Origin: Polyangium sp. 15x6
Lineage (GTDB): Bacteria > Myxococcota_A > Polyangia > Polyangiales > Polyangiaceae
Length of the DNA: 64,000 nucleotides
Assembly: GCF_029960785.1 (NCBI RefSeq)
Contig: NZ_JASBQE010000047.1
Coordinates: 1 to 64,000, forward strand
Reading direction: 5' to 3'
Shown here: positions 1 to 64,000 of the stretch, piece after piece
Layout: every line of letters starts with the position of its first letter
Numbering within the stretch: the first letter of the stretch is position 1
Program-made: the position numbers and the translations under genes
The notes under the pieces: model-generated
The model's database searches: none
Told to the model about the DNA's origin: nothing
What the model saw: the letters and a program-made list of their open reading frames with translations, nothing else

Positions 1-197
1 CGAACAGGCCGTTTCAAGACCAGCCACGACCCTGCCAATCAAGACGGCCGCACTGCCATTTCGATCGGCAACGCGGTCCAACGGGCCCGTTGGAAGAACT
101 GCGCATCGCGCAGTTCTTCCACCCCGAGTCCAGCGCTTGCGCTGGTCCGGGTCGAGGGGCGGATAGCCCCCGCGGGGTCCGGGGCAGAGCCCCGGCG
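1..197. repeat. Composite palindromic element, copy 1 (left end cut by window)
   Basis: The stretch starts inside the core that follows the first large hairpin in other copies. It then has a hairpin with 13-bp arms and an ATC loop (92-120), a short hairpin CCAGCGCTTGCGCTGG, and GC-rich hairpins ending in CCGGGGCAGAGCCCCGG at about 197. The same order occurs in six other places in the window. It fills the space before the LytTR gene at 255; no gene is seen in it. Confidence 0.85.
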
Positions 198-254
198 CAC
201 CGGCCCCCAGCCACGATTCCCGCGGCGGCTTCCGCGGGCTAGCATCACGGCCCG

Positions 255-1058
255 ATGACCGATCTCTCCGGGACTGTCGATACGCTTCGGTTTCGTGTGC
301 TGGTCGTCGAGGACGAGTGGCCTGCGCGTAATTACCTCGTCGAGCTGCTCGAAGGCTCGCGCCTTGCCGAGGTCGTCGGCGCGGTCGCGAGCGTCGGTGA
401 GGCGCGCCAGGCCTTGCAGCCGGCTCCTGCTGGGCTCGAAGTGGACGTCGTCTTCGTCGACATCGCGCTCGAGGGCGACGACGAGACCGGGCTCGACCTC
501 GTGCGGACTTCGACGCGCAACCCGCGCCGGCCGATGTTCGTGCTGGCGACCGCGTTCAAGGACCACGCGATCGAGGCGTTCGACCTCGGCGTCGACGATT
601 ACCTCTTGAAGCCCTTCACCGAGGAGCGCGTCGAGCAGTGCCTCCGGCGCCTCGCTGCCCGACGCCGCCTCGTCGTGCCCCAGAGCCAGAGTCCCCTCCG
701 GATCGTCGCGCGCCGTGGACGAAGCCTCGTGTTCCTCGAACAGAACGAGGTCTGGGCCTTCGAAGCGGCCGACCGGCTCACCTCGGTCCACACGCCCCAC
801 GGCACGTTCGACCTCGACCTCTCCTTGTCCGCCATCGAGGCCTCGTTCGGCCGGGCGCTCACGCGTGTCCACCGCAACTGGCTCGTGAACGCCGCCCATA
901 TCAAGGAGCTCGAACGGGACGGCGGTGAGACCCGCATCTTCGTCGGCGTCGGCATCGGCCCCGAGCGACGCGGCGTGAGCGTCCCCGTCTCGCGCGAGCG
1001 CGCCCAGGCCGTGCGGGAGATGTTGCTCGCCAGCGCCACGGGGCTCCGCCGCATCTGA
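255..1058 (+). CDS. LytTR-family DNA-binding response regulator
   Basis: A 267-residue two-domain response regulator. The receiver domain (about residues 13-130) has the acidic pair ED at 19-20, the phospho-acceptor Asp69 in VFVDIAL, and the conserved Lys119 in YLLKPF. A LytTR DNA-binding domain fills residues about 148-255, with the typical stretch LTRVHRNWLVN. Such regulators are normally phosphorylated by a membrane histidine kinase (often LytS/AlgZ type) and bind DNA through beta strands. No kinase is visible in the window, though it may lie upstream. The ATG start follows a repeat element. About 120 bp separates it from the next gene on the same strand, so it may or may not be linked to the sigma/caspase operon. 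The family call is firm; the target genes are unknown. Confidence 0.93.
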   Translation: MTDLSGTVDTLRFRVLVVEDEWPARNYLVELLEGSRLAEVVGAVASVGEARQALQPAPAGLEVDVVFVDIALEGDDETGLDLVRTSTRNPRRPMFVLATAFKDHAIEAFDLGVDDYLLKPFTEERVEQCLRRLAARRRLVVPQSQSPLRIVARRGRSLVFLEQNEVWAFEAADRLTSVHTPHGTFDLDLSLSAIEASFGRALTRVHRNWLVNAAHIKELERDGGETRIFVGVGIGPERRGVSVPVSRERAQAVREMLLASATGLRRI

Positions 1059-1175
1059 GCACCGGCGCTCGCGCGTCGGACCTCTGGCCGAGTTTTTTTT
1101 CGGTGACCGTGCCATCGCGGCGGCCTCGCGTTCCCAAAGAGGCGACACGGCAACCTCAACGAAGGAGCGCCGCCC

Positions 1176-1952
1176 ATGAACTTGCGTCGTCTTTCTCTTT
1201 TTCCTTTCGCCACCCTCGCCATCGCCTCTCTCCCCGTCGCCGGCTGCGGATCGCAAGTCGACCCGACCTACCAGGGCGAGGCCCTCGCCACCGTGCAGGG
1301 CTCCGTCGTCAACGACGGCAGCTCCGTCTCGGCCGCCGAGGTGGCCCTGATCTGGTCGCTCCCCCAGCAATCCCCGGACGGCCTCTTCGGCACCAGCGCC
1401 GCCGTCAGCGGCCAGTTCCCCGCGGGCTTCACCCTGCCGATCTTCACCCCTCCGCCCGACGGCGCCCTCATCACCGCGGAGGAGACCGGCCAGGACAAGG
1501 TCGGCTTGGCCCTCATCCTCGCCGTCGAGCCGGGCATGAGCGAGGGGTCGATCACGGACTTCGAGCAAGTCGAGGCCAACATGCTCGGCATGAGCGAGGA
1601 CCACGTCCTCGTGTACGTCGACCATGAGCTCGAGCCGAATAGCGTGTGGGAGAGCCTCTTGGGGGGCCGACCCTCGCCCGGCTACCACCTCATGGAGGTC
1701 GTGCGCAAAACCCCCGCGGAGAAGGAGGCGATCCAGGCGTGCTACCAGCAGTACGGCGACGCCATCAACGCCTGTTTCGGTGCGTGCGAACAGGGCGCCA
1801 TGTACGACGCGTGCATCCAGGCGTGCGACGAGCAGAATCCCGAGCCGGACTGCGGCAGCGGGAAGGACACCTTCCGCGAGGCGCCGAACGGGTTCGGCAC
1901 CACCATCACGGTGCACCTCGGCACGCCGACGCAGGGCATCGACTGGTTCTGA
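1176..1952 (+). CDS. Predicted lipoprotein with Cys-rich C-terminal region
   Basis: A 258-residue protein of unknown function. The N-terminus has a signal peptide with lipobox LPVAGC (Cys about 24), predicting a lipid-anchored envelope protein. Residues about 180-235 carry closely spaced Cys pairs (ACYQQYG, ACFGACEQG, ACIQACDEQ) that look like a small disulfide-bonded helical repeat. A strong ribosome-binding site GAAGGAG (1161-1167) precedes the ATG. Only 9 bp separates its stop from the ECF sigma gene, so it is probably the first gene of the sigma/anti-sigma/caspase operon. I do not recognise a family for the central part. Confidence 0.8.
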   Translation: MNLRRLSLFPFATLAIASLPVAGCGSQVDPTYQGEALATVQGSVVNDGSSVSAAEVALIWSLPQQSPDGLFGTSAAVSGQFPAGFTLPIFTPPPDGALITAEETGQDKVGLALILAVEPGMSEGSITDFEQVEANMLGMSEDHVLVYVDHELEPNSVWESLLGGRPSPGYHLMEVVRKTPAEKEAIQACYQQYGDAINACFGACEQGAMYDACIQACDEQNPEPDCGSGKDTFREAPNGFGTTITVHLGTPTQGIDWF

Positions 1953-1961
1953 GCGGACGGC

Positions 1962-2462
1962 ATGCTGGCACGGCAGAGCATCGAGCAGGTCTATCGGACG
2001 CACGGACACTCGGTGCTCCGCCGCGCCGCGCGCCTCCTCGGCAACGAGGCCGACGCGCGCGAAGCGTTGCAGGAGGTCTTCGCCTCGCTCCTCGAGCGCC
2101 CCGATCAGTTCCAGGGGACGAGCTCGCTCACCACGTGGCTCTACAGCGCCACGACGAACCTCTGCCTGAACAAGCTGCGTGATGGCAAGACGCGCTCGCG
2201 GATCCTCAACGAGCGCGTCGCGCCCGCCGGCGGCGAGGCCGTGCCGCCCTCCGCGGAGGCCAGCGCGCTCGTGCGCGACCTGCTCGCCAAGCTGCCCGAG
2301 GACCTCGCGACGGCCGCCGTCTACTACTACCTCGACGACATGACCCACGAGGAGATCGCCGCGGTCATGGGCTGCTCGCGCCGGCATGTCGGCAACCTGC
2401 TCGATCGGCTGAAGACGTGGGCCGCGTCCCACGCGGAGGGTGAACCATGCGACCTGTCCTGA
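1962..2462 (+). CDS. ECF-type RNA polymerase sigma factor
   Basis: At 166 residues this has the size of an extracytoplasmic-function sigma factor. Region 2 lies at about residues 5-75 (QSIEQVYRTHGHSVLRRAAR, then DAREALQEVF) and region 4 at about 105-155, with the helix-turn-helix MTHEEIAAVMGCSRRHVGNL. It should direct RNA polymerase to a small set of promoters, probably including its own operon. The 3' end overlaps the anti-sigma gene by 16 bp, the usual arrangement for a sigma factor and its dedicated inhibitor. The ATG at 1962 lies 9 bp after the lipoprotein stop. Confidence 0.93.
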   Translation: MLARQSIEQVYRTHGHSVLRRAARLLGNEADAREALQEVFASLLERPDQFQGTSSLTTWLYSATTNLCLNKLRDGKTRSRILNERVAPAGGEAVPPSAEASALVRDLLAKLPEDLATAAVYYYLDDMTHEEIAAVMGCSRRHVGNLLDRLKTWAASHAEGEPCDLS

Positions 2463-3199
2463 CGCGATCGCGACCGGAGACCTGCCTCTCCGATCTGCGC
2501 CTCGACCGCCTCGTCGCCGGCGAGCTCGACGCTGCGGCCGGGCGCGATGCGCGCGCCCACCTCGATGGCTGCGCGCGCTGCGCGGCGCGCCTCGCCGAGA
2601 TCGAAGCCGACCGCCGAGCCTTCCTCGCCGATCCGCCCCCGCTCCCGGCCGCGCGCCCGGTGCCCAAGGCGCGGCGCCTCGCTCGCTGGGCCCCGCGGGT
2701 CGCCGTGGCGCTCGCCGCCGCCGCCGCGTTCGCGTTCTGGTTCCGGGCGCGACCCGCCGTCGACGATCCCGAGGAGCCCGGAACGCGCATCAAGGGCCGC
2801 CCCCGCGTCGGCTTCTACGTGAAGCACGGCGCTGCGGTGACGCCCGGCGCGGCCGGCGAGAGCGTCTATCCCGGCGACACCCTCCAGTTCACGTACACGA
2901 TGCAGCGCGACGACGCCTATTTCGCCCTGATCAGCGTCGACGGCGCGCGCAAGGCCAGCGTCTATTACCCCTCCGCGCCGCGGGCCGTGCGCATCACGCG
3001 TGGCAACGACGTGCCGCTCGACCAGAGCACGGTGCTCGACGACGTCCTCGGCGCGGAGACCACGTACGCCCTCTTCTGCGCCGATCCGATCGAGCTCGAA
3101 CCTTTGCGCGTCGCCTTCGAGGCCGCGCCGGACAGCCCGCCGATCCCCGCCGGCTGCGAGGTCGATCGCGTCTCCTTCGTCAAGCGGACCGCTCCATGA
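2447..3199 (+). CDS. Membrane anti-sigma factor, zinc-binding (ZAS) N-terminus, DUF4384-like C-terminus
   Basis: A 250-residue protein. The cytoplasmic N-terminus has HLDGCARC (His38, Cys42, Cys45), the H-x3-C-x2-C motif of zinc-associated anti-sigma domains. One membrane segment lies at about residues 82-99. The rest (about 105-250) should face the periplasm and resembles DUF4384-type domains, with phrases such as GDTLQFTYTMQRDDAYFALISVD split by strands. It most likely holds the ECF factor inactive until a periplasmic signal arrives. It overlaps the sigma gene by 16 bp and the caspase gene by 4 bp (ATGA), so translation of all three is probably coupled. The ZAS call is strong; the DUF4384 link is by resemblance. 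Confidence 0.85.
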   Translation: MRPVLTRSRPETCLSDLRLDRLVAGELDAAAGRDARAHLDGCARCAARLAEIEADRRAFLADPPPLPAARPVPKARRLARWAPRVAVALAAAAAFAFWFRARPAVDDPEEPGTRIKGRPRVGFYVKHGAAVTPGAAGESVYPGDTLQFTYTMQRDDAYFALISVDGARKASVYYPSAPRAVRITRGNDVPLDQSTVLDDVLGAETTYALFCADPIELEPLRVAFEAAPDSPPIPAGCEVDRVSFVKRTAP

Positions 3200-4770
3200 A
3201 GTCACTCTGGATCCTCGGCGTCTTCCTCGCGACCCTGCTCCAGACAACCTTCGCGTGGGCGCGGATCGAGCGCTTCGCCGTGATCATCGGCAACAACGCG
3301 GGCGCCCCGGGCGACGTCGAGCTGCGTTACGCCGAGTCCGACGCGTCGCGGGTTCACGACGTGCTCAAGGACCTCGGCGGCTTCCCCCCGGCGAACATGG
3401 TGCTGCTTCGGGGCGAGGGCGCAGACACCGTCCGCGCCACGTTGATCGCGATGAACGATCGGATCCGCCAGGCGGCGGCGCCGGACGTCCAGATCATCGC
3501 CGTCGTTTATTACTCGGGGCACGCCGACGCGACGGCGCTGCACCTCGGCAAGACCACGCTCGATCTGCCGCAGCTCGAGCAGCTCGTGCGCGGCTCGGCC
3601 GCGAGCTTCCGCATCCTCGTCCTCGACGCTTGCCGCTCCGGCGCGCTCACGCGGGTGAAGGGGGGCAGCCCCGCGGCGCCGGTCGACATCCGCATCGACG
3701 GCCGCCTCGCGGGCGAGGGCGTCGTCTTTCTCACGGCGAGCTCGGCCAACGAGGACGCGCAGGAGTCCGATGCCCTCAAGGGCTCCTTCTTCACGCATTA
3801 CTTCGTCTCCGGCCTGATGGGCGCCGCGGACGACAACGGCGACGGCTTCGTCGAGCTGGAAGAGGCGTACGATCACGCCTACGACAACACCCTGCGCGCC
3901 TCGAGCCGCACGCTCGCCGGCACGCAGCACCCCACCTTCCGCTACGAGCTGCGCGGGCAGGGCAAGGTCCTGCTCACCTCGCTCCCGGCCGGGGCCTCCG
4001 GCCGCGCGACCCTGGCGTTGCCCGCGGGCCGATCGTACCTGCTCTTCGGGGGGAGCAGCGCCGGCCCGGTGGTCGCCGAGGTCTCCGCGCGTGATGTCGC
4101 GCGGAAGATCAGCCTCAAGCCCGGCACCTACTTCGTGCGCGGCCGCGAAACGGACTACCTCCTCGAAGGCTCGATCACGCTGAGCGCCGGCCAGGCGGCC
4201 ACCCTGCGCGACGACATGCTGACCCAGGTCGCCTACGCGCGCCTGGTGCGCAAGGGGCAGGCTCGCGCGGGCGCCGCGCATGGCCCGCAGGCTGGCTACC
4301 GCCTGCGCACGGCGTTCTGGAAGGGCGCGTCGCCTTGCCACGGCTTCTTCGCCGGGTACGCGATCGAGACCGAGCACGTGAGCCTCACGCCGCGTCTCGG
4401 CGCCTGCCGCGGCGGCTTCACCAACGACTTCCTTTCGGCGGACACCGACGAGCTCGACCTCTCGTTGCGCGTGGCGCACGCCTGGGATTTCCCCATCGTG
4501 AGCCTCGACCTCGGCGTCTCCGCGGGGGCGGCGCTCTTGCACGAGTCGTTCGACACGCGGGGCGTCGCGCCTGCCCGCACGAGCTTCGCCGGTCACGTGG
4601 GCGCGGGCCTCGACGCCATGGTGGATCTGCCCGCGGGCTTCTACCTCCTCGGCGAGGTGGCGGCGGAGACGTACTTCTTCCGCCAGCAGGACGCCGTCGA
4701 TCCGAAGGAGAGCGCGATCACCGCTGCGTTCGCGATGCGTCTGCTAGGCGGTGCGGGCAAGCGCTTCTGA
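3196..4770 (+). CDS. Exported caspase-like (clan CD) peptidase with C-terminal beta-barrel-like domain
   Basis: 524 residues from the ATG that overlaps the anti-sigma stop. Residues 1-22 are a signal peptide ending AWA. The caspase-type domain (about 25-235) has the catalytic His109 in YYSGHA and Cys146 in LDACRSG. An EF-hand-like loop DDNGDGFVELEE lies at about 212-223, suggesting calcium binding. Residues about 360-524 are beta-rich with alternating hydrophobic residues and end in Phe, like a small outer-membrane beta-barrel. Family members are Cys peptidases cleaving after basic or acidic residues. Export plus a barrel-like tail would place this one in the envelope rather than the cytoplasm. 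It is the last gene of the sigma/anti-sigma operon and is followed by a 22-bp tandem array. Confidence 0.87.
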   Translation: MKSLWILGVFLATLLQTTFAWARIERFAVIIGNNAGAPGDVELRYAESDASRVHDVLKDLGGFPPANMVLLRGEGADTVRATLIAMNDRIRQAAAPDVQIIAVVYYSGHADATALHLGKTTLDLPQLEQLVRGSAASFRILVLDACRSGALTRVKGGSPAAPVDIRIDGRLAGEGVVFLTASSANEDAQESDALKGSFFTHYFVSGLMGAADDNGDGFVELEEAYDHAYDNTLRASSRTLAGTQHPTFRYELRGQGKVLLTSLPAGASGRATLALPAGRSYLLFGGSSAGPVVAEVSARDVARKISLKPGTYFVRGRETDYLLEGSITLSAGQAATLRDDMLTQVAYARLVRKGQARAGAAHGPQAGYRLRTAFWKGASPCHGFFAGYAIETEHVSLTPRLGACRGGFTNDFLSADTDELDLSLRVAHAWDFPIVSLDLGVSAGAALLHESFDTRGVAPARTSFAGHVGAGLDAMVDLPAGFYLLGEVAAETYFFRQQDAVDPKESAITAAFAMRLLGGAGKRF

Positions 4771-4802
4771 GACCGCGATCACTTCCGCTCTCCCGCGGCA
4801 TC

Positions 4803-4978
4803 GATCGGCCATGCGGGTGAGAATGATCGGCCATGCGGTGGCGAATGATCGGCCATGCGGTGGCGAATGATCGGCCATGCGGTGGCGAATGATCCGCCAT
4901 GCGGGCGGGAAGGATCGGCCGTGCGGGCGGGAAGGATTGGCCGTGCGGTTGGGAAGGATCGGCCATGCGGGCGGGTCT
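4803..4978. repeat. Tandem array of eight exact-length 22-bp units
   Basis: Eight units begin with GATCGGCC or a close variant at 4803, 4825, 4847, 4869, 4891, 4913, 4935 and 4957. The middle units (4825-4890) are identical; outer units carry substitutions, for example GGTGGCGAA to GGCGGGAAG. No spacers occur, so it is not CRISPR. The array fills most of the 218 bp between the caspase stop and the stop of the convergent Cys-rich lipoprotein. Function unknown. Confidence 0.9.
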
Positions 4979-4988
4979 CGACCCTCGA

Positions 4989-5873
4989 TCAGGGCAGACA
5001 GAGCCCCGCCAATTCCTGGCAGGCGTTGCAATCGGCGCCCGGGCAGGGGTCGACCGCGACGCCCTCGCACGTCCCGCCGTTGCAGTCCGCGTCCGAGCTG
5101 CACCCGTCCACCGGGTAACAGCCCTGCGGGAAACCCCCCTGCACAGCGAAGCAGTCGGGGTAGGCCAGCCAGCGACAACCCTGGGCGTTGCCGCACTGGT
5201 TCATGTCCAGCATGGCGCACGCCGAGGTCGGCGTGCACGACGAGGGGCTGGATACCCACACGCCATTTTCGCAGGCAATCTGGGCCGGGCAGCCACTCGC
5301 ATCGAGGTACGCGCAGGTGTCCGACGAGCAGCATGCGTCGCAAGGCGTGCCGTCGACCGGCAGCGTGTCCGGGCAAGTCCGCTGGCAGGCATAGCCAGTT
5401 TCGCTGACGTACCACGTCTCGCCATCACACGACGCCTCGGCGCCGCCCCCGTCGCAGAGCGGATCGGGGTACCAACACCCCGTATAGTTGATGTCGCACG
5501 CGCTGCCATGGACGGGCTTCTCGGCAGGGCAAGGCTCCTCGCAGTCGCACCCGCACCCGGCGGGGTCGTAATAGGTGATGTCCCAGGCCCCGTCCGTGCA
5601 CTCCGCCACGGGGCCGTAGCCGCATTTGTCGGTGTAGCTGCACACCTGGCCCTCGACCGAGCAGAGGCCGAGCGAAAGGCTGAACTCCGGACAGCTCGGC
5701 TCGCACTGCGCGGGATCCTGGCACCCACCCGAGCCCCCGCCGCCGCTGTTCGTCGCCCCCGTGCCGCCGTCGCCCCCGTTTCCACCCGAGACCACCGCGT
5801 TCCCGCAGGCCGTGGTGACGGCAGCCGCGAGGAAGAGGGCTGCGAGGGCTCCGATGCGCTTCGTCAGGTTCAT
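4989..5873 (-). CDS. Cysteine-rich predicted lipoprotein
   Basis: 294 residues from the ATG at 5873, chosen because MNLTKRIGALAALFL starts a normal lipoprotein signal ending TTACG. Longer reading upstream would enter the repeat element. After a Gly/Ser-rich linker, the mature protein has more than 30 Cys spread in short repeats such as CPAEKPVHGSAC, CPDTLPVDGTPC and CSSDADCNGGTC. These look like the disulfide-rich modules (DUF-type, Dickkopf-like) common in surface lipoproteins of Polyangiales. No enzyme motif is visible. It is convergent with the caspase gene across the 22-bp array. A surface role is inferred. Confidence 0.8.
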   Translation of the reverse strand: MNLTKRIGALAALFLAAAVTTACGNAVVSGGNGGDGGTGATNSGGGGSGGCQDPAQCEPSCPEFSLSLGLCSVEGQVCSYTDKCGYGPVAECTDGAWDITYYDPAGCGCDCEEPCPAEKPVHGSACDINYTGCWYPDPLCDGGGAEASCDGETWYVSETGYACQRTCPDTLPVDGTPCDACCSSDTCAYLDASGCPAQIACENGVWVSSPSSCTPTSACAMLDMNQCGNAQGCRWLAYPDCFAVQGGFPQGCYPVDGCSSDADCNGGTCEGVAVDPCPGADCNACQELAGLCLP

Positions 5874-5980
5874 GGTCTTCAAGCTCCTCATCCAAGGCAC
5901 AGCCCGGCGCAGGATGGCGCGTCCGGCGTGCATCCCGGGCGCACGTTGCAACATCAGGGCCGGTATGCTCGGGGGCGTCT

Positions 5981-6284
5981 CGCCGGGGCTCTGCCCCGGG
6001 CCCCGCGGGGGCTATCCGCCCCTCGACCCGGACCAGGGCAAGCCCTGGACCTCAGGGGGAAGAACTGCGCGATGCGCAGTTCTTCCCACAGGCCGGTGGG
6101 ACCGCCCCGCCCGTCGAGACGTCAGCGCTGCTGTCTTGGTTGGCAGGATCGCTCGCCGGTCTTGACTTGGGCCTGTTCGATGAACTGCGCATCGCGCAGT
6201 TCATCGACCCCGGGTCCAGCGCTTGCGCTGGTCCGGGTCCAGGGGTGGACAACCCCTGGTCGGGTCCGGGGTGAAACCCCGGCG
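5981..6284. repeat. Composite palindromic element, copy 2
   Basis: A complete copy in the opposite orientation to copy 3. It begins CCGGGGCTCTGCCCCGG, runs through CCAGGGCAAGCCCTGG and a 13-bp-arm hairpin (6058-6086, loop GAT). Next comes a core of about 90 bp, then a 14-bp-arm hairpin (6178-6206) and arms ending CCGGGGTGAAACCCCGG. It occupies almost all of the 427 bp between the start of the Cys-rich lipoprotein gene and the stop at 6301, ending 17 bp from that stop. No gene is seen there. Confidence 0.88.
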
Positions 6285-6300
6285 CCACGGTTCGTGCTCG

Positions 6301-7608
6301 TCAGCGCTTCTTCGTCGCCCGTGTCTTCGTCGTGCGCGACTTGGTCGTCGTCGCGGGCAGCGCGCGTTTCTTCGTCGTGGCCTTCGTGGGCTTCTTGCGC
6401 GTGCCCTCTTCCGTCGTGCCGGGCTTGGTTGCCCGCTTTGCCGGGGCGCGCTTCTTCGTCGTGGTCCGCGCTGCCGCTGCGCGCGTGGCTGCGGGCGTGC
6501 GCGAGCTCGGGCGGGGCGAGCGCTTCGCCGTGGTGCGCGCTCGCGCTGGCTTTGGCGCTGGCTCCGAGGGCGCTGCCTCCTCCTCGGCGGGCTCCTCGAC
6601 GGGGAGAACTGCGCCGTTGCCGTTCGCGTGATGCGGCGGCTCGGGCGCCTCCGGCGTCGGTGCGACCTTCGTGCGCGGCTGCGCGCGGGCTGGCTCGGCA
6701 GGTGAGGGCGGGGGAGACACGGGGGCGAGCGTCGAGACGAGCGGCGCGCCTGCGTCGGCGAGGAGCGTGTCGACCTCTGCCGCGAAGGCCGTGACGTGCA
6801 TGTCGACGTCGCGCGCGTCCTGCTCCGAGAGCGGCGTGTAGACGACACGCACGCTGCGGCCGTCCGGGATCTCCCACTGCGCCGCGTTGCCCGTACGGCG
6901 CAGCGTGCGCGTGGCCGCGCGATCGATGAGGCGCGTCAGCCGCGCGCGCTCCGAGGGGCTGACCTCGCGCGTGAGCGGTGCCTTGCGTTCGAGCGTCGGC
7001 AGCTCCACCACGCCTTGCTCGACGAGCGCGCAGAGCTCGTCCGCGACGGCCTCTTCCAGCTCGAGGTGCAAGTCCGGATCTGCCGGCGGCTCGGGCACGA
7101 ACACGGCTTCGCGCGCGGCCGCATCGTAACTGTCGAGACGCGCGCCCGCGACCACCCCGGCGCGCTCGAGCGCGATCACGAGCGACTGCGGTCGCGCGCG
7201 TTTGCCCGCGGTGGCGGCGACGTACCCGAGCAGATCGAGCTCGACACGCACGACCGCTTCGTCTTGCGAGGCGCTCGCCTCACGCAATGCGTGGCGGGCC
7301 GCGTCGAGCACTTCGCGCTCGACGACGCTGCGATCTGCGAAGACGTCTTCGAGATGCTCGGAGGCGAGCAGCGCTTGCGCCACACGGCCCGTGAGACGCG
7401 AGAGCGCCTCGCGTGTGGCTGGATCGTCGGCGGCTGCGTCGGGGCGCAGCGCGCGCTCGGCGAGTGGCTCGACATAACCGGACATCGCGTCGTCCACGGC
7501 TCGGACGAGCGCGGCCGTCCCGCCCTTGACGACGAGGATCCGGCCTCGACCTTTGAGGCCCTCGACGATGCGGGAAGCGAGCCTCCGCGAGAGGTTCAGC
7601 GCGTTCAC
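6301..7608 (-). CDS. Protein with histone-H1-like basic C-terminal tail, unknown N-terminal domain
   Basis: 435 residues, GTG start. Residues 1-280 are mostly helical with no motif I can name; the first 50 residues faintly resemble small helical DUF507 proteins. A Pro-rich hinge (about 285-330) leads to a tail of about 100 residues made of Lys/Arg/Ala/Thr/Ser repeats (AAARTTTKKRAPAKRATKPG and similar). Such tails in myxobacterial and other bacterial proteins bind DNA without sequence preference. The protein is therefore probably nucleoid-associated, but this rests on composition only. It is a stand-alone gene; 135 bp separates it from the next gene upstream. Confidence 0.78.
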   Translation of the reverse strand: MNALNLSRRLASRIVEGLKGRGRILVVKGGTAALVRAVDDAMSGYVEPLAERALRPDAAADDPATREALSRLTGRVAQALLASEHLEDVFADRSVVEREVLDAARHALREASASQDEAVVRVELDLLGYVAATAGKRARPQSLVIALERAGVVAGARLDSYDAAAREAVFVPEPPADPDLHLELEEAVADELCALVEQGVVELPTLERKAPLTREVSPSERARLTRLIDRAATRTLRRTGNAAQWEIPDGRSVRVVYTPLSEQDARDVDMHVTAFAAEVDTLLADAGAPLVSTLAPVSPPPSPAEPARAQPRTKVAPTPEAPEPPHHANGNGAVLPVEEPAEEEAAPSEPAPKPARARTTAKRSPRPSSRTPAATRAAAARTTTKKRAPAKRATKPGTTEEGTRKKPTKATTKKRALPATTTKSRTTKTRATKKR

Positions 7609-7743
7609 GAAGCGTGAAGCTTACACGCTTTGGTGCGCGTGGGCCGCCGATTCGGCCGCGCAGCATGCGTGCAAAAAGATGGCGGCGATACGAGGGGAGG
7701 GGACGAGACGAACGTCCGCGCAGAGCGGCGGACGTCCGAGGCG

Positions 7744-7956
7744 CTAGTCGGCCTCGACGATCTTGACGACGACGTCGCCGACGCGAGCGGGCACGCGGGC
7801 CTTCGCCTCGGCGAGCGTTCCGGGGCGAACGCTCACGCGCACGACGAACCCGATGCCGTCTTCGCGCTCGACGCCGACGCCGGCGCAGAAGGGTTCTGCG
7901 CCAATCTCGTTCTTCAGTTGTTCCTTCGCGCGGCGCGCGGAGCCGACGTCACTCAT
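7744..7956 (-). CDS. Small conserved-looking protein of unknown function
   Basis: 70 residues with no signal peptide or membrane segment. The sequence has a helical N-terminus and a beta-rich C-terminus (GIGFVVRVSVRPG, DVVVKIVEAD). This pattern resembles the short domain before some Nal1-type trypsin-like proteases, with no protease attached. The ATG lies 4 bp after the stop of the FxLYD gene, so the two are probably cotranscribed. The start and coding nature are plausible from spacing and codon use, but function is unknown. Confidence 0.62.
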   Translation of the reverse strand: MSDVGSARRAKEQLKNEIGAEPFCAGVGVEREDGIGFVVRVSVRPGTLAEAKARVPARVGDVVVKIVEAD

Positions 7957-7960
7957 GAGA

Positions 7961-9190
7961 TCACTCGCTGTAGCCGACGGCGAGGACGCGGAAGGTGTCG
8001 GGCGGAGCGGCGACGTTGTAGATCTTCGCCGTGAAGATGCCGCCCGAGTTCGAGTCGAGATCGTTGCCGGCGACGAGGGCCTGATCCGCGCCGCAGATCT
8101 TGCCTTCCTTGTCGTAGAGCGAGACGAGCGCCCACACGCTCTTCGCCTTGAACGCGCTCTCGTTCGTGATCTTGCCCTCGACCTGGTGGGGGTTGAAGCC
8201 CTTCTTGGCCGTGAACTTGGTGTCCGAGATCTTGAGCTTCGCGGCCTTGCCCGTGAAGAACGGCTTCATCGGGTTCGACTCGGTCTTGTACGAGGCCCAC
8301 TTCGTCGTCTTGAAGAGCGAGAACGTGCAGGGGACCTTCTCGCCCGGCGCGAGCTCGCGGATGAGGCTCGAGCAGGTGCCGCTGTCGATCGCGGTGTTCG
8401 CGTCGTCGTAGAACGTCACCTTGATGTTCGGGAAGCCGAGCGGATCCTTGCCCGTGTTGTGGATCTCGCCGACGAAGTGGATCGTGCTGCCGTACTCGGC
8501 CTTGTAGTGGCGGAGATCCTTCAGCTCGGCCTTGAGATCACCGGGCTTCGCGGGCTTGGTGAGGTCGCCGAGATCGCCGAGCTTCGGGCCGTCCGGGTTC
8601 GCAGAGTCGAGCGGGATCGCCGCGATCGCCTCGGACGTCTTCTTGGCCGCGTACCAGAAGAAGCCGACGACGCCGATGATGGTGACCAGGAGGAGGCCGC
8701 CGCAGCCGAGGCCGATGATGAGGCCCATGTTCGGGCCCTTCTTCTGCTGGGGCATGATCGGACCGCCCATGGGAGGTCCACCCATCGGAGGCCCGCCCAT
8801 CGGAGGCCCGCCGAAGTTGCCGCCGGGAGGAGGGCCGTAGCCGCCACCGGGAGGAGGACCGTAGCCGCCGCCGGGAGGCCCGCCGGGAGGACCACCGAAG
8901 CCGCCGCCGCCGGGAGGCCCGCCGGGAGGACCACCGAAGCCACCGCCGCCGGGAGGACCGCCGCCGGGAGGACCACCGAAGCCGCCGCCGCCGGGAGGCC
9001 CGCCGCCGGGAGGAGGACCGTAGCCGCCGGGAGGCGCGCCGGGAGGAGGACCGTAGCCGCCGGGCGGGCCACCGCCGAAGCCGCCAGGCGGGCCACCGCC
9101 GCCGAAGTTGTCACCACCGGAAGGCGGCGCCCCCGGGGGAGGTGCCGGAGGCGGCAATCCACCCCCACCGGGTCCAAATCCATTTGCCAT
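7961..9190 (-). CDS. Gly/Pro-rich membrane protein with tandem FxLYD-like domains
   Basis: 409 residues from MANGFGPGG; starts at 9220 and 9259 are also open. Residues 1-155 are almost only Gly, Pro, Phe and Tyr in repeats of the type GGPPGGGGFGG. A membrane helix follows (about 162-187, GLIIGLGCGGLLLVTIIG). The outer region has two FxLYD-like beta-sandwich repeats (GSTIHFVGEIHNTG and HQVEGKITNESAFKAKS), a fold found in surface and adhesion-related proteins. The Gly/Pro part would lie in the cytoplasm and the FxLYD pair outside. It heads a two-gene unit with the 70-residue protein. The Gly/Pro repeats are also a DNA repeat tract. Confidence 0.82.
   Translation of the reverse strand: MANGFGPGGGGLPPPAPPPGAPPSGGDNFGGGGPPGGFGGGPPGGYGPPPGAPPGGYGPPPGGGPPGGGGFGGPPGGGPPGGGGFGGPPGGPPGGGGFGGPPGGPPGGGYGPPPGGGYGPPPGGNFGGPPMGGPPMGGPPMGGPIMPQQKKGPNMGLIIGLGCGGLLLVTIIGVVGFFWYAAKKTSEAIAAIPLDSANPDGPKLGDLGDLTKPAKPGDLKAELKDLRHYKAEYGSTIHFVGEIHNTGKDPLGFPNIKVTFYDDANTAIDSGTCSSLIRELAPGEKVPCTFSLFKTTKWASYKTESNPMKPFFTGKAAKLKISDTKFTAKKGFNPHQVEGKITNESAFKAKSVWALVSLYDKEGKICGADQALVAGNDLDSNSGGIFTAKIYNVAAPPDTFRVLAVGYSE
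8769..9105. repeat. Low-complexity coding repeat (Gly-Pro-Pro-Gly-Gly type)
   Basis: Within the FxLYD gene the DNA is built from variants of CCGCCGGGAGG and ACCACCGAAGCC in periods of 12-36 bp. The repeats keep frame and encode GGPPGG / GFGG blocks. Length variation by slippage between strains is expected but not shown here. Confidence 0.85.
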
Positions 9191-9327
9191 GCGCGGCTCG
9201 CCCGTCGTGTGCTCGATCATGGCGACGGAGTATGCCGCAAAATGGGGAAGGACGGGCAAACGGATCCAGACGAGACGAACAGGATCCGCCGGCCGGGGCT
9301 GCGCGGCTGCTGCTAGGATCGTCCCTC

Positions 9328-9735
9328 ATGACGAGCCTGTCGCGGAAGGCGACCCGCACTATCCTTGCGATTTCCATGGTCTTCGTGTTCGCCGGGGGAG
9401 GCCCGCTCGGCTGCGGAGGGGCCTCCGAGGGCGCGGCCGGGCCCGAGACAGCGGCGAGCCAAACCGCCCCGAAGGCCGAAGAACCGGAGCAGGAGGAAGT
9501 CGTGGAGGACTCGGGGACCCTCGACATCCTCTCGGATCCCCCGCAAGACGTGGTGCTCGACGGCAAACCGATCGGAAAGACGCCGCTCACGAACTATCGC
9601 GTGAAGGCGGGGAGCCACGACGTGACGTTCCTCGATCCGGCCGAAGGTGATCGGACGATGAGCGTCAATGTTTCGCCGGGCGATCACCAGACGGTGAAGC
9701 TCGATCACCCGCCGAAGATTCGCGAGCAGAAGTAA
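9328..9735 (+). CDS. PEGA-domain lipoprotein
   Basis: 135 residues from the ATG at 9328. Signal peptide and lipobox (GGGPLGC, Cys about 28) are followed by an acidic linker. A PEGA domain of about 65 residues follows, with the hallmark GTLDILSDPPQDVVLDGKPI and GKTPLTNYRVKAGSHDVTF. PEGA domains are beta-sandwiches found in surface-layer and outer-membrane associated proteins; a myxobacterial cell may have dozens. It is divergent from the FxLYD gene and convergent with the MerR-TPR gene. Exact role unknown. Confidence 0.87.
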   Translation: MTSLSRKATRTILAISMVFVFAGGGPLGCGGASEGAAGPETAASQTAPKAEEPEQEEVVEDSGTLDILSDPPQDVVLDGKPIGKTPLTNYRVKAGSHDVTFLDPAEGDRTMSVNVSPGDHQTVKLDHPPKIREQK

Positions 9736-9750
9736 CTCGACGTGTGACGA

Positions 9751-9823
9751 GCAGCGACGTGTCGCTGCGCGAGGTCGCGAAGCGAGCTCGCCTCGGGGGG
9801 TGAATCGGCCGGGCTTTGCCCGG
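9751..9823. terminator. Hairpin cluster between convergent genes
   Basis: GCAGCGAC-GT-GTCGCTGC (9751-9768) and CCGGGC-TTT-GCCCGG (9809-9823) are perfect hairpins between the stops at 9735 and 9846. There is no T-run, so a classical intrinsic terminator is not proven. Position between two 3' ends suggests a bidirectional termination or RNA-protection role. Confidence 0.45.
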
Positions 9824-9845
9824 ACGCGAGGCGTCCCCCTCGGGA

Positions 9846-10868
9846 CTAAAGATGGCGGCGCGCGATCTCGGCCCACGTGCCCGTGGGTTCGATCTCGAGG
9901 TACTTGCGCCAGCACGGCCTCGCCTTCGCGCTCTCGCCGACCTGCTCGTACGCCATCGCGAGGTTGAAGTACGCGTCGGCGAAGCGCGGATCACTCTCGA
10001 TCGCGCCGCGGAAAAACTCGACGGCCTGGGCCGCGTGCCCGCGTTCGAGCATGACGTAGCCGAGGTTGTACTGCGCCTCGGGTTGCTTGCGATCGATCTC
10101 GAGCGCGCGTCGATAGAGCGACTCGGCCTGCACCTCGTCGCCGCGACGGAAGCAGATGTTGCCGAGGTTCGTGTACGCGATCGCGAGCCACGGATCGACC
10201 TCGAGCGCGCGTCGATAGAGCTCCTCGGCCTCGGTCATCGTGGACGGGTTCTCGTCGAGCTGGCTGGCGCGCACGTAGATCTCGTACGCGGTCTTCGCGC
10301 GATCACGACCGACCATCGGACGGAGGACGCGCACGACGTCGTCGCGCAGCGACTTCACGTCGAAGTCGAGCACCATCTGCCCGGTGAGCGGTTCGAACGT
10401 GCCCGCCGCGCTCTTCACGACGACGCGTTGTCCATCGGAGACGATGCGCAGCTCGGCGAGCGGGCGCGTGACCTTCGGCAGCGCGCCGCGGATGTTCTCG
10501 ACCGCGCGCGCGACGTCGCGGAGGCGCACCTTGCGCGCGAGGAGGTCTCGCGCGGCGCGCAGCGCGATCACGTCCGAGAACGTGTACGCGCGGCGGCCCT
10601 TGCGGCGGCCGCTCGGCGACACGATGCCCGCGCGATCGAGGGATCGCAGGCGACCCGCGGAGATGCCGAGGAGCCGACAAACCTCGGCGCCGGTGAACAT
10701 GTCGCTCACGGGCTCGCGCGTCTGCGGCACGGGTAGCTCCGCGGGCAAACGCGCCGGGTCGGGATCGGGTAGGCGCTTCGGAGGCTCGGCGACGCGTCCA
10801 CCGCCCGGCCCGAAGATCACGTGGATGACCTTGTTTTGCTCGGGGTCGCGGCGTTCTTTGTTGTTCAT
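9846..10868 (-). CDS. MerR-type HTH regulator fused to TPR repeats
   Basis: 340 residues from the ATG at 10868 (MNNKERRDPEQNK); upstream sequence belongs to another gene. A MerR-type winged helix lies at about residues 60-125 (TGAEVCRLLGISAGRLRSLD, then RRAYTFSDVIALRAARDLL). Residues about 215-340 hold three or four TPR units (AIAYTNLGNICFRRGDEVQA, then EAQYNLGYVMLERGHAAQA). TPRs bind protein partners, so DNA binding may be controlled by a partner rather than a small molecule. This combination recurs in myxobacteria. It lies 28 bp downstream of the 151-residue gene, probably in one operon. Confidence 0.85.
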   Translation of the reverse strand: MNNKERRDPEQNKVIHVIFGPGGGRVAEPPKRLPDPDPARLPAELPVPQTREPVSDMFTGAEVCRLLGISAGRLRSLDRAGIVSPSGRRKGRRAYTFSDVIALRAARDLLARKVRLRDVARAVENIRGALPKVTRPLAELRIVSDGQRVVVKSAAGTFEPLTGQMVLDFDVKSLRDDVVRVLRPMVGRDRAKTAYEIYVRASQLDENPSTMTEAEELYRRALEVDPWLAIAYTNLGNICFRRGDEVQAESLYRRALEIDRKQPEAQYNLGYVMLERGHAAQAVEFFRGAIESDPRFADAYFNLAMAYEQVGESAKARPCWRKYLEIEPTGTWAEIARRHL

Positions 10869-10896
10869 AACGCTAGAGAGGTCGCGAGGAGCGAGC

Positions 10897-11352
10897 TTAG
10901 CGCGACGCGCCGCTCGCGGCGGAGGCATGTACGACGGCGACGACGTCGACCACGACGGCGACACCCGCGGAGGATGTGCGCACCTCGATCTCGGCGCGCA
11001 CGGGTCCGAGCTCCCCCTGCACACGTGTACACGCCTCCCTTCGCGCGATGCGGAGCGCGCGGAGCTTGAGGTGCGGGTCACACGCGAGGAGCGCGGCCAT
11101 GGACGCGAGGTCGGGATCGGGCAGCGTGCCACCGCGGGAGCGCGCGAGCAAAAGGACGCTCGTCGAGCCGTAGTAGACGACGCCGTCTCCTTCGGTGATG
11201 GGCATGCCCTCGCTGACGATGTCCGCGCCTTCGACCATGGCACGGACGAGGCCGTCCTCGGCGGCGACGAGCTCGAGCTGCCTGCGCCGGACGAGAGGCC
11301 CCGGGCCTGCCTTGACGATGCCCGGACGCTGGAAAGGAGGGCGGTTTGCCAT
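10897..11352 (-). CDS. Conserved-looking protein of unknown function
   Basis: 151 residues with ATG start and no signal peptide. It reads as a soluble alpha/beta protein (GVVYYGSTSVLLLARSRGG; a C-terminal run of hydrophobic beta strands GVAVVVDVVAVVHA). I recognise no motif. It is likely cotranscribed with the MerR-TPR regulator 28 bp downstream and divergent from the 107-residue gene, with 173 bp between them that should hold both promoters. Codon use matches its neighbours. Confidence 0.68.
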   Translation of the reverse strand: MANRPPFQRPGIVKAGPGPLVRRRQLELVAAEDGLVRAMVEGADIVSEGMPITEGDGVVYYGSTSVLLLARSRGGTLPDPDLASMAALLACDPHLKLRALRIARREACTRVQGELGPVRAEIEVRTSSAGVAVVVDVVAVVHASAASGASR

Positions 11353-11525
11353 CGGCGGCGGATCGTAGAGATCAAGCGCGCCGGGATCGAAAAACCGGCC
11401 ACGATCGCGTGGGAACTTGCGCTCGGGGGCACTTCCGTGCCTTGGCGGTTTCGTGCGCGAGGCCGCACGAACTTGGCCCTCGCGCGCGTGGTCTGCGAGG
11501 GTCGCGGACGAGGAGCGAAACCGAG

Positions 11526-11849
11526 ATGGGATACCCTGGCGTCGAGCGTCGAAGGCACTGCGTCTACGTCACGCGAAACACGGAGTACCACATGCGCGAC
11601 GGGGTCTGCGTCGCGGTGCGGGACAGGCGGACGGGGAAGTTCGTCCCCGCGCACATCGCGGTCTCGTTGAAGCTCGAAGGGGGCGTGCGACTGTTCCCGA
11701 ACGGCGCGGTGATCCCGCGCATCGAGACGCCCGGCGTGGGGGACGCGATCTGGTTCGCGACGGCCGTCGACGCGAGCCGGCAGATCGTGACGAGCCGGAT
11801 CGAGGCGATCGAGCGTCCGTCGAAGGACGTCGTCGCCTCGTACGCGTGA
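11526..11849 (+). CDS. Small protein of unknown function
   Basis: 107 residues from the ATG at 11526. It is beta-rich (HCVYVTRNTEYHMRDGVCVA, GKFVPAHIAVSLKLEGGVRL) and has no signal peptide. The fold could be a PilZ-like or small beta-barrel domain, but I see no RxxxR motif to prove PilZ. Its stop lies 6 bp from the stop of the convergent moeB gene, so transcripts must overlap or end inside coding sequence. Function unknown. Confidence 0.7.
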   Translation: MGYPGVERRRHCVYVTRNTEYHMRDGVCVAVRDRRTGKFVPAHIAVSLKLEGGVRLFPNGAVIPRIETPGVGDAIWFATAVDASRQIVTSRIEAIERPSKDVVASYA

Positions 11850-11855
11850 GCGTGA

Positions 11856-13022
11856 TCAGCCGATGTTGCAGAAGTGTTCGTAGTCGATGTAGCTCGTGAT
11901 CGTCGGATCCGAGCCGCAGACGGGGCAGGTCTTGTCCTTGCGGAGCTTGAGCTCGCCGAACTTCATGCGCAGCGAATCGTAGGTGAGCAGGCGGCCCACG
12001 AGCGGGCTCCCCTGGCCGAGCACGAGCTTGATCGCCTCGGTCGCCTGGATCGTGCCCACGACGCCCGGGAGGATGCCGAGCACGCCGGCCTCCTGGCAGC
12101 TCGGCGCGAGGTGCGGCGGCGGCGGCTCGGGGTAGAGGCAGCGATAACAAGGGCCGCCGGCCGCGGGGTGGAAGGTGGTGACCTGACCCTCGAAGCGGAA
12201 GATCGAGCCGTGCACGACGGGCTTCTTCATCCACACGGAGGCGTCGTTCACGAGGTAACGCGTGGGGAAGTTGTCGCAGCCGTCCACGATGATGTCGAAG
12301 TCGCGGAAGATGCGTTCGACGTTGTGGCTCGTGAGCCGCTCCTCGAACTTCACGACCTTCACGTCGGGGTTGAGATCGCGGATCGTCTTCTCGCCGCTCT
12401 CGACCTTGGGCATGCCGACGCGCGACGTGGCGTGCATGATCTGGCGCTGGAGGTTCGAGGCGTCGACGACGTCGGCGTCGACGAGGCCGATGGTGCCGAC
12501 GCCCGCCGCGGCGAGGTAGAGAGCCGCGGGGCTGCCGAGGCCGCCCGCGCCGAGCAGCAGGATCTTCGACGCGAGGAGCTTGGCTTGCCCTGCTTCGCCG
12601 ACCTCGGGGAGGAGCAGATGGCGCGAGTACCGATCACGCTGCGCGTCCGAGAGCTGGGGCGGGGTCTCCATCGGATACCCGAGATCCTTCCAGCGCACGA
12701 AGCCGGGGTTCGCGCTCTCGACGTGCGTGTAGCCGAGATCGACCAGCGTCTTCGCGGCGAGCGCCGAGCGCGTGCCGCCCGCGCAGTAGAGGACCACGGG
12801 CGCGTTCTTGTCGGGGACCTTCTGCTCGATCTGCATCTCGAGGAAGCCACGAGGGACGCTGATCGCGCCCGGGATGTAGCCGGCGCGGTTCTCCTCTTTC
12901 TCGCGCACGTCGACGAGCACCATCGGCTCGCGGGCCTCGAGGCGGCGCTTGATCTCCTCCAGAGTCACGGTCGAGATGGTCTTGCGGACCTCGGCGATCA
13001 GATCGGTGTAGGTCGTCGGCAT
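11856..13022 (-). CDS. moeB: Rhodanese-MoeB/ThiF family sulfur-carrier adenylyltransferase
   Basis: 388 residues. The N-terminal rhodanese domain (about 15-115) keeps the active Cys80 in the loop CAGGTRS. The C-terminal E1-like domain (about 128-388) has the ATP-binding GAGGLGS (158-164), the adenylate-contacting DASNLQRQ, and zinc ligands CYRC and CPVC. The enzyme adenylates the C-terminal Gly of a ubiquitin-like sulfur carrier (MoaD, ThiS or similar), and the rhodanese half can pass on sulfur. In the better-known MoeZ/Uba4 proteins the rhodanese domain is C-terminal; here the order is reversed. No carrier or molybdopterin gene is nearby, so the true partner is open. Confidence 0.9.
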   Translation of the reverse strand: MPTTYTDLIAEVRKTISTVTLEEIKRRLEAREPMVLVDVREKEENRAGYIPGAISVPRGFLEMQIEQKVPDKNAPVVLYCAGGTRSALAAKTLVDLGYTHVESANPGFVRWKDLGYPMETPPQLSDAQRDRYSRHLLLPEVGEAGQAKLLASKILLLGAGGLGSPAALYLAAAGVGTIGLVDADVVDASNLQRQIMHATSRVGMPKVESGEKTIRDLNPDVKVVKFEERLTSHNVERIFRDFDIIVDGCDNFPTRYLVNDASVWMKKPVVHGSIFRFEGQVTTFHPAAGGPCYRCLYPEPPPPHLAPSCQEAGVLGILPGVVGTIQATEAIKLVLGQGSPLVGRLLTYDSLRMKFGELKLRKDKTCPVCGSDPTITSYIDYEHFCNIG

Positions 13023-13120
13023 GCGGCTCCTCGGTGGGCGGAGACGTGTTCGTCGTTCGGAGGCGTGATGCCGTCAAGGGTGGCCCGGACGGCCGACCCG
13101 CGCACGTGGCGGGTCCTTGC

Positions 13121-14701
13121 TCACTTGGGCGCGGGCAGGTCCTCGGGGCGCGCGCGCAGGCCGGGCAGGACCTCGTCCTTGCGAAGGCCACCCTCGCACA
13201 CGAGCTTCACCGTGCGCTGATCGGGCAGGATCTCCTCCAGCGTGACGATCTGCGTCTTCGCCTGGCAGAACGCGACGAGCTTCGCGCCCGTCTGGAGGCG
13301 GCCGAGGCGCAACGTGCCGCGCTTGACCTGGATCTCCTTGTCGTCGGCGAGGCGCTTGACCGTGACGTCCTGCCCCTTCACGGCCGAGACGATGCCGAGC
13401 TCGAGGTTCGCCTCGCCCTGGCGGAGCGGCGCCCAGACGCGCGTGCCGACGAGCTGATCGTCCGGCGGGATCCAGTCGGTCGTGTTCTTCGGGGCGAGCC
13501 GCGCGAGGGGCGCCCAGCCGACGGCGCGCTCGAGCTGCACGTCGAGCGAGGCGCCCGCCGGATCGACGTCCGTGACGAGCGCGAGGTCCTTGGTTTGTCC
13601 GAGGACCCACACCTCGGTGGCGGCCGCGAGATCCCGCTTCGACGGGGCGTCGCTCTTCGCGGCGGGCAGGACCGCGATCTTGCCGTGCGCCCAGCGCTTC
13701 TCGGCCTTCTTGCCGGGCTTCATCTTCACGCGCTGGGCCTCGACCCAGACCGCGAGCGCCTGGCGCTTCTTCGCCACGACCTCGGGCGCCGCCTTGTCCT
13801 TGGCGACGGGCGCCATGTCCGGGCCCATGATCTCCCAGCGCGCGAGCTTGATGAGCTTGTCGACGTCTTCGAGCGCCTTCGGCGCCTCGCGGCCTTGCCC
13901 CACGGCGCGCGCCGCCATGCCCGCGATCTCGGGCGTGATCGCCGCGCGCACCACGCCGAGCAGGCCCTTCGCGCCCTCGTCGCCGATGTCGCCGTTCTTC
14001 TGGGCCTCGTCGATCTTCGCGAGCGCGTCGGCCCAGCGCTTGGCCTTGAGCGGCTCTTCGAGCTCGGCCTTCTTCGCCTCGAAGATCGTGGTGTCGACCT
14101 CGCTCACGAGCTTCTTCTGCGCGGCGCCGCCGAGCACCGTCTTCGTATCCTCCGCGGAGACGAGTGCGCGCGCCGAGGCGTACTTGCCCCCCGTCGTGGC
14201 CTCGTCGATCCGCGACTGCACGCACGCGAGGGCCTGCGCGCCGATGAGGCGACGGAGCTCGCGGACGAAGACCTCGCTCTCGAGATCCCGCATCGGGCCC
14301 GCGATCTCGCCGAACGCGCCCTTGCAGTCGCCGTCCTTCAGCGACGGCTCGATCTCGTTCGCCCAGAGCTTGGCGTGGCGCTTGTCGACCTTCTCGAGCT
14401 GCTCGTTGATCTGGTAGCTCAGCGACTCGACGTTCAGGTCCTTCGCCTGTCCGAGGAGCTTTCGCGCCTCGTCGAAGTCCTTGGCGTTGTAGGCCTCGTC
14501 GGCCTTCTCCATGAGCTTCTTGGCGTCTTCGATCTTGGACTTCTCGGCGCGCTCTTCCGCGCTCTCCGGCGGCTTCGCGGGCTCCGGCGGCGGGCCGCAC
14601 GCGACGAAGGTCGCGGCGAGGCAGGCCGCGGTCGCGAAGCGCGCGAGGATCGTCGCGGCGCGCTGCGAGGTGCTCGGGAAGGGGCGGAGGCTCGTTCGCA
14701 T
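13121..14701 (-). CDS. Large predicted lipoprotein, unknown function
   Basis: 526 residues from the ATG at 14701 (an alternative ATG is at 14719). The signal peptide ends with lipobox TFVACG (Cys about 35). Then comes a Lys/Glu-rich helical region (residues about 45-260, for example LMEKADEAYNAKDFDEARKL) that resembles TPR-like helical hairpins. The second half (about 310-526) has beta-rich SH3/Tudor-like strands (LVGTRVWAPLRQ, ELGIVSAVKGQDVTVKRLAD) like those in myxobacterial outer-membrane proteins. It is divergent from the adenosyltransferase gene. I cannot name a family. Confidence 0.8.
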   Translation of the reverse strand: MRTSLRPFPSTSQRAATILARFATAACLAATFVACGPPPEPAKPPESAEERAEKSKIEDAKKLMEKADEAYNAKDFDEARKLLGQAKDLNVESLSYQINEQLEKVDKRHAKLWANEIEPSLKDGDCKGAFGEIAGPMRDLESEVFVRELRRLIGAQALACVQSRIDEATTGGKYASARALVSAEDTKTVLGGAAQKKLVSEVDTTIFEAKKAELEEPLKAKRWADALAKIDEAQKNGDIGDEGAKGLLGVVRAAITPEIAGMAARAVGQGREAPKALEDVDKLIKLARWEIMGPDMAPVAKDKAAPEVVAKKRQALAVWVEAQRVKMKPGKKAEKRWAHGKIAVLPAAKSDAPSKRDLAAATEVWVLGQTKDLALVTDVDPAGASLDVQLERAVGWAPLARLAPKNTTDWIPPDDQLVGTRVWAPLRQGEANLELGIVSAVKGQDVTVKRLADDKEIQVKRGTLRLGRLQTGAKLVAFCQAKTQIVTLEEILPDQRTVKLVCEGGLRKDEVLPGLRARPEDLPAPK

Positions 14702-14804
14702 GGCGCGGGACTCTCCCATCCCACAACCTCGATCGTCAACTCGTGCGAGCGCCGAAACCTCTCGGCTTGACCGAGGTCCCCCGCCGTCCTACGACGGCCG
14801 GGCC

Positions 14805-15503
14805 ATGGCGGACGAGTCGAAGCAGGGGGAGCAGGGCCCGACCGAGGGCACCCGCACGTTCAACAAGCCGCGGGTCACCATCAACCGGGTCTACACGAAG
14901 AAAGGCGACTCCGGCGACACGGGCCTCGTGGGCGGCCAGCGGGTCCCCAAGGACGACGCGCGGATCGAGGCCTACGGGACGGTGGACGAGCTGAACTCGT
15001 TCGTCGGCGCGGCCCGGCAGTCGATCCTGGAGGGGCTCACCGCGGCGAATACGCGCCCCGAGAGCGCGGCGCCGCTCGGGGCGCTCGCCGATTCGCTCCG
15101 CCGGGTCCAGCACGAGCTCTTCAACCTGGGCTCGCTCCTCGCGACGCTGCCCGAGGACGTGCACCCGCGCCAGCCCCGGGTCACGGCCGCCGACGTCGAG
15201 CGGCTCGAAGAGGAGATGGATCGCTGCCAGGAGGAGCTGCCCGTGCTGCGGTCGTTCGTGCTGCCGGGCGGCTCACGCGCGAACACGGACCTCCACGTTT
15301 GTCGGACGGTGTGCCGGCGCGCCGAGCGGCTCTGCGTGTCGCTCGCGCGGGAGACGGAGGTCGATCCGCTCGCCGTGACCTACCTGAACCGCCTGAGCGA
15401 CGCGCTCTTCGTGTGGAGCCGCTTCGTCGCGCTCCACCTCGGCACGGGCGAGGTGCTCTGGGAGCCGGACAAGTCGGCGACGGGCCAGTCGAAGGCCCGC
15501 TGA
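14805..15503 (+). CDS. pduO: PduO-type ATP:cob(I)alamin adenosyltransferase
   Basis: 232 residues from the ATG at 14805. It transfers the adenosyl group of ATP to reduced cobalamin, making coenzyme B12. Family signatures are INRVYTKKGDSGDTGLVGG near residue 28, YGTVDELNSFVG, and the C-terminal CRRAERL and YLNRLSDALFVWSR motifs that bind ATP and the corrin. The N-terminal 25 residues are an extra charged leader. It is a single gene. Its last 124 bp overlap, antisense, the end of the PAP2 gene. I saw no B12-biosynthesis genes or riboswitch near, so it probably serves salvage for B12-dependent enzymes elsewhere. Confidence 0.93.
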   Translation: MADESKQGEQGPTEGTRTFNKPRVTINRVYTKKGDSGDTGLVGGQRVPKDDARIEAYGTVDELNSFVGAARQSILEGLTAANTRPESAAPLGALADSLRRVQHELFNLGSLLATLPEDVHPRQPRVTAADVERLEEEMDRCQEELPVLRSFVLPGGSRANTDLHVCRTVCRRAERLCVSLARETEVDPLAVTYLNRLSDALFVWSRFVALHLGTGEVLWEPDKSATGQSKAR

Positions 15504-16396
15504 CGAGCCGAGGCCTCGCCCACCGCGAGAAAGAGGCCGTAGACGATCGCCACATACGCGAGCCCGAGCACCACGTCGAGCACGTAGTGGTGCCCGAGGT
15601 AGACCGCGGCGAACGGCATCATGAGCGCGTAGGCGATCTGCAAGGCACGCGAGGGCGCGCTCGCGGTGCGAAACGTCGCGATCAAACCATAAAGCGGATA
15701 CGTGACGTGGAGCGAGGGGAGCGCGCCGAAGACCACGGCGCCGTGCCCGTAGAGCGAGGCGAAGTAGCCGTACCCGAGCCACGCGTCGACACGCGTGAGC
15801 GCGGCCGGTGAACCCTGCGCGGCGAGATCGACCGCGCAGCCGTGCGTCGCGACGTACCAGGGCGGCGCCGCGGGCAAGAGTAGGTACGTGGCGAAGCCGA
15901 GGACGTGCGTGCCGAGCGCGAGCCGCGTGAAGATCCGCGCCGCCTCGGGCTTTTTCACGCAGAGGTAGGTGTACTGCGCCGCCATGATGCCGAGGTACGA
16001 GCCGTACGGCACGGCGCAGAGCAGATCGAGCGCGGGATGCGCGAGGCCCGCGAGCCACTCGTTCGGCGTGACGATCGCGCCATGCACGCTCACGCCGAAG
16101 AACGCGAGCTCCACGTCACGCAGCTCGCAGCCGAGGACACGCGAGGCCGAGACGCTCACGGGCCACAGGTACCGCAGCGCGTCGTACAGGACGAAGAGCG
16201 TGAGCGCCGGGATCGCGCCGACGTAGAAGCGACGCGCGCGCTCCCCGCAGCAGGCCGCCGTCGTGGCGAGGACCGCGGCGAGCAGGATATCCCAGCGCAG
16301 CCTGTCGACGGCCGCGACCAGCGCCGCGTATCCGAGCCAGGGGAGCGCCGGTAGGAAGAACCAGCGCCGCCAGAGAGCGCGCGCTCGCGCCGTCAT
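15380..16396 (-). CDS. PAP2-superfamily membrane phosphotransferase (inositolphosphotransferase type)
   Basis: 338 residues from the ATG at 16396, with six or more membrane segments. It has the PAP2_3-type pattern LLPAAPPWY (about 173-181), GALPSLHVTYP with His230, and YLGHHYVLDVVLG with His270 and Asp274. These match the phosphatidate-phosphatase/Aur1 catalytic motifs. Relatives move inositol phosphate or remove phosphate from lipids. It lies 8 bp downstream of a CDP-alcohol phosphatidyltransferase, so the pair probably builds one phospholipid head group. About 40 C-terminal residues overlap the convergent adenosyltransferase gene; no earlier stop exists in frame. Substrate is inferred only. 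Confidence 0.82.
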   Translation of the reverse strand: MTARARALWRRWFFLPALPWLGYAALVAAVDRLRWDILLAAVLATTAACCGERARRFYVGAIPALTLFVLYDALRYLWPVSVSASRVLGCELRDVELAFFGVSVHGAIVTPNEWLAGLAHPALDLLCAVPYGSYLGIMAAQYTYLCVKKPEAARIFTRLALGTHVLGFATYLLLPAAPPWYVATHGCAVDLAAQGSPAALTRVDAWLGYGYFASLYGHGAVVFGALPSLHVTYPLYGLIATFRTASAPSRALQIAYALMMPFAAVYLGHHYVLDVVLGLAYVAIVYGLFLAVGEASARQRAFDWPVADLSGSQSTSPVPRWSATKRLHTKSASLRRFR

Positions 16397-16404
16397 GGTT
16401 CGCC

Positions 16405-17271
16405 TCAGTGCTCGACGGGGAGCGGACCACGGGCGCCGGCGCCCTTCCGCGCGAACGACTTGCGCGCGTCCTTCGAGGCCGCGGGCCGTGGATCCCGCAG
16501 CGCCGCGCGGGTCCGCGCGACGAGCACGATCGACGCGACCGTGCCCACGACCGCCACGAGGCCCACGCCCGCGAGCGTGAGCGGGCGAGGCATGCCGCCG
16601 AGCACGTTCGTATACGGGACGAGCGGCCCGAGGAGCAGCGATGCCGAGAGGTACACGACGCGCTCGTGCCTGCGCATGAGCCCGTTCGGGAGCACGAGGT
16701 TGTGCTGATCGGCCTTCGCCCGCGCGTAACTCACGAGCGACGAGGCGACCATCGCCGCGAGCGGGATGACGAGCGAGAGGACGTTGTGCCGGTAGTAGAT
16801 CGCGAGCCCGATGAAGGGCGCCGCGTCCGCGATGCGATCGACGAACGAGTCGAGCACCGCGCCCGACGGCGACGCGACGCCGCGCGCGCGCGCCACCATG
16901 CCGTCCAGGGCATCGAGCACCGATCCCACGATGACCACGGCCGCGGCCTCGGCGAAGCGCCCCGTCGCGGCGAGCGGCAGGCTCGCGCAGCAGAACACGA
17001 GCGAGGCGTACGTGCAGGCGTCCGGCGAGACGTGCAGCGCGATGAGCGCTCGTCCCGGCGCGTGCATCGCCCAATAGAAGGCCTCGACGAGCCAGCCGGG
17101 CAAGAGCGCGCTGCCGGGCGAGGGCCCGAGCCGCGGGTGCGACGCCCGTCCAGAGCGGGCCACACGAGTCGCGTAAGCCGCGACCACCATCGTGCACAGA
17201 AGAAGCGCCACGAGCGTGATGACCATGGTCACGACGTCCACTCGTGCACGAGGCGCGCCCGCCCCCGTCAT
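16405..17271 (-). CDS. CDP-alcohol phosphatidyltransferase family protein
   Basis: 288 residues from MTGAGAPRA. The family motif D-x2-D-G-x2-A-R-x8-G-x3-D-x3-D is complete (Asp120, Asp123, Ala-Arg 127-128, Gly137, Asp141, Asp145). These enzymes join CDP-diacylglycerol to an alcohol such as inositol phosphate, glycerol phosphate or serine, inside the membrane. Several membrane helices flank the motif and a basic tail follows. The next gene 8 bp downstream is a PAP2 phosphotransferase. That pairing recalls bacterial phosphatidylinositol-phosphate synthase plus phosphatase/inositol-transferase sets. Which alcohol is used cannot be told from sequence alone. Confidence 0.88.
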   Translation of the reverse strand: MTGAGAPRARVDVVTMVITLVALLLCTMVVAAYATRVARSGRASHPRLGPSPGSALLPGWLVEAFYWAMHAPGRALIALHVSPDACTYASLVFCCASLPLAATGRFAEAAAVVIVGSVLDALDGMVARARGVASPSGAVLDSFVDRIADAAPFIGLAIYYRHNVLSLVIPLAAMVASSLVSYARAKADQHNLVLPNGLMRRHERVVYLSASLLLGPLVPYTNVLGGMPRPLTLAGVGLVAVVGTVASIVLVARTRAALRDPRPAASKDARKSFARKGAGARGPLPVEH

Positions 17272-17318
17272 GCGGTTTTCTGGCGGGCGCGCTGCATGGT
17301 TTGCTCGCTCGTTCGCTG

Positions 17319-18479
17319 TCAGTCGCAGCCGACCCGGCGCATCCGGATTCCGGCGTCTTTCTCGGACCACGCCACGCCGAGCTCGCTCCCCGCGAACGCG
17401 ACCGCCGGGTAGCGGGCGTTTTTGCCCGAGACGCGGAGCGTGGCGCCGTCACGCGCGAGATCCGGGCCGAAGACCGAGAGGAAGATCGAGGGCGGACCGC
17501 CCTGGAACTGGTAGTAGGCGACGGCCGTGCGCTCGCCCATGACGGTCACGATGGGCCAGTTCGCGCTGCCCTCCGCGTCCTCGACGCGCACCTCGCCCTG
17601 CTTCGCGCCGCTCGAGGACGCGCGCGCGAGATAGATGCGCTCCACTCCCTCGCGCGTGTCCTCCCACGCGACGATCGACGCGCCGCTCGCGTCGATCGCC
17701 ACGCTCGGCAGCCGCGCCTCGCCGGCGCCCGTCCGCACCACCGTCCCGGTCACCGAGCTTCCGGGCATTCCCGTCGTCCGTGCGATCGAGAGCTCAGCGC
17801 CCGAGCTCCACGCCACGGCGAGCTCGTTGCCTCGGCTCGCGAGCGCCGGGAAACGCGCCCCGGGCAGCGCCGTCGTCGAGCTCATGCCCCCGCTGCTCAC
17901 GAGCCCGAGCCGCGCGCCCGGCGTCTCCATCCACGCCACGGCGAGCCCGCCGGACATCGGCGCCGTCGCGGGGCGTGCTTCCGTCGCATCGCTCGTGCCG
18001 AGCTGCATCGGCTGCCCGGTCGGCGCCCCGTCCGCGTCGAGCGTGTGCGCCTGGATCACGAGCCCGGACGGACCCGTGTCCTCCCACGTGATCATCGGCC
18101 CGCTGCTCGTCGTCTGCAGCGAGGGGACCGCGTGCACGCCTGCCAGCGTGGCCACGACGTGCGCAGGCGACACACTGCCGTCCGTGCCGATCCGCGCCAC
18201 CCGCACCTCCTCCGTCCCGCCCGTGAGCGTCTGCCACGCGACGAGGTAGCTCCCGTTCACCCACAGGATCGAGGGCGTCGTCCCGTCCTCCTGGCTCACG
18301 ACCACCGTCCCGCCGAGCGGCGTGCATGCCGCCTTTTCGCCGCCCGGCCCTGCATCGGTCGTCGCCGGCGGCTCGGGAGGCTTCGCCCCGGACGGCTCCG
18401 GCGCCTCGTCGCTCCCGCAACCGAGGGCCCCGAGCGCCGCTCCGAGCCCCAGCACAAACATCAAGGACATCCGCACCAT
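17319..18479 (-). CDS. Predicted beta-propeller-like lipoprotein
   Basis: 386 residues, ATG at 18479. Lipobox ALGCGS (Cys about 21) and an acidic/Pro linker precede six or seven beta repeats with Trp-rich signatures such as YLVAWQTL, MITWEDTG, GLAVAWMETPG, LAVAWSSG, SIVAWEDTREG and LGVAWSEKD. This W-x-D periodicity is typical of surface beta-propellers in Polyangiales with no known ligand. It lies 47 bp upstream of the CDP-alcohol gene on the same strand and could share its transcript, but no functional link is evident. Confidence 0.8.
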   Translation of the reverse strand: MVRMSLMFVLGLGAALGALGCGSDEAPEPSGAKPPEPPATTDAGPGGEKAACTPLGGTVVVSQEDGTTPSILWVNGSYLVAWQTLTGGTEEVRVARIGTDGSVSPAHVVATLAGVHAVPSLQTTSSGPMITWEDTGPSGLVIQAHTLDADGAPTGQPMQLGTSDATEARPATAPMSGGLAVAWMETPGARLGLVSSGGMSSTTALPGARFPALASRGNELAVAWSSGAELSIARTTGMPGSSVTGTVVRTGAGEARLPSVAIDASGASIVAWEDTREGVERIYLARASSSGAKQGEVRVEDAEGSANWPIVTVMGERTAVAYYQFQGGPPSIFLSVFGPDLARDGATLRVSGKNARYPAVAFAGSELGVAWSEKDAGIRMRRVGCD

Positions 18480-18710
18480 AGGTATCCCCCCTGATCACGC
18501 GCCAGCCTGCCCGGGGCGCCGCGCGCGCACGCCGCGCCGCGAGGTTCGTGCGTGGTTCAACGCCCGCATCCCTCGCTCGGACCTCCGGCCAAGATTCGAT
18601 TCAGTATGCGATGCCACCAACTCTCGGCCACGCCGTACGCTGGCAACGAATTCGTCCGTTCATACACCACGAATGTGCGTGAATGTGTTTGTTGGGGCAC
18701 AATCGATCGC

Positions 18711-19325
18711 ATGCAGCATCGAGTGCGCGGAGGGGGGCGCTTCCGGTGGATCGGGGCGCTGGGGCTCGTGGGGGTCCTCGGGGGCGGGGAGGCGCGCGCA
18801 GAGCCTGCGCGGGGAGGGGCGCCCGCGACGGCGAACCCAACGACGGTGGCGGTCCCGATTCCGGGATCCGATCTCGTGCGAGGGCGCGCGAAGGTGATCG
18901 TCGCCGCGCCGATCGACGCCGTGCGCGCGCGGGTGCTCGCGTTCGGCGACTACGCGCGGTTCATGCCGCATTACAGCCGCTCGAAGATCCTCGGCCGCAC
19001 GAAGAGCGGTGATCGCGAGATCTACATGGAGGTCACGGCGCTGCACGGCGCGGTGCGCTTCTGGGCGCGGATGGCCGTTCGCAAACTCGTGGCAGCAGCG
19101 GGAGGCGTCGAGACCTACGACGTCTCGATGCTGGAGGGCAACGTGAAGGACTTCCACGCGGTGTGGCGCCTGCGCGCGATCGACGAAGCGCACACCGAGC
19201 TCGAACTCGAGCTCTTCCTCTTGCCGCGCTTGCCGCTGCCCACGACCTTGCTCAACACGGAGAACCTCCAGGGCGCAAGCAAGGGCGTCCGCGCGATGCG
19301 ATCGTTCGTGGAGGGAAAACGCTGA
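18711..19325 (+). CDS. Exported START/SRPBCC-like lipid-binding protein
   Basis: 204 residues from the ATG at 18711, chosen because it starts a signal peptide (RWIGALGLVGVLGGGEARA). The mature part is an SRPBCC/polyketide-cyclase-like fold: VIVAAPIDAVRARVLAFGDY begins the typical first strand and helix, followed by MPHYSRSKILGR and a long C-terminal helix. Such proteins bind hydrophobic ligands in a deep cavity; an exported form may handle membrane lipids. It is divergent from the propeller lipoprotein (231 bp between) and followed 22 bp later by a repeat element. The fold is likely; the ligand is unknown. Confidence 0.78.
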   Translation: MQHRVRGGGRFRWIGALGLVGVLGGGEARAEPARGGAPATANPTTVAVPIPGSDLVRGRAKVIVAAPIDAVRARVLAFGDYARFMPHYSRSKILGRTKSGDREIYMEVTALHGAVRFWARMAVRKLVAAAGGVETYDVSMLEGNVKDFHAVWRLRAIDEAHTELELELFLLPRLPLPTTLLNTENLQGASKGVRAMRSFVEGKR

Positions 19326-19346
19326 AGGCTCCCCTGGGAGCCGTTT

Positions 19347-19648
19347 CGCTGGGGCGTTGCCCCAGGCCCCACCGGGGCTATCCGCCCCTGGACCCGGACC
19401 AGCGCAAGCGCTGGACCCAGGGTCGATGAACTGCGCGATGCGCAGTTCATCGAACAGGCCGAGTCAAGACCGGCGAGCGCCCCTGCCCATCAAGACAGCC
19501 GCGCTGCCCTTTCGACGGGCAAGGCTCTCTCACGGGCCCGTTGGAAGAACTGCGCATCGCGCAGTTCTTCCACCCCGAGTCCAGGGCTTGCCCTGGTTCG
19601 GGTCGAGGGGCGAACAGCCCCCGCGGGGTCCGGGGCAGCGCCCCGGCG
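19347..19648. repeat. Composite palindromic element, copy 3 (complete)
   Basis: A clear full copy. CTGGGGCGTTGCCCCAG, CCAGCGCAAGCGCTGG and the 14-bp-arm hairpin with GAT loop form the left arm. A 90-bp core with TCAAGACCGGCGA and a second ATCAAGAC follows. The right arm repeats the plan in inverse order, with the 13-bp-arm hairpin ending about 19571, CCAGGGCTTGCCCTGG and CCGGGGCAGCGCCCCGG. It sits between convergent stops at 19325 and 19696; the 370-bp gap holds nothing else. Confidence 0.9.
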
Positions 19649-19695
19649 AAGCGCCCCAGACGAGACCAATGCTTGGGGGTGAGGGACTCGTCCCG

Positions 19696-20082
19696 CTACG
19701 GACAACCGGCCGGCGCCGTGTCCGTGTACGCCGTGATCACACAGCCTTCGAGCGCTGGGATGAGGTCCTCGCACGTCGCCTTCGCCTTGTAGAACTCGAG
19801 GCAACCGTCGACGCTGCCCTTGTCGTACTGCAGGCACTCGGCGCTGAACTCCGCGCGCAAAAAGCCCGGACACGTGCGCGACGAACCCACGCATCCGAGC
19901 GAGAGCATCCGATCGCTGTGAGCGTCGATGAGCGTGTTGCACGCGTCGTCCTCGGTCGTGCGCTCGCCGCTCGCTGGCGGACGGAACCTCCCGTCGTCGG
20001 GCAGGGGCGTGAGGTCGATATCGTCTCCGCCGCACGCGGCGAGGAGCATGGAGAGGACGATCGCGACGCGGAGCTCTCGCAC
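19696..20082 (-). CDS. Small predicted lipoprotein with conserved Cys pattern
   Basis: 128 residues from a GTG at 20082, 5 bp after the MarR stop. The signal peptide VRELRVAIVLSMLLAACGG gives a lipobox (LAAC). The mature part has six Cys spaced like CNTLID, CVGSSRTCPGFL, ECLQYDKGSVDGCLEFYKAK and CEDL, a helical disulfide-linked pattern that recurs in other lipoproteins here (for example at 34302). Cotranscription with marR is likely. Function unknown. Confidence 0.78.
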   Translation of the reverse strand: MRELRVAIVLSMLLAACGGDDIDLTPLPDDGRFRPPASGERTTEDDACNTLIDAHSDRMLSLGCVGSSRTCPGFLRAEFSAECLQYDKGSVDGCLEFYKAKATCEDLIPALEGCVITAYTDTAPAGCP

Positions 20083-20087
20083 GGGGC

Positions 20088-20582
20088 CTACTCTTTCTCG
20101 TTGAGGAGGGCTAGCGCGAGCGAGCCGAGCACGTCGCGGGCCGAGGAGACTTTCCGCGGCGGGAGCTTCGAAAGCGAGCGCCGTACGGTGGCCTCTACCG
20201 TGCCGATCTTCAGCCCGTCGAGCTCGCGCCCGCGCGCCGTCAACTCGAAGAGCGCGCGACGCGCGTCGTCCGGATCGGGCTTGCGTCCGATGATGCTGCG
20301 CGACTCGAGCCGCTTCAGGATCCCCGTGAGCGTGCTCGGGTGGATGTGCAGCACGCTCGCGAGCTCGCCCGCGGAGATCCCCGGGAAGCGCCCCACGATC
20401 CGGATCACGAGGCGTTGCGGGCCCGTGACGCCGAGCGACGCCTCCATGCGCTTCGACATCGACTGCAGGGCGTGATCCACGGCCCAGAGCAGGCGCATGA
20501 AATCCAGGACCTCGCCGAGCTTCTCGGACTTGTCCGCCTTCTGCTTCTTCTTTTCGCTCTTTTCGCTGGGTGCTGCGCTCAT
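20088..20582 (-). CDS. MarR-family transcriptional regulator
   Basis: 164 residues. After a Lys-rich leader (EKSEKKKQKADKSEK), residues about 30-150 form a MarR winged helix: GVTGPQRLVIRIVGRFPGI, ELASVLHIHPSTLTGILKRL and the wing with DPDDARRALFELTARG. MarR dimers usually repress nearby genes and let go when a phenolic ligand or oxidant is sensed. It is divergent from the GH15/antiporter pair with 213 bp between, so those genes or its own operon are the likely targets. A lipoprotein gene follows 5 bp downstream. Confidence 0.92.
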   Translation of the reverse strand: MSAAPSEKSEKKKQKADKSEKLGEVLDFMRLLWAVDHALQSMSKRMEASLGVTGPQRLVIRIVGRFPGISAGELASVLHIHPSTLTGILKRLESRSIIGRKPDPDDARRALFELTARGRELDGLKIGTVEATVRRSLSKLPPRKVSSARDVLGSLALALLNEKE

Positions 20583-20795
20583 GACCGAGCCAATTCCCTT
20601 TCCGCCGAGCGAGCCACGCTAGCCCACCTCGCCCCGTCGATCGAGATCGTCGAAGGGTGCACCGCGCTGAGACTCGCGCGGCGGCGCCAGACGACCCGTC
20701 GGAACGAAACGCGTCGAGGTTCCCCACGGACGATCGTTTTTTGCTCCGACGGTTTTTCTTTTGAGGGGCAACGACAGGCAGGCCATCCTTGCCCT

Positions 20796-22562
20796 GTGCG
20801 ACTCGAGGATCTTGCCGTCATCGGAAACTGCCAATATTCCGCGCTGATAGACCGCATGGGGTCGATCGTGTGGTGTTGCCTGCCGCGCTTCGACGCCGAG
20901 CCGGTCTTCTCCTCTCTGCTGGACGAGCAGGGCGGGGGGGTCTTCACGGTCGGCCCGGCGGGTGGTGAGCCGGGAGTGCAGCGATACCTTCCGAACACCA
21001 ACATCCTCGAGACGACCTTCCGGTCGTCCTCCGGCGCCTTCCGGGTGCTCGACTTCGCGCCGCGTTACTTCCAAAATGATCGGTTCTTCCGGCCGACCAT
21101 GATCGTGCGGATCGTCGAGCCGATCTCGGGCATGCCGCGCGTCCGCGTCCGCTGCGAGCCGCGGCTCGGCTGGAGCAAGGGCACCCCCGGCCGGCTCGTC
21201 GGCTCGAACCACATCCGCTACGAGGGCTTCGGCGCCCCGCTCCGCCTCACGACGGACATCCCGCTCTCGTACATCACCGACATCCCGTTCGCGCTCACGG
21301 GCAGAAAGCACCTCGTGCTCGCGTGGGGCCCGCCGCTCGAGGAGTCGCTCCCCACGGCCTGCGCTCATTTTCTCGGGCAAACGCAGCGCTACTGGGAGCG
21401 CTGGGTCATGCACTGCGACATCCCGCCGCTCTTCCAGCAAGAGGTCATCCGCTCGGCGCTCGCGCTCAAGCTTCATTGCTTCGAGGACACGGGCGCGATC
21501 GTCGCGGCCATGACGACGAGCATCCCCGAGGCGCCGGGCAGCGGCCGCAACTGGGACTATCGTTACTGCTGGCTGCGCGACGCCTACTACGCGCTCGCGG
21601 CGTTCCGGCTGCTCGGCCACTTCGAGGAGCGCGAGCAGTTCATCCAGTACCTCTTCAACATCGCCGAATCCGCCGCGCCTTCGCTCTCGCTCGGCCCGCT
21701 CTATCGTGTCGACGGCACGCCCGACCTCGAAGAGTCCATCCTCGACGCCTGGCCCGGCTACGAAGGACATGGCCCGGTGCGCGTCGGCAACGCGGCGTCC
21801 ACGCAGCTCCAGCACGACGTCTTTGGGGAGATGGTCCTCGCGCTCGCGCCCGTCTTCCTCGACGATCGCTTCGTCGCCGAACGATCGACGCACGGACTCG
21901 ATCTCCTGGAGCGGCTCGCGCAGAAGGCGATCGAGGTGGCGGGCACGCCGGACGCGGGCATCTGGGAGTTCCGCTCGGACGCGCGCCCGCAGACCTTCTC
22001 GAGCCTCATGTGTTTCTGCGCCGCCGAGCGCATGGCGCGCGTCGCCGAGCGCCACCGCCCTGCGCGGGCGAACCATTACCGCGCCGCGGCCGAGCGCATC
22101 CGCGCCGAGATCGTGGAGAGGGCCTGGCGCCCGGATCTGAACTCGTTCGTATCGAGCTACGGCGGCGAGGAGCTCGACGCCGCGCTCCTCCAGATGGCGC
22201 CCTTGCGCTTCTTGCCGCCGAACGATCCACGCCTGCACGGCACGATCGACGCCATCCGTGATCGCCTCTCGCAGGGCGGCTGGCTCATGCGTTATCGCGG
22301 CGACGAGTTCGGCGAAACGAGCGTCGCGTTCATCATCTGCACGTTCTGGCTCTGCGAGGCGCTCGCGGCCGTGGGCCGCAAGGCCGAGGCGCGCGAGGTG
22401 CTCGACCGCGCGCGATCCGCGCTCTCGCCGGTCGGCTTGCTCTCGGAGGATTACGAGACCCGAAACCTGCGGATGTGGGGTAATTTCCCCCAGGCCTACT
22501 CCCACGTGGGCCTCATCCACGCAGCGTTCGCGTCCTCGCCACCGTGGTCCGACATCCTTTAA
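20796..22562 (+). CDS. Glycoside hydrolase family 15 protein (glucoamylase/trehalase type)
   Basis: 588 residues from the GTG at 20796 (VRLEDLAVIGNCQYSAL), which matches where the N-terminal trehalase-like beta domain (DUF5911 type) normally begins. The (alpha/alpha)6 barrel covers about 215-580. Signatures are GRNWDYRYCWLRDAYY, the PVRVGNAA-type stretch VRVGNAASTQLQHDVFGEM, and MRYRGDEFGETSVAFIICTF. No signal peptide, so it is cytoplasmic. Family members hydrolyse trehalose, maltose-type glucans or similar alpha-glucosides from the non-reducing end with inversion. Its stop overlaps the next gene start by 19 bp, giving translational coupling to a cation/proton antiporter. Exact substrate is not predictable. 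Confidence 0.9.
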   Translation: MRLEDLAVIGNCQYSALIDRMGSIVWCCLPRFDAEPVFSSLLDEQGGGVFTVGPAGGEPGVQRYLPNTNILETTFRSSSGAFRVLDFAPRYFQNDRFFRPTMIVRIVEPISGMPRVRVRCEPRLGWSKGTPGRLVGSNHIRYEGFGAPLRLTTDIPLSYITDIPFALTGRKHLVLAWGPPLEESLPTACAHFLGQTQRYWERWVMHCDIPPLFQQEVIRSALALKLHCFEDTGAIVAAMTTSIPEAPGSGRNWDYRYCWLRDAYYALAAFRLLGHFEEREQFIQYLFNIAESAAPSLSLGPLYRVDGTPDLEESILDAWPGYEGHGPVRVGNAASTQLQHDVFGEMVLALAPVFLDDRFVAERSTHGLDLLERLAQKAIEVAGTPDAGIWEFRSDARPQTFSSLMCFCAAERMARVAERHRPARANHYRAAAERIRAEIVERAWRPDLNSFVSSYGGEELDAALLQMAPLRFLPPNDPRLHGTIDAIRDRLSQGGWLMRYRGDEFGETSVAFIICTFWLCEALAAVGRKAEAREVLDRARSALSPVGLLSEDYETRNLRMWGNFPQAYSHVGLIHAAFASSPPWSDIL

Positions 22563-23896
22563 GGAGGAGCCTCCTCCTCTTCTTCCTCCTCTTCGGCGCG
22601 CTCCTTCCTTCGATCGCCTTCGGCTCGGAGGGGAGCGCGCATGCCGATCCCATCGGCGCCGTCGTCCTTTACCTCGCCGTGATCCTCGCCGCGGCCAAGC
22701 TCGGAGGGGATCTCGCGGTCCGGATCGGCCAGCCGGCCGTGCTCGGCGAGCTCGTCTTCGGCGTCTTGCTCGGCAACCTCGGCGCGCTCGGGTTCTCGGG
22801 GTTCGAGCCGATCAAGACGGACGCGAGCATCGACATGCTCTCGCGGCTCGGCGTGCTCGTCCTCCTCTTCGAGGTCGGGCTCGAATCGACGGTCGCGCAG
22901 ATGCTCGAGGTGGGCGTCACGAGCTTCTTCGTGGCCACGCTCGGCGTCGTGGCGCCCTTCGCGCTCGGCTGGCTCCTCGGCGCGTGGATCCTGCCCGATG
23001 CGAGCCCGTACGTGCACGCCTTCCTCGGCGCCACGCTCACCGCCACGAGCGTCGGCATCACCGCGCGCGTGCTGCAGGATCTGAAGGAATCGCAGAGCCC
23101 GGAGGCGCGCATCATCCTCGGCGCGGCCGTCATCGACGACGTGCTCGGGCTCGTGATCCTCGCGGTCGTCACGGGCATCATCGGCGCGGCCGATCGCGGC
23201 GGCTCGATGAGCTACGGCGAGATCGGGATCGTCTTCGGCAAGGCCCTCGCGTTCCTCGTCGGCTCACTCGTGATCGGCGCGAAGGTCTCCCGGCGCCTCT
23301 TCTCCATCGCCTCGCGCCTGCGCGCCCGCGGCGTCCTGCTCGCGCTCGGGCTCGCGTTCTGCTTCCTCTTCGCGTGGATCGCGGGCCTCATCGGCCTCGC
23401 CCCGATCGTGGGCGCGTTCGCCGCGGGCCTCGTGCTCGAGGACATGCACTTCCGCGACTTCACCCTGCGCGGTGAGTCGACCCTCGAGCACCTCATCCAG
23501 CCGATCTCGTCGTTCCTCGTACCGATCTTCTTCGTGCTCATGGGCATGCGCACGGACCTCGGCGCCTTCGCGCAGCCAGGCGTGCCGCTGCTCGCGGCGG
23601 CGCTCACGGGCGCGGCGATCGTCGGCAAGCAGGCGTGCTCGCTCGGTGTGGGCAAGGGGGTCGATCGGCTGAGCATCGGGATCGGCATGATCCCCCGCGG
23701 CGAGGTCGGGCTCATCTTCGCGAACATCGGCCAGTCGCTCACCGTGGGTGGCAAGCCCGTGGTCTCCGGCGCGGTCTTTTCGGCCGTGGTGGCGATGGTC
23801 ATCGTCACCACGATGGTCACGCCGCCCGCGCTCGAGTGGAGCCTGGCCCGGCGCGCGGCCAAGCCGCCGAAGACGCCGCTCCCCGACGCGCATTGA
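22544..23896 (+). CDS. CPA2-family cation:proton antiporter
   Basis: 450 residues, GTG start inside the end of the GH15 gene. It begins with a signal-like hydrophobic stretch and then has about 12-13 membrane helices. Typical Na_H_Exchanger features are present: GQPAVLGELVFGVLLGNLG, the TSVGITARVLQDL loop, AAVIDDVLGLVILAVVTG with the paired Asp residues needed for ion exchange, and GMIPRGEVGLIFANIG near the end. It should exchange Na+ or K+ for H+ across the inner membrane. No TrkA-N/RCK regulatory domain is attached. The overlap with GH15 suggests a common stress role (osmotic or pH), which is inference. Confidence 0.92.
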   Translation: MVRHPLRRSLLLFFLLFGALLPSIAFGSEGSAHADPIGAVVLYLAVILAAAKLGGDLAVRIGQPAVLGELVFGVLLGNLGALGFSGFEPIKTDASIDMLSRLGVLVLLFEVGLESTVAQMLEVGVTSFFVATLGVVAPFALGWLLGAWILPDASPYVHAFLGATLTATSVGITARVLQDLKESQSPEARIILGAAVIDDVLGLVILAVVTGIIGAADRGGSMSYGEIGIVFGKALAFLVGSLVIGAKVSRRLFSIASRLRARGVLLALGLAFCFLFAWIAGLIGLAPIVGAFAAGLVLEDMHFRDFTLRGESTLEHLIQPISSFLVPIFFVLMGMRTDLGAFAQPGVPLLAAALTGAAIVGKQACSLGVGKGVDRLSIGIGMIPRGEVGLIFANIGQSLTVGGKPVVSGAVFSAVVAMVIVTTMVTPPALEWSLARRAAKPPKTPLPDAH

Positions 23897-23927
23897 CCTT
23901 GCGAGGCGGTGCTCGTAACACCGATCT

Positions 23928-25313
23928 GTGGACGCGCTGCGCACCGACCTCTACCAGCTCACGATGGCCGCGGGGTACTTCCACCGCGGCATGCAAGACA
24001 GGCGCGCGACGTGCGAGATGTTCGTGCGCCGCTTGCCGCGGAGGCGTCGGTACCTCCTCGCGATGGGGATCGAGCGGCTGCTCGGCTACCTCGAGGACCT
24101 CTCCTTCACCGAGGACGAGATTCGCTACCTGCGCGATATCCCGGCGCTACGCGACGCGATGACGGAGCCGTTCGTCGAGTACCTCCGGCGCTTCCGGTTC
24201 CGGGGCGACGTCTCGGCCGTCCGTGAGGGCACGGTGGTGTTCGCGAACGAGCCGCTCGTGCGGATCTCGGCGCCGATCATCGAGGCGCAGATCGTCGAGA
24301 CCTTCCTGCTCTCGGTGGTGAACCACGCGACGATGATCGGGTCGAAGGCGGCGCGCGTGGTGCGCGCGGCGGGGAGCGCGGGCGTGATCGAGTTCGGCAC
24401 GCGGCGCACGCACCCGGAGGCGGCCGTGGACGCGGCACACAGCGCGTACGCCGCGGGGTTCGTGGGCACGTCGAACGTGGAGGCGGGCAAGCGCTTCGGC
24501 ATCCCCGTCATGGGCACGGCCGCGCACATCTGGACCATGGCGCACGCCACGGAAGAGGAGGCGTTCGAGAACTACGTCGCCACGTTCCCGAACGCGTCGA
24601 TCCTGCTCATCGACACATACGACACGCTCCGTGGGGCCGAGCGCGCGGCGCGCATCGCCAAGGACAAGCTGAAGGGCGTGCGGCTCGACTCGGGTGATCT
24701 GCTCGCGCTCTCGCGCGCGGTGCGTCCCATCCTCGACGCGGCCGGGTGCACGTCGGCGAAGATCGTCGCGTCGGGGGATCTCAACGAATACAAGATCGAA
24801 GCGTTGCGCCGCGCGGGCGCGCCGATCGATCTGTACGGCGTGGGCACGGATCTCGTGGCGAGCATCGACTCGCCCGCGCTCGGCGGCGTCTACAAGCTCG
24901 TCGAGATCGAGCAGGAGGGGAATGTCGTCCCGATCTGCAAGTTCTCCGAGGGCAAGGCCACGTTCCCCGGGCCGCACCAGGTCTACCGCTTCGTCGACGG
25001 CGCGGGCGTGCTCGCGCGTGACGTGATCGCGCTGGCCGACGAGGATCCGCGCGGGCTCGGCGAAGGAGAGCCCGAGGCGTTGCTCGTGCCGCGCATGACG
25101 AACGGAGCGCGCACGGAGCCGGCCGAGGGGCTCGACGTGGTGCGCGCGCGGGTCGCGCGGGAGCTAGCGCGTTTGCCGGAGGCGCTCCACGTGCTCGACG
25201 AGGCGCCGCCGCCCACGGAGCGCACGGACGAGCCATTCCGCGCCGTGCCCTCCGCGCGACTGCTCGAGCTCGTGGAAGATGTACGCGCCCGGGTCGTGGG
25301 GGCAGCGACGTAG
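23928..25313 (+). CDS. pncB: Nicotinate phosphoribosyltransferase
   Basis: 461 residues, GTG start. It makes nicotinate mononucleotide from nicotinate and PRPP using ATP, the first committed step of Preiss-Handler NAD salvage. Hallmarks include DLYQLTMAAGYFHRGM at the N-terminus, FGTRRTHPEAA (the active-site His region), GTAAHIWTMAH, VRLDSGDL and ASGDLNEYKI with GVGTDLVAS. Length is normal. It lies 31 bp after the antiporter and 12 bp before pncA, heading a four-gene cofactor operon with pncA, a NUDIX gene and coaE. Confidence 0.95.
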   Translation: MDALRTDLYQLTMAAGYFHRGMQDRRATCEMFVRRLPRRRRYLLAMGIERLLGYLEDLSFTEDEIRYLRDIPALRDAMTEPFVEYLRRFRFRGDVSAVREGTVVFANEPLVRISAPIIEAQIVETFLLSVVNHATMIGSKAARVVRAAGSAGVIEFGTRRTHPEAAVDAAHSAYAAGFVGTSNVEAGKRFGIPVMGTAAHIWTMAHATEEEAFENYVATFPNASILLIDTYDTLRGAERAARIAKDKLKGVRLDSGDLLALSRAVRPILDAAGCTSAKIVASGDLNEYKIEALRRAGAPIDLYGVGTDLVASIDSPALGGVYKLVEIEQEGNVVPICKFSEGKATFPGPHQVYRFVDGAGVLARDVIALADEDPRGLGEGEPEALLVPRMTNGARTEPAEGLDVVRARVARELARLPEALHVLDEAPPPTERTDEPFRAVPSARLLELVEDVRARVVGAAT

Positions 25314-25325
25314 GAGGGAAGGATC

Positions 25326-25976
25326 ATGCGAACGATCTTCGTCGACGTGGATGTGCAGAACGATTTCTGCGAACCGAGCGGCTCGCTTTACGTGAAGGGA
25401 TCGCCGACCGACGCGATGCGGAAGCTCGTCGCGTACGCGGTCGCGCATCACATCCCGATCGTCGGATCGGTCGACTCGCACGCCTGGGACGCGTGGGAGT
25501 TCGCCTCCACCAGCGGCACGGGTCCGAACGGGGAAAAGCCCAACTTTCCGGACCACTGTGTGAAGGGTACGCCGGGCTGGCTGAAGGTCGACGGCACGCT
25601 GCCACCGCGCTTCCGGTTCGTGCCGAACGTCGCGGACGCGCCGATCGCGCCGATCGTGGACGAGGTCGTCCGCGGCGCCACGCAAGGCGTGTACTTCGAG
25701 AAGGAGGTCTACAGCCTCTTCGTGAATCCACTCGCCGATCCGTTCGTGAAGGCGCTCGCCGCTCGGTACGACGAGCCGCTCTCGTTCGTCGTCTTCGGCG
25801 TGGCCACGGACTACTGCGTGCGCGCCGCGGCGCTCGGGCTCGCGGAGCGCGGGTATGCGACGACGCTGGTCACCGATGCGAGCGCAGGCATCACGGAGGA
25901 GGGCGTCGCGCGTGCGCTGGAAGAGATGAAGAGCGCCGGCGTGAAACTCGCGAAGTCGTCCCAGGTGATGCGGTGA
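25326..25976 (+). CDS. pncA: Nicotinamidase (isochorismatase superfamily)
   Basis: 216 residues. Turns nicotinamide into nicotinate for the enzyme encoded just upstream. Catalytic residues are visible: Asp9 in VDVQNDF, the Lys in YFEKEVYS, and the nucleophile Cys in VATDYCVRAAALGL. Metal ligands appear in SVDSHAWD. The cis-peptide region VFGVATDY is intact. Its ATG is preceded by GGAGGG. The stop overlaps the NUDIX GTG start (GTGA), so translation is coupled. The gene order pncB-pncA is a direct pathway order. Confidence 0.94.
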   Translation: MRTIFVDVDVQNDFCEPSGSLYVKGSPTDAMRKLVAYAVAHHIPIVGSVDSHAWDAWEFASTSGTGPNGEKPNFPDHCVKGTPGWLKVDGTLPPRFRFVPNVADAPIAPIVDEVVRGATQGVYFEKEVYSLFVNPLADPFVKALAARYDEPLSFVVFGVATDYCVRAAALGLAERGYATTLVTDASAGITEEGVARALEEMKSAGVKLAKSSQVMR

Positions 25977-26542
25977 GCGACAAGGAGTACCCGAAGCCGA
26001 GCTTGACGGCGGACGTCGTCACGTTCTCGCTCGACGACGAGGGCCGTATCTCCGTGCTGCTCATCCAGCGCGGCAAGGATCCTTTCGCGGGGCGATGGGC
26101 GATCCCCGGCGGGTTCTGCGAGCCCTCGGAGACGGTGCGCGAGAGCGCAGCGCGCGAGCTGGTGGAGGAGACGGGCATTCGAGATCTGCCGATGGTCGAG
26201 CTCGGCGTGTTCTCGCGGCCAGGCCGTGATCCACGCGGATGGGTCGTGAGCGTCGCGCACGTCGCGATTCTCCCAGCCGACCGGCGCGACGAGGCGAAGG
26301 GCGGCGACGACGCGCGAGCCGCGAAGTTCTTCTCGATCGGCCTGGACGAGCGTGGTCGCGTGACGCTCACGGCCGACGGCGAGGAGGCGGGCCCACTCGC
26401 ATTCGATCACGACGAGATCCTCGCGCGGTCGATCGCGCGGCTCGAGGCGAGCTCGGACATGCTGGGGCCGATGCTCTTCGGTCGACCCATGTCGGGCGAA
26501 GAGGCGCAACGAGCGATCGAGACGGCGCTCTCGCGAGGATGA
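25973..26542 (+). CDS. NUDIX hydrolase (ADP-ribose pyrophosphatase/NrtR-like)
   Basis: 189 residues from the GTG that overlaps the pncA stop. The NUDIX box is complete: GGFCEPSETVRESAARELVE then ETGI, within residues about 45-68. The N-terminal SLTADVVTFSLDDEGRISVL matches the ADP-ribose/NrtR branch. NrtR also has a C-terminal winged helix that represses NAD genes; the tail here (about 140-189) is short, so hydrolase activity seems more likely than repression. In this operon it probably clears ADP-ribose or oxidised nucleotides formed during NAD turnover. coaE starts 1 bp after its stop. Confidence 0.9.
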   Translation: MSDKEYPKPSLTADVVTFSLDDEGRISVLLIQRGKDPFAGRWAIPGGFCEPSETVRESAARELVEETGIRDLPMVELGVFSRPGRDPRGWVVSVAHVAILPADRRDEAKGGDDARAAKFFSIGLDERGRVTLTADGEEAGPLAFDHDEILARSIARLEASSDMLGPMLFGRPMSGEEAQRAIETALSRG

Positions 26543-26543
26543 A

Positions 26544-27158
26544 ATGGCCTTCGTATTCTTCGGCCTGACGGGCGGAATCGCGTGCGGCAAGAGCACGGTC
26601 GCAGCGCGCTTGCGCGAGCAAGGCGTGCAGGTGATCGACGCAGACGTGGTGGCGCGTCAGGCCGTCGCACCGGGGACGAGCGGGCTCACGGAGATCGTAA
26701 AACTGTTCGGCGAAGGCGTGCTTCGGCACGACGGCACGCTCGATCGAGGCAAGCTCGGGGCAATCGTGTTCGGCGACGAGGAGAAGCGCCGCGCGCTGAA
26801 CCGGATCCTGCACCCACGCATCGGTGCGCGGACGATGATGCTCGCGCAAGAACTCGCCCAGCGCGGCGAGCCGCTCGCATGTTACGAGGCAGCGCTGCTC
26901 GTGGAGAACGGTCTGCAGGACGCCTTCCGCCCGCTCGTCGTGGTGACCGCACCCGAAGAGGTGCAGGTCCAGCGCACGATGGTGCGCGACGGGCTCGACG
27001 AGAAGGCAGCACGCGCGCGAATCCGCGCGCAGATGCCAGTCGCCGAGAAGGTAAAGGTCGCCGACTACGTAATCGACACGAGCGGCACGATGGAGCAAAC
27101 GATCCAGCGCGCCGACGAGGTACTCGCCGCGATCCGCGCGAAGGCAGCCGAGAGCTAG
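26544..27158 (+). CDS. coaE: Dephospho-CoA kinase
   Basis: 204 residues, normal length. Phosphorylates the 3' hydroxyl of the ribose of dephospho-CoA, the last step of CoA synthesis. The P-loop GGIACGKST (10-18), the substrate motif VIDADVVARQAV, HPRIGARTM and the lid RDGLDEKAARARIRAQMP are all present. It is the last gene of the pncB-pncA-NUDIX-coaE unit, starting 1 bp after the NUDIX stop. A repeat element starts about 25 bp after its stop and may end the transcript. Confidence 0.95.
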   Translation: MAFVFFGLTGGIACGKSTVAARLREQGVQVIDADVVARQAVAPGTSGLTEIVKLFGEGVLRHDGTLDRGKLGAIVFGDEEKRRALNRILHPRIGARTMMLAQELAQRGEPLACYEAALLVENGLQDAFRPLVVVTAPEEVQVQRTMVRDGLDEKAARARIRAQMPVAEKVKVADYVIDTSGTMEQTIQRADEVLAAIRAKAAES

Positions 27159-27183
27159 GCGGTTTCAACCTGGGGACGTGGAG

Positions 27184-27483
27184 CCGGGGCGCTGCCCCGG
27201 ACCCCGCGGGGGCTGTCCGCCCCTCGACCCGGACCAGGGCAAGCCCTGGACTCGGGGTGGAAGAACTGCGCTCCGCGCAGTTCTTCCAACGGGCCGGTGA
27301 GACAGCCTTGCCGGTCGAAATGTCAGCGCGGCGGTCTCAGTTGGCAGGCCTGCTCGCCGGTCTTGCCTCGACCTGTTCGATGAACTGCGCATTGCGCAGT
27401 TCATCGACCCCGGGTCCAGCGCTTGCGCTGGTCCGGGTCCAGGGGCGGATAGCCCCGGTGGGGCCTGGGGCAAAGCCCCAGCG
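27184..27483. repeat. Composite palindromic element, copy 4 (complete)
   Basis: Runs from CCGGGGCGCTGCCCCGG through CCAGGGCAAGCCCTGG, a hairpin GGAAGAACTGCGC with loop TCC (about 27259-27287), the core, a GATGAACTGCGC hairpin with loop ATT (27378-27406), CCAGCGCTTGCGCTGG and CTGGGGCAAAGCCCCAG. It fills the gap between convergent stops at 27158 and 27498 and ends about 14 bp from the latter. No gene is seen. Confidence 0.9.
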
Positions 27484-27497
27484 AGACGCCTCCGTAC

Positions 27498-28004
27498 TCA
27501 AACGCGCCTCGCGCGAAGCGTGGCTTCGTCGCGGGCCCAGGTGACGCGGATGAATGCGGCTGCGTTGCCGCCTTGGTCGGGGTGCGTCTCCAGCGCGAGA
27601 CGTCGGAAGGCGCGGCGGATGTCGTCTGGGGAGGCGGTCTTTGGCAGGCCGAGGACTTCGAAGGGGCAGATGTCGGGTTCGGCGACGGAGGGCACGAATC
27701 TGCGACGTTTCTGTCGTGAATCCTTGGGCGGTGGTTCTTCGTGGCGGGTGCGTTCTTTGGACTCGACCCACGGCGACTGACCTGCTTGCACGCGGATCCA
27801 GGCGCGCGCCCAGATGGCTTCGACCTCGCGCAGGGGCTGGCCGGCGGCGCGCTCGGCTTGCTTGCGTGCTTCTTCGAGCGTCTTGGCCCCGCCGGAGAAG
27901 GCGTCTGGCTTGCGGAAGGGCGTGCGCGTGGGCTCGCCCGTCCACCAGGCGCACCAGAGATAACGACGGCGCTTGGTGGTGGTGATGGAGACGACGCCGG
28001 ACAT
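27498..28004 (-). CDS. J-domain (DnaJ-like) protein with novel N-terminal region
   Basis: 168 residues. The C-terminal 60 residues are a J domain: DICPFEVLGLPKTASPDDIR, then FRRLALETHPDQGG with the HPD triad, and a final helix that ends soon after. HPD stimulates Hsp70 ATPase. The N-terminal 105 residues (LWCAWWTGEPTRTPFR, EARKQAERAAGQPLREVEAI) are of a kind I do not recognise and may choose the client. J domains are usually N-terminal, so the C-terminal placement is uncommon. Divergent from the AraC regulator with 86 bp between. Confidence 0.85.
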   Translation of the reverse strand: MSGVVSITTTKRRRYLWCAWWTGEPTRTPFRKPDAFSGGAKTLEEARKQAERAAGQPLREVEAIWARAWIRVQAGQSPWVESKERTRHEEPPPKDSRQKRRRFVPSVAEPDICPFEVLGLPKTASPDDIRRAFRRLALETHPDQGGNAAAFIRVTWARDEATLRARRV

Positions 28005-28090
28005 GAGAGACTTCGGCGCGAAGGATGGCTGCGAAGTGGGGGGCTGTCACGTGGTCGACGCTGCGGCGATGCGAGACCACGCTCTTGCTC

Positions 28091-28933
28091 ATGCCGTCGT
28101 TGATGTACCGACCTGGGGCTCCGCTGGGTGCGTTCGTCGACTGCTTCTGGCACTACGACGGCGACCCTGCGCCTGCGGCCCGTGAGCGTGCTCTTCCCTC
28201 TGGCAGCCTCGATCTCGTCATCAACCTCGACGCCGATTGCCTCGAGTTCTTTGCGGTCGATGCCGTGACGCCGCTCGGGCCGCTGCCTGGCATCGTGCTC
28301 AGTGGCGCCGCTGCTGGCTTCGTCACCATCGGCCCGCGACCACGAACCACCGTCATGGGCGTGCACTTCAAGCCGGGCGGCGCGTTTCCTTTTCTTGGTG
28401 TTCCGGCTGGTGACCTCGAAGGCGTGCAGGTCCCGCTCGAAGCGCTCTGGGGCCCGAGCGCGCGCGAGCTGCGGGAACGCCTCGCCGAGGCCGCCACGCC
28501 AACCCAACGCTTCGCGATGCTCGACGCTTGCTTGCGCGAGCGCGCGCGGAGACCGCTCGAGCGCCATCCCGCTGTCGCCGAAGCGCTCCGCGCCTTCGAG
28601 GATCCGTGGCTCGAGAGCGTGGCGCAGGTCAACGCGCGCACCGGCCTGTCGCCGCGCCAGCTCATCGCGCGTTTTCGCGACCAGGTCGGGCTCGCGCCGA
28701 AGAGCTACTGGCGCGTGCGACGTTTCCAGGCGGCGCTGCGACATCTGGAAAGCGCGCGCGACGCGCGCGGCGCCGCGATCGCCGCCGAGCATGGCTACTT
28801 CGACCAGGCCCACTACAACCGCGACTTCCGCGCGTTCACCGGCATGAGCCCGCGCGAGTATCTCGCGCGCGAATACGCGCGCCCGAACCACGTGCCCTTG
28901 CGCGGCAAAAATATCCAAGATCCCACCGCCTGA
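28091..28933 (+). CDS. AraC-family transcriptional regulator
   Basis: 280 residues from the ATG at 28091 (MPSLMYRPGAPLGAF), chosen as the usual start of this subfamily; 28025 is also open. The N-terminal ligand domain (about 5-150) is of the DUF6597 type (FVDCFWHYDG, ALPSGSLDLVINL). The C-terminal AraC domain (about 170-265) has GLSPRQLIARFRDQVGLAPK and FDQAHYNRDFRAFTGMSPRE. Members often control nearby enzymes; the methyltransferase gene 18 bp downstream is the natural target or partner. The inducer is unknown. Confidence 0.9.
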   Translation: MPSLMYRPGAPLGAFVDCFWHYDGDPAPAARERALPSGSLDLVINLDADCLEFFAVDAVTPLGPLPGIVLSGAAAGFVTIGPRPRTTVMGVHFKPGGAFPFLGVPAGDLEGVQVPLEALWGPSARELRERLAEAATPTQRFAMLDACLRERARRPLERHPAVAEALRAFEDPWLESVAQVNARTGLSPRQLIARFRDQVGLAPKSYWRVRRFQAALRHLESARDARGAAIAAEHGYFDQAHYNRDFRAFTGMSPREYLAREYARPNHVPLRGKNIQDPTA

Positions 28934-28951
28934 GCGCGGCACGGTCTGCGC

Positions 28952-29764
28952 ATGGACCATCCCGTCGAGACCACCGCTCTGCTCGTCGCCGCGATGCGCG
29001 CCGAGGAATCCACCCGCGGCGATCGCCTCTTCGAAGACCCCTTCGCGCACGACCTCGCAGGCGAGGCTGGACGCGCCGCGCTGCGCGACTACCGCGCCGC
29101 CACCGGCGCTTCCATTCCGATCATCGAGGTGCGCACGCGCTACTACGACGAGGCCCTCCTCCGCGCGCAAGACGCGGGCATCACGCAGTTCGTGATCCTC
29201 GCCGCCGGCATGGACGCGCGCGCGTATCGCCTCCCGTTTCACGGTCATGCGCGGTTGTTCGAGCTCGATCAACGCGCGATGATCGAGACCAAGGCGCGCG
29301 GCCTCTCCGCGGCGGAGCCTCGTTGTGATCGGCGCGCGCTCGCCGTGAATCTCGCCGAAGACTGGCCCGCCGTGCTCCTCGCTGCGGGCCTCGATCCGAA
29401 CGCGCCTACGGCTTGGCTCGCCGAAGGGCTCTTGCAGTATCTCGAGGCGAGCGTCGTGCATGGCCTCTTCGAGCGGATCGGTCGCCTCTCGGCCCGGGGC
29501 TCGGTCTTGCTCTACGACGTCGTCGGCGAAGCGCTCCTCTCGGTCATGCGCGAGTCCGTGCTCCGCTACATGCGCGAGCTCGGCGCGCCGTGGATCTTCG
29601 CGACCGACGACCCCGCTTCGCTCGCCGCCGCGCACGGCTTCCAGGCTGACATCACGGACGCGAGCGTGATCGGCAATGCGTGGGGTCGCTGGCCCTTTCC
29701 CGCCGCGCCGCCGGGCGTGCCCGGTGTCCCGCGCGGCTACCTCGTGGAAGCCCACAAACGCTGA
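28952..29764 (+). CDS. Class I SAM-dependent methyltransferase (TIGR00027/leucine carboxyl MT type)
   Basis: 270 residues. N-terminal MDHPVETTALLVAAMRAEES and DRLFEDPFAHDLAG, the SAM-binding loop FVILAAGMDARAYRL, acidic FELDQ, and WLAEGLLQYLEASVV identify the family that methylates carboxyl or hydroxyl groups of small molecules, often in secondary metabolism. It is downstream of the AraC gene (18 bp), probably one transcript. A long 21-bp tandem array begins 10 bp after the stop, unusual for a gene end. Confidence 0.92.
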   Translation: MDHPVETTALLVAAMRAEESTRGDRLFEDPFAHDLAGEAGRAALRDYRAATGASIPIIEVRTRYYDEALLRAQDAGITQFVILAAGMDARAYRLPFHGHARLFELDQRAMIETKARGLSAAEPRCDRRALAVNLAEDWPAVLLAAGLDPNAPTAWLAEGLLQYLEASVVHGLFERIGRLSARGSVLLYDVVGEALLSVMRESVLRYMRELGAPWIFATDDPASLAAAHGFQADITDASVIGNAWGRWPFPAAPPGVPGVPRGYLVEAHKR

Positions 29765-29773
29765 ACGACTGTG

Positions 29774-30130
29774 CCCTTGCGGGGAGCGACTGTGCCCTTG
29801 CGGAAAGCCGTCCCGCCCTTGCGGAACATCGTCCTGCCCTTGCGGGAAGCGACCCCGCCCTTGCGGAACATCGTCCTGCCCTTGCGGGAAGCGACCCCGC
29901 CCTTGCGGAACATCGTCCCGCCCTTGCGGGAAGCGACCCCGCCCTTGCGGAACATCGTCCCGCCCTTGCGGAACATCGTCCCGCCCTTGCGGAACATCGT
30001 CCCGCCCTTGCGGAACATCGTCCCGCCCTTGCGGAACATCGTCCCGCCCTTGCGGAACATCGTCCCGCCCTTGCGGGAAGCGACCGAGCCCTTGTGGAAC
30101 GCGACCCCGCCCTTGTGGAACGTGACCCCG
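29774..30130. repeat. Tandem array of about 17 units of 21 bp
   Basis: Units recur every 21 bp from CCCTTGCGG at 29774. Two subtypes exist: one continues GGAAGCGACCCCG, the other GAACATCGTCCCG. They alternate in the first part, then the second type repeats eight or nine times without change from about 29942, and the last units diverge (CTTGTGG). Because 21 is a multiple of 3, several frames stay open; none shows codon use or a start like a gene. It fills the 427 bp between the methyltransferase stop and the start at 30192. Confidence 0.92.
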
Positions 30131-30191
30131 TCCTTTGGGTGCCTGTCTTGATGTTCAGTGTTCGTCGTGGCAGCCTGAGCCCCGGGAGCGC

Positions 30192-31502
30192 ATGGCCTCG
30201 TTCGCATCCAAGCTCGCCCGCTTGCCGCCGATGCCTGGCGCCGCGCCTGCGCCTGTCGCCGCACCCGCGCCCGCGCCCGCCGCTCCGGCCCCCGAGCCCG
30301 TTCCCGTCCCCGAGAACGCCGCGGCCGCGCTCAAGTCAAAGCCGTCGCTCGACGAGCTCCGCGATCGGATCGCCCGCATCATCAGCAAAGCCGCGCCCAC
30401 CGCGCCGCGGCCCGATCCCACGCGCACCGAGCTTCCATTCTTCGTCGAGCACACGACGCGCGGTCCCCTCTACGTGCGTCGCGACCGCACGCCGCCCGCC
30501 GCGCGCGTCGGCCGGGCGCCGCTCGTCGCCGCGCGAGACGCGGAGCCGGGCTTGCTCTCGCTGCTCGCACTCGATCCCGCGCTCGCGACCTGCGACGCGC
30601 GGCGCGCGCTCTTCATCGACACCGAGACCACGGGCCTCCAGGGCGGCACGGGCACGGTCGCGTTCCTGCTCGGAATGTCGTTCTACGACGAGGCCCAAGG
30701 CGCGTTCATCCTGGAGCAAGCGCTGCTCCGGCGGCTCGGCGAGGAGGGGCCGATCCTGGAGCTGCTCGCGCGCAGGCTCGACGAGGCCTCGATGATCGTG
30801 ACGTTCAACGGCAAAGCCTTCGACATGCCGCTGCTCCGCGCGCGCTTCGTGATGAACCGCATGTCGCCGCCGCGGGAGCTGCCGCACCTCGATCTCGTGC
30901 ACGTCGCACGTCGCATCCACGGCCATCGGCTGAAGAGCCGCACGCTCGCCGCCATCGAGAGCGAGGTGCTCGGGCGCGAGCGGGTAGGCGACGTGGGCGG
31001 CGCAGACGTGGTCGCCTGTTACATGCACTATCTGCGGACGTCGGACGAGGGCGCGCTCTCCGGCGTGGTGACGCACAACGAGCACGACGTGCTGTCGATG
31101 GTGGCGCTCGTGGGTCTCTACGGCGAGCCGATGCACGGCGGGCTGCCCGGCGCAGATCTCGCCGGCGTGGCAAAGACGCTGCGTCGCGCAGGCGAGCTCG
31201 ATCGCGCCGCCGAGACAGCAGAGGCCGCCGTCGTGCGAGGCGGCGGGGCGCTGGCGAAGCGGACCCGCGGCGACATCGCAAAGGCACGCGGAGACAAGGC
31301 GCGCGCGCTGCTCGACTACGAGGCGCTCGCCGAGGAGATCGACGATTCCTCGGTGCGGCTGGAGCTCGCAAAGCTCTACGAGCACCACGTAAAATCATTC
31401 GCCGCAGCGCTCGCGCTCGTCGAGCAAGGGACCGGCGAAGCAGAAGCAGCCACGGAGAAGCGTCGCGCGCGGCTCCGGCGCAAGATCGAGAAGAGGCCGT
31501 GA
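30192..31502 (+). CDS. YprB-type ribonuclease H-like 3'-5' exonuclease
   Basis: 436 residues from the ATG at 30192 (MASFASKLARL); a start at 30135 would run into the tandem array. After an Ala/Pro-rich leader, the exonuclease domain (about 140-310) has the DEDD set: FIDTETTGLQGGTGT with Asp and Glu, FNGKAFDMPLLRARF with Asp, and HNEHDVLSMVAL with His and Asp. YprB-like proteins resemble DnaQ nucleases; substrate is undefined. Residues about 320-436 are helical TPR-like repeats. It overlaps the next gene by 4 bp (GTGA). Confidence 0.87.
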   Translation: MASFASKLARLPPMPGAAPAPVAAPAPAPAAPAPEPVPVPENAAAALKSKPSLDELRDRIARIISKAAPTAPRPDPTRTELPFFVEHTTRGPLYVRRDRTPPAARVGRAPLVAARDAEPGLLSLLALDPALATCDARRALFIDTETTGLQGGTGTVAFLLGMSFYDEAQGAFILEQALLRRLGEEGPILELLARRLDEASMIVTFNGKAFDMPLLRARFVMNRMSPPRELPHLDLVHVARRIHGHRLKSRTLAAIESEVLGRERVGDVGGADVVACYMHYLRTSDEGALSGVVTHNEHDVLSMVALVGLYGEPMHGGLPGADLAGVAKTLRRAGELDRAAETAEAAVVRGGGALAKRTRGDIAKARGDKARALLDYEALAEEIDDSSVRLELAKLYEHHVKSFAAALALVEQGTGEAEAATEKRRARLRRKIEKRP

Positions 31503-32014
31503 AGAGGTTCGTCCTGGCGCTCGCAGCGCTCCTCGCAGCGCCGAGCTGTGGATACCGAGTCGTGGGCGCCGAAGCAGCCTCCGCAAGCCCACTCGCCGTC
31601 CTACCCGCACCCGGCGTGGTCGCATCCGCCGTGGCCGAAGAGGGCGTCGTCGCCGGCGCACGCGCCGAGCTGGCCGCCACAGGTCTCCTCGCCTCATGTG
31701 ATCCCCGCACCGACACACGATGCCCAGCCCTCGTCGTCGAACTCGTACGCGTGGAGGAAGGCGGCGCCGCGCTAGGCGTCGAAACCCGAGACGGCCCACC
31801 CCTCGCACGCTCCGTAGTCTTCACACTCCGCGCCCGCGCCTTCATGCGTCGCACAAAAGACGCCCCCCCCGAACGTCTCGGCCCCGACCTCACCGTGCGC
31901 GAATTCGCCGCCCGACAGGACGACCCCACAGCGTTCCACGCAACCCGCGAAGAAACCCTCCGCCGCGCAGCCGAGCGCCTCGGCGCGCTACTCGTGCGTC
32001 GAGCTCTGGAGTGA
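31499..32014 (+). CDS. LptE-like outer-membrane lipoprotein
   Basis: 171 residues, GTG start coupled to the exonuclease stop. Lipobox APSCGYRVVG (Cys 17) followed by Gly-Tyr-Arg is the usual mature start of LptE, the plug partner of the LptD translocon that delivers LPS to the outer membrane. The rest is alpha/beta with a long C-terminal helix (REETLRRAAERLGALLVRR), as in LptE. Sequence identity in this family is very low, so the call rests on lipobox, size and helix pattern. lptD is not nearby. A repeat element begins 12 bp after the stop. Confidence 0.6.
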   Translation: MKRFVLALAALLAAPSCGYRVVGAEAASASPLAVLPAPGVVASAVAEEGVVAGARAELAATGLLASCDPRTDTRCPALVVELVRVEEGGAALGVETRDGPPLARSVVFTLRARAFMRRTKDAPPERLGPDLTVREFAARQDDPTAFHATREETLRRAAERLGALLVRRALE

Positions 32015-32025
32015 GCCACGGCGTA

Positions 32026-32368
32026 GCGCCGGGGTTTCACCCCGGACCCCGACCAGGGGTTGTCCACCCCTGGACCCGGACCAGCGCAAGCGCTGGACTC
32101 GTGGTCGATGAACTGCGCGATGCGCAGTTCATCGAACGGGCCAGGTCAAGACCGGCGACAGTCTTGCCAGTCGAAACCGCAGCGTCGACGTGCCTGCTCG
32201 AGCTGGGGCAGCGCTGCTGTCTCGGCTGGCAACACCGCTCCTGGTCTTGCGACGGGCCCGTCCGAGAAACCGCGCATCGCGCGGTTTCTCGGCCCTCGGT
32301 CCAGGCCGTGCCTGGTCCGGGGTGCAGGGGGCGGACAGCCCCCTGCTGGGGTGCGGGGCGACGCCCCG
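32026..32368. repeat. Composite palindromic element, copy 5 (divergent hairpins, longer core)
   Basis: The left arm matches other copies (CCGGGGTTTCACCCCGG, CCAGCGCAAGCGCTGG, GATGAACTGCGC hairpin with GAT loop). The right arm has a hairpin of different sequence, CCGAGAAACCGCGC with loop ATC (32262-32292), 14 perfectly paired bp, and CCAGGC-CGT-GCCTGG. The core is about 125 bp and itself an inverted repeat around a GTCAAGACC unit. It fills most of the 475 bp before the DUF72 gene; after it comes a short run of GCCTCC (32368-32391) and nothing else I can name. Confidence 0.87.
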
Positions 32369-32489
32369 CCTCCGCCTCCGCCTCCGCCTGGGGGTTTGCC
32401 CACTGGGCTCGACCCGTGTGCGGGTTCCTCGGGGCGGGGCCTTTCTCCAGCAATGACAAACAGCGGCGCGTACGCTACCGTGGGGAGCG

Positions 32490-33143
32490 ATGATTACCGT
32501 CGGCTGCGCCGGCTTTCCCGTCCCAGCGACGCGGTACTTCCGCGAATTCATGTTCGTGGAGGTTCAGGAGACCCACATGTCCATGCCTGGCCCTGGCACC
32601 ATCCGGCGGTGGCGGCGGGAGGCACCGGAGGGGTTTCGGTTTGCGTTGCTTGGTCCGCGTGAGGTGGGGCAGGAGGGGTTCCGGGACGGCAAGGTCATCG
32701 AGACGGCGCTGAAGGGACTCGAGGGCGTCGCGGAGGAGCTCGAGGCGAAGACGGCGGTCTTCGTTGCCCCGCCCGAGTTTGCGCCCAGCAAGACCAACAA
32801 GGGCATGCTCCGTGAGTTCCTCCACGCTGTCCGCTCGCGCTTCGACCGCGTCGTCTACGAGCCTGCGCCTGGGTGGGATCCTGACGAGTGTGACGAGCTC
32901 ACGCAGGAGGTCGGGGCCCTCGCGGCGCGGGATCCGCTGGTCTCGGGCCTCTCGAAGCTCCCGACGGGCTACTACCGGCTGCATGGACCTGCGGGCCACA
33001 AGTCGCGCTACGAGGACCCGGCCATCGAGAAGCTCGCCGACATTGCCCGCGGCGGAAGACACCACAAGGATGCGACGTACGTGTTCACGAACGTCGACAT
33101 GTTCGCGGACGCGAAGCGCTTCAAGAAGGCCTTGAAGCTCTAA
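32490..33143 (+). CDS. DUF72-family protein
   Basis: 217 residues, ATG preceded by GGGGAG. The start MITVGCAGFPV and aromatic/acidic strands FMFVEVQETHMSMPG match the DUF72 TIM-barrel family (YecE). Later hallmarks are also present: VFVAPPEF, RFDRVVYEPAPGW, GYYRLHGPAGHKSRY and the C-terminal TYVFTNVDMFADAKRF. It is shorter than the usual 240-280 residues. Catalytic role is unknown across the family. Single gene. Confidence 0.88.
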   Translation: MITVGCAGFPVPATRYFREFMFVEVQETHMSMPGPGTIRRWRREAPEGFRFALLGPREVGQEGFRDGKVIETALKGLEGVAEELEAKTAVFVAPPEFAPSKTNKGMLREFLHAVRSRFDRVVYEPAPGWDPDECDELTQEVGALAARDPLVSGLSKLPTGYYRLHGPAGHKSRYEDPAIEKLADIARGGRHHKDATYVFTNVDMFADAKRFKKALKL

Positions 33144-33202
33144 AGTTCGTGCCTCGCGGGCGGCCGCTTCTCGCGGGCGGGGGCTTGCGTTAGGCTGTCA
33201 TC

Positions 33203-34300
33203 GTGCGCGCCTGGCTGGCTTGCTTGTTCATGCTCGCGCCGACCGTGGTGCTGGCGTCGAGTTGTGCCCTCGAAGGCTTCGAGACGTTCACGCCTCCGCC
33301 TGAACCCGCGGAGCTCTGCGGCCATGCCTCGGTGCCGGGACCTCCGGCGCCCACGCCGCCGAACGACGCGGAGCCTGAAGAACAGTTCGTCGTGGCGCTG
33401 CGCGTCCTCCGGCTGAAGACCGACAAGGACGGCGGTGACCTCGGGCTCGATCTCGACCGGTTCTGTAGCTGCCAGGGCGAGGAGCGGTCGTGCATCCCGC
33501 CTGCGGGGCAGCCCGAGAAGTTGAGCTGCGACAAGGCGATGGGGCGGGACAACCAGATGCCTGCGCTGTTCAACCTCGTCGAGCTTGCCTTGCAGGTGCA
33601 GGACCTCTCCGAGCGGTACAGCCTCTTCGCCGAGCTCGGCAACTGGGGCATCGTCTTCCACGTCAGCGACTACAACGGCCAGCTCGACGACTCGAAGGTG
33701 CGCGTCGCCTGGTACGGCAGCGAGGGGACCGCGGCGACGCCGGCGTGGGACGGCAACGACGCCTGGCCGATCTCGACGAGCACGCTCGAGAACGGGCTGC
33801 CGAAGTACTTCGACAACGACGCCTACGTCACCGACGGCACGCTCGTGATCTCGGCGCCGACGGGCGGGATCGCGGTCGCCGGCGGCAACACGCGGCTGCA
33901 CATCAACCTCTCTTCCGGCACGATCACCGCGAAGATCCTGAAGGACGACTTCGGGCGCTGGGTGCTGCGCGACGGGCTCATCGCCGGTCGCATCCCGCAG
34001 ATCGAGCTCTTCCGCATGGTGCAGAGCTTCCGCGACGATACGGGCACGCCGTTCTGCACCGACAACATCTTCTGGGGCGCGACGCAGGACGCGTTCTGCC
34101 GCGGCCTCGACGTGCAGACCGGCCCGCCCGAGCCGAACAAGCCCTGCAACGCGGTCTCGTTCGCGGCCGGCTTCGACGCTGATCCCGCGCAGCTCGGCAT
34201 GCCGAAGGATCCGAACCCCGACACGATGGGCTGCCCGCCCGAGACCGATCCGATCGCTTCGTTCCAGATGTTCGGCTGCCCGCCGCCGCCGAACCCCTGA
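33203..34300 (+). CDS. Predicted lipoprotein of unknown function
   Basis: 365 residues, GTG start. Signal peptide with lipobox LASSCAL (Cys 21). The mature part is beta-rich with several Cys pairs (CSCQGEERSCIPP, FCTDNIFWGATQDAFCRG) and an extended Pro tail ending PPPPNP. The central region (FHVSDYNGQLDDSKVRVAWY, LVISAPTGGIAVAGGNTRLH) looks like a jelly-roll. No active-site motif. It ends 1 bp before the stop of the convergent small lipoprotein gene. Similar large lipoproteins are numerous in Polyangiales. Confidence 0.8.
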   Translation: MRAWLACLFMLAPTVVLASSCALEGFETFTPPPEPAELCGHASVPGPPAPTPPNDAEPEEQFVVALRVLRLKTDKDGGDLGLDLDRFCSCQGEERSCIPPAGQPEKLSCDKAMGRDNQMPALFNLVELALQVQDLSERYSLFAELGNWGIVFHVSDYNGQLDDSKVRVAWYGSEGTAATPAWDGNDAWPISTSTLENGLPKYFDNDAYVTDGTLVISAPTGGIAVAGGNTRLHINLSSGTITAKILKDDFGRWVLRDGLIAGRIPQIELFRMVQSFRDDTGTPFCTDNIFWGATQDAFCRGLDVQTGPPEPNKPCNAVSFAAGFDADPAQLGMPKDPNPDTMGCPPETDPIASFQMFGCPPPPNP

Positions 34301-34301
34301 C

Positions 34302-34799
34302 TCATTCGTCCGCGGCGTCGCCCCCGTCACCCGCGTCGGGCGTGGCGGGGGTCGTCGTGCCCGCGTCCACGGGCTTCACGACGAACGCGCAGTCGGCGAG
34401 CTGCTCGGGCTTGCGCGTGATCACGAGGCACGGCGCGATCGCGGCGGGATCCGCGGCGGCGATGAGCGGCTCGGCGGGACAGTCGGCCATGGTCGCGGCG
34501 CCGGCGCGCGCGCATGCGGCCACGGCGCGCACGGCTTCGACGCAGCGGGCCGTCGCGTCGGCGCTGGGCTCGACGTCGTTCTGGATCCCGTGCAGGCATT
34601 GATCGCGGTAGAGGTTGATGCAGAACGTCGCCTCGGCCTCGGTGGCGCCGCAGGCCTGCGTGGCTTCGCACCGCGCCGTCTCGATCTCCCGACACGCGTC
34701 GATCCCCACGGCGTCCGTACCGCACGCGCTGGCGACCGTGGCGGCAAGCAGGCCGAGGGCTGCGGCGAGGAGATGGCGGGGTCCGGGGCGCAGGCGCAC
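34302..34799 (-). CDS. Small lipoprotein with helical Cys pattern
   Basis: 165 residues, GTG start. Lipobox ASACGT (Cys 26). Conserved-looking Cys spacing: DACREIETARCEATQACG, FCINLYRDQCLHG, RCVEAVRAVAACARAG and DCPAEPL. The pattern resembles the lipoprotein at 19696-20082 and may be one paralogous family of disulfide-bonded helical bundles. An acidic tail ends the protein. It converges on the previous gene with 1 bp between stops, so readthrough of both is expected. Confidence 0.77.
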   Translation of the reverse strand: MRLRPGPRHLLAAALGLLAATVASACGTDAVGIDACREIETARCEATQACGATEAEATFCINLYRDQCLHGIQNDVEPSADATARCVEAVRAVAACARAGAATMADCPAEPLIAAADPAAIAPCLVITRKPEQLADCAFVVKPVDAGTTTPATPDAGDGGDAADE

Positions 34800-34918
34800 G
34801 GCGGTCGGGTAGCATGGCTCTTGGCCATGCGTCGAGCTTTCGGCAAAGCTACGCGCCGAAGCGCCGCCCCGACGGAAACGTGTGGCCGTCCAGGGCGCTG
34901 CTCGAGCCGGAAGAGGCC

Positions 34919-35821
34919 ATGACGACCGCGATGATCCTTTGCGCCGGCCTCGGCACGCGTTTGCGGCCGATCACCGACGAGATGCCCAAGCCCCTGGTTT
35001 GGTTCGGCAACAAGCCGTTGCTCTTTCACATCCTCGATCGCCTCGCCGCCGCCGGCGTCGAGCGGGTCGTGCTGAACACGCACCACCTCGCGGAGCGCTT
35101 CGAGCGGCGGCTGTTCCTGGGGGCCCCGATCGGGGTGACCCTCGTGCACGAGCCGAAGATCCTCGGCACCGCGGGGGGCGTCGCGGCGGCGGCGCCCGCG
35201 CTCGGGCCGGGGGACGTGCTCGTGTGGAATGGCGACATCCTCGCGACGTTCTCCGTCACTGCGCTCGAGGGTGCCCACGCGCGCGCGAAGGCCAAGGGCG
35301 CGATCGCCACCCTCGCGGTTGCGTTCCGGGATCCCGAGAAGATGCGGGTCGGGGAGGGTACCGTGGGCCTCGGGGAGGATGGCTCGATCGTGCGGCTGCG
35401 CGGCGAGACGTTTGGTCGCGAGGTGCGGGGGGCGGATTTCGTCGGCGTGCAGATCCTCGGCGAGGTGGCGCGCGCACGCTTGCCCAGCGAGGGTTGCCTC
35501 GTTGGGGACGTGTACTTGCCGGCGCTCCGCGCGGGCGAGCGGGTCGCGGCGAGCGCGATCGTGTCGCGCTTCTGCGACCTCGGCACGCCCCACGCTTATT
35601 TCGAGGAGAGCATGCACTGGCTCGCCGAGTTCGGATCGTGGCGCGGCGAGGACGTGCACGTCGATCCCGAGGTCTCCCTCGCGAGCGTCATCCTCGGCGA
35701 CGGCGTGACCGTGCGAGGGCGGGGCGAGCTTCGCGAGGTCGTGGCCTGTCCCGGCGCCGCCGTGGAAGCGCCGCTCGAGCGCGCGATCGTCCTCGGGAGC
35801 GGAACGATCGTACGGGTCTGA
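34919..35821 (+). CDS. NDP-sugar nucleotidyltransferase (MurU/mannose-1-phosphate guanylyltransferase type)
   Basis: 300 residues from the ATG at 34919. The GT-A fold N-terminus has the signature LCAGLGTRLRPIT and EMPKPLV with the catalytic Lys, then GTAGGVAAAAPALG and VWNGDI for the metal Asp. Such enzymes couple a sugar-1-phosphate to UTP or GTP. The short C-terminus (about 245-300) has a left-handed-helix-like stretch (VHVDPEVSLASVILGDGVTV). Length fits MurU-type enzymes, which in other genomes pair with AmgK; no AmgK is near. Sugar specificity is open. The gene is divergent from the small lipoprotein. Confidence 0.88.
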   Translation: MTTAMILCAGLGTRLRPITDEMPKPLVWFGNKPLLFHILDRLAAAGVERVVLNTHHLAERFERRLFLGAPIGVTLVHEPKILGTAGGVAAAAPALGPGDVLVWNGDILATFSVTALEGAHARAKAKGAIATLAVAFRDPEKMRVGEGTVGLGEDGSIVRLRGETFGREVRGADFVGVQILGEVARARLPSEGCLVGDVYLPALRAGERVAASAIVSRFCDLGTPHAYFEESMHWLAEFGSWRGEDVHVDPEVSLASVILGDGVTVRGRGELREVVACPGAAVEAPLERAIVLGSGTIVRV

Positions 35822-35830
35822 ACGAATCGA

Positions 35831-37204
35831 TCAGTCGGGGAAAAACGTCTCCACGTGCAGCGCGGGCGAGCCGTCTTCGAGCACCCCGCCCAGGATCGAG
35901 AGCGTCCCGTTCGGCGCGGCCACCACCGTCGCGCCCGATCGTGGCTCCCGGAGCGGCCGCTCTTCCACCGTCGGCCCGCTCAGATCGATCACGAACACCC
36001 GCACGTGACGCGGCGGCAGCGGCTCGTGCCCGACCACGATCACGCGTGATCCTCCCAGCGAAAACGCTTGCGCCCGCGTGATCCACACGGGCAGCGTCGC
36101 GCCCGAAACCTCCTGGGTCGCGCATCCCGACGTGCAGCTCGGGCTCCACGTCCGCACCTTCGCCGCCGCTCCGGCCGCGTCGATCCCGCCGACGAGCGCC
36201 ATCTTTCCATCACCCGCCACCACCGCCGCCGCGCCCTCCATCCCGTCCGCCGGCATGTCCCTTTGCACGAACGCCGTCCCGCCCTCCGGCAGCACCTCGA
36301 ACCCCGTCGCGCTCGCGTTTCCCCCGACCACCACGAGCCCCACGCCCGGCGCCCACGCCGCCGCTGCGCCCTTCCGCGCCGCCGACAGCCGCAGCACCGA
36401 CAGCGCGCCGCTCGAGCTCACCGCGAGCACCTCGTCCGTCGCCGTCTCCGCTCGCGTCGCCCCCACCACGTAACTCGTGCCGGACGGTGACTCCACCACG
36501 AGCCCTCCGGCCACGTCGGCGAACGAGCCCGCGCTCTCCGGCCACGCCACCGCGTACGTTCCGCTCCCGTCCACCGCGCTCGCGCCCGCCTCTCCGACGA
36601 GCATCATCCCGCTCGGCCGTCCCACGATCGTCCGCGCCGTGAGCGGAAACGCGGCCATCACGGCCGGCCCCCAGCCGAGCAGATCGTAACAATCTCCGAG
36701 CCGCACGTCCCCCGCGCCGTCCGCGCCCGCCGCCGCGCTCCCGCCCGTCGTCACCAGGAACTGCTCGCCGATCACCGCCCCCGGCGCGTCCACGTGCGCC
36801 CGCACGAGCTCCCCCGGCGGCCGCGCCCACTTGCCCACGCGTTGCACGAACACCGGCACGTCACGCACGAACGCGCTGGGCACGATCCCCGTGAGCGACC
36901 GACCTCGCACGACCGTCGCCCCTTCGGCCGTGGTCCCTGTCACCTCGACACCGAGCGGCTCGTCTTCGGGCACCTCGCCGAGATCGAACGTCCCGCCGGG
37001 CGTCGTCTCCGCGGTGAACGTCGTCCCGCTCGCCGTCTTCGCCTCGATCCGGATCTTCGTCACGGCGGGCGCGGCCGAGAACGTGTCCGCCTCGTGGCCC
37101 GTCACGATCTGCAACGTCCGCTCGATCGGCTCCTCGCTGCATCCGCTCCCGAGGAGCGCCGCGATCACGAGCCACCCAGCGCGCTGGTCCATTCGAGCGC
37201 TCAC
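35831..37204 (-). CDS. Kelch/beta-propeller-like predicted lipoprotein
   Basis: 457 residues from the GTG at 37204; an ATG four codons later is an alternative. Lipobox LGSGCSEE (Cys 22). After an Ig-like region (about 45-105, PAVTKIRIEAKTASGTTFTA), repeats with double-Gly turns follow (EQFLVTTGGSAA, VGLVVVGGNASA, GKMALVGGIDAAG, GTLSILGGVLE), a Kelch-like propeller pattern. Likely cell-surface. Divergent from pabB with 81 bp between. Confidence 0.8.
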   Translation of the reverse strand: MSARMDQRAGWLVIAALLGSGCSEEPIERTLQIVTGHEADTFSAAPAVTKIRIEAKTASGTTFTAETTPGGTFDLGEVPEDEPLGVEVTGTTAEGATVVRGRSLTGIVPSAFVRDVPVFVQRVGKWARPPGELVRAHVDAPGAVIGEQFLVTTGGSAAAGADGAGDVRLGDCYDLLGWGPAVMAAFPLTARTIVGRPSGMMLVGEAGASAVDGSGTYAVAWPESAGSFADVAGGLVVESPSGTSYVVGATRAETATDEVLAVSSSGALSVLRLSAARKGAAAAWAPGVGLVVVGGNASATGFEVLPEGGTAFVQRDMPADGMEGAAAVVAGDGKMALVGGIDAAGAAAKVRTWSPSCTSGCATQEVSGATLPVWITRAQAFSLGGSRVIVVGHEPLPPRHVRVFVIDLSGPTVEERPLREPRSGATVVAAPNGTLSILGGVLEDGSPALHVETFFPD

Positions 37205-37285
37205 GCGGCGCGAGCGTACCCCGAGCCCGGCTGCTTTTCATCTCGCCGCCGCGCCGCGCGCGCCCCGTGCTAGCAGGATCTCGCC

Positions 37286-38749
37286 GTGCTCGTCGGTCGA
37301 CAGCTCCCCCTCGCGCCCGATCCGGTTGCCCTCGCGGATCGCCTTCGCGCTGCCGGCGCGGACCGCCTCGCCCTGCTCCACACAGCCGACCGCACCCCCG
37401 GCCCCTACGCGCGGTTCTCGTACGTCGCGTGTGACCCCGACCGCCAGTCGAGCGCCCTCGATCCGCTTGCCGACGACCCCGATTTTCCGTTCGGCGGCGC
37501 GGCGGGCACGTTCCGGTCCGTGCCCCGCTGGATCGGCGTCTTGCCCTACGAGGGACACCGGCACCTCGAACGCCCCGGCTGGACCCCGCGGGAGGGCGAT
37601 CGACGGCCGCGGGCGATGCTCGAACGACCGCTCTGGCTCCGGTACCCGGCCGTCGTCGTCGTGGACCATGCCGAGGGGCGTGTGTTTGCGGTGGGCGTCA
37701 CACACGACCACGTCGAGGCGCTCGCGCGGCGCCTGCTCGCGACGCCTGCACCGGGGGGGCGGGGACCGTTCGCGGTCGAGGTCGCGGATGCGGAACCGAC
37801 ACGGCTTCACCTCGAACGGATCCTCGCCGCGAAGGAGCTGATTGCCCGAGGGGAGCTCTACCAGGTCAACTTGGCGCGACGGCTCCTCGTGTCGCTCGTG
37901 CGGGGCGAGCCGCTCGATCTGCACCGCCGGCTGAGCGCCGCTGCGCCGTCTCCGTTCGCCGCGTGCCTGCACCTCGGTCGTGATCTGGCCGTCGTGTCCA
38001 CCTCACCGGAGCTCTTGCTCGAAGCGCGAACGAGGTATTTCCCCGAAGGCAGGGAGTTTCCTGCAGATGGATTGCGATCCTTCATGTCGAACCTGCGAGA
38101 GGGTCGAAATCGGCCTGATCGGGGAGGGGATCCACGACGGAAATCCATCCTGAATTCGGTACCTTTCGGCAGATTGTTCACATGTCCTATCAAGGGCACA
38201 CGGCCGCGCGGAAAAGACGCCCGCGAAGACGCTGCGCTCGTTCAGGAGCTCGACCAGGATCCCAAGGAAAACGCAGAGCTCACGATGATCGTGGATGTGG
38301 AACGTAACGATCTCGGTCGTGTCGCGGCCGTGGGATCGGTCCAGGTCCTCCACGGACCCGGTGTGGTGACGCACAGAACCATCCACCACCGCGAGGCCCT
38401 GCTCGGGGCGTGGACTCGACCCGGCGCGACCCGGCACGACGTGCTCTCCGCCATGGTCCCGAGCGGCAGCGTCACCGGCGCGCCCAAAATCCGCGCCATG
38501 GAGGTCATCGCCCGCCTCGAGAGCGCCCGCCGCGGCCTCTACACCGGCGGCTTCGGCCACGTCGCCCACGACGGCAGCGTCCTCCTCGCCATGGCCATCC
38601 GCACCGTCGTGCTCCAGGGCCGTGAGGGCGAATACTTCACCGGCGGCGGCATCGTCGCCGACTCCGACCCCGCCCGCGAGCTCGAAGAGACCCGCTGGAA
38701 GGCCCTGCAACTCGAAAAAGCGGCAAATCGGACGTTCGCGGCGTCTTGA
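37286..38749 (+). CDS. pabB: Aminodeoxychorismate/anthranilate synthase component I with in-frame insertion
   Basis: 487 residues, GTG start. The chorismate-binding domain has its signatures: LAAKELIARGELYQVNLARR, TSPELLLEA, CPIKGTRPRG, KENAELTMIVDVERNDLG, VTHRTIHH, PSGSVTGAPKIRAMEVI and FTGGGIVADSD. The enzyme adds ammonia to chorismate for folate (PabB) or tryptophan (TrpE); the PIKGT motif (Lys, not Ala) points to PabB. Between SPELLLEA and CPIKGT, where relatives have a short hairpin, there are about 48 extra residues (about 249-296), encoded by visibly less GC-rich DNA (about 38030-38173). The reading frame stays open across it. No pabA or pabC is adjacent. Confidence 0.9.
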   Translation: MLVGRQLPLAPDPVALADRLRAAGADRLALLHTADRTPGPYARFSYVACDPDRQSSALDPLADDPDFPFGGAAGTFRSVPRWIGVLPYEGHRHLERPGWTPREGDRRPRAMLERPLWLRYPAVVVVDHAEGRVFAVGVTHDHVEALARRLLATPAPGGRGPFAVEVADAEPTRLHLERILAAKELIARGELYQVNLARRLLVSLVRGEPLDLHRRLSAAAPSPFAACLHLGRDLAVVSTSPELLLEARTRYFPEGREFPADGLRSFMSNLREGRNRPDRGGDPRRKSILNSVPFGRLFTCPIKGTRPRGKDAREDAALVQELDQDPKENAELTMIVDVERNDLGRVAAVGSVQVLHGPGVVTHRTIHHREALLGAWTRPGATRHDVLSAMVPSGSVTGAPKIRAMEVIARLESARRGLYTGGFGHVAHDGSVLLAMAIRTVVLQGREGEYFTGGGIVADSDPARELEETRWKALQLEKAANRTFAAS

Positions 38750-38826
38750 TGTGCTCTGATGTAAGACTATGTGCTGACAGAAAGTTGGTGGTCCGAGCGG
38801 CCTCGGGGTACTAATCCGCCCGTACG

Positions 38827-40641
38827 ATGGGCGTCGAAGAGCAAGTTCGGAATCTGGTGGTGGGTGCACTCACCGATCTGGCGGGGAGTGGGGTCCTGCC
38901 GTCGGAAGTTACGTCGGCAGCGTTCTCCGTGGAGCGCCCGAAGCGCCCCGAGCACGGCGACCTGGCGACGAACGCAGCCCTCGCGATCCAGAAGGCAGCG
39001 AAGAAGCCGCCTCGGGAGATCGCGACGCTGCTCGCCGAGCGTCTCGGCAAAGAGCCCGACATCCGCGCGGTGGAGATCGCCGGTCCGGGCTTCCTGAACT
39101 TGCGCCTCGCGCCGGCGATCTACCAGCGCGTGCTCGGCGACGTGCTCGCCGCGGGGCCGTCGTTCGGGCGAGGGCCCGCGGGGCTCGGCGAGCGGGTGCT
39201 CGTGGAGTTCGTCAGCGCAAACCCGACGGGGCCGCTGCTCATCTCGCACGGCCGCGGCGCGATCCTCGGCGACGCGGTCTCGACGCTCCTCGAGGCCGTG
39301 GGGCACCGCGTCACGCGCGAGTACTACATCAACGACTTCGGCAACCAGATCCGGCTGCTCGCGGCGAGCGTGCTCGCCGTGGCGCTCGGCCGCGAGCCGC
39401 CCGAGGGCGGCTACGGCAAGAACGACTACCTCGAGGATCTCGTCGCCTGGCTGCAGAAGACGCACCCCGAGCTGATCGCCGACGACAAGGTCGAGGAGCT
39501 CTCGCGCGTCTGCGTGACGCGCATGCTCGACGGCGTGCCGGGCTCGAAGGCGCTGCCGGGCATCAAGAAGACGCTCGCGTCGCTGCGGATCCAGTTCGAC
39601 GGCTGGTACTCCGAGGAGAGCCTGCACCGGTGGGGCCGGGTGAGCGCGGCGCTCGCGGAGCTCTCCACGCGCGGTTACCTCGAAGAACGCGAAGGGGCGC
39701 TCTTCTTCAAGAGCACCGACGAGGGCGACGACAAGGATCGCGTCGTGAAGAAGCGCGACGGGTACTACACGTACTTCGCGAGCGACATCGCGTACCACGC
39801 GGACAAGATCAACCGCGGCTACGACCGGCTCGTGAACGTGCTCGGTGCCGATCACCACGGCTACACGGCGCGTGTGCGCGGCGCGCTCGCGGCGCTCGGT
39901 CTGCCGAAGGAGCGCTTCGAGGTGGTGCTCTACCAGCTCGTGAACCTGCTGCGCGACGGCAAGCCCTACAAGATGGGCAAGCGGCTCGGAAACCTCGTCA
40001 CGATCGAGGAGGTCGTCGACGAGATCGACGAGGCCGCGCGGCGCAAGGGCGCCGGCGCCGACGCCCTCCGCTACTTCTACCTCGCGCGGCGGAGCGACAC
40101 GACGATCGACCTCGACATCGAGCTCGCCAAGAAGGCCTCGATGGACAATCCGGTCTTCTACCTGCAGTACGGCTACGCGCGCCTCTGCTCGATCCTGCGC
40201 CGCGCCCAGGAGAAGTTTGGGCTCCAAGTACCCCGGCACTCGTCCGCGCTCGCGGCGCGCCTCGAGCACCCGGACGAGCTCGCGATCCTCGGTCGGCTCG
40301 GGGGCTTCCCGGCGGTCGTGGCGGAGGCGGCGGCGCTGCGCGAGCCGCACCGGATCCTGTTCTACCTGCAGGAGCTCTCGCAGGACTTCCAGAGCTACTT
40401 CACGCGGCTGAAGAAGGACGGCGACACGATCCTGCCGCTCGACGCGCAGATGGCGGAGGCGGGCTGGCAGGAGAAGTGGGATCGGCAGAAGAGCGAGGCG
40501 CGGCTGCTCTGGATCGAGTCGATCCGCACGGTGTACGCCGCGGGGCTCAAGCTCGCCGGCATCACCGCGCTCGAGCGGATGCACAAGCTCGAAGGCGAGG
40601 CCGCCGCGGCGGAAGCAGAAGAGGAGGCCGGAGCGTCATGA
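38827..40641 (+). CDS. argS: Arginyl-tRNA synthetase
   Basis: 604 residues, close to the usual length. The N-terminal additional domain (about 1-100, HGDLATNAALAIQK, GPGFLNLRLA) is followed by the class I core with VEFVSANPTGPLLISHGRGA. The HIGH motif is the ISHGRG variant in which the first His is replaced. Also present are EYYINDFGNQIRLLA, YFASDIAYHADK, NVLGADHHGY and the KMSK-like KMGKRLGN. The C-terminal DALR anticodon-binding domain lies at about 480-585. An Ala/Glu-rich tail follows. It overlaps the SPOR gene by 4 bp (ATGA). Confidence 0.96.
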   Translation: MGVEEQVRNLVVGALTDLAGSGVLPSEVTSAAFSVERPKRPEHGDLATNAALAIQKAAKKPPREIATLLAERLGKEPDIRAVEIAGPGFLNLRLAPAIYQRVLGDVLAAGPSFGRGPAGLGERVLVEFVSANPTGPLLISHGRGAILGDAVSTLLEAVGHRVTREYYINDFGNQIRLLAASVLAVALGREPPEGGYGKNDYLEDLVAWLQKTHPELIADDKVEELSRVCVTRMLDGVPGSKALPGIKKTLASLRIQFDGWYSEESLHRWGRVSAALAELSTRGYLEEREGALFFKSTDEGDDKDRVVKKRDGYYTYFASDIAYHADKINRGYDRLVNVLGADHHGYTARVRGALAALGLPKERFEVVLYQLVNLLRDGKPYKMGKRLGNLVTIEEVVDEIDEAARRKGAGADALRYFYLARRSDTTIDLDIELAKKASMDNPVFYLQYGYARLCSILRRAQEKFGLQVPRHSSALAARLEHPDELAILGRLGGFPAVVAEAAALREPHRILFYLQELSQDFQSYFTRLKKDGDTILPLDAQMAEAGWQEKWDRQKSEARLLWIESIRTVYAAGLKLAGITALERMHKLEGEAAAAEAEEEAGAS

Positions 40642-41474
40642 CCGTACGTTCGGACATCGGGGACGGCGGGGCCATCAAGAACCTGGAGGACATCCAGGAG
40701 GCCGATCCCGCCTCGCGCCCGTCGCGCGCCTCGGCGCTCGTGCTCGCCTCGCTCGGCGGCGCGTGCATCGTGTTCGCGGCCGTCGCGCTGCTCCGCGCGC
40801 CCGTGAAGGAGAAGCCGACGAACGTGGATCCGCTCGGCGATCTCGTGGCGAAGGCGCACCCCGCGGGCGTGAAGGTGGACAAGAAGCCGGACCTCGCCGG
40901 CCACGAGATCACCTTCCCGGGGATGCTCTCCGACACGAAGAACACGACGGCGCTCGAAGCCGTGCGCTCGCCGCAGTCCGCAAAGCAGCCGCCGCCGGAG
41001 GCCGCCGCGGCGCCGCTCCCGCTGCCGCCGCCGGAGACGGTCGCGGAGAAGCTCCCGCCGTCGCCGCTGCCGGCGCAGCACATCCTGCAGGCGCCGCCGG
41101 ACTCGGCCGCGGGTCGCGACACGCTCACGCAGATGGCGAAGCACGTGGCGCGGGAAGACGGGGCCGAGGCCGCGGAGGCCGGCGGGCCGGGGCAGTACCA
41201 GCTCCAGGTGAGCTCGTTCAAGACGCAGCAGGAGGCCGACAAGTTCGCCGCCGCGCTGCGTCGACGTGGCCACCGCGCCTACGTCGAGCCCGCGATGGTG
41301 AAGGGCCGCGGCCTCTGGTACCGCGTGCGCATCGGCCCCTTCAAGTACAAGCACTCCGCCACGATCTACCGGCAAGATTTCGAGGCGAAGGAGCGGCTCG
41401 TCACGTTCATCGTGGAGCCGCCCAAGAAAGACGCCGCCGGCAAGCTCGCCGCGGACGAGAGCGCCGAGCAGTAA
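40638..41474 (+). CDS. SPOR-domain cell-envelope protein
   Basis: 278 residues, ATG overlapping the argS stop. A short cytoplasmic N-terminus, one membrane helix (about 35-52, ALVLASLGGACIVFAAVALL), a long Ala/Pro-rich periplasmic linker, and a C-terminal SPOR domain (about 190-255; QYQLQVSSFKTQQEADKFAA, RVRIGPFKYKHSATIYRQDF). SPOR domains bind glycan strands lacking stem peptides at the division septum. Placement after argS is common in deltaproteobacteria. A role in septal peptidoglycan is likely by family. Confidence 0.92.
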   Translation: MTVRSDIGDGGAIKNLEDIQEADPASRPSRASALVLASLGGACIVFAAVALLRAPVKEKPTNVDPLGDLVAKAHPAGVKVDKKPDLAGHEITFPGMLSDTKNTTALEAVRSPQSAKQPPPEAAAAPLPLPPPETVAEKLPPSPLPAQHILQAPPDSAAGRDTLTQMAKHVAREDGAEAAEAGGPGQYQLQVSSFKTQQEADKFAAALRRRGHRAYVEPAMVKGRGLWYRVRIGPFKYKHSATIYRQDFEAKERLVTFIVEPPKKDAAGKLAADESAEQ

Positions 41475-41478
41475 ACGG

Positions 41479-42198
41479 CTACCGCCCGATCCCCCAGATC
41501 TCGCCCGTCGCCCAGGTCGCGTCGAGCAGCGACAGCGCGCCGTGCACGACCTCCGCGGGCGTGCCGAAGCGGCCGAGGGGAGAGCGGGCGGCGAGCCGGT
41601 GCAGGCGCGTCGGATCGGCGTCGGCCTCGGGGTCGGCGACGATGCCGATCGCGAGCAGGTTGACGCGCACCTGCGGCGCGAGCTCGACGGCGAGCGCGCG
41701 CAGGCCTGTCTGTAGCGCGCCCTTCGCGGTCAGGTACGCGACGTGGTTCGGGAAGGGCCGCGTGACGCCCGCGTCGACGAGCGCGACGACCGCGCCCTCG
41801 GTGCGCGTGAGCTCCTCGGAGAGCGCGTTCACGAGCAGGAGCGGCGCGACCGCGTGCACGGCGAGCGTGTTCTCGAGGTCCTCGCGCGAGAGCTTTTCGA
41901 GCGGCGTGTGCGGGAAGGGGCCGCAGGCGAGGATGACGCCGTCGAGCCGGCCGCCTTCGAGCACGCGGCTCGCGATGCGCTCGGGCGCCTCGGGATCACG
42001 CAGGTCCGCGCAGACGGTGGTGGGTCGGCTTTCGGGCGCGCGCGAGAGCTCGTCGGCGAGGGCGTCGAGCCGCTCCTGGCTACGGGCCGTGATCGCGACG
42101 TGATCGCCGCGTTGCACGAGCGCCTTGGCGATGGCGACGCCGAGCCTGCCGGTGGCGCCGACGACGAGGATACGCTTCGGATCGTGGGGGATCGTCAT
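41479..42198 (-). CDS. Short-chain dehydrogenase/reductase (pteridine-reductase-like)
   Basis: 239 residues from the ATG at 42198 that overlaps the NikR-like stop by 4 bp. The Rossmann motif is GATGRLGVA (a TGxxxGxG variant), ITARSQERL binds the cofactor phosphate (NADPH preference), and the catalytic Tyr-x3-Lys is YLTAK. The usual catalytic Ser position reads VDAG, so Ser may be replaced. Overall pattern (HAVAPLLLVNALSEEL, GEIWGIGR instead of a GGxxxR end) recalls FolM/PTR1-like reductases, but this is tentative. Convergent with the SPOR gene, 4 bp between stops. Confidence 0.85.
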   Translation of the reverse strand: MTIPHDPKRILVVGATGRLGVAIAKALVQRGDHVAITARSQERLDALADELSRAPESRPTTVCADLRDPEAPERIASRVLEGGRLDGVILACGPFPHTPLEKLSREDLENTLAVHAVAPLLLVNALSEELTRTEGAVVALVDAGVTRPFPNHVAYLTAKGALQTGLRALAVELAPQVRVNLLAIGIVADPEADADPTRLHRLAARSPLGRFGTPAEVVHGALSLLDATWATGEIWGIGR

Positions 42199-42671
42199 CC
42201 CTGCTCCTGGTCTCGGTCTCTGTCTCTGGAAGGGGAAGCTTGGGCCTCGTTCGGGCGCGTGTCGTCGGCCACGGAGGCGGCGACGCGGAGCTCGCAGGAG
42301 AGCACGCCCTTCGTGCCGGCGATCTTGCCGGCGAGCGCGGAGAGGCTCTCGGCATGGCCGCGCAGCACCATCGTGTCGAGGTAGCGCTCGCGATCGATCC
42401 GCACGTGCTGGCTCGCGACGACGAGATCGGCGCTGCCGGGTTCGGGCTCGGAGAGGCGCAGGACCTCGCTGCGCACGTGGGGCTTGTAGACGACGGAGAG
42501 CGTGGCGACGACGGAGGCGCCGCGGTCCCAGGCGGCGCGCGTGAGATCGGCGCGGACGAGATCGCGGATGGCTTCGGAGCGGTTCTCGTAGCCGAGCGCC
42601 GCGATGCGCCGATCGAACTCGGTGAGCAGCGCGCGGTCCATGGCCACGCCGAAGCGGACGAGATCGCTCAT
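42195..42671 (-). CDS. NikR-like ribbon-helix-helix regulator with degenerate metal site
   Basis: 158 residues. N-terminal ribbon-helix-helix (residues 3-43: LVRFGVAMDRALLTEFDRRI, then RSEAIRDLVRADL) and a C-terminal ACT-like domain as in NikR (ATLSVVYKPHVRSEVLRL, DLVVASQHVRIDRERYLDT, MVLRGHA). Of the four nickel ligands of E. coli NikR (His76, His87, His89, Cys95), only the second aligns with His (His89 here). The others read Gly/Ser-region, Arg91 and Tyr97. It therefore probably does not sense nickel in the usual way. The disordered tail is Arg/Asp-rich. No nickel genes are near; the SDR gene is translationally coupled downstream. Confidence 0.85.
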   Translation of the reverse strand: MSDLVRFGVAMDRALLTEFDRRIAALGYENRSEAIRDLVRADLTRAAWDRGASVVATLSVVYKPHVRSEVLRLSEPEPGSADLVVASQHVRIDRERYLDTMVLRGHAESLSALAGKIAGTKGVLSCELRVAASVADDTRPNEAQASPSRDRDRDQEQG

Positions 42672-42691
42672 CGTTCGAACACCGTATCAGC

Positions 42692-43810
42692 TCACTGCTT
42701 CTTCCGGTCGAGGTGCCTGCGCGCGGCTTCCTGAATCGCCTGGGTGACATTCTTGCTCTTGGCGAGCTGGCGGACGTCCGCGTCGCGCAGGAGCGGGATC
42801 AGGCGCGTCGACATGGTGAGGGGCGTCTTCGGGTTCTCCACGAGGTTGCGCTTGATGGTGTAACTCTTCAGCCACTCGGCATTCGATCCGAGGATCCGCA
42901 GCACCTCCTCGGAGACGTTGCGGTTCTTCGTGATGAGGTTGACGTCGTCCTCCTGGAGCATGGGACTCCGGGCGACGGCGCTCGCCACGAGGCGGTTTCG
43001 GTCGCGCACGAGCAGGAGCCGCTCCTCCTTCGAGCCGAGCTGCGCGCGCCGCACCTTCTGGCTGATGCTCATGTCGGCGATGAGCTTGTAGAGCGGCTTG
43101 AACTTCGGTTTTACGGCCTCGGTGCCCTCGTCGCCGGCTTCGTGGGTGTCCTCGGGGGCGGGCGAGGCGAGCGTGTCGGCGAGGGCGGCCGTCTCGGCGA
43201 AGAGGACGTCGTCGGGCGTGGGCTCGTCGGAGGCCTCGGGGACGAGCTCGCCTTCGAGCGCCGCCGCGGCCTCGCGGAAGGCGGGGATCCCGGAGAGCTC
43301 GAGGCCGTTTCGGCGCGCGAGGTCGACGATGCGATCGGCCGTGGACATGCGCGTCGCCCGGTTCATGTAAAGCAGCTCGATGAGCCGGGGGTGGGCGAGC
43401 AGGCGCGCCTCGTTCGTCGCCACGAGCTCGGTGACGAGCTCGGTCCCGGTCCGCGCGAGGTGCTCGACCGTCTCCAGGTTGACGCGCGGCATCGTGACGA
43501 GCTTCTCGAGCACGTCGAGCTTGCCTCCCGAGGCCCGCGCGAGGGCGTCGATCACGGCCGGGTGGAGGTCGCTCGCGAGGGCGCCGGCGAGCAGCGGCGG
43601 GGGCGGGGCGTCGAGCGTCGAGCGCGCCGTCGTGGCGACCTCGGCACGCTCTCTCTGCGCGAGGAGCACGACCACGGCGAGGACGTCGGCTGGCTTCAGG
43701 CCCGGCGCCACGCCGCGCGCGGCGAGCTCTTGCAGCTTCGGCGGCGCGCTCGGGTCGAGGAGCTTCTGGGCGGGGCCTGGCAGGGAGCCGATGTCGATCG
43801 GGGCAATCAT
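42692..43810 (-). CDS. Conserved deltaproteobacterial helical-repeat protein, unknown function
   Basis: 372 residues, mostly helical. Two repeat-rich halves (about 20-200 and 255-372) flank a disordered acidic linker (about 200-240). The second half has a very regular stretch: KVRRAQLGSKEERLLLVRDR, then SPMLQEDDVNLITKNRNVSE and KNPKTPL-like VENPKTPLTMSTRLIPLL. I recall this pattern in unnamed myxobacterial proteins (HEAT-like), with no assigned role. It lies 20 bp upstream of the NikR-like gene and is likely cotranscribed. Confidence 0.8.
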   Translation of the reverse strand: MIAPIDIGSLPGPAQKLLDPSAPPKLQELAARGVAPGLKPADVLAVVVLLAQRERAEVATTARSTLDAPPPPLLAGALASDLHPAVIDALARASGGKLDVLEKLVTMPRVNLETVEHLARTGTELVTELVATNEARLLAHPRLIELLYMNRATRMSTADRIVDLARRNGLELSGIPAFREAAAALEGELVPEASDEPTPDDVLFAETAALADTLASPAPEDTHEAGDEGTEAVKPKFKPLYKLIADMSISQKVRRAQLGSKEERLLLVRDRNRLVASAVARSPMLQEDDVNLITKNRNVSEEVLRILGSNAEWLKSYTIKRNLVENPKTPLTMSTRLIPLLRDADVRQLAKSKNVTQAIQEAARRHLDRKKQ

Positions 43811-44001
43811 GGGGGGACCTGTGCTCTTCCGGCCGGCTTGCCATTGCTGGAGACCGTGCTCGGCACTATTCTCACCGACGTCGCGGTCCGTCGCGGCGAA
43901 AAGTTCGAGCCATGGGAAGCGGGCCTGCCGAAAGCGGGTTTCGCGTGACGTGGCAAGGCGTCCGTCCCGCCGGCTCGCGGGCGGAGAGCAGGGAGCTCGA
44001 C

Positions 44002-45144
44002 ATGGGGATCATGGATTTCGTCAAGGGTGGCGTGCGCGAGATGATGATTGCGCGCCCCGATAGGTTCAAAAACCTCATCGTCTACAAGCACCCGGATCAG
44101 AACGTCCCGTTCTGGTCGCAGCTCACCGTCGACAGCGACGAGTGCGCGCTCTTCTTCAAGGACGGCAAGTACATGGGTTACCTGCCGCCTGGGCGTCACA
44201 CGCTGCAGACGCAGAACATCCCGTTCCTGAACAACCTCATCAACAGCTTCACGGGCGGCGACGTCTTCATCGCGGAGATCTACTTCGTGAAGATGCAGCC
44301 GATCCGGAGCGTCCCGTTCGGCGGCCCGCTCGAGTCGATGGAGGATCCGATCCTCTACGAGTTCGTCACGCCGCGCATCTTCGGCGAGTTCTCGCTCGTC
44401 GTGACGGACCCGGTGCGGTTCGTCATCGGCTACCACGGCCAGGCGGCCGGCGCGCAGGACAACGACGTGATCCTGAACTGGATCAAGGGCCTGTTCTTCA
44501 TGAGCGTGAAGACGGTCATCGGCCAGATGTGTGCGCAGCAGGGCAAGAGCCTGCTCAACCTCGGCGGCATGAGCATGGAGATCGCCGGGCGCATCCAGCA
44601 GAGCGCGCCGAACCTCGACGAGATCGGGGTCAAGATCCTGCAGATCGGCAACTTCAACATCAACTTCGCCGCCGACGATCAGAAGCGCCTCACGGAGGCG
44701 AACAAGGCGCGGGCCGAGGCGCGGCGCGGCGTCGGGATCGCGGCGGACACGGCGCGGGCGAACCAGTTCCAGCTCGATCAGAAGTTCCAGCAGGACGCGC
44801 GCAACGCGCAGTACCTCGGGACCAACCCGGGTTGGAACAACTACGCGGCGGGGCAGGCGATGATGGGCGCCGGCGAGGGCATGGCCAAGGGCGGCGGGAA
44901 CACGGGCGTCGCGCAGCTCGGCGCGCAGGCCGCGATCGGCATGGGCATGGCGCAGATGATGCACCCGCAGAACTTCCAGCAGCCGCCGTACGCCCAGCAG
45001 CCGCAGGCGCCGCAGCAGCAGGCGCCGGGCGGGGGGCAGAGCGTGGAGGCGCGGCTCCAGAAGCTCGCTTCGCTGAAGCAGCAGGGCCTCATCAGCGACG
45101 AGGACTTCAACGCGCGCAAGGCGAAGATCCTCGAAGAGATCTGA
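44002..45144 (+). CDS. SPFH/virion-core-like protein with C-terminal SHOCT domain
   Basis: 380 residues from the ATG at 44002, preceded by GGGAG; an upstream ATG at 43912 has no such site. The SPFH-type part (about 1-240) begins with MGIMDFVKGGVREMMIARPD and PFWSQLTVDSDECALFFKDG, the YdjI/virion-core branch of band-7 proteins. Then come a Gln/Gly/Met-rich linker (about 275-345) and a C-terminal SHOCT motif (RLQKLASLKQQGLISDEDFN, then ARKAKILEEI). SHOCT parts mediate oligomerisation. Such proteins make large membrane-associated rings. Single gene, no partner phage-shock genes seen. Confidence 0.88.
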   Translation: MGIMDFVKGGVREMMIARPDRFKNLIVYKHPDQNVPFWSQLTVDSDECALFFKDGKYMGYLPPGRHTLQTQNIPFLNNLINSFTGGDVFIAEIYFVKMQPIRSVPFGGPLESMEDPILYEFVTPRIFGEFSLVVTDPVRFVIGYHGQAAGAQDNDVILNWIKGLFFMSVKTVIGQMCAQQGKSLLNLGGMSMEIAGRIQQSAPNLDEIGVKILQIGNFNINFAADDQKRLTEANKARAEARRGVGIAADTARANQFQLDQKFQQDARNAQYLGTNPGWNNYAAGQAMMGAGEGMAKGGGNTGVAQLGAQAAIGMGMAQMMHPQNFQQPPYAQQPQAPQQQAPGGGQSVEARLQKLASLKQQGLISDEDFNARKAKILEEI

Positions 45145-45352
45145 GCCGCCGAGCGGCCTCGACGGAGAGCACGGGCGCCTCACGGCAACCGCGGGCGCTC
45201 GTGCTTCGTACGTTCGAGAAGGTTGCCCGACCCTCGCGCACATTGATACCGTGGAGACTCGGGGGCAGGGCGGCGGGAGCCGACGGTTTGTCCCCGCGCG
45301 GGACACCCATTTTGAGGACGCGGCCTGCCGGTTCCTCGGTTAGAGTTGTTCA

Positions 45353-46996
45353 GTGGCGCGAACCATCCGCATAGGGAACGACGCTCAGGCGCCTTCGCCC
45401 GCACCTCCTCGCGAGCCGAACGGAGCCGCCGCGGACGCATCACTCGTGACCGACGGGAAGCAAAAGCGGGCGCGCGCCCGGCGCTGCCCCGCTTGCGACA
45501 AATGCTTCTCCGGTGAGGTGCGCTTCTGCCCGTACGACGGCGACGCGCTCATCGACGCGCCGGACTGGAACCCGAACGCCGATCCGCTCATCGGCCAGAT
45601 CATCGACAGCCGTTACGAGGTCGTGTCGGTGCTCGGCGAGGGCGGGACGGGCTCGGTGTACGAGGTCCGGCACACGACGCTCGGGCGCAGGTTCGCCCTC
45701 AAGGTGCTGCGCGCCGACATCGCGCGCGATGCGCAGATCGTCACGCGCTTCATCCAGGAAGCGAAGGCGGCCGCGGCGATCGGGCATCCGAACATCGTCG
45801 CCGTGAGCGACTTCGGCGAGGTCGTCCCGGACAAGAGCGCGCCGCTCAGCTCGAAGGTCCCGTACTTCGTGATGGAGCTGCTCACGGGCAGCTCGCTCGC
45901 GAGCGTGCTGCGCAGCGAGCGGATCCTGCCGGCGGATCGCACGGCGGCGATCGGGCTTCAATGCGCGCTCGGCCTCGCGTCGGCGCACGAGGCGGGCGTC
46001 ATCCACCGCGATCTCAAGCCCGACAACGTCTTCCTCGTTCGCAGCGGTGATCGCGAATTCGTAAAACTGCTCGACTTCGGCCTCGCGAAGATCGCGGGCA
46101 CGAGCCGCGTCACGCGCCAGGGCATCATCTTCGGCACGCCGCACTACATGAGCCCCGAGCAAGCGATGGGGCAGCCGGTGGATCACCGCACCGACATCTA
46201 CGCGCTCGGCGTGATCATGTACGAGTGCCTGACCGGCCGCGTGCCCTTCGAGGCCGACAGCTTCAAGGGCGTGCTCGATCAGCACATCCACGGCGCGGCC
46301 GTGCCCGTCGAGCAACGCGTCCCGGATCCCACGCAGATCGGGCCGCTCGGCGAGATCATCAACCGTTGCCTCGCGAAAAACCCGGCCGAGCGGTTCGCCA
46401 CGATGGCGGAGCTCGCGGCGGCGCTGGAAGAGGCGATGGGCCTCATCCCGCAGAGCGGCGACCTCATGTTCGGCGAGGAAGGTCAGGCGATCGGCCCGCC
46501 GCGCGTGGAAAAACGCGAGGCGCCTGCCGCGTCGGCCGCGCGGGGGCCGCTCGTCGTGGTGCTCGCCGCGGCCACGGTGATCGCGCTCGGCGTGGTCGCG
46601 TATCTCGCGATCCAGCCGCCGCTCAATCAGCAGACGACGGGGGCGACGGCGACGGCTCCGACCGCGCCGACCGCGCCGACGGCGACGGTCCCCGCCACGC
46701 CGACGACGCCGGCCGCGGTCGCGACGCCTGCGCCGACGCCGACGGCGACGACGCCGGTCGCGGTCGCGACGGAGGAGCCGACGGCGCCGACGCCGACCGC
46801 GCAGGTCCCGCCGACGCCGACGGGCACGCAGACGGCCGTGGTGCGTCCGTTTGGCACGACGACCGGCGGCACGTGGAAGGGCACGGGCTCGCCGCCCACC
46901 GCGACCGCGCCTGCGACCACGCCGACGCCGCCGCCGACCACGACGACGAAGAAGAAGTCGGGCGGCGGTGGAGACGTCGTCGATCCGTGGGGCTAG
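45353..46996 (+). CDS. Ser/Thr protein kinase with N-terminal zinc ribbon and one membrane helix
   Basis: 547 residues, GTG start. A zinc ribbon (about 45-63, [20 protein letters not shown]) precedes the eukaryotic-type kinase domain (about 84-350). This has the Gly loop [12 protein letters not shown], Lys in [26 protein letters not shown] and MSPEQAMG. All catalytic residues are present, so it should be active. A membrane helix (about 400-420, [20 protein letters not shown]) leads to a Thr/Pro/Ala-rich outer tail of about 115 residues ending DPWG. The T/P tail is a DNA repeat too. A REC-PATAN protein gene follows 113 bp downstream. Confidence 0.93.
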
Positions 46997-47109
46997 CGAG
47001 GACCGCCGGCGTTCTCGATCACTTGCGAATGACGGGCCCTTGCTGCCGGGATCACCCGACTTGACACCCGACGCGCGCCCTCGCCATCCTTCCTGGGCGG
47101 AAAACCCTC

Positions 47110-49686
47110 GTGGCAAAACAACAGCTCCTCCTGGTCGACGCTGACGCCCGCAGCCTGCGGGTGCTCGAAGTAAGCCTCAAAAAGGCCGGTTTCAGCGTCA
47201 CGACGGCGCAAGACGGAGCGGATGCCCTCTCGAAGATCGAGCTCTCGTCGCCCGACCTGATCCTCACGGATACGCGCCTGCCGAACATGGACGGCTACGC
47301 GCTCGTGCGGCGGCTCAAGGAGAACCGCGACTGGGCCTCGATCCCGGTCGTCTTCCTCACGAGCCAGAAGTCGATCGAGGACAAGATCCGGGGCCTCGAG
47401 CTCGGCGTCGAGGACTACCTGACGAAGCCGATCTTCGTCCGCGAACTCATCGCGCGCGTGAATCTGCTGATCGCGCGGCGCACGCGCGAGGGCATCGCCA
47501 CGAAGCAACAGAACCAGACCGGCGGCCGCACGCGCTTCAGCGGCCTCGTCTCGGACATGGGCGTGGTCGACTTGCTGCAGACCTTCGAGGTCAGTCGCAA
47601 GAGCGGCATCGTGCACATTCGCTACGAGCGGCACGACGCGCACATCTACTTCCGCGAAGGCAAGGTCGTCGACGCGACGCTCGGTCGGCTCATGGGGGAG
47701 GAGGCGGTGTATCGCGCGCTCCTCTGGAACGAGGGGTCGTTCGAGGTCGAGTTCTGCAAGGTCGACAATGTCGACGTGATCGGCACCTCGACGCAGGGCC
47801 TCCTGATGGAAGGCATGCGGCGCGTCGACGAGTGGGGGCGGCTGCTCGAAGCGCTTCCGCCGCTGACGACGGTGTTCGAGGTGAACGCCGAGGAGCTCGT
47901 CGATCGGTTGAACGAGATCCCCGACGAGCTGAACGGGATCCTTCGGTTGTTCGATGGTCGTCGTGATCTGATGGCCGTCGTCGATGCGTCGCCGTTCGAG
48001 GACCTCTCGACGCTGTCGACGATCTCGAAGCTCTTCTTCGAGGGGCTGCTCGTGCCGCGCATGGAACCCTCGGAGCCGCCGGCGCCGCTGGAGGACGCGG
48101 TGGTGGGCGAGGGCGCGCACGACGAGGCGGCGCCGCAGACCGCGATGACGCGTTCGCTGCTCGGCGCGACCTCGTCGCAACGCGCGGTCATCCCCGCCGA
48201 GCCGATCGCGCCGATGCCGGGGGATCTGCTCTTCGAGGATCCGATCGTGCCGGCCGCGTCGTCGATGATGCTGTCGGCGACGGCGCCGGTGAGCACGCGC
48301 GGGCGAGGCGCATGGGGCGGCGTGACGAGCCCGATTCGATCGATCGGGATCTCTCCCGCGCCGGAGAGTCGGCTGAATCCGCCGCGCGGGCCGGAGACGA
48401 TCCGGCAAGGGACGCCCGGTACGAGCGCGGTGGCGGTCACGCGCGCGGCCGAAGAAGAGCGGCCGCCGCAGACACGTCGCGCAGGGGGGAAGGGAGCGCT
48501 CGGCGCGCCAGGTCGGCTCGCTGCGGACGAGGGGGAAGAGACCGCGCCGCCGACGACGGCGTCGGGTCGAGCGCCGGGCGCAGCGCCGCCGCCGGTGTCG
48601 GCGCCGGAGCCCGCGGCCGATGCAGCCGCGGAAGCCGCGTCGGAAGAAGCACCGCCCGAGCCGCTGAAGGCCGCCGAGACGACGCAACCCACCGAGCGTG
48701 AAGCCGTGCGGCTGCCGGAGCCCGAGGCCGCACCGGAGGAGGCCGCATCGGAGGCGGTCGAGGCGCCGGCGCACGCGGAGGCGACGCAGGAGCAGGAAGA
48801 GGCGCCGGCCGAGGCCGCGGAGGCGACGCAGGAAGAGGCGCCTGCCGCGGAGGAAGCAGCGGCGGCAGAGGAGTCGACGGAAGCGGCGGAAGCGGCTCCG
48901 GCGGAGGAGAGCGCGAGCGACGAGGGCGCGGCGCCTCCCGCGGAGGAGGCGTACGCGGAGGGATCGGGCGAGCCGCTGGAGGATGCGGCCAGCGCGGAGA
49001 TGGCGCGCATCAGCGAGGAGCCTCCGTCGAGCGACGTGCTCCCGATCGGCCCATCGCCCGAGCAACGCGCGCGTCAGGCGCGGATGATGAAGATCGTCGG
49101 CGGGGTGCTCGCCGTGCTCGCCGTGCTCGTGCTCATCGGCATCGCGAAGCAGCAGTTGTCCGGACGAACCGACACGAAGGGCACGAGCACGACGCTGCCG
49201 ACGCCGCCCGCGCCCGCGCCCACGCCCACGCCGACGACCACGCAAAACGCGGTCGCGCCCGCGACGACGCAAGCTCCTCCGCCCGCACCGACGGCGGAGC
49301 CCACGGCCGCGCCGACGGCGGAGCCCACGGCCGCGCCGACGGCCGAGCCCACGGCGGCCGCGTCGTCCGCGCCGACCTCGCAGCCGGCGTCCACGGGCAA
49401 ACCTTCGGGCGGCGATGCGCCCGCGTCGGAGCCTGCGCCTCCGCCCACGCCCGCCGACGACTCGGGCCCGCTCCCGGTGCGGATCCAGAAGGCGATGGAG
49501 TCCGGCAACATGGGCAAGGCGCGGCAGCTCGCGAAGCAGTACACGCAGCAATCGCCGGGCAGCGCCGAGGCCTGGTACCTGCTCGGCGCGGCGGGCGGCG
49601 GCGCGTCTGCGTTCCGCAAGTGCGCCGAGATCGCCGGCCCCGAGTCGGCGCGCGGCGCCGAGTGCCGCGCGCTCGCCGGGATGTGA
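47110..49686 (+). CDS. Response regulator with PATAN (DUF4388) domain, membrane helix and TPR-like tail
   Basis: 858 residues, GTG start. The receiver (about 5-120) has Asp54 in LILTDTRLP and Lys in YLTKPI. A PATAN/DUF4388 domain follows (about 140-245, [20 protein letters not shown], then [17 protein letters not shown]). A second helical part and a very long acidic Ala/Glu/Pro linker (about 320-655) come next. Then a membrane helix (about 660-678, [19 protein letters not shown]), another Pro/Thr/Ala linker and a final TPR-like unit ([20 protein letters not shown]). A receiver protein with a membrane anchor is unusual. Stop is directly next to that of the convergent permease. Confidence 0.88.
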
Positions 49687-50715
49687 TCACGCGTCGTTCT
49701 TCGGAGCGCGGTCGATCCGCGGATCGAGGAGCGGCGCGACGAGGTCGACGACCAAGGTCGAGAGCACGACGGCCGTCGAGGCCACGAGCACCGTCGCGAC
49801 GATGACGGGCCCGTCGCGGTTCAGGAGCGACTCGACGGCCATCTGCCCCATGCCGGGCCACCGGAAGAGCCGCTCGGTCACGACGGCGCCGCCCACGAGC
49901 GCGCCGAGATCGAGCGCGGCGAGCGTGGTGATCGGGACGAGCGTCGTGCGCAGGCCATGCACGACGAGGGCCCGCGTGCGCGAGGCACCCTTGGCGAGCG
50001 CGGTGCGCACGTGGTCCTCGGCGAGCGCGGCGCCGAGCTCGGCGCGGACGAGACGCGCGTAGAGAGCGCTGCCGTAGATGCCGAGCGTGAGGGCCGGCAG
50101 CACGAGCGAAAGGAGATGCTCGCCGGGGGTTTTTCCGAGCCCGTCGTACGGGAGCACGCCAAGGCGATGCGCGAGCACGTACTGGAGCGCGAGCCCGGTG
50201 AGGAACGTGGGCGCGCTGATGCCGAGGAGCGAGAGGCCCGCGCCGAGCTCGTCCCATCGGCTGCCGCGGCGCGCGGCCGTGGTGATGCCGAGGCCGAGGC
50301 CGAGGGTGAGCTGCACGAGCAGCGCGGCGAGCGCGAGCTCGAGCGATCGCGGGAGCTTCGTGGCCACGAGGTCCACGACGGGCCTTCGATAATGAAAGCT
50401 GTGCCCGAGGTCGACGTGCACCGGCCCTAGCGCCGCGCAGCTTCGGTGTTCGCGCTCCTTGCGAGCTTCCGGCGTGGGGCCCGCGCCGGTGTGCACGAGC
50501 CTTCGCATGAAGCGCAGGTACTGCACGCGGAGCGAGTCGCCATGTCCGTAGAGCTCGCGCGCGCGCGCGACGTCGGCGGCCGAGGCCTGTGGGCCGACGA
50601 GCATGCGCGCCGGATCGCCGGGGAGCACGTGCACCAGGACGAACGACACCATCGTCACGCCGTAGATGACGACGAGTGCCCAGCCGACGCGGCGCGCCAT
50701 GCGCGCGAGGATCAT
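49687..50715 (-). CDS. Peptide/opine ABC transporter permease (DppB-like)
   Basis: 342 residues, ATG overlapping the previous stop by 4 bp; a GTG two codons earlier is also possible. Six membrane helices, the N-terminal LPGDPARMLVGPQAS of the family, and the EAA loop AEDHVRTALAKGASRTRAL. Compared with usual DppB there is an inserted loop (about 72-98) near TGAGPTPEARKEREHRS in the periplasmic region. It should pair with the fused DppC-type protein encoded just upstream. No ATPase subunits (DppD/F) lie in this operon, so they must come from elsewhere. Confidence 0.9.
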   Translation of the reverse strand: MILARMARRVGWALVVIYGVTMVSFVLVHVLPGDPARMLVGPQASAADVARARELYGHGDSLRVQYLRFMRRLVHTGAGPTPEARKEREHRSCAALGPVHVDLGHSFHYRRPVVDLVATKLPRSLELALAALLVQLTLGLGLGITTAARRGSRWDELGAGLSLLGISAPTFLTGLALQYVLAHRLGVLPYDGLGKTPGEHLLSLVLPALTLGIYGSALYARLVRAELGAALAEDHVRTALAKGASRTRALVVHGLRTTLVPITTLAALDLGALVGGAVVTERLFRWPGMGQMAVESLLNRDGPVIVATVLVASTAVVLSTLVVDLVAPLLDPRIDRAPKNDA

Positions 50716-53324
50716 CGCCACGGCGCACCTCGTCGGGATGTGAAGGGGAGCAGGAGCGACGCGGGTCCGAGCTTCGATCGAGATTGCGCCTCGGCGAGGG
50801 CGATCGTGTCGATCCAGGTGTCGCGGAAGCGCTGCGGGACGATCGGGTGCGGCGTGTAGCCGCGCACGTAGGGTTGCCAGATCTCGAAGACGCGCGGGGA
50901 ATACACGGGCACCCACGGGGCCTCGTCGCGGACGATCTCCTCGGCGCGCACGAAGAGGCGGCGTCGCGCCTTGGGATCACGCTCGCTCGACGCGGCTTCG
51001 AGGACGCGGTCGAGCTCCTCGTGCGCGAAGAAGGCGTAGTTCTGCGAGTGGTCGTCGTCGATCGCGCGTGACGAGAGCGTGGGTTCGAAGAAGTTTCCGG
51101 GGTCGGGGAAGTCGGCCTCCCAGCCGGCCCAGCCCATGGGGGTCGTGCGCCTGCGTGAAGCTTCCGCGAGGTAGGTCGCGTAACTCGTGAGCCGCAGCCG
51201 CACGCGAAGTCCGATGCGCGCGAGCTGCTCGGCGAAGACTTCGGCCGCTTGTTGCTCGAACGTGTCCGCGGGCGCGAGGTAGTCGACGGGATGCGGGTAG
51301 CCGCCGCGGCCCGTCGCCGGGTCGAAGGCGTATCCCGCGCGCCGCATTTCTTCGAGCGCCGCGGCGAGGTCGTGACGGCGCATCGGCGGGATGCCCTCGG
51401 CCCCCGGGATGCCTTCGGGGAGCACGCGCGACGTGGCGCGCACTTCGCTGCGCACCTTTTCGAGCACGCTCGGATCGACCGCGAGCGCGACGGCGCGACG
51501 CACGGCACGCACGTCGAAGGGCGGGAGCTCGGTGTTCATGAAGATCGCGTTCGTCGCGCGGGAACGTGAGAACGCGTGCTGCCCCGACCACGCGGGGCTC
51601 GCGCGGTAGAGGGCGGCATCCTGGCTGCGGAGATCACGCGTGTAGTCGAGCGCGCCGCGTTCGAACTTGTAACGCTGCGAGGTGGAGCGCTCGCTCGTGT
51701 GCCACTCGATCGCGTCGAGGTAGGGTTTGCCCGGTTCGAAGTAGGCCATGTGCCGCTCGAGCCGGATCGGACCCTCGGGCTCCCACGACGCGACGCGAAA
51801 AGGGCCGGCGCCGCAGGGCAAGGGCGGGCGGGCGGGGTCGACGGTCGCGCCGGACGACGGGCACACGGGCGCGGCGAACGCGAGCGTGAGGAGCGGGAGG
51901 AACGTCGGGTCGGGGCGCTCGAGCGTGATCTCCACGGTGAGGTCGCCCGTGGCGCGCACGCCTTCGAGGCGCGGCGTTTTCCCCGCGTGAAAGGCGGAAA
52001 AACCGAGGATGGACGCGTAGTGGCTCGCGGCCGGGCAAGGCGTGCGCGGGTGGAGCGTGCGTTCGAGGGAGCGCGCGACGTCGGCGGCGCGGAGAGGCGC
52101 GCCGTCGTGGAAGACGACGCCGTCGCGCAGGAAAAACGTGTACGTGCGGCCGTCGGCCGAGACCTGCAGATCTCGCGCGAGCTCGGGGACGATGCGGCCG
52201 TCTTCGGCGAAGGTGACGAGGCGCGCGAAGACGAGGTCGGAGAGCGCGGTCGCGGCCTCGTCGTAGGCGAGCGCGGGATCGAGCGTACGCACGTTGACGA
52301 GGGTGGCGACGCGGAGCGTGCCGCCACGCATGGGCGCGCGATCGGGCGGATGTGAGGTGAGCGGCGGCGCGACGGGCGCGGGGCGGATGACGGTGAGCAG
52401 GAGGAGCGCGGCCGCGACGAGCAGGAGATCGGCGTGCAGGCGCGCCTTCGGCGGGGTTTGTCCCGACGGAGATTCCAACGCGTCGCGCAAACCTTCACCG
52501 ACGCGACCGAACGCGAGCACGGAGAGGAGGATGGCGATCGCGGGCGCGGCGACGAGGCTGAGGCGCGTGCCGACGAAGGGCTCGGCCTCGTGCAGCATGC
52601 GTCCCCACGTGGCCTCGGGCGGAGGCACGCCGAGCGAGAGGTACCCGAGGACGGCCTCGGCGAGCATCATCTGTCCGACGCTCGTCGTGGCGAGCACCAC
52701 GATGGAGCTCGCGGCGTTCGGAAGGACATGGCGTAAGACGATACGCACGTGCCCCGCGCCGAGCGCGCGCGCGGCCATGACGAAGGAGAGCGAGCGGATC
52801 TGCATCGTCTTCGCGCGGAGCACGCGCGCGAAGCCGCCCCAGCCGGAGAGGCCGAGCACGCAGAGCACGGTGAGCGTGTCGGAGCGACCGACGAACGCGC
52901 CGATCGCCGTGACGACGAGCAGGAACGGGAGCGCGAGCAGGATGTCGACGATCCGCATGAGCGTGACGTCGATCGCCGCGGCGCGTGTCTGTGCGGCATA
53001 CCCCGCCATCACGCCGACGGTCGTGCCAACGAGCGTGGCGATCAGCGTGGCGAGGGTCGCGATGCCGAGCGAGAGCCGACCGCCGTGCGCGAGACGCGCG
53101 AGCACGTCGCGGTAGAGCGCGTCGGTGCCGAGGAGGTGCGTCTGCGAGGGGCCGGGCGGCGCGCCGAGCGCGTCACGCGCGAGGGAGAAGTCGCTCGTGT
53201 TGGGATCGTGCGGGATGAGGAGGGGGCCGAGGAGGGAAAAACCGACGAGGCCGAGCACGAGGAAAAACCCCGTACGTTGCGCGGGGTTCTTGGCGAAGGA
53301 CCGCGCGGCCTCGCGGAGGTTCAC
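50712..53324 (-). CDS. Fusion of DppC-type permease and family 5 solute-binding protein
   Basis: 870 residues, GTG start overlapping the alpha/beta hydrolase stop. Residues about 10-280 are a DppC-type permease with HLLGTDALYRDVLARLAHGG, the EAA loop MAARALGAGHVRIVLRHV and QMMLAEAVLGYLSLGVPPPE. A further hydrophobic helix (about 305-322, HADLLLVAAALLLLTVI) crosses the membrane. The rest (about 345-870) is a complete family 5 periplasmic binding protein: GGTLRVATLVNVRTLDPALA, VFHDGAPLRAADVARSLER, FRVASWEPEGPIRLER and NYAFFAHEELDRVL. The extra helix would put the binding part outside the cell membrane. This replaces a separate lipoprotein receptor. Confidence 0.92.
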   Translation of the reverse strand: MNLREAARSFAKNPAQRTGFFLVLGLVGFSLLGPLLIPHDPNTSDFSLARDALGAPPGPSQTHLLGTDALYRDVLARLAHGGRLSLGIATLATLIATLVGTTVGVMAGYAAQTRAAAIDVTLMRIVDILLALPFLLVVTAIGAFVGRSDTLTVLCVLGLSGWGGFARVLRAKTMQIRSLSFVMAARALGAGHVRIVLRHVLPNAASSIVVLATTSVGQMMLAEAVLGYLSLGVPPPEATWGRMLHEAEPFVGTRLSLVAAPAIAILLSVLAFGRVGEGLRDALESPSGQTPPKARLHADLLLVAAALLLLTVIRPAPVAPPLTSHPPDRAPMRGGTLRVATLVNVRTLDPALAYDEAATALSDLVFARLVTFAEDGRIVPELARDLQVSADGRTYTFFLRDGVVFHDGAPLRAADVARSLERTLHPRTPCPAASHYASILGFSAFHAGKTPRLEGVRATGDLTVEITLERPDPTFLPLLTLAFAAPVCPSSGATVDPARPPLPCGAGPFRVASWEPEGPIRLERHMAYFEPGKPYLDAIEWHTSERSTSQRYKFERGALDYTRDLRSQDAALYRASPAWSGQHAFSRSRATNAIFMNTELPPFDVRAVRRAVALAVDPSVLEKVRSEVRATSRVLPEGIPGAEGIPPMRRHDLAAALEEMRRAGYAFDPATGRGGYPHPVDYLAPADTFEQQAAEVFAEQLARIGLRVRLRLTSYATYLAEASRRRTTPMGWAGWEADFPDPGNFFEPTLSSRAIDDDHSQNYAFFAHEELDRVLEAASSERDPKARRRLFVRAEEIVRDEAPWVPVYSPRVFEIWQPYVRGYTPHPIVPQRFRDTWIDTIALAEAQSRSKLGPASLLLPFTSRRGAPWR

Positions 53325-54172
53325 CGTTTGCCCTCCAAGAATTGCGCGGCGAGGTCGGCGAACTCGCGCGGGCGCTCCTCGTGCGGGGCGTGCGCGGCGT
53401 CGAGGATCGCGAGCTTGGCCTGGGGCAGCTCGCGCGCGAGGCGCTGCGCCGAGGCCGCCGGAAAGATGCGATCGTCGCGGCCCCACACGACGAGCGTGGG
53501 CGTCGTGATGCGCGTGATGCGCGCGACGATGGGTCGCGTGTCGAGGATGGCGCGCAGCACTGCGTACGCGCTTTCGCGCGCGGAGGGGCCGTTGAAGAAG
53601 TCGTAGTGCTGATCGATGCGCTCGTGCGGCAGCGCCGCGCCGGGGCGGAAGAACTCGTCGCGGAAGTAGGAGCGGAAGGTCCTGCGTCCGTAGAGCTGCT
53701 TGAAGATCGCGCCGCCGATCACGGGCAAGAGCGGCAGGCGGCCGCGGAGGCTCAGCGGGAACGGGTAACAGAGCGCGTCTTCCACGACGAGGCGCGTCAC
53801 GAGCTCGGGGTGCTCGGCCGCGAGCGTGAGCGCGACGGCCGCGCCCATCCCGTGGCCGATGACGGACGCGCGGCCGACGCCGAAGGCCGCGATGAGATCG
53901 GCCATCGACTCGGCGAAGGCCTCGATCCCGTACGGATACCGTGTCGGGCTCGGCTTCTCGCTCTCGCCGAAGCCGGGCAGATCGGGCGCGATGACGTGAA
54001 AGCGCGGCGCGAGCGCGTCGATGATGTCGTCGAACGAGCGGTGGCTGACGAGGAAGCCGTGCACGAGCAAGAGCGCGGGCCCCGAGCCTGCTTCGAGGAC
54101 GCGCATGCGGACGCCGCGGGCATTCACGTCCCGCAGGACCCGCGCGGGGGGGTCAGAGGTCTTGTCGGCCAT
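53321..54172 (-). CDS. Alpha/beta hydrolase-fold protein lacking the nucleophile Ser
   Basis: 283 residues from MADKTSDPP at 54172 (ATGs at 54178 and 54271 are also open). The fold is clear: LLLVHGFLVSHRSFDDII, APDLPGFGESEKP, the elbow region VIGHGMGAAVAL, acid in VVWGRDDRIFP, His in LDAAHAPHEERP. At the elbow the usual GxSxG reads GHGMG: Gly108 stands in place of the nucleophile. The Asp and His of the triad remain. It may be a non-hydrolytic or differently acting member. It is the first gene of the operon with the ABC permease fusion, linked by a GTGA overlap. Confidence 0.87.
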   Translation of the reverse strand: MADKTSDPPARVLRDVNARGVRMRVLEAGSGPALLLVHGFLVSHRSFDDIIDALAPRFHVIAPDLPGFGESEKPSPTRYPYGIEAFAESMADLIAAFGVGRASVIGHGMGAAVALTLAAEHPELVTRLVVEDALCYPFPLSLRGRLPLLPVIGGAIFKQLYGRRTFRSYFRDEFFRPGAALPHERIDQHYDFFNGPSARESAYAVLRAILDTRPIVARITRITTPTLVVWGRDDRIFPAASAQRLARELPQAKLAILDAAHAPHEERPREFADLAAQFLEGKR

Positions 54173-54385
54173 GGGCATGGGAAGGAGCAAGCCTATCAGT
54201 CGTGTGGAAAGCGGCAGTCTGTGTAGGGAAATGCACCAATTGACGGCCCTGGGGGGGATCCTCAGATGCACAAAACGGTCAAGAAAAAACGATCATAGGG
54301 CGGACCGAAAATGTCCTAGCGCGTTTCGGAAAATGCGGGATGCGCCGGGTCTTCGTGCATCCGGAAATAATCACAGTCCGTTAGA

Positions 54386-54415
54386 TTGACTGTATTCTAC
54401 TGAGTGGAATACATT
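54386..54415 (+). promoter_or_regulatory. MerR-type promoter with dyad operator in the spacer
   Basis: TTGACT (54386-54391) and TACATT (54410-54415) are spaced 18 bp. Between and overlapping them is a perfect inverted repeat TGTATTC-N9-GAATACA (54391-54413). Placing a dyad across a slightly long spacer is the classic plan of promoters controlled by MerR proteins, and the gene 49 bp downstream encodes a MerR-type protein. The region is visibly poorer in G/C than its surroundings. Autoregulation is inferred. Confidence 0.68.
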
Positions 54416-54463
54416 CACGAGCGTCGTTAAGGGAGCTGCCCCGAACGGGGCGGAGGCGGAACC

Positions 54464-54988
54464 TTGCAGCGGATCTCGGACGACGCGCTCGATCGTCTCG
54501 AACGCGAACACGAACAGGGCATCACGTCGGCCGAGATCCTCGACATCTTCGCCGCCCACGGGATCAAATTCAGTGAGGCCACGCTTCGGAAGTACGTACA
54601 GCTCGGCCTCCTGCCCCGGAGCGTCCGGGTGGGCAAGAAGGGCAAGCACCAGGGCTCGCAAGGGCTCTACCCAGCGACAGTGGTCAGGCAGATCCAGCGC
54701 ATCAAGGAAATGATGGCGCAGGACTACACGATCGAGGAGATCCAGCGGGAGTTCCTCTTCGTGAGGGGTGACATCGAGGAGCTCGAGCGGACGATCGGTA
54801 AAGTGTTCGATGCGCTTCGTGACGCAGCCAAGGATCGGCGAAGCGAGACGAGCGATCGAGCCATCAATCAGGAGCTCTCCATGGCGGAGAGGCTCGCCAA
54901 GGACCTCGTGGCCAAGCTCTCGGCGATCGAAGAGCGATTGATGGCCCAGGCCCGGCTCTCGCGAAGAGCAGCGGCGACAGGCTCCTGA
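54464..54988 (+). CDS. MerR-type HTH regulator
   Basis: 174 residues from a TTG at 54464, supported by GGAGG (54452-54456). The winged helix (about 20-90) reads ITSAEILDIFAAHGIKFSEA, TLRKYVQLGLLPRSVRVGKK, then YPATVVRQIQRIKEMMAQ and YTIEEIQREF. It lacks the first helix pattern of metal-type MerR and has no C-terminal Cys, so metal sensing is unlikely. A long helix (about 95-165) should form the dimer coiled coil. The gene is followed by an orphan sigma region 4 gene on the same strand, about 210 bp away. Confidence 0.87.
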   Translation: MQRISDDALDRLEREHEQGITSAEILDIFAAHGIKFSEATLRKYVQLGLLPRSVRVGKKGKHQGSQGLYPATVVRQIQRIKEMMAQDYTIEEIQREFLFVRGDIEELERTIGKVFDALRDAAKDRRSETSDRAINQELSMAERLAKDLVAKLSAIEERLMAQARLSRRAAATGS

Positions 54989-55197
54989 AGGACCGAAAAA
55001 GAAGATTTTTCCGCGGCGTCGCGATTGACGTCTCGGGGCTGATTTCAAGTCGATGAAGGACGGCTGGACCGTCCTCCATCGATGAAGACGAAAACGTAAT
55101 CGACAGGGAGCAGGACCCCTGCACTCGTCCGGACCGGTCTCCGAACGGGCAGGGGGACGTGCGCGCGCAGTACGGAAGGATCAGCGGGAGGCAGCGC

Positions 55198-55977
55198 ATG
55201 GCAACGATGGGTGATGGCGAGCTCGGCGGTTTCGGAGAGCTCGAGGACGATATGGACGGCGGCATGAACGACGCGCAGACGAGGGAGACCGGCGACGAGA
55301 ACCTCGTCGAGGGCGCGCTCGCCCGAAAGGCAGCCCCCGCGACGTCCGCAACCGCGATCACGCGCGAGCAGAGGCGCTCGCGTCGCAAGCGTGAGGTCCG
55401 CGCCCGCACGATCAGCGTCAAGCGCATGACCAAGCGCGAGCTCGAGATCGGGCGGATGCTCTATCCGGAGACGGACTACTGGAAGCCCCGCACGCGCGCC
55501 GAGTGCGTGGACGGTCCGCGGCCGTGCCCGTACGTGTCGTGCAAGCACCACCTGTTCCTCGACGTGTCGGCGAGGACGGGGGCGATCAAGCTGAACTTCC
55601 CGGATCTCGAAGCCTGGGAGATGAGCGAGAGCTGCGCGCTCGACGTGGCCGATCGTGGTGGCACGACGCTCGAAGACGTGGGCGCAATCATGAACCTGAC
55701 GCGCGAGCGGATCCGTCAGGTCGAGGTGAAAGCTCTCGCGAAGCTGCAAGCGCTGCGCGACATGATGGGGCTACGCGACTACGTGGACGAGGGTCCCGTC
55801 GGGAAGCGTCGTCTGCCGGTGCTCGCCCAGAGCGACGACGAGGACATCGACGAGGAAGAGCGCGACGAGGACGAGGACGACGACGATTTCGATGACGACG
55901 ACGCGGACGCCGAGGCGAAGGCGGAGTCGGAGTCGGATGAGCCGCAGCTCCTCGAGGAGTCGGACGATCTGTTTTGA
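55198..55977 (+). CDS. Orphan sigma-70 region 4 protein with Cys motif and acidic tail
   Basis: 259 residues from the ATG at 55198 with GGGAGG just upstream. A basic stretch (about 57-85, [20 protein letters not shown]) and a Cys-containing block (Cys103, Cys110, Cys115; [18 protein letters not shown]) come first. A sigma region 4 helix-turn-helix follows (about 145-185; [20 protein letters not shown], then [18 protein letters not shown]). There is no region 2, so it cannot act as a full sigma factor. The last 50 residues are almost all Asp/Glu. I recall this protein as conserved in deltaproteobacteria without known role. It could act at promoters as an accessory factor. Confidence 0.88.
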
Positions 55978-56000
55978 GTAGGTGCCCTACGGCAGCGTAG

Positions 56001-56104
56001 TGCCGGGGTTTCACCCCGGGCCCGACCAGGGGCTGTCCGCCCCTGGACCCGGACCAGCGCAAGCGCTGGACCGCTGGTGCATCGACCGCGATGCGGTCGA
56101 TGCA
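56001..56104. repeat. Half copy of the composite palindromic element (copy 6)
   Basis: Only one arm is present: CCGGGGTTTCACCCCGG, GGGGCTGTCCGCCCC, CCAGCGCAAGCGCTGG and a hairpin TGCATCGACCGC-GAT-GCGGTCGATGCA (56078-56104). The 12-bp arms are perfect but differ from the usual GATGAACTGCGC sequence; the GAT loop is kept. It lies between convergent stops, 23 bp after one (55977) and 1 bp before the other (56106). Confidence 0.83.
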
Positions 56105-56105
56105 T

Positions 56106-58586
56106 TCAGGGATCGGGGTGCGCTTCGACGACGAGGAGCGCGTTTTCAGCGAGGGACGTCGCGAGGAAGGCAGCGAGCGCCTGGGCCGTGGGTGTTTCGC
56201 GGGGCGTTTGGCTGCGGCCGGACCAGAGCTGGATGAGGCGGCGGCGCGGGTCGGCGCGTGACTCGGTGTCACGTCGCGACGCGAGCGCCGCAGCGCGGCT
56301 GAACTCCGGCGCGCCAAGGCCCGAGCGCGAGAGCCGGCCAAGGAGCGCGCGGACGTCGTTCACCGCAGACACGAGCAAATCCGAGGGCGCGCGGACGTCG
56401 ATGACGAGCGCAGCCGCTTGATTCGTGCCGACGATGCGCGCAGCCGCGCGGACGCCATTCGAAGGCGGGAGCGCAGCTTCGAGGAGGCCACCTTCGCCGC
56501 CGAGCGCAAGCGCCACGAAGAGCGCGAGGTCGTGGCCGGACGCAGAGACGGCCGGCATGGGCGCCGCGATGAGCGCCTGCGCGAGGCCCGCGTCGCGCGC
56601 GAGGCGCGCCGTGAGCGGGCCCGCGCGAGGTGCGCCACGTGTCGGGGTCGGACAAGCGCGCGCAGGCGGGCGCGGGACGAGCCATCGATCGACGGCCTGC
56701 GCGACCTCCGCGGCCTGCGCAGCGTCCGCGTTCGCGAGCACCGCGAGGCGGAGCGGTCCTTCGAGGAGCGTGCGCAGGCGGAGGCGCGTGCCTTCGAGGC
56801 CCGCGCCGGAGACACGCGTGTAGACGCCGAGCGGATCGAGCCACGATGGATGTTCGGGCACGAGCGCGGACGCGAGCGCCTCGAAGGCGACGCCGCCGCG
56901 GCCGGTCGTGCGCTCGATGTGCCCGAGCGCCGAGGTGCGCGCGTCGGTGAGCGCGATCGAGGTGAGCGCGGACGGCGACAAGGCACGCGCGGCCGCGTCG
57001 CCGACACGTCGCGCGAGCTCGACGGGCGTCTCGTGTTCGTCACGCGGCGCGGCATGCGCGACGAGGCCGACGCCATCCGGTCCGATCCACGGTTCGAGGG
57101 CGACGCCCGCATTCGGATCTCGCGAGGCCGCGGCCGCGAGCATCGCGAGGGCCGTCGAGCCAGCGTCGGTCGCGCCTTCGTCGACGATGCCACAAGGGCT
57201 CGCGACGAGGGCCCAGAGCTCCCCCTGGCCACGCTCGACGGCGGCGCGACGCTCGACGACGGGCTCGCTCGCCTTCGTCCACGCGCTGTCGAGCTCGGCG
57301 GCGAAGGTGCGTCCGAACGAACCAGGCGCGGGCGTTCCGCGCGGCGGCAAGGCGAGCGCGACGGCGAGACGCGGAGGCGCGGAAGGGACGGGGGTCGTGA
57401 GATCCCACCAGGCGGCGCGGGATGCGGCATCGCGCGGGTCGGCCGCGGAGAGGATCTGGCGCATCGCGACGGAGGCGTTCGCAGGGGCCGCGCTCTCGAG
57501 GCGGATCTCGTGACGCGTGATGGCAGCCGCGCGGGCAGCTGCGCGCTCGAGCGCGGCGGGGTCGAGGCGCGCTTCGGGTTCGATGGTGACGCTGACGCAG
57601 CCGCCGCGGGCGCGCGCGACGCCGACGACCTCGACGGCGTGGAACGCCTCCGGCAAGTTGCCGAGCCGCGCATGGAGCGGTGAGCCCGGGGCCGCGAGGC
57701 GTTCCGCGGTGGCGACCGCGCCGAGGGCATCGCCGAGTCGAACGGCGAGCGTGACCTGACCACGCGGCGCGCTCTGCGGCGGCGCGACGTAACTCGCGAC
57801 GGTGTCGGCGGTCGGGAAGGGATCGGCGGCGGGCTCGCCGATGGGCCAGCCTTCACTTGCTTCGAGGGCCTTCGCGACGAGCGCGCCGAACGACGCGGGG
57901 CCGACGGCGGCGATGGCGGCGCGTCCTGCGTGCAGACCTTCGCGGCGCTGTCCTTCGAGCTCGCCGGCGAACGTGGGCGCGGCGGGATCGGGCACGGGCT
58001 CGCTCGGCGAGAGGCCGAGGCGCCCCGTGCACGCGGAGGCGGCCGCGAGCTCGGGCGCGTCGAGCGGCGTCTTGCGCAAGGCCGAAAGGCGACGCGTGAT
58101 GAGCGGCGTCTCGGGCCCGTTCGCGACGACGGGATCACGCATCGCGCGGACGAGCGCACCGAAGAAGGGCGCGATGCGCGTGGTGTTGTCGACGAGCCAC
58201 TCGACGCGGAAGCCGGTGCGATCGGCGCGCACGCGTGTCTCGAACCCCGCGGTCGTGAGGCGCGCCTCGACGAGCGCAGAGAGCGCTGCGGCCGTGGCAG
58301 GGCCCGGATCCGTGGCGAACGCGACGGCGATGGCGGGCGCGGGATCGCCGTCGCGGTTCACGAGCGTGAGGCGCGGGCGTTCGTCGAGGGCGTGGACCTC
58401 GATCCCCGCGATCGGCGCGCCCCCGGGCGCGGTGAGCACCGAAGGACCACCCCGCCTGGATGTTCCATTCGCGCCGCTGCAAGAGGTGAGCACGAGGGTC
58501 GCGGCGAGCGCGGCGAAGCACACGAACGTTCGCGACGGAGGCCGCCGCGGGTTGTTCTCGGGCGGGGTCTCGGGCGTCGTCTTCAT
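56106..58586 (-). CDS. M16-peptidase-like lipoprotein, apparently without catalytic residues
   Basis: 826 residues. Signal and lipobox VLTSCSG (Cys 36). The body looks like four alpha/beta repeats of the M16 (insulinase-like) fold: AIAVAFATDPGPATAAALSA with a long helix, a helix-strand pattern near AAIAAVGPASFGALVAKAL, and later LVAHAAPRDEHETPVELARR. The zinc motif HxxEH with the downstream Glu is not found, so it is probably a non-catalytic partner, as in mitochondrial core subunits. Very Ala/Arg/Pro-rich. No active M16 gene is adjacent. The family call is moderate. Confidence 0.68.
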   Translation of the reverse strand: MKTTPETPPENNPRRPPSRTFVCFAALAATLVLTSCSGANGTSRRGGPSVLTAPGGAPIAGIEVHALDERPRLTLVNRDGDPAPAIAVAFATDPGPATAAALSALVEARLTTAGFETRVRADRTGFRVEWLVDNTTRIAPFFGALVRAMRDPVVANGPETPLITRRLSALRKTPLDAPELAAASACTGRLGLSPSEPVPDPAAPTFAGELEGQRREGLHAGRAAIAAVGPASFGALVAKALEASEGWPIGEPAADPFPTADTVASYVAPPQSAPRGQVTLAVRLGDALGAVATAERLAAPGSPLHARLGNLPEAFHAVEVVGVARARGGCVSVTIEPEARLDPAALERAAARAAAITRHEIRLESAAPANASVAMRQILSAADPRDAASRAAWWDLTTPVPSAPPRLAVALALPPRGTPAPGSFGRTFAAELDSAWTKASEPVVERRAAVERGQGELWALVASPCGIVDEGATDAGSTALAMLAAAASRDPNAGVALEPWIGPDGVGLVAHAAPRDEHETPVELARRVGDAAARALSPSALTSIALTDARTSALGHIERTTGRGGVAFEALASALVPEHPSWLDPLGVYTRVSGAGLEGTRLRLRTLLEGPLRLAVLANADAAQAAEVAQAVDRWLVPRPPARACPTPTRGAPRAGPLTARLARDAGLAQALIAAPMPAVSASGHDLALFVALALGGEGGLLEAALPPSNGVRAAARIVGTNQAAALVIDVRAPSDLLVSAVNDVRALLGRLSRSGLGAPEFSRAAALASRRDTESRADPRRRLIQLWSGRSQTPRETPTAQALAAFLATSLAENALLVVEAHPDP

Positions 58587-58613
58587 GGCCGGTGCGAGGC
58601 GCGAGCTCGGGGA

Positions 58614-59495
58614 TCAGAGCTCGAAGTCGGCCGCGGAGCGAGGCGCGATCTTGAAGCCGTAGAAGTAGGTGACGACGCCGGTGACGGCCTTGAACTTCAC
58701 GCCCTCGGCGAGGAGCGGGCCCTTGTTCTTCAGGTCGAAGAGCTCGTTCGAGATGCTCGGGACGTCGATCTGGCTGATGCCGCCGCCGACGTCGATCGGC
58801 GCGGAGTAGCGGCCGCTGCTCTCGTACGCCTTGTCGGCGATCTCGACGTTCTCGATGCGCACGAGCATGCCGAGCCACTGGCGCGCGCCTTCATACGTCT
58901 TGAGGTCGGTGGTCGGGATCGTCCTCGCGGGCAGGTCCGGGCCGAGCTCGAAGCGGAACGTCATGGTGCCGCCGATCTCCGGCAGGGTGCGGCACTGCGG
59001 GAACGGGCCGCTCGTGGGGCCGGGGAACTCCATGAGGTTGCCGAGCACGTCGACGACATCGCCCTCGGCGAGGCGCAGATCCGGCGGGCTGAACGAGGGC
59101 GCGTACACCGTCATGCCCGAATAGGGTCCGATCGGATCGGCGCAGCCGTCTTGCACGTAGTAGTTGCCCGACGCGCCGTTCCCGGTCTCGTCGAAGCGAT
59201 CGATGGCGACGATACGCAGGCCCGAGAGGCTGACCGGCCGATCGGGCGGGTAGCTGCACGAATTGCTCATCGCCTGATCGGGATCGACCCAGGTCGGCTC
59301 CGAGACGACGTCGGGCAGTCGGTCGCCTCCACCACACGGATCGGCGGCGGGCTTGCTGGGCGGATCCCCCGTGCCACCGTCGCCCGTGCCGCTGCAGGCC
59401 GTGGCGGCCAGGGCGACGAGGAGCGCGAAAAGGGAAGGCCGCGCGGCAACGCGGGTCGGGGCGCACGTGGCGAGGCAGTCGCGAAAGAAGCGCAT
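58614..59495 (-). CDS. Predicted lipoprotein with OB-fold-like domain
   Basis: 293 residues from the ATG at 59495. Lipobox ATACSG (Cys 34), then a Gly/Pro linker. The region about 85-180 (LSGLRIVAIDRFDETG, GNYYVQDGCADPIGPYSGMT, LRLAEGDVVDVLGNLMEF) has the strand pattern of OB-fold domains found next to secreted nucleases. A second similar unit follows (about 205-290, GMLVRIENVEIADKAYES, GVVTYFYGFKIAPRSAADFE). No nuclease motif is attached. It is 27 bp upstream of the M16-like gene on the same strand; the two lipoproteins may be an operon. Confidence 0.78.
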   Translation of the reverse strand: MRFFRDCLATCAPTRVAARPSLFALLVALAATACSGTGDGGTGDPPSKPAADPCGGGDRLPDVVSEPTWVDPDQAMSNSCSYPPDRPVSLSGLRIVAIDRFDETGNGASGNYYVQDGCADPIGPYSGMTVYAPSFSPPDLRLAEGDVVDVLGNLMEFPGPTSGPFPQCRTLPEIGGTMTFRFELGPDLPARTIPTTDLKTYEGARQWLGMLVRIENVEIADKAYESSGRYSAPIDVGGGISQIDVPSISNELFDLKNKGPLLAEGVKFKAVTGVVTYFYGFKIAPRSAADFEL

Positions 59496-59615
59496 CTCCT
59501 GTCCGGGTCTTACCACGTCTCGGGCGATGCTTGGATCCAAAGGCCCGGGTGGCTCGTTCGTGTTGCCTTCGAAACCATGCCTGCCCCGAGGCGCGCACGT
59601 TGCTATAGGGAGAAC

Positions 59616-60134
59616 GTGCTCTCCGGTCGCGCGCTCGCTCTCGTGGTGCTTGCCTGGTCGCTGATCAAGGTCCTCGTCGGGAGGCTGTTCGGGCGGAAGA
59701 CGGGCCTGCCGCTGTTCCATGAGAACTACGACGCCGACGGCCTGCCGGCGCTCGATCCGTCGGAGCGCGAGCGCGTCGCGAGTTTTTCGCGGTGCATCGC
59801 GTGCGGGCGTTGCGACGTGGGCGAGGCGGATCGCATCGCGGCCTCGGCCGGGGAGTACCCCGGGCTCATGACGATCGTGCTCTCGTCGTCGCGCAGCATG
59901 CCGGACTACGACGCCGCGGCGCGCTCGCTCGCACACGTGCCGATGGAGGTGCTCGCGCAGAAGGAAGAGATCTGCCCGACGCGCGTGCCCTTCGTCGAGC
60001 TCGCTCGGTTCGTGCGATCGAAGGCCGGCGCGAAGCAGCTCCCGGCGCCAAGCGTCATGGCCGCGACGACCGCGGAAGCCGCGGAGGCAACTCCAGCGCA
60101 ACGCGAGCATCCTCCGGCCACGGCCCCGACGTAG
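59616..60134 (+). CDS. Small membrane protein with ferredoxin-like Cys motif
   Basis: 172 residues from the GTG at 59616. One N-terminal membrane helix (about 5-24, RALALVVLAWSLIKVLVGRL), then a soluble part. Cys60, Cys63 and Cys66 form CIACGRC, and Cys120 appears in EEICPTRVPF. This is like the 4Fe-4S motif C-x2-C-x2-C...C-P of HdrC/SdhB-type helical ferredoxins, but with the last Cys far away and only one cluster set. An Fe-S cluster is possible but not assured. The Ala/Thr-rich tail is disordered. No redox partner genes are adjacent. Confidence 0.72.
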   Translation: MLSGRALALVVLAWSLIKVLVGRLFGRKTGLPLFHENYDADGLPALDPSERERVASFSRCIACGRCDVGEADRIAASAGEYPGLMTIVLSSSRSMPDYDAAARSLAHVPMEVLAQKEEICPTRVPFVELARFVRSKAGAKQLPAPSVMAATTAEAAEATPAQREHPPATAPT

Positions 60135-60206
60135 GATTTGCTTTTCGTCCCCAGCATGTCGGGATAGACGGGAAGTACGGCCGCGCCTCGGGCGCGCCTC
60201 CCGCTC

Positions 60207-60671
60207 ATGCTGGTTCGACGTCTTTTTCAAGGGCTCGCGCTCGCAACGCTTCTCGGCCTGTCCACGGGCTGCGGCGGCGGCGCGGAAACGACGGGGCGAG
60301 GCGCAGTCACGCCGGACGCGGTGTCCGCAGGCTCGGCCGATGCGGGGCGTGAAGAGCGCGGCAAGGCGAGTTATTACGCGGACAAGCTGAAGGGCCGGCC
60401 GACCGCGAGCGGCGAGCCATACGAGCCGACCGAGCTCACGGCCGCGCACAAGACGCTGCCGTTCGGCGCGATCGTGCGGGTCGAGCGCGAGGGGCATTCG
60501 GTCGAGGTGCGGATCAACGATCGAGGTCCTCACGTGCGAGGACGGATCATCGATCTGTCACGGCGCGCGGCCGAGGCGCTGGGGATCGTGCGGATGGGCG
60601 TCGCCGACGTGGTGCTGCGCGTGGTGTCGATGCCGCCGCCGAAGACAGCGAAGAAGAAGAAGCGTCGCTGA
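60207..60671 (+). CDS. rlpA: RlpA-family septal lipoprotein (double-psi beta-barrel)
   Basis: 154 residues. Lipobox LSTGCGG (Cys 22). The double-psi beta-barrel (about 50-140) shows RGKASYYADKLKGRPTASGE, LTAAHKTLPFGAIVRV and VRINDRGPHVRGRIIDLS with the catalytic Asp. RlpA cleaves or binds glycan strands lacking stem peptides at the septum. There is no C-terminal SPOR domain; a Lys/Arg tail ends it instead. It pairs in function with the SPOR protein at 40638 but is not linked. The gene is followed 16 bp later by a repeat element. Confidence 0.92.
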   Translation: MLVRRLFQGLALATLLGLSTGCGGGAETTGRGAVTPDAVSAGSADAGREERGKASYYADKLKGRPTASGEPYEPTELTAAHKTLPFGAIVRVEREGHSVEVRINDRGPHVRGRIIDLSRRAAEALGIVRMGVADVVLRVVSMPPPKTAKKKKRR

Positions 60672-60686
60672 TACAGGCATCGCCTT

Positions 60687-61358
60687 GCGCCGGGGTTTCA
60701 CCCCGGACCCGACCAGGGGTTGTCCACCCCTGGACCCGGACCAGCGCAAGCGCTGGACTCGGGGTCGATGAACTGCGCTCCGCGCAGTTCATCGAACGGT
60801 CGCCGTCAAGAGGCCCGTCATCCTGCCGAACACGTGCCCTCTGCCGTCGACGGTGCGTGTTCGGCGGCGCAACAGATGCCTCCGGCTGGCGACCGCCCGA
60901 GGGACGTTGTCCGCCCTCCTGACGTTGGCCTCGACGCTGGCTGATCGTCCCCCGCGACAAGGCTCATCAACGGCCGACGGTCCGTGTTCGGCTGCTCGAC
61001 AAGGCTCGTCGGCCGCCTTCGGCCCGTGTCTTCGGGCTCGACCTTCCCCGGGGAACACGCCTCGCCCCTTGTCCGTCGGCGAGACACTTGCCCTGTCGCG
61101 CCGACGATCCTTGTTCGGCTTCGCGACCGAGGTCGGGCGACGGTGACGTGGCATGTCGCGGAGCAGAACAGACGAGGACGACTGCCGATGTCACCTGTCA
61201 GCGCTGCGACCTTGATCGGCAGGGTCGTCGCTGGTCTTGCCATCGGCCGTTCGATGAACTGCGCATCGCGCAGTTCATCGACCCCGAGTCCAGCGCTTGC
61301 GCTGGTCCGGGTCCAGGGGCGGACAGCCCCTGGTGGGGCCTGGGGCAACGCCCCAGCG
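60687..61358. repeat. Composite palindromic element, copy 7, split by about 350 bp of degenerate repeats
   Basis: The left arm (60687-60797) and right arm (61252-61358) match other copies, with GATGAACTGCGC hairpins (loops TCC and ATC), CCAGCGCAAGCGCTGG/CCAGCGCTTGCGCTGG, and GC-rich hairpins at each end. Between them is extra material, about 60830-61200, containing imperfect 42-bp direct repeats (for example 60959-61000 and 61001-61042, both ending GCTCGAC). No convincing gene is present in this 708-bp gap between convergent stops at 60671 and 61380. Confidence 0.85.
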
Positions 61359-61379
61359 CTACGCCGCCCCGAGAGCCTC

Positions 61380-63728
61380 TCACACGAGCCGGAGACGTGG
61401 ACCGGTGGAGAACGCGGCGATGTGTCCGCTCTCCTCGACGACGTAGACGTCGCACCGCTCGTCCACGCGGAAGAGATCCGGCACCAGGTCGGCCGGGACG
61501 CGGCCGAGGAGCTTTCCGTCACGAGGACGCACGACGAACAGCTCGCTCTGCGGGACGAAGAGCGCGCCTGAGCGGAGCATCGGTTCGAGCCTTCGCGGCT
61601 TGTCGCCCTCGGCGCCGCCGAAGACGTGACGGTAACGCGTCGTGCCGTCCTTTGCGTCGATGGCCACGAGCTCGCCGCCCTCGCTGTTGAGGATGACGGT
61701 ACCGTCGACGACGAGGGACGAGGCCGCCGAGGCGCAGGCGACGATGTCGAAGCGCGGGGCGCCCGTGGCGCGATCGAAGCCGACGAGACCCGTGCCGCGG
61801 CGGCCGTGCGTCTGGATGACCACGGTGTCCGGCGCGAGCAGGGGCGCGCCGAGGGGGCGCGTATCGGCGGGAAGATCGATGCTCCAGCGCGCGGCGCCGG
61901 ACCAGGGATCGATGTGGTGCAGGCCCGCGCTGCCACGATCCACGAACGCGCCGTCTCCGCTCACTGCGAAGAGCGCGTCGTGATCGACGGCGACGTGCGA
62001 GGCGAAGCGGCGACGATCGCAGAACCGCCAGACGACCTCACCCGTGAGCACGTCGAGCGCGACGAGCGCGGACTCGCCCGAGGCCACGACGAGCAACTTG
62101 CCCGCGCGCCGCAGCCGGAACATCCCGCTCCTCCGCGACGCGTAGCGCCACCGCACCTCGCCGCCGTGCAGATCGATCGCGGCGAGGTGGCGCGCGCCCT
62201 CGTTGACGACGAGCATGCGCGGCAGACCCGGCGTGCTCACGACGACGCCCGACGCGCTCGCGCCGGCGCGCGGCGTGAGGCTCGTGGTCCAGAGGACGTC
62301 GCCCGTCTGCAGGTCGTGCAGGTGGAGCGCCCCTTCCGCCTCCATGCGCGCGAGGCCGAGCGGCGTCATCACGCTCGCGGCGCGAGGCACGGGCCGCGTC
62401 CACGCGAGCTCGCCCGTGCGACGATCGATGCACGAGAGCTCGCGCGTGGCGCCGACGACGAGCGCGTCGCCGCAGAGGAAGGTAGCGCGCAGATCGATCG
62501 AGGGAATCGCGGCGAACCAGCGCGGCGTGTAACGCAGGCGGCTCGAGGCGAGCGTCTCGTCCTCGGGCGGAGCCGGCGGCTGGCGGAGGGACGCGGCGAA
62601 GGCGCGGTAGCCCTCGGGGGCGTCGTTGATCTTCGAGTCGTCGCGCGTGAGGTCGCGCATGCGCTCACCGAGATCACGCACCTTCGTGCGGAACGCGGAG
62701 AGACGGAGGTTCTGCGCCTGCGCGCGGTTGCGGCGCACGACGCTCCGCGCGAGCGCGCGGCCGAAGGCGACGACGCTCTGCACGAGCGCGCCCACGTCGA
62801 CGGCGGGGAAGGTCCACACGTGCCCACGCTCGTCGCTGCCGCGGCGCGGCATGCCGATCGTGAGCGAGGCGTGGCCCTCACCCTGGATACGCACGGCGCA
62901 GATGGCGCCGCCGATGGTGAGGCGGCGGTAGTAGGGCCGGCCGAGCGCCCACGCGGAGAGCGCCTCGAGCGTGATCTCGACGAGCTGCTCGGCGAAGAGG
63001 AACACGAACACGTCGGGCAGCTCTCGCGCATGCTCGCCGACGATGACGCGCAGCTTGCCGCGGAAGAGGAGCGCGAAGAGATCGGCGCGCTGCACGGCCG
63101 TCTCCGCCGCGGCCGAAGGCGCGGGCGTGCGCATGAGGATGTCGGCCGCGATCGTGATCGGCACGTCACCCGTCGGCTCGACCGCGACGACGGCAGGCTC
63201 GGTGAGGTCTTCCCCCGGGCCGAAGGGCGCGCTCGCGGCGAGGTGCTCGCGCGCCGCGGCGATACGAGCGGCTTCGCCGTAGAGCTGCGACCGCGGCCCT
63301 TCGCCGTCGAGGGCGGCGAGCGAGGCGATGGCGCTCTGCTCCGAGCGACCCGCGAGCGCGTCGAGGATCCGCGTGGAGAGCGCGTCGCCGTCGACACGTC
63401 GCTCGTGGAGCGCCACCTCGGGCTTCGAGCTCGTCTGCGCGAGGGAGACGAGCACGTCTCCTCCGGCGCGCTCGAGGCCGAGCTCCCAGGGCTCGCCGCC
63501 GAGGCTCACGCGGACGGCGGCGCGGCGCCTGCGAGAAGCGCATAGGTCCGCGACGGAGTAAGCGAGGTCGATCACGAGCGCGGTCGCGTCACGCTCGGGA
63601 AGGACGGTGGCGTCGGGGGCGCGATCGAGCACGAGGTCGAAGAGCGCGCGTAGCGCCGGGCTGTCGACCGAGGTGGTCGAGGCAGGCTGGATCTCGGGGC
63701 GTCGGGCAACGAGAGTTAGGCCGGTCAT
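61380..63728 (-). CDS. PQQ-type beta-propeller repeat protein with unknown N-terminal half
   Basis: 782 residues, no signal peptide, so probably cytoplasmic. Residues about 1-420 are unrecognised alpha/beta sequence with a helical stretch (ALARSVVRRNRAQAQNLRL). Residues about 425-775 form a PQQ-like propeller with repeated blade motifs: LSCIDRRTGELAWTRPVP, LHDLQTGDVLWTTSLTP, LAAIDLHGGEVRWRYAS, LVALDVLTGEVVWRFCD, LHHIDPWSGAARWSID and LVAIDAKDGTTRYRHVFGG. The blades resemble BamB or quinoprotein folds, but PQQ ligands are not evident. Divergent from the partial gene at 63830. Function unknown. Confidence 0.85.
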   Translation of the reverse strand: MTGLTLVARRPEIQPASTTSVDSPALRALFDLVLDRAPDATVLPERDATALVIDLAYSVADLCASRRRRAAVRVSLGGEPWELGLERAGGDVLVSLAQTSSKPEVALHERRVDGDALSTRILDALAGRSEQSAIASLAALDGEGPRSQLYGEAARIAAAREHLAASAPFGPGEDLTEPAVVAVEPTGDVPITIAADILMRTPAPSAAAETAVQRADLFALLFRGKLRVIVGEHARELPDVFVFLFAEQLVEITLEALSAWALGRPYYRRLTIGGAICAVRIQGEGHASLTIGMPRRGSDERGHVWTFPAVDVGALVQSVVAFGRALARSVVRRNRAQAQNLRLSAFRTKVRDLGERMRDLTRDDSKINDAPEGYRAFAASLRQPPAPPEDETLASSRLRYTPRWFAAIPSIDLRATFLCGDALVVGATRELSCIDRRTGELAWTRPVPRAASVMTPLGLARMEAEGALHLHDLQTGDVLWTTSLTPRAGASASGVVVSTPGLPRMLVVNEGARHLAAIDLHGGEVRWRYASRRSGMFRLRRAGKLLVVASGESALVALDVLTGEVVWRFCDRRRFASHVAVDHDALFAVSGDGAFVDRGSAGLHHIDPWSGAARWSIDLPADTRPLGAPLLAPDTVVIQTHGRRGTGLVGFDRATGAPRFDIVACASAASSLVVDGTVILNSEGGELVAIDAKDGTTRYRHVFGGAEGDKPRRLEPMLRSGALFVPQSELFVVRPRDGKLLGRVPADLVPDLFRVDERCDVYVVEESGHIAAFSTGPRLRLV

Positions 63729-63829
63729 CCGTGGGCCGAATGCTAGAGAGGCTTCCGTCGCTTCCTAAGTTTTGTGCATCGATCGTCGCGGAGTGGACAA
63801 ACCGATGGAGTGTCGCTAGGAGCCCCTCC

Positions 63830-64000
63830 GTGCCGGTTTCTTGGCCGCGCGCCCTTGGATTCGCCGCGCTCGGCGCGGCGCTCGCGCTCCTGCCGGCGCT
63901 CGTCCTGTACGGCTTCACGGTCGACGACGCGCTCATCCCCGCGCGCTACGCGACGCACATCGCACGTGGCCTCGGCTACCGCTGGAACATGCACGGGCCG
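63830..64000 (+). CDS. Membrane glycosyltransferase-like protein, 5' part only
   Basis: The first 57 codons from the GTG at 63830 remain open to the window edge. The sequence has a membrane helix (LGFAALGAALALLPALVLYG) followed by FTVDDALIPARYATHIARG and LGYRWNMHGP. This start (helix, then Asp-Asp-Ala-x-I-x-x-R-Tyr-Ala and x-G-x-x-W/F-N) is the hallmark of multi-pass GT-C glycosyltransferases, where the Asp pair sits in the first outer loop near the active site. The rest lies beyond the window. Confidence 0.72.
   Translation, partial: MPVSWPRALGFAALGAALALLPALVLYGFTVDDALIPARYATHIARGLGYRWNMHGP

Follow-up and report, generated by a model that had tools for sequence, protein, structure and literature searches.

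The dispersed repeat of Polyangium sp. 15x6 described here belongs to a genus-wide, high-copy family of MITEs, a known kind of element whose architecture and cargo are in this case new as far as we have searched. Its copies, about 336 to 371 bp long with the ends given below and a 9-bp duplication, are very probably MITEs mobilized in trans by a DDE transposase, for which an IS4-family (IS10-like) enzyme is the likeliest candidate. The window analyzed comprises 64,000 nucleotides with a G+C content of 70%, namely, positions 1 to 64,000 of contig C217 of the organism's own genome (G000, 13.4 Mb in 275 contigs).

A sequence-only reading of the window had named seven places carrying a dispersed repeat. 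The repeat is real, as a direct-repeat search that recovered these places independently (repeat families D3, D4, D5, D7, and D10) and a covariance model of the arm agree. The model found 12 arms in the window at 90 to 134 bits each. This model (R1) was built from 30 arms that include 8 of these 12, so that only the four arms within 19343 to 19652 and 27178 to 27487 are independent of it. The intervals originally proposed stop short of the terminal ~25 nt at either end, which are worn in most copies.

On the minus strand, the element at 5977 to 6288 consists of a type I arm (5977 to 6087, +), a core, and a type II arm (6177 to 6288, −), and 14 nt separate it from the stop of a minus-strand gene call (end 6301). 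The plus-strand element at 19343 to 19672 has its type II arm at 19343 to 19453 (+), a core, and its type I arm at 19542 to 19652 (−). A remnant of its right end, GAGACCAATGC, is found at 19662 to 19672, and convergent genes lie on both sides. The copy at 27178 to 27487 (−), with a type I arm (27178 to 27288, +), a core, and a type II arm (27377 to 27487, −), lies 21 nt behind a stop codon at 27158, and GGTTTCAA at 27161 is a possible remnant of its left end. At 32023 to 32375 (+), the arms occupy 32023 to 32135 (+) and 32262 to 32375 (−), the second being divergent with CGAGAAACCGCGC as fourth hairpin. The copy given as 1 to 197 is present but incomplete: the contig start truncates this plus-strand element, leaving a 3′ part (1 to 201) with a type I arm at 91 to 201 (−). 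What had been taken for a half copy at 56001 to 56104 is instead a member of a single-arm class (55997 to 56104, +), with a different fourth hairpin (GCATCGACCGC/GCGGTCGATGC) and convergent gene neighbors. The copy placed at 60687 to 61358 is a long-core variant (60684 to 61362, strand not assigned) that has two arms of the same type (type II; 60684 to 60795, +, and 61251 to 61362, −) around a core of 457 nt.

The long core (60795 to 61251) can be aligned with its counterpart in G148, with a core length of 457 to 554 nt in the two species, and repeated motifs were seen by eye within it. Elsewhere in the window, 22-bp GATCGGCCATGCGGTGGCGAAT-like units stand in tandem at 4781 to 4992 (repeat family D6), and 16 staggered repeat copies with a 21-bp spacing (family D1) overlap a long ORF at 29710 to 30177.

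Arms on opposite strands were found, as expected of the inverted pair first proposed, but they are of two distinct types, with the fourth hairpin reading GGAAGAAC... in type I and CGATGAAC... in type II. Among 135 distinct double elements with a core shorter than 200 nt, 115 paired type I with type II, 3 were homotypic, and 17 had an unclassed arm; one arm of each type was thus present in 115 of the 118 classified copies, with long-core copies such as that at 60684 to 61362 as exceptions. The likeness of arms between elements was 0.88 (I-I) and 0.90 (II-II), versus 0.79 between the two arms of an element. In the alignment, the core has by eye one reading direction, from II to I. The two arm types and the directional core indicate that the element is a unit with distinct left and right ends, in the order type II, core, type I.

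The true ends, missed by the first reading, were revealed by a tail shared across copies in the outer flanks. The terminal sequence YTGAGCAT(T/G)GGTYTCAT is inverted at both ends, 336 to 371 bp apart. In the organism's own genome, GCATTGGTYTCA occurs 24 times (reversed control, 0). An arm adjoins 23 of these 24 exact motifs, 20 have CTGA in front, and the remaining one resembles a deleted remnant. In 2.12 Mb, 53 of 54 near-exact end sites adjoin an arm, and the other is an apparent chance match. The two-sided pattern CAT(T/G)GGTYTCAT was found in 12 complete copies in the six genomes (G148, 6; G152, 3; G000, 2; G151, 1; none in G149 or G150), with none in the reversed control.

All 16 copies examined (the 12 complete and 4 nearly complete ones) carry the outer YTGAG on at least one side. 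The two 9-bp flanks agree at no fewer than 8 positions in 9 of the 16 (L288, L305, L307, L309, L313, L317, L318, L319, and L320), versus 2 of 240 mismatched pairings. The other seven (L172, L292, L295, L310, L312, L315, and L316) fall below this level, and the flanks of L316 fit a 10-bp duplication instead. Mean flank identity is 0.74 at a length of 9 and 0.29 to 0.41 at lengths of 5 to 8 and 10 to 12, so that the signal is confined to length 9. These 9-bp target duplications are taken as proof that the element moved by transposition, as DNA. Judged on its length alone, an element of 336 to 371 bp between outer ends is too short for a transposase of its own.

CTGA-type ends and a 9-bp duplication are expected of a derivative of the IS4 family (IS10 group), and both are present. 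The element end starts with CTGAG and is identical to the IS10 end CTGAGAGATCCCCTCAT at 11 of 17 positions, and the IS10-type copy examined has the 9-bp repeat AGCTTGGCC at both flanks. Given these likenesses in ends and duplication, we infer that the mover was an IS4-like (IS10-like) DDE transposase, acting in trans on the element ends. Unlike IS10 and its family, the Polyangium element is too small to hold a transposase, and its parent was not found in the sequence searched. Queries (phmmer) with the IS10 and IS186 transposases against the ORFs of 2.52 Mb, from partly overlapping loci, returned no relative. Neither the 24 sites with an exact end in the own genome nor the 54 near-exact sites in 2.12 Mb included an autonomous copy, a search that leaves room for a parent with diverged ends. 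A transposase gene with arm-sharing ends had also been envisaged, but at arm-carrying contig ends no gene-bearing transposon with arms as ends was seen, and the breaks fall in the core.

A protein of ~520 amino acids encoded beside the arm-like match in G153 (L082, G153:C141, 348 to 1907) was considered as a mobilizer and rejected, as none of the six Polyangium genomes had a match to it. It has no Pfam match above the cutoff and no NCBIfam match for its first 476 amino acids, and its C-terminal end appears winged-helix-like by eye. Of 183 genomes from the order, 6 have matches to it, several per genome and some broken, and the gene looks like a mobile one.

The element had been likened to either a MITE or a BIME. 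The first likeness is borne out by terminal inverted repeats and 9-bp duplications, but the second is not. In REPINs and BIMEs, two REP-like hairpins form an inverted doublet, which a RAYT (Y1) enzyme mobilizes in single-stranded form as DNA. As described in two reports on these elements and on GTAG and CGTC REPs (PMC3116915, PMC3733652), they share with the Polyangium element the inverted hairpin doublets, the extragenic location, and the place behind genes, and heterodimers are preferred in most REP families (PMC3733652). Moreover, hairpin loops of 3 nt and stems with no excess of G·T would suit a DNA-level hairpin. However, the Polyangium arm has four hairpins and measures ~110 nt, compared with 20 to 40 bp for a REP (PMC3733652), and the element has a 9-bp target duplication. 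In addition, PF01797 (Y1, RAYT) has matches in only three of the six element-carrying Polyangium genomes, the three without a match including G149 (two contigs), and no arm lies within the 3.2- to 3.4-kb loci of the four matches. A REPIN/RAYT origin is largely refuted by these PF01797 searches, and we regard it as highly improbable.

The prediction of very many copies genome-wide was right. The DNA search gave at least 40 full or nearly full copies (40 of 429 candidates scored), and the arm search gave at least 150 arms, all with E values of ≤1.9e-16 (150 of 15,565 candidates scored). There are 29 elements per 448,460 bases in contigs C198 and C217 of this genome, 6 per 400,000 bases in an even sample of G149, and 15 per 400,000 bases of G150. 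Plain extrapolation gives roughly 900, 200, and 500 elements per genome, respectively. The proposed covariance-model search of this genome and other Polyangiales yielded many more copies, with strong matches only in Polyangium: all six genomes of the genus (G000 and G148 to G152) matched the arm model strongly, and of 177 other genomes of the order one matched, weakly (G153, 57.8 bits). Among 377 genomes sampled across the phylum, strong matches came from four Polyangium genomes and weak ones (44 to 47 bits) from G269 and G422; the large genome searches used stricter filters and scored limited candidates, so that weak relatives can be missed.

Of 14 contig ends of the own genome, on contigs chosen for a nearby arm, 9 lie within 20 nt of the inner end of the arm. 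At L034 to L042, contigs of G000 start or stop just inside the element core. Since contigs begin and end at this position, the palindromes of the element probably break the assembly at some contig ends.

The comparison of empty and filled sites that had been suggested was run between Polyangium species, and both states were found. The site at 19344 is occupied in G000 and G148 and empty in G149, G150, and G152 (G151 is not alignable). G000 and G148 carry different elements there, whose type II arms lie on opposite sides. The site at 60684 to 61362 is full in G000 and G148, holds just one arm in each of G149 and G151, and is empty in G150 and G152. C198:279115 is occupied, whereas at its G150 counterpart two genes converge and their stop codons overlap (TATTAAAAC). 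At C198:249329, both the own genome and G150 are occupied, and here too the type II arm lies on a different side in each. These differences between species suggest that turnover is fast, with sites being reused repeatedly or copies being exchanged by recombination.

Lone arms with GCATCGACCGC as fourth hairpin form a second class that shares the arm with the double elements. The best-preserved member, L133, has CTGAGAGGGTGTTCCACAG-type ends on both sides. Other lone arms have end traces at one side or none, and the ends of the window copy at 55997 to 56104 are worn. Since some double elements, such as L020, have the tail of the single-arm class at one side, arms and tails seem to have been exchanged between the classes. 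A small palindromic element at L130:11378-11506 (G149) has a pair of ends of the single-arm class (CTGAGAGGGTGTTCC-type) but no arm and may represent another small type of MITE in the genus.

Four hairpins, H1 to H4, follow one another in each arm. H1 reads CCGGGGC..GCCCCGG or CTGGGGC..GCCCCAG, H2 reads GGGGC TGTCC GCCCC, H3 reads CCAGCGCAAGCGCTGG, and H4 has a 13-bp stem; the loops of H1 and H4 are 3 nt long. Across 30 arms, pairing holds for 98.9% of 1009 cells, compared with a shuffle mean of 92.5%. Both partners changed in 12 pairs, a count above the shuffle mean of 7.0 that no shuffle out of 500 reached, although related sequences can beat such shuffles without any structure. Further pair types, one of five shuffle measures, numbered 16 against a shuffle mean of 19.0, with no excess over chance. 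Sliding the partners destroyed the covariation signal, and together with the near-perfect stems, these controls make the local hairpins of the arm secure. The TCC in the H2 loop also pairs with a downstream GGA in a pseudoknot-like manner. The middle pair of this pairing is C-G in 26 and U-A in 4 of the 30 arms, and among 227 arms it is C-G in 191, T-A in 32, G-C in 3, and T-G in 1. In L018 and similar arms, both partners have changed in two of the three pairs (CGC/GCG). The H2 stem and its loop pairing (columns 44 to 46/60 to 62) overlap, and both are kept.

Mismatches in the stems of 227 distinct arms (6642 cells) comprise 4 G·T, 11 A·C, and 19 others, a count that leaves out 11 of 238 distinct arms as too short and excludes beforehand, as not a real pair, arm pair 36-52 (216 cells: 96 G-T and 6 A-C); with this pair included, there are 100 G·T and 17 A·C in 6858 cells. 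The H2-loop pairing has 3 G·T and no A·C in 681 cells. Since the stems show no G·U preference, it seems that DNA, or both strands, is what the constraint or the copying process acts on.

This pattern bears on whether the arms are a structured-RNA family, regulatory or of the 3′ untranslated region, spread by duplication and gene conversion with the transposon ends as hitchhikers. Such a family would account for the covariation, including the pseudoknot-like pairing, for arms located behind stop codons, for a similar arm with a different set of ends, and for sites that hold quite different copies in two species. A selected RNA should, however, tolerate G·U over A·C, contrary to the stem counts, and the 3-nt loops of H1 and H4 and the target duplications, which mark movement as DNA, also argue against it. 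Rfam gave no match at the gathering score in the 64-kb window and none at an E value of ≤1 in four element loci. We consider an RNA family unlikely.

Many copies lie directly behind the stop codons of genes. Of 252 distinct arms, 161 follow a coding stop by no more than 30 nt. The 33 elements with two called neighbors, taken from C198, C217, and the G149 sample without the blocks of five relatives and without two elements at a stretch edge, comprise 18 convergent, 11 tandem, and 4 divergent cases, with element-free noncoding bases distributed as 20, 51, and 29%, respectively; gene calls come from our own codon model, not from annotation. In tandem gaps, 10 of the 11 elements are no more than 31 nt from the stop of the upstream gene, versus 1.9 expected (P = 7e-9, with the 31-nt threshold picked after looking at the data). 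Among the complete copies, 9 of 12 are within 45 nt of a stop, and three of these nine sit 6 to 36 nt inside the 3′ end of a rejoined ORF. The remaining complete copies lie 167 nt (L315) and 94 nt (L319) from a stop and, for L320, within an ORF. This position may reflect either target choice or survival.

The arms appear to outlast the ends. With a regular expression, a tail was recognized for 27 of the 252 arms, including one or more doubtful cases, and the arm stems are nearly perfect; as arms were found through similarity to intact arms, decayed ones are undercounted. From the position behind genes and the arms outlasting the ends, we infer that old copies act as two-way 3′-end structures. 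A terminator scan of 18000 to 34000 in the window gave 7 terminator-like sites versus 8.1 expected from shuffles, with none at elements, which counts against an ordinary U-tract terminator there.

It is possible, though we lean against it, that the near-perfect hairpins are a functionless by-product of replication template switching in palindromes, and that the 3′-end position reflects survival. This account concerns the arms and their position and is compatible with a MITE. Near-perfect pairing, stems without an excess of G·T over A·C, and 3-nt loops would follow from it, and selection would remove insertions near promoters or within genes; L320, within an ORF, also fits. Correction of a single hairpin would not, however, yield two overlapping pairings that are both kept, as for the H2 stem and its loop pairing, or the double changes of L018.

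For the MITE favored here, the sequence of events would start with the IS4-family-type transposase acting on the ends and with an insertion that duplicates 9 bp of target. New copies would enter within or beside gene 3′ ends, whether by target choice or survival. Terminal sequences would afterwards wear away while the hairpin arms persist, possibly because, when transcribed, they work as two-way 3′-end structures, as a terminator or in mRNA 3′ protection. We propose only tentatively that the arm is a selected 3′-end module (two-way terminator or mRNA protector) and the cargo of two transposon families, delivered behind stops, with ends that wear and hairpins that the host keeps.

A comparable element is MITEAba12 of Acinetobacter, described in its report (PMC6382973) as a short nonautonomous element that derives from an insertion sequence and whose target duplications were studied. 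The Polyangium element is likewise short and nonautonomous, but covarying hairpins in series, arranged in two distinct arms, make up its interior, its copies lie behind genes, and no parent was found in the sequence searched. The family is not described in the literature covered on myxobacterial and Polyangium repeats, REPIN/RAYT systems, bacterial MITEs, and IS4/IS10, a search of partial texts that mostly excluded subscription journals. The earlier statement that no described family was recognized holds for this literature and for Rfam.

With the ends and target duplications of a mobile family now defined in Polyangium, a genus with large genomes, insertion age, target choice, and the domestication of gene 3′ ends become measurable. 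A like arm under two sets of ends, with strand-symmetric covariation, would open to testing the old question of what places repeats behind genes in bacteria. If the arm is indeed a selected 3′-end module, the genus would have rewired hundreds of gene 3′ ends using one mobile structured part.
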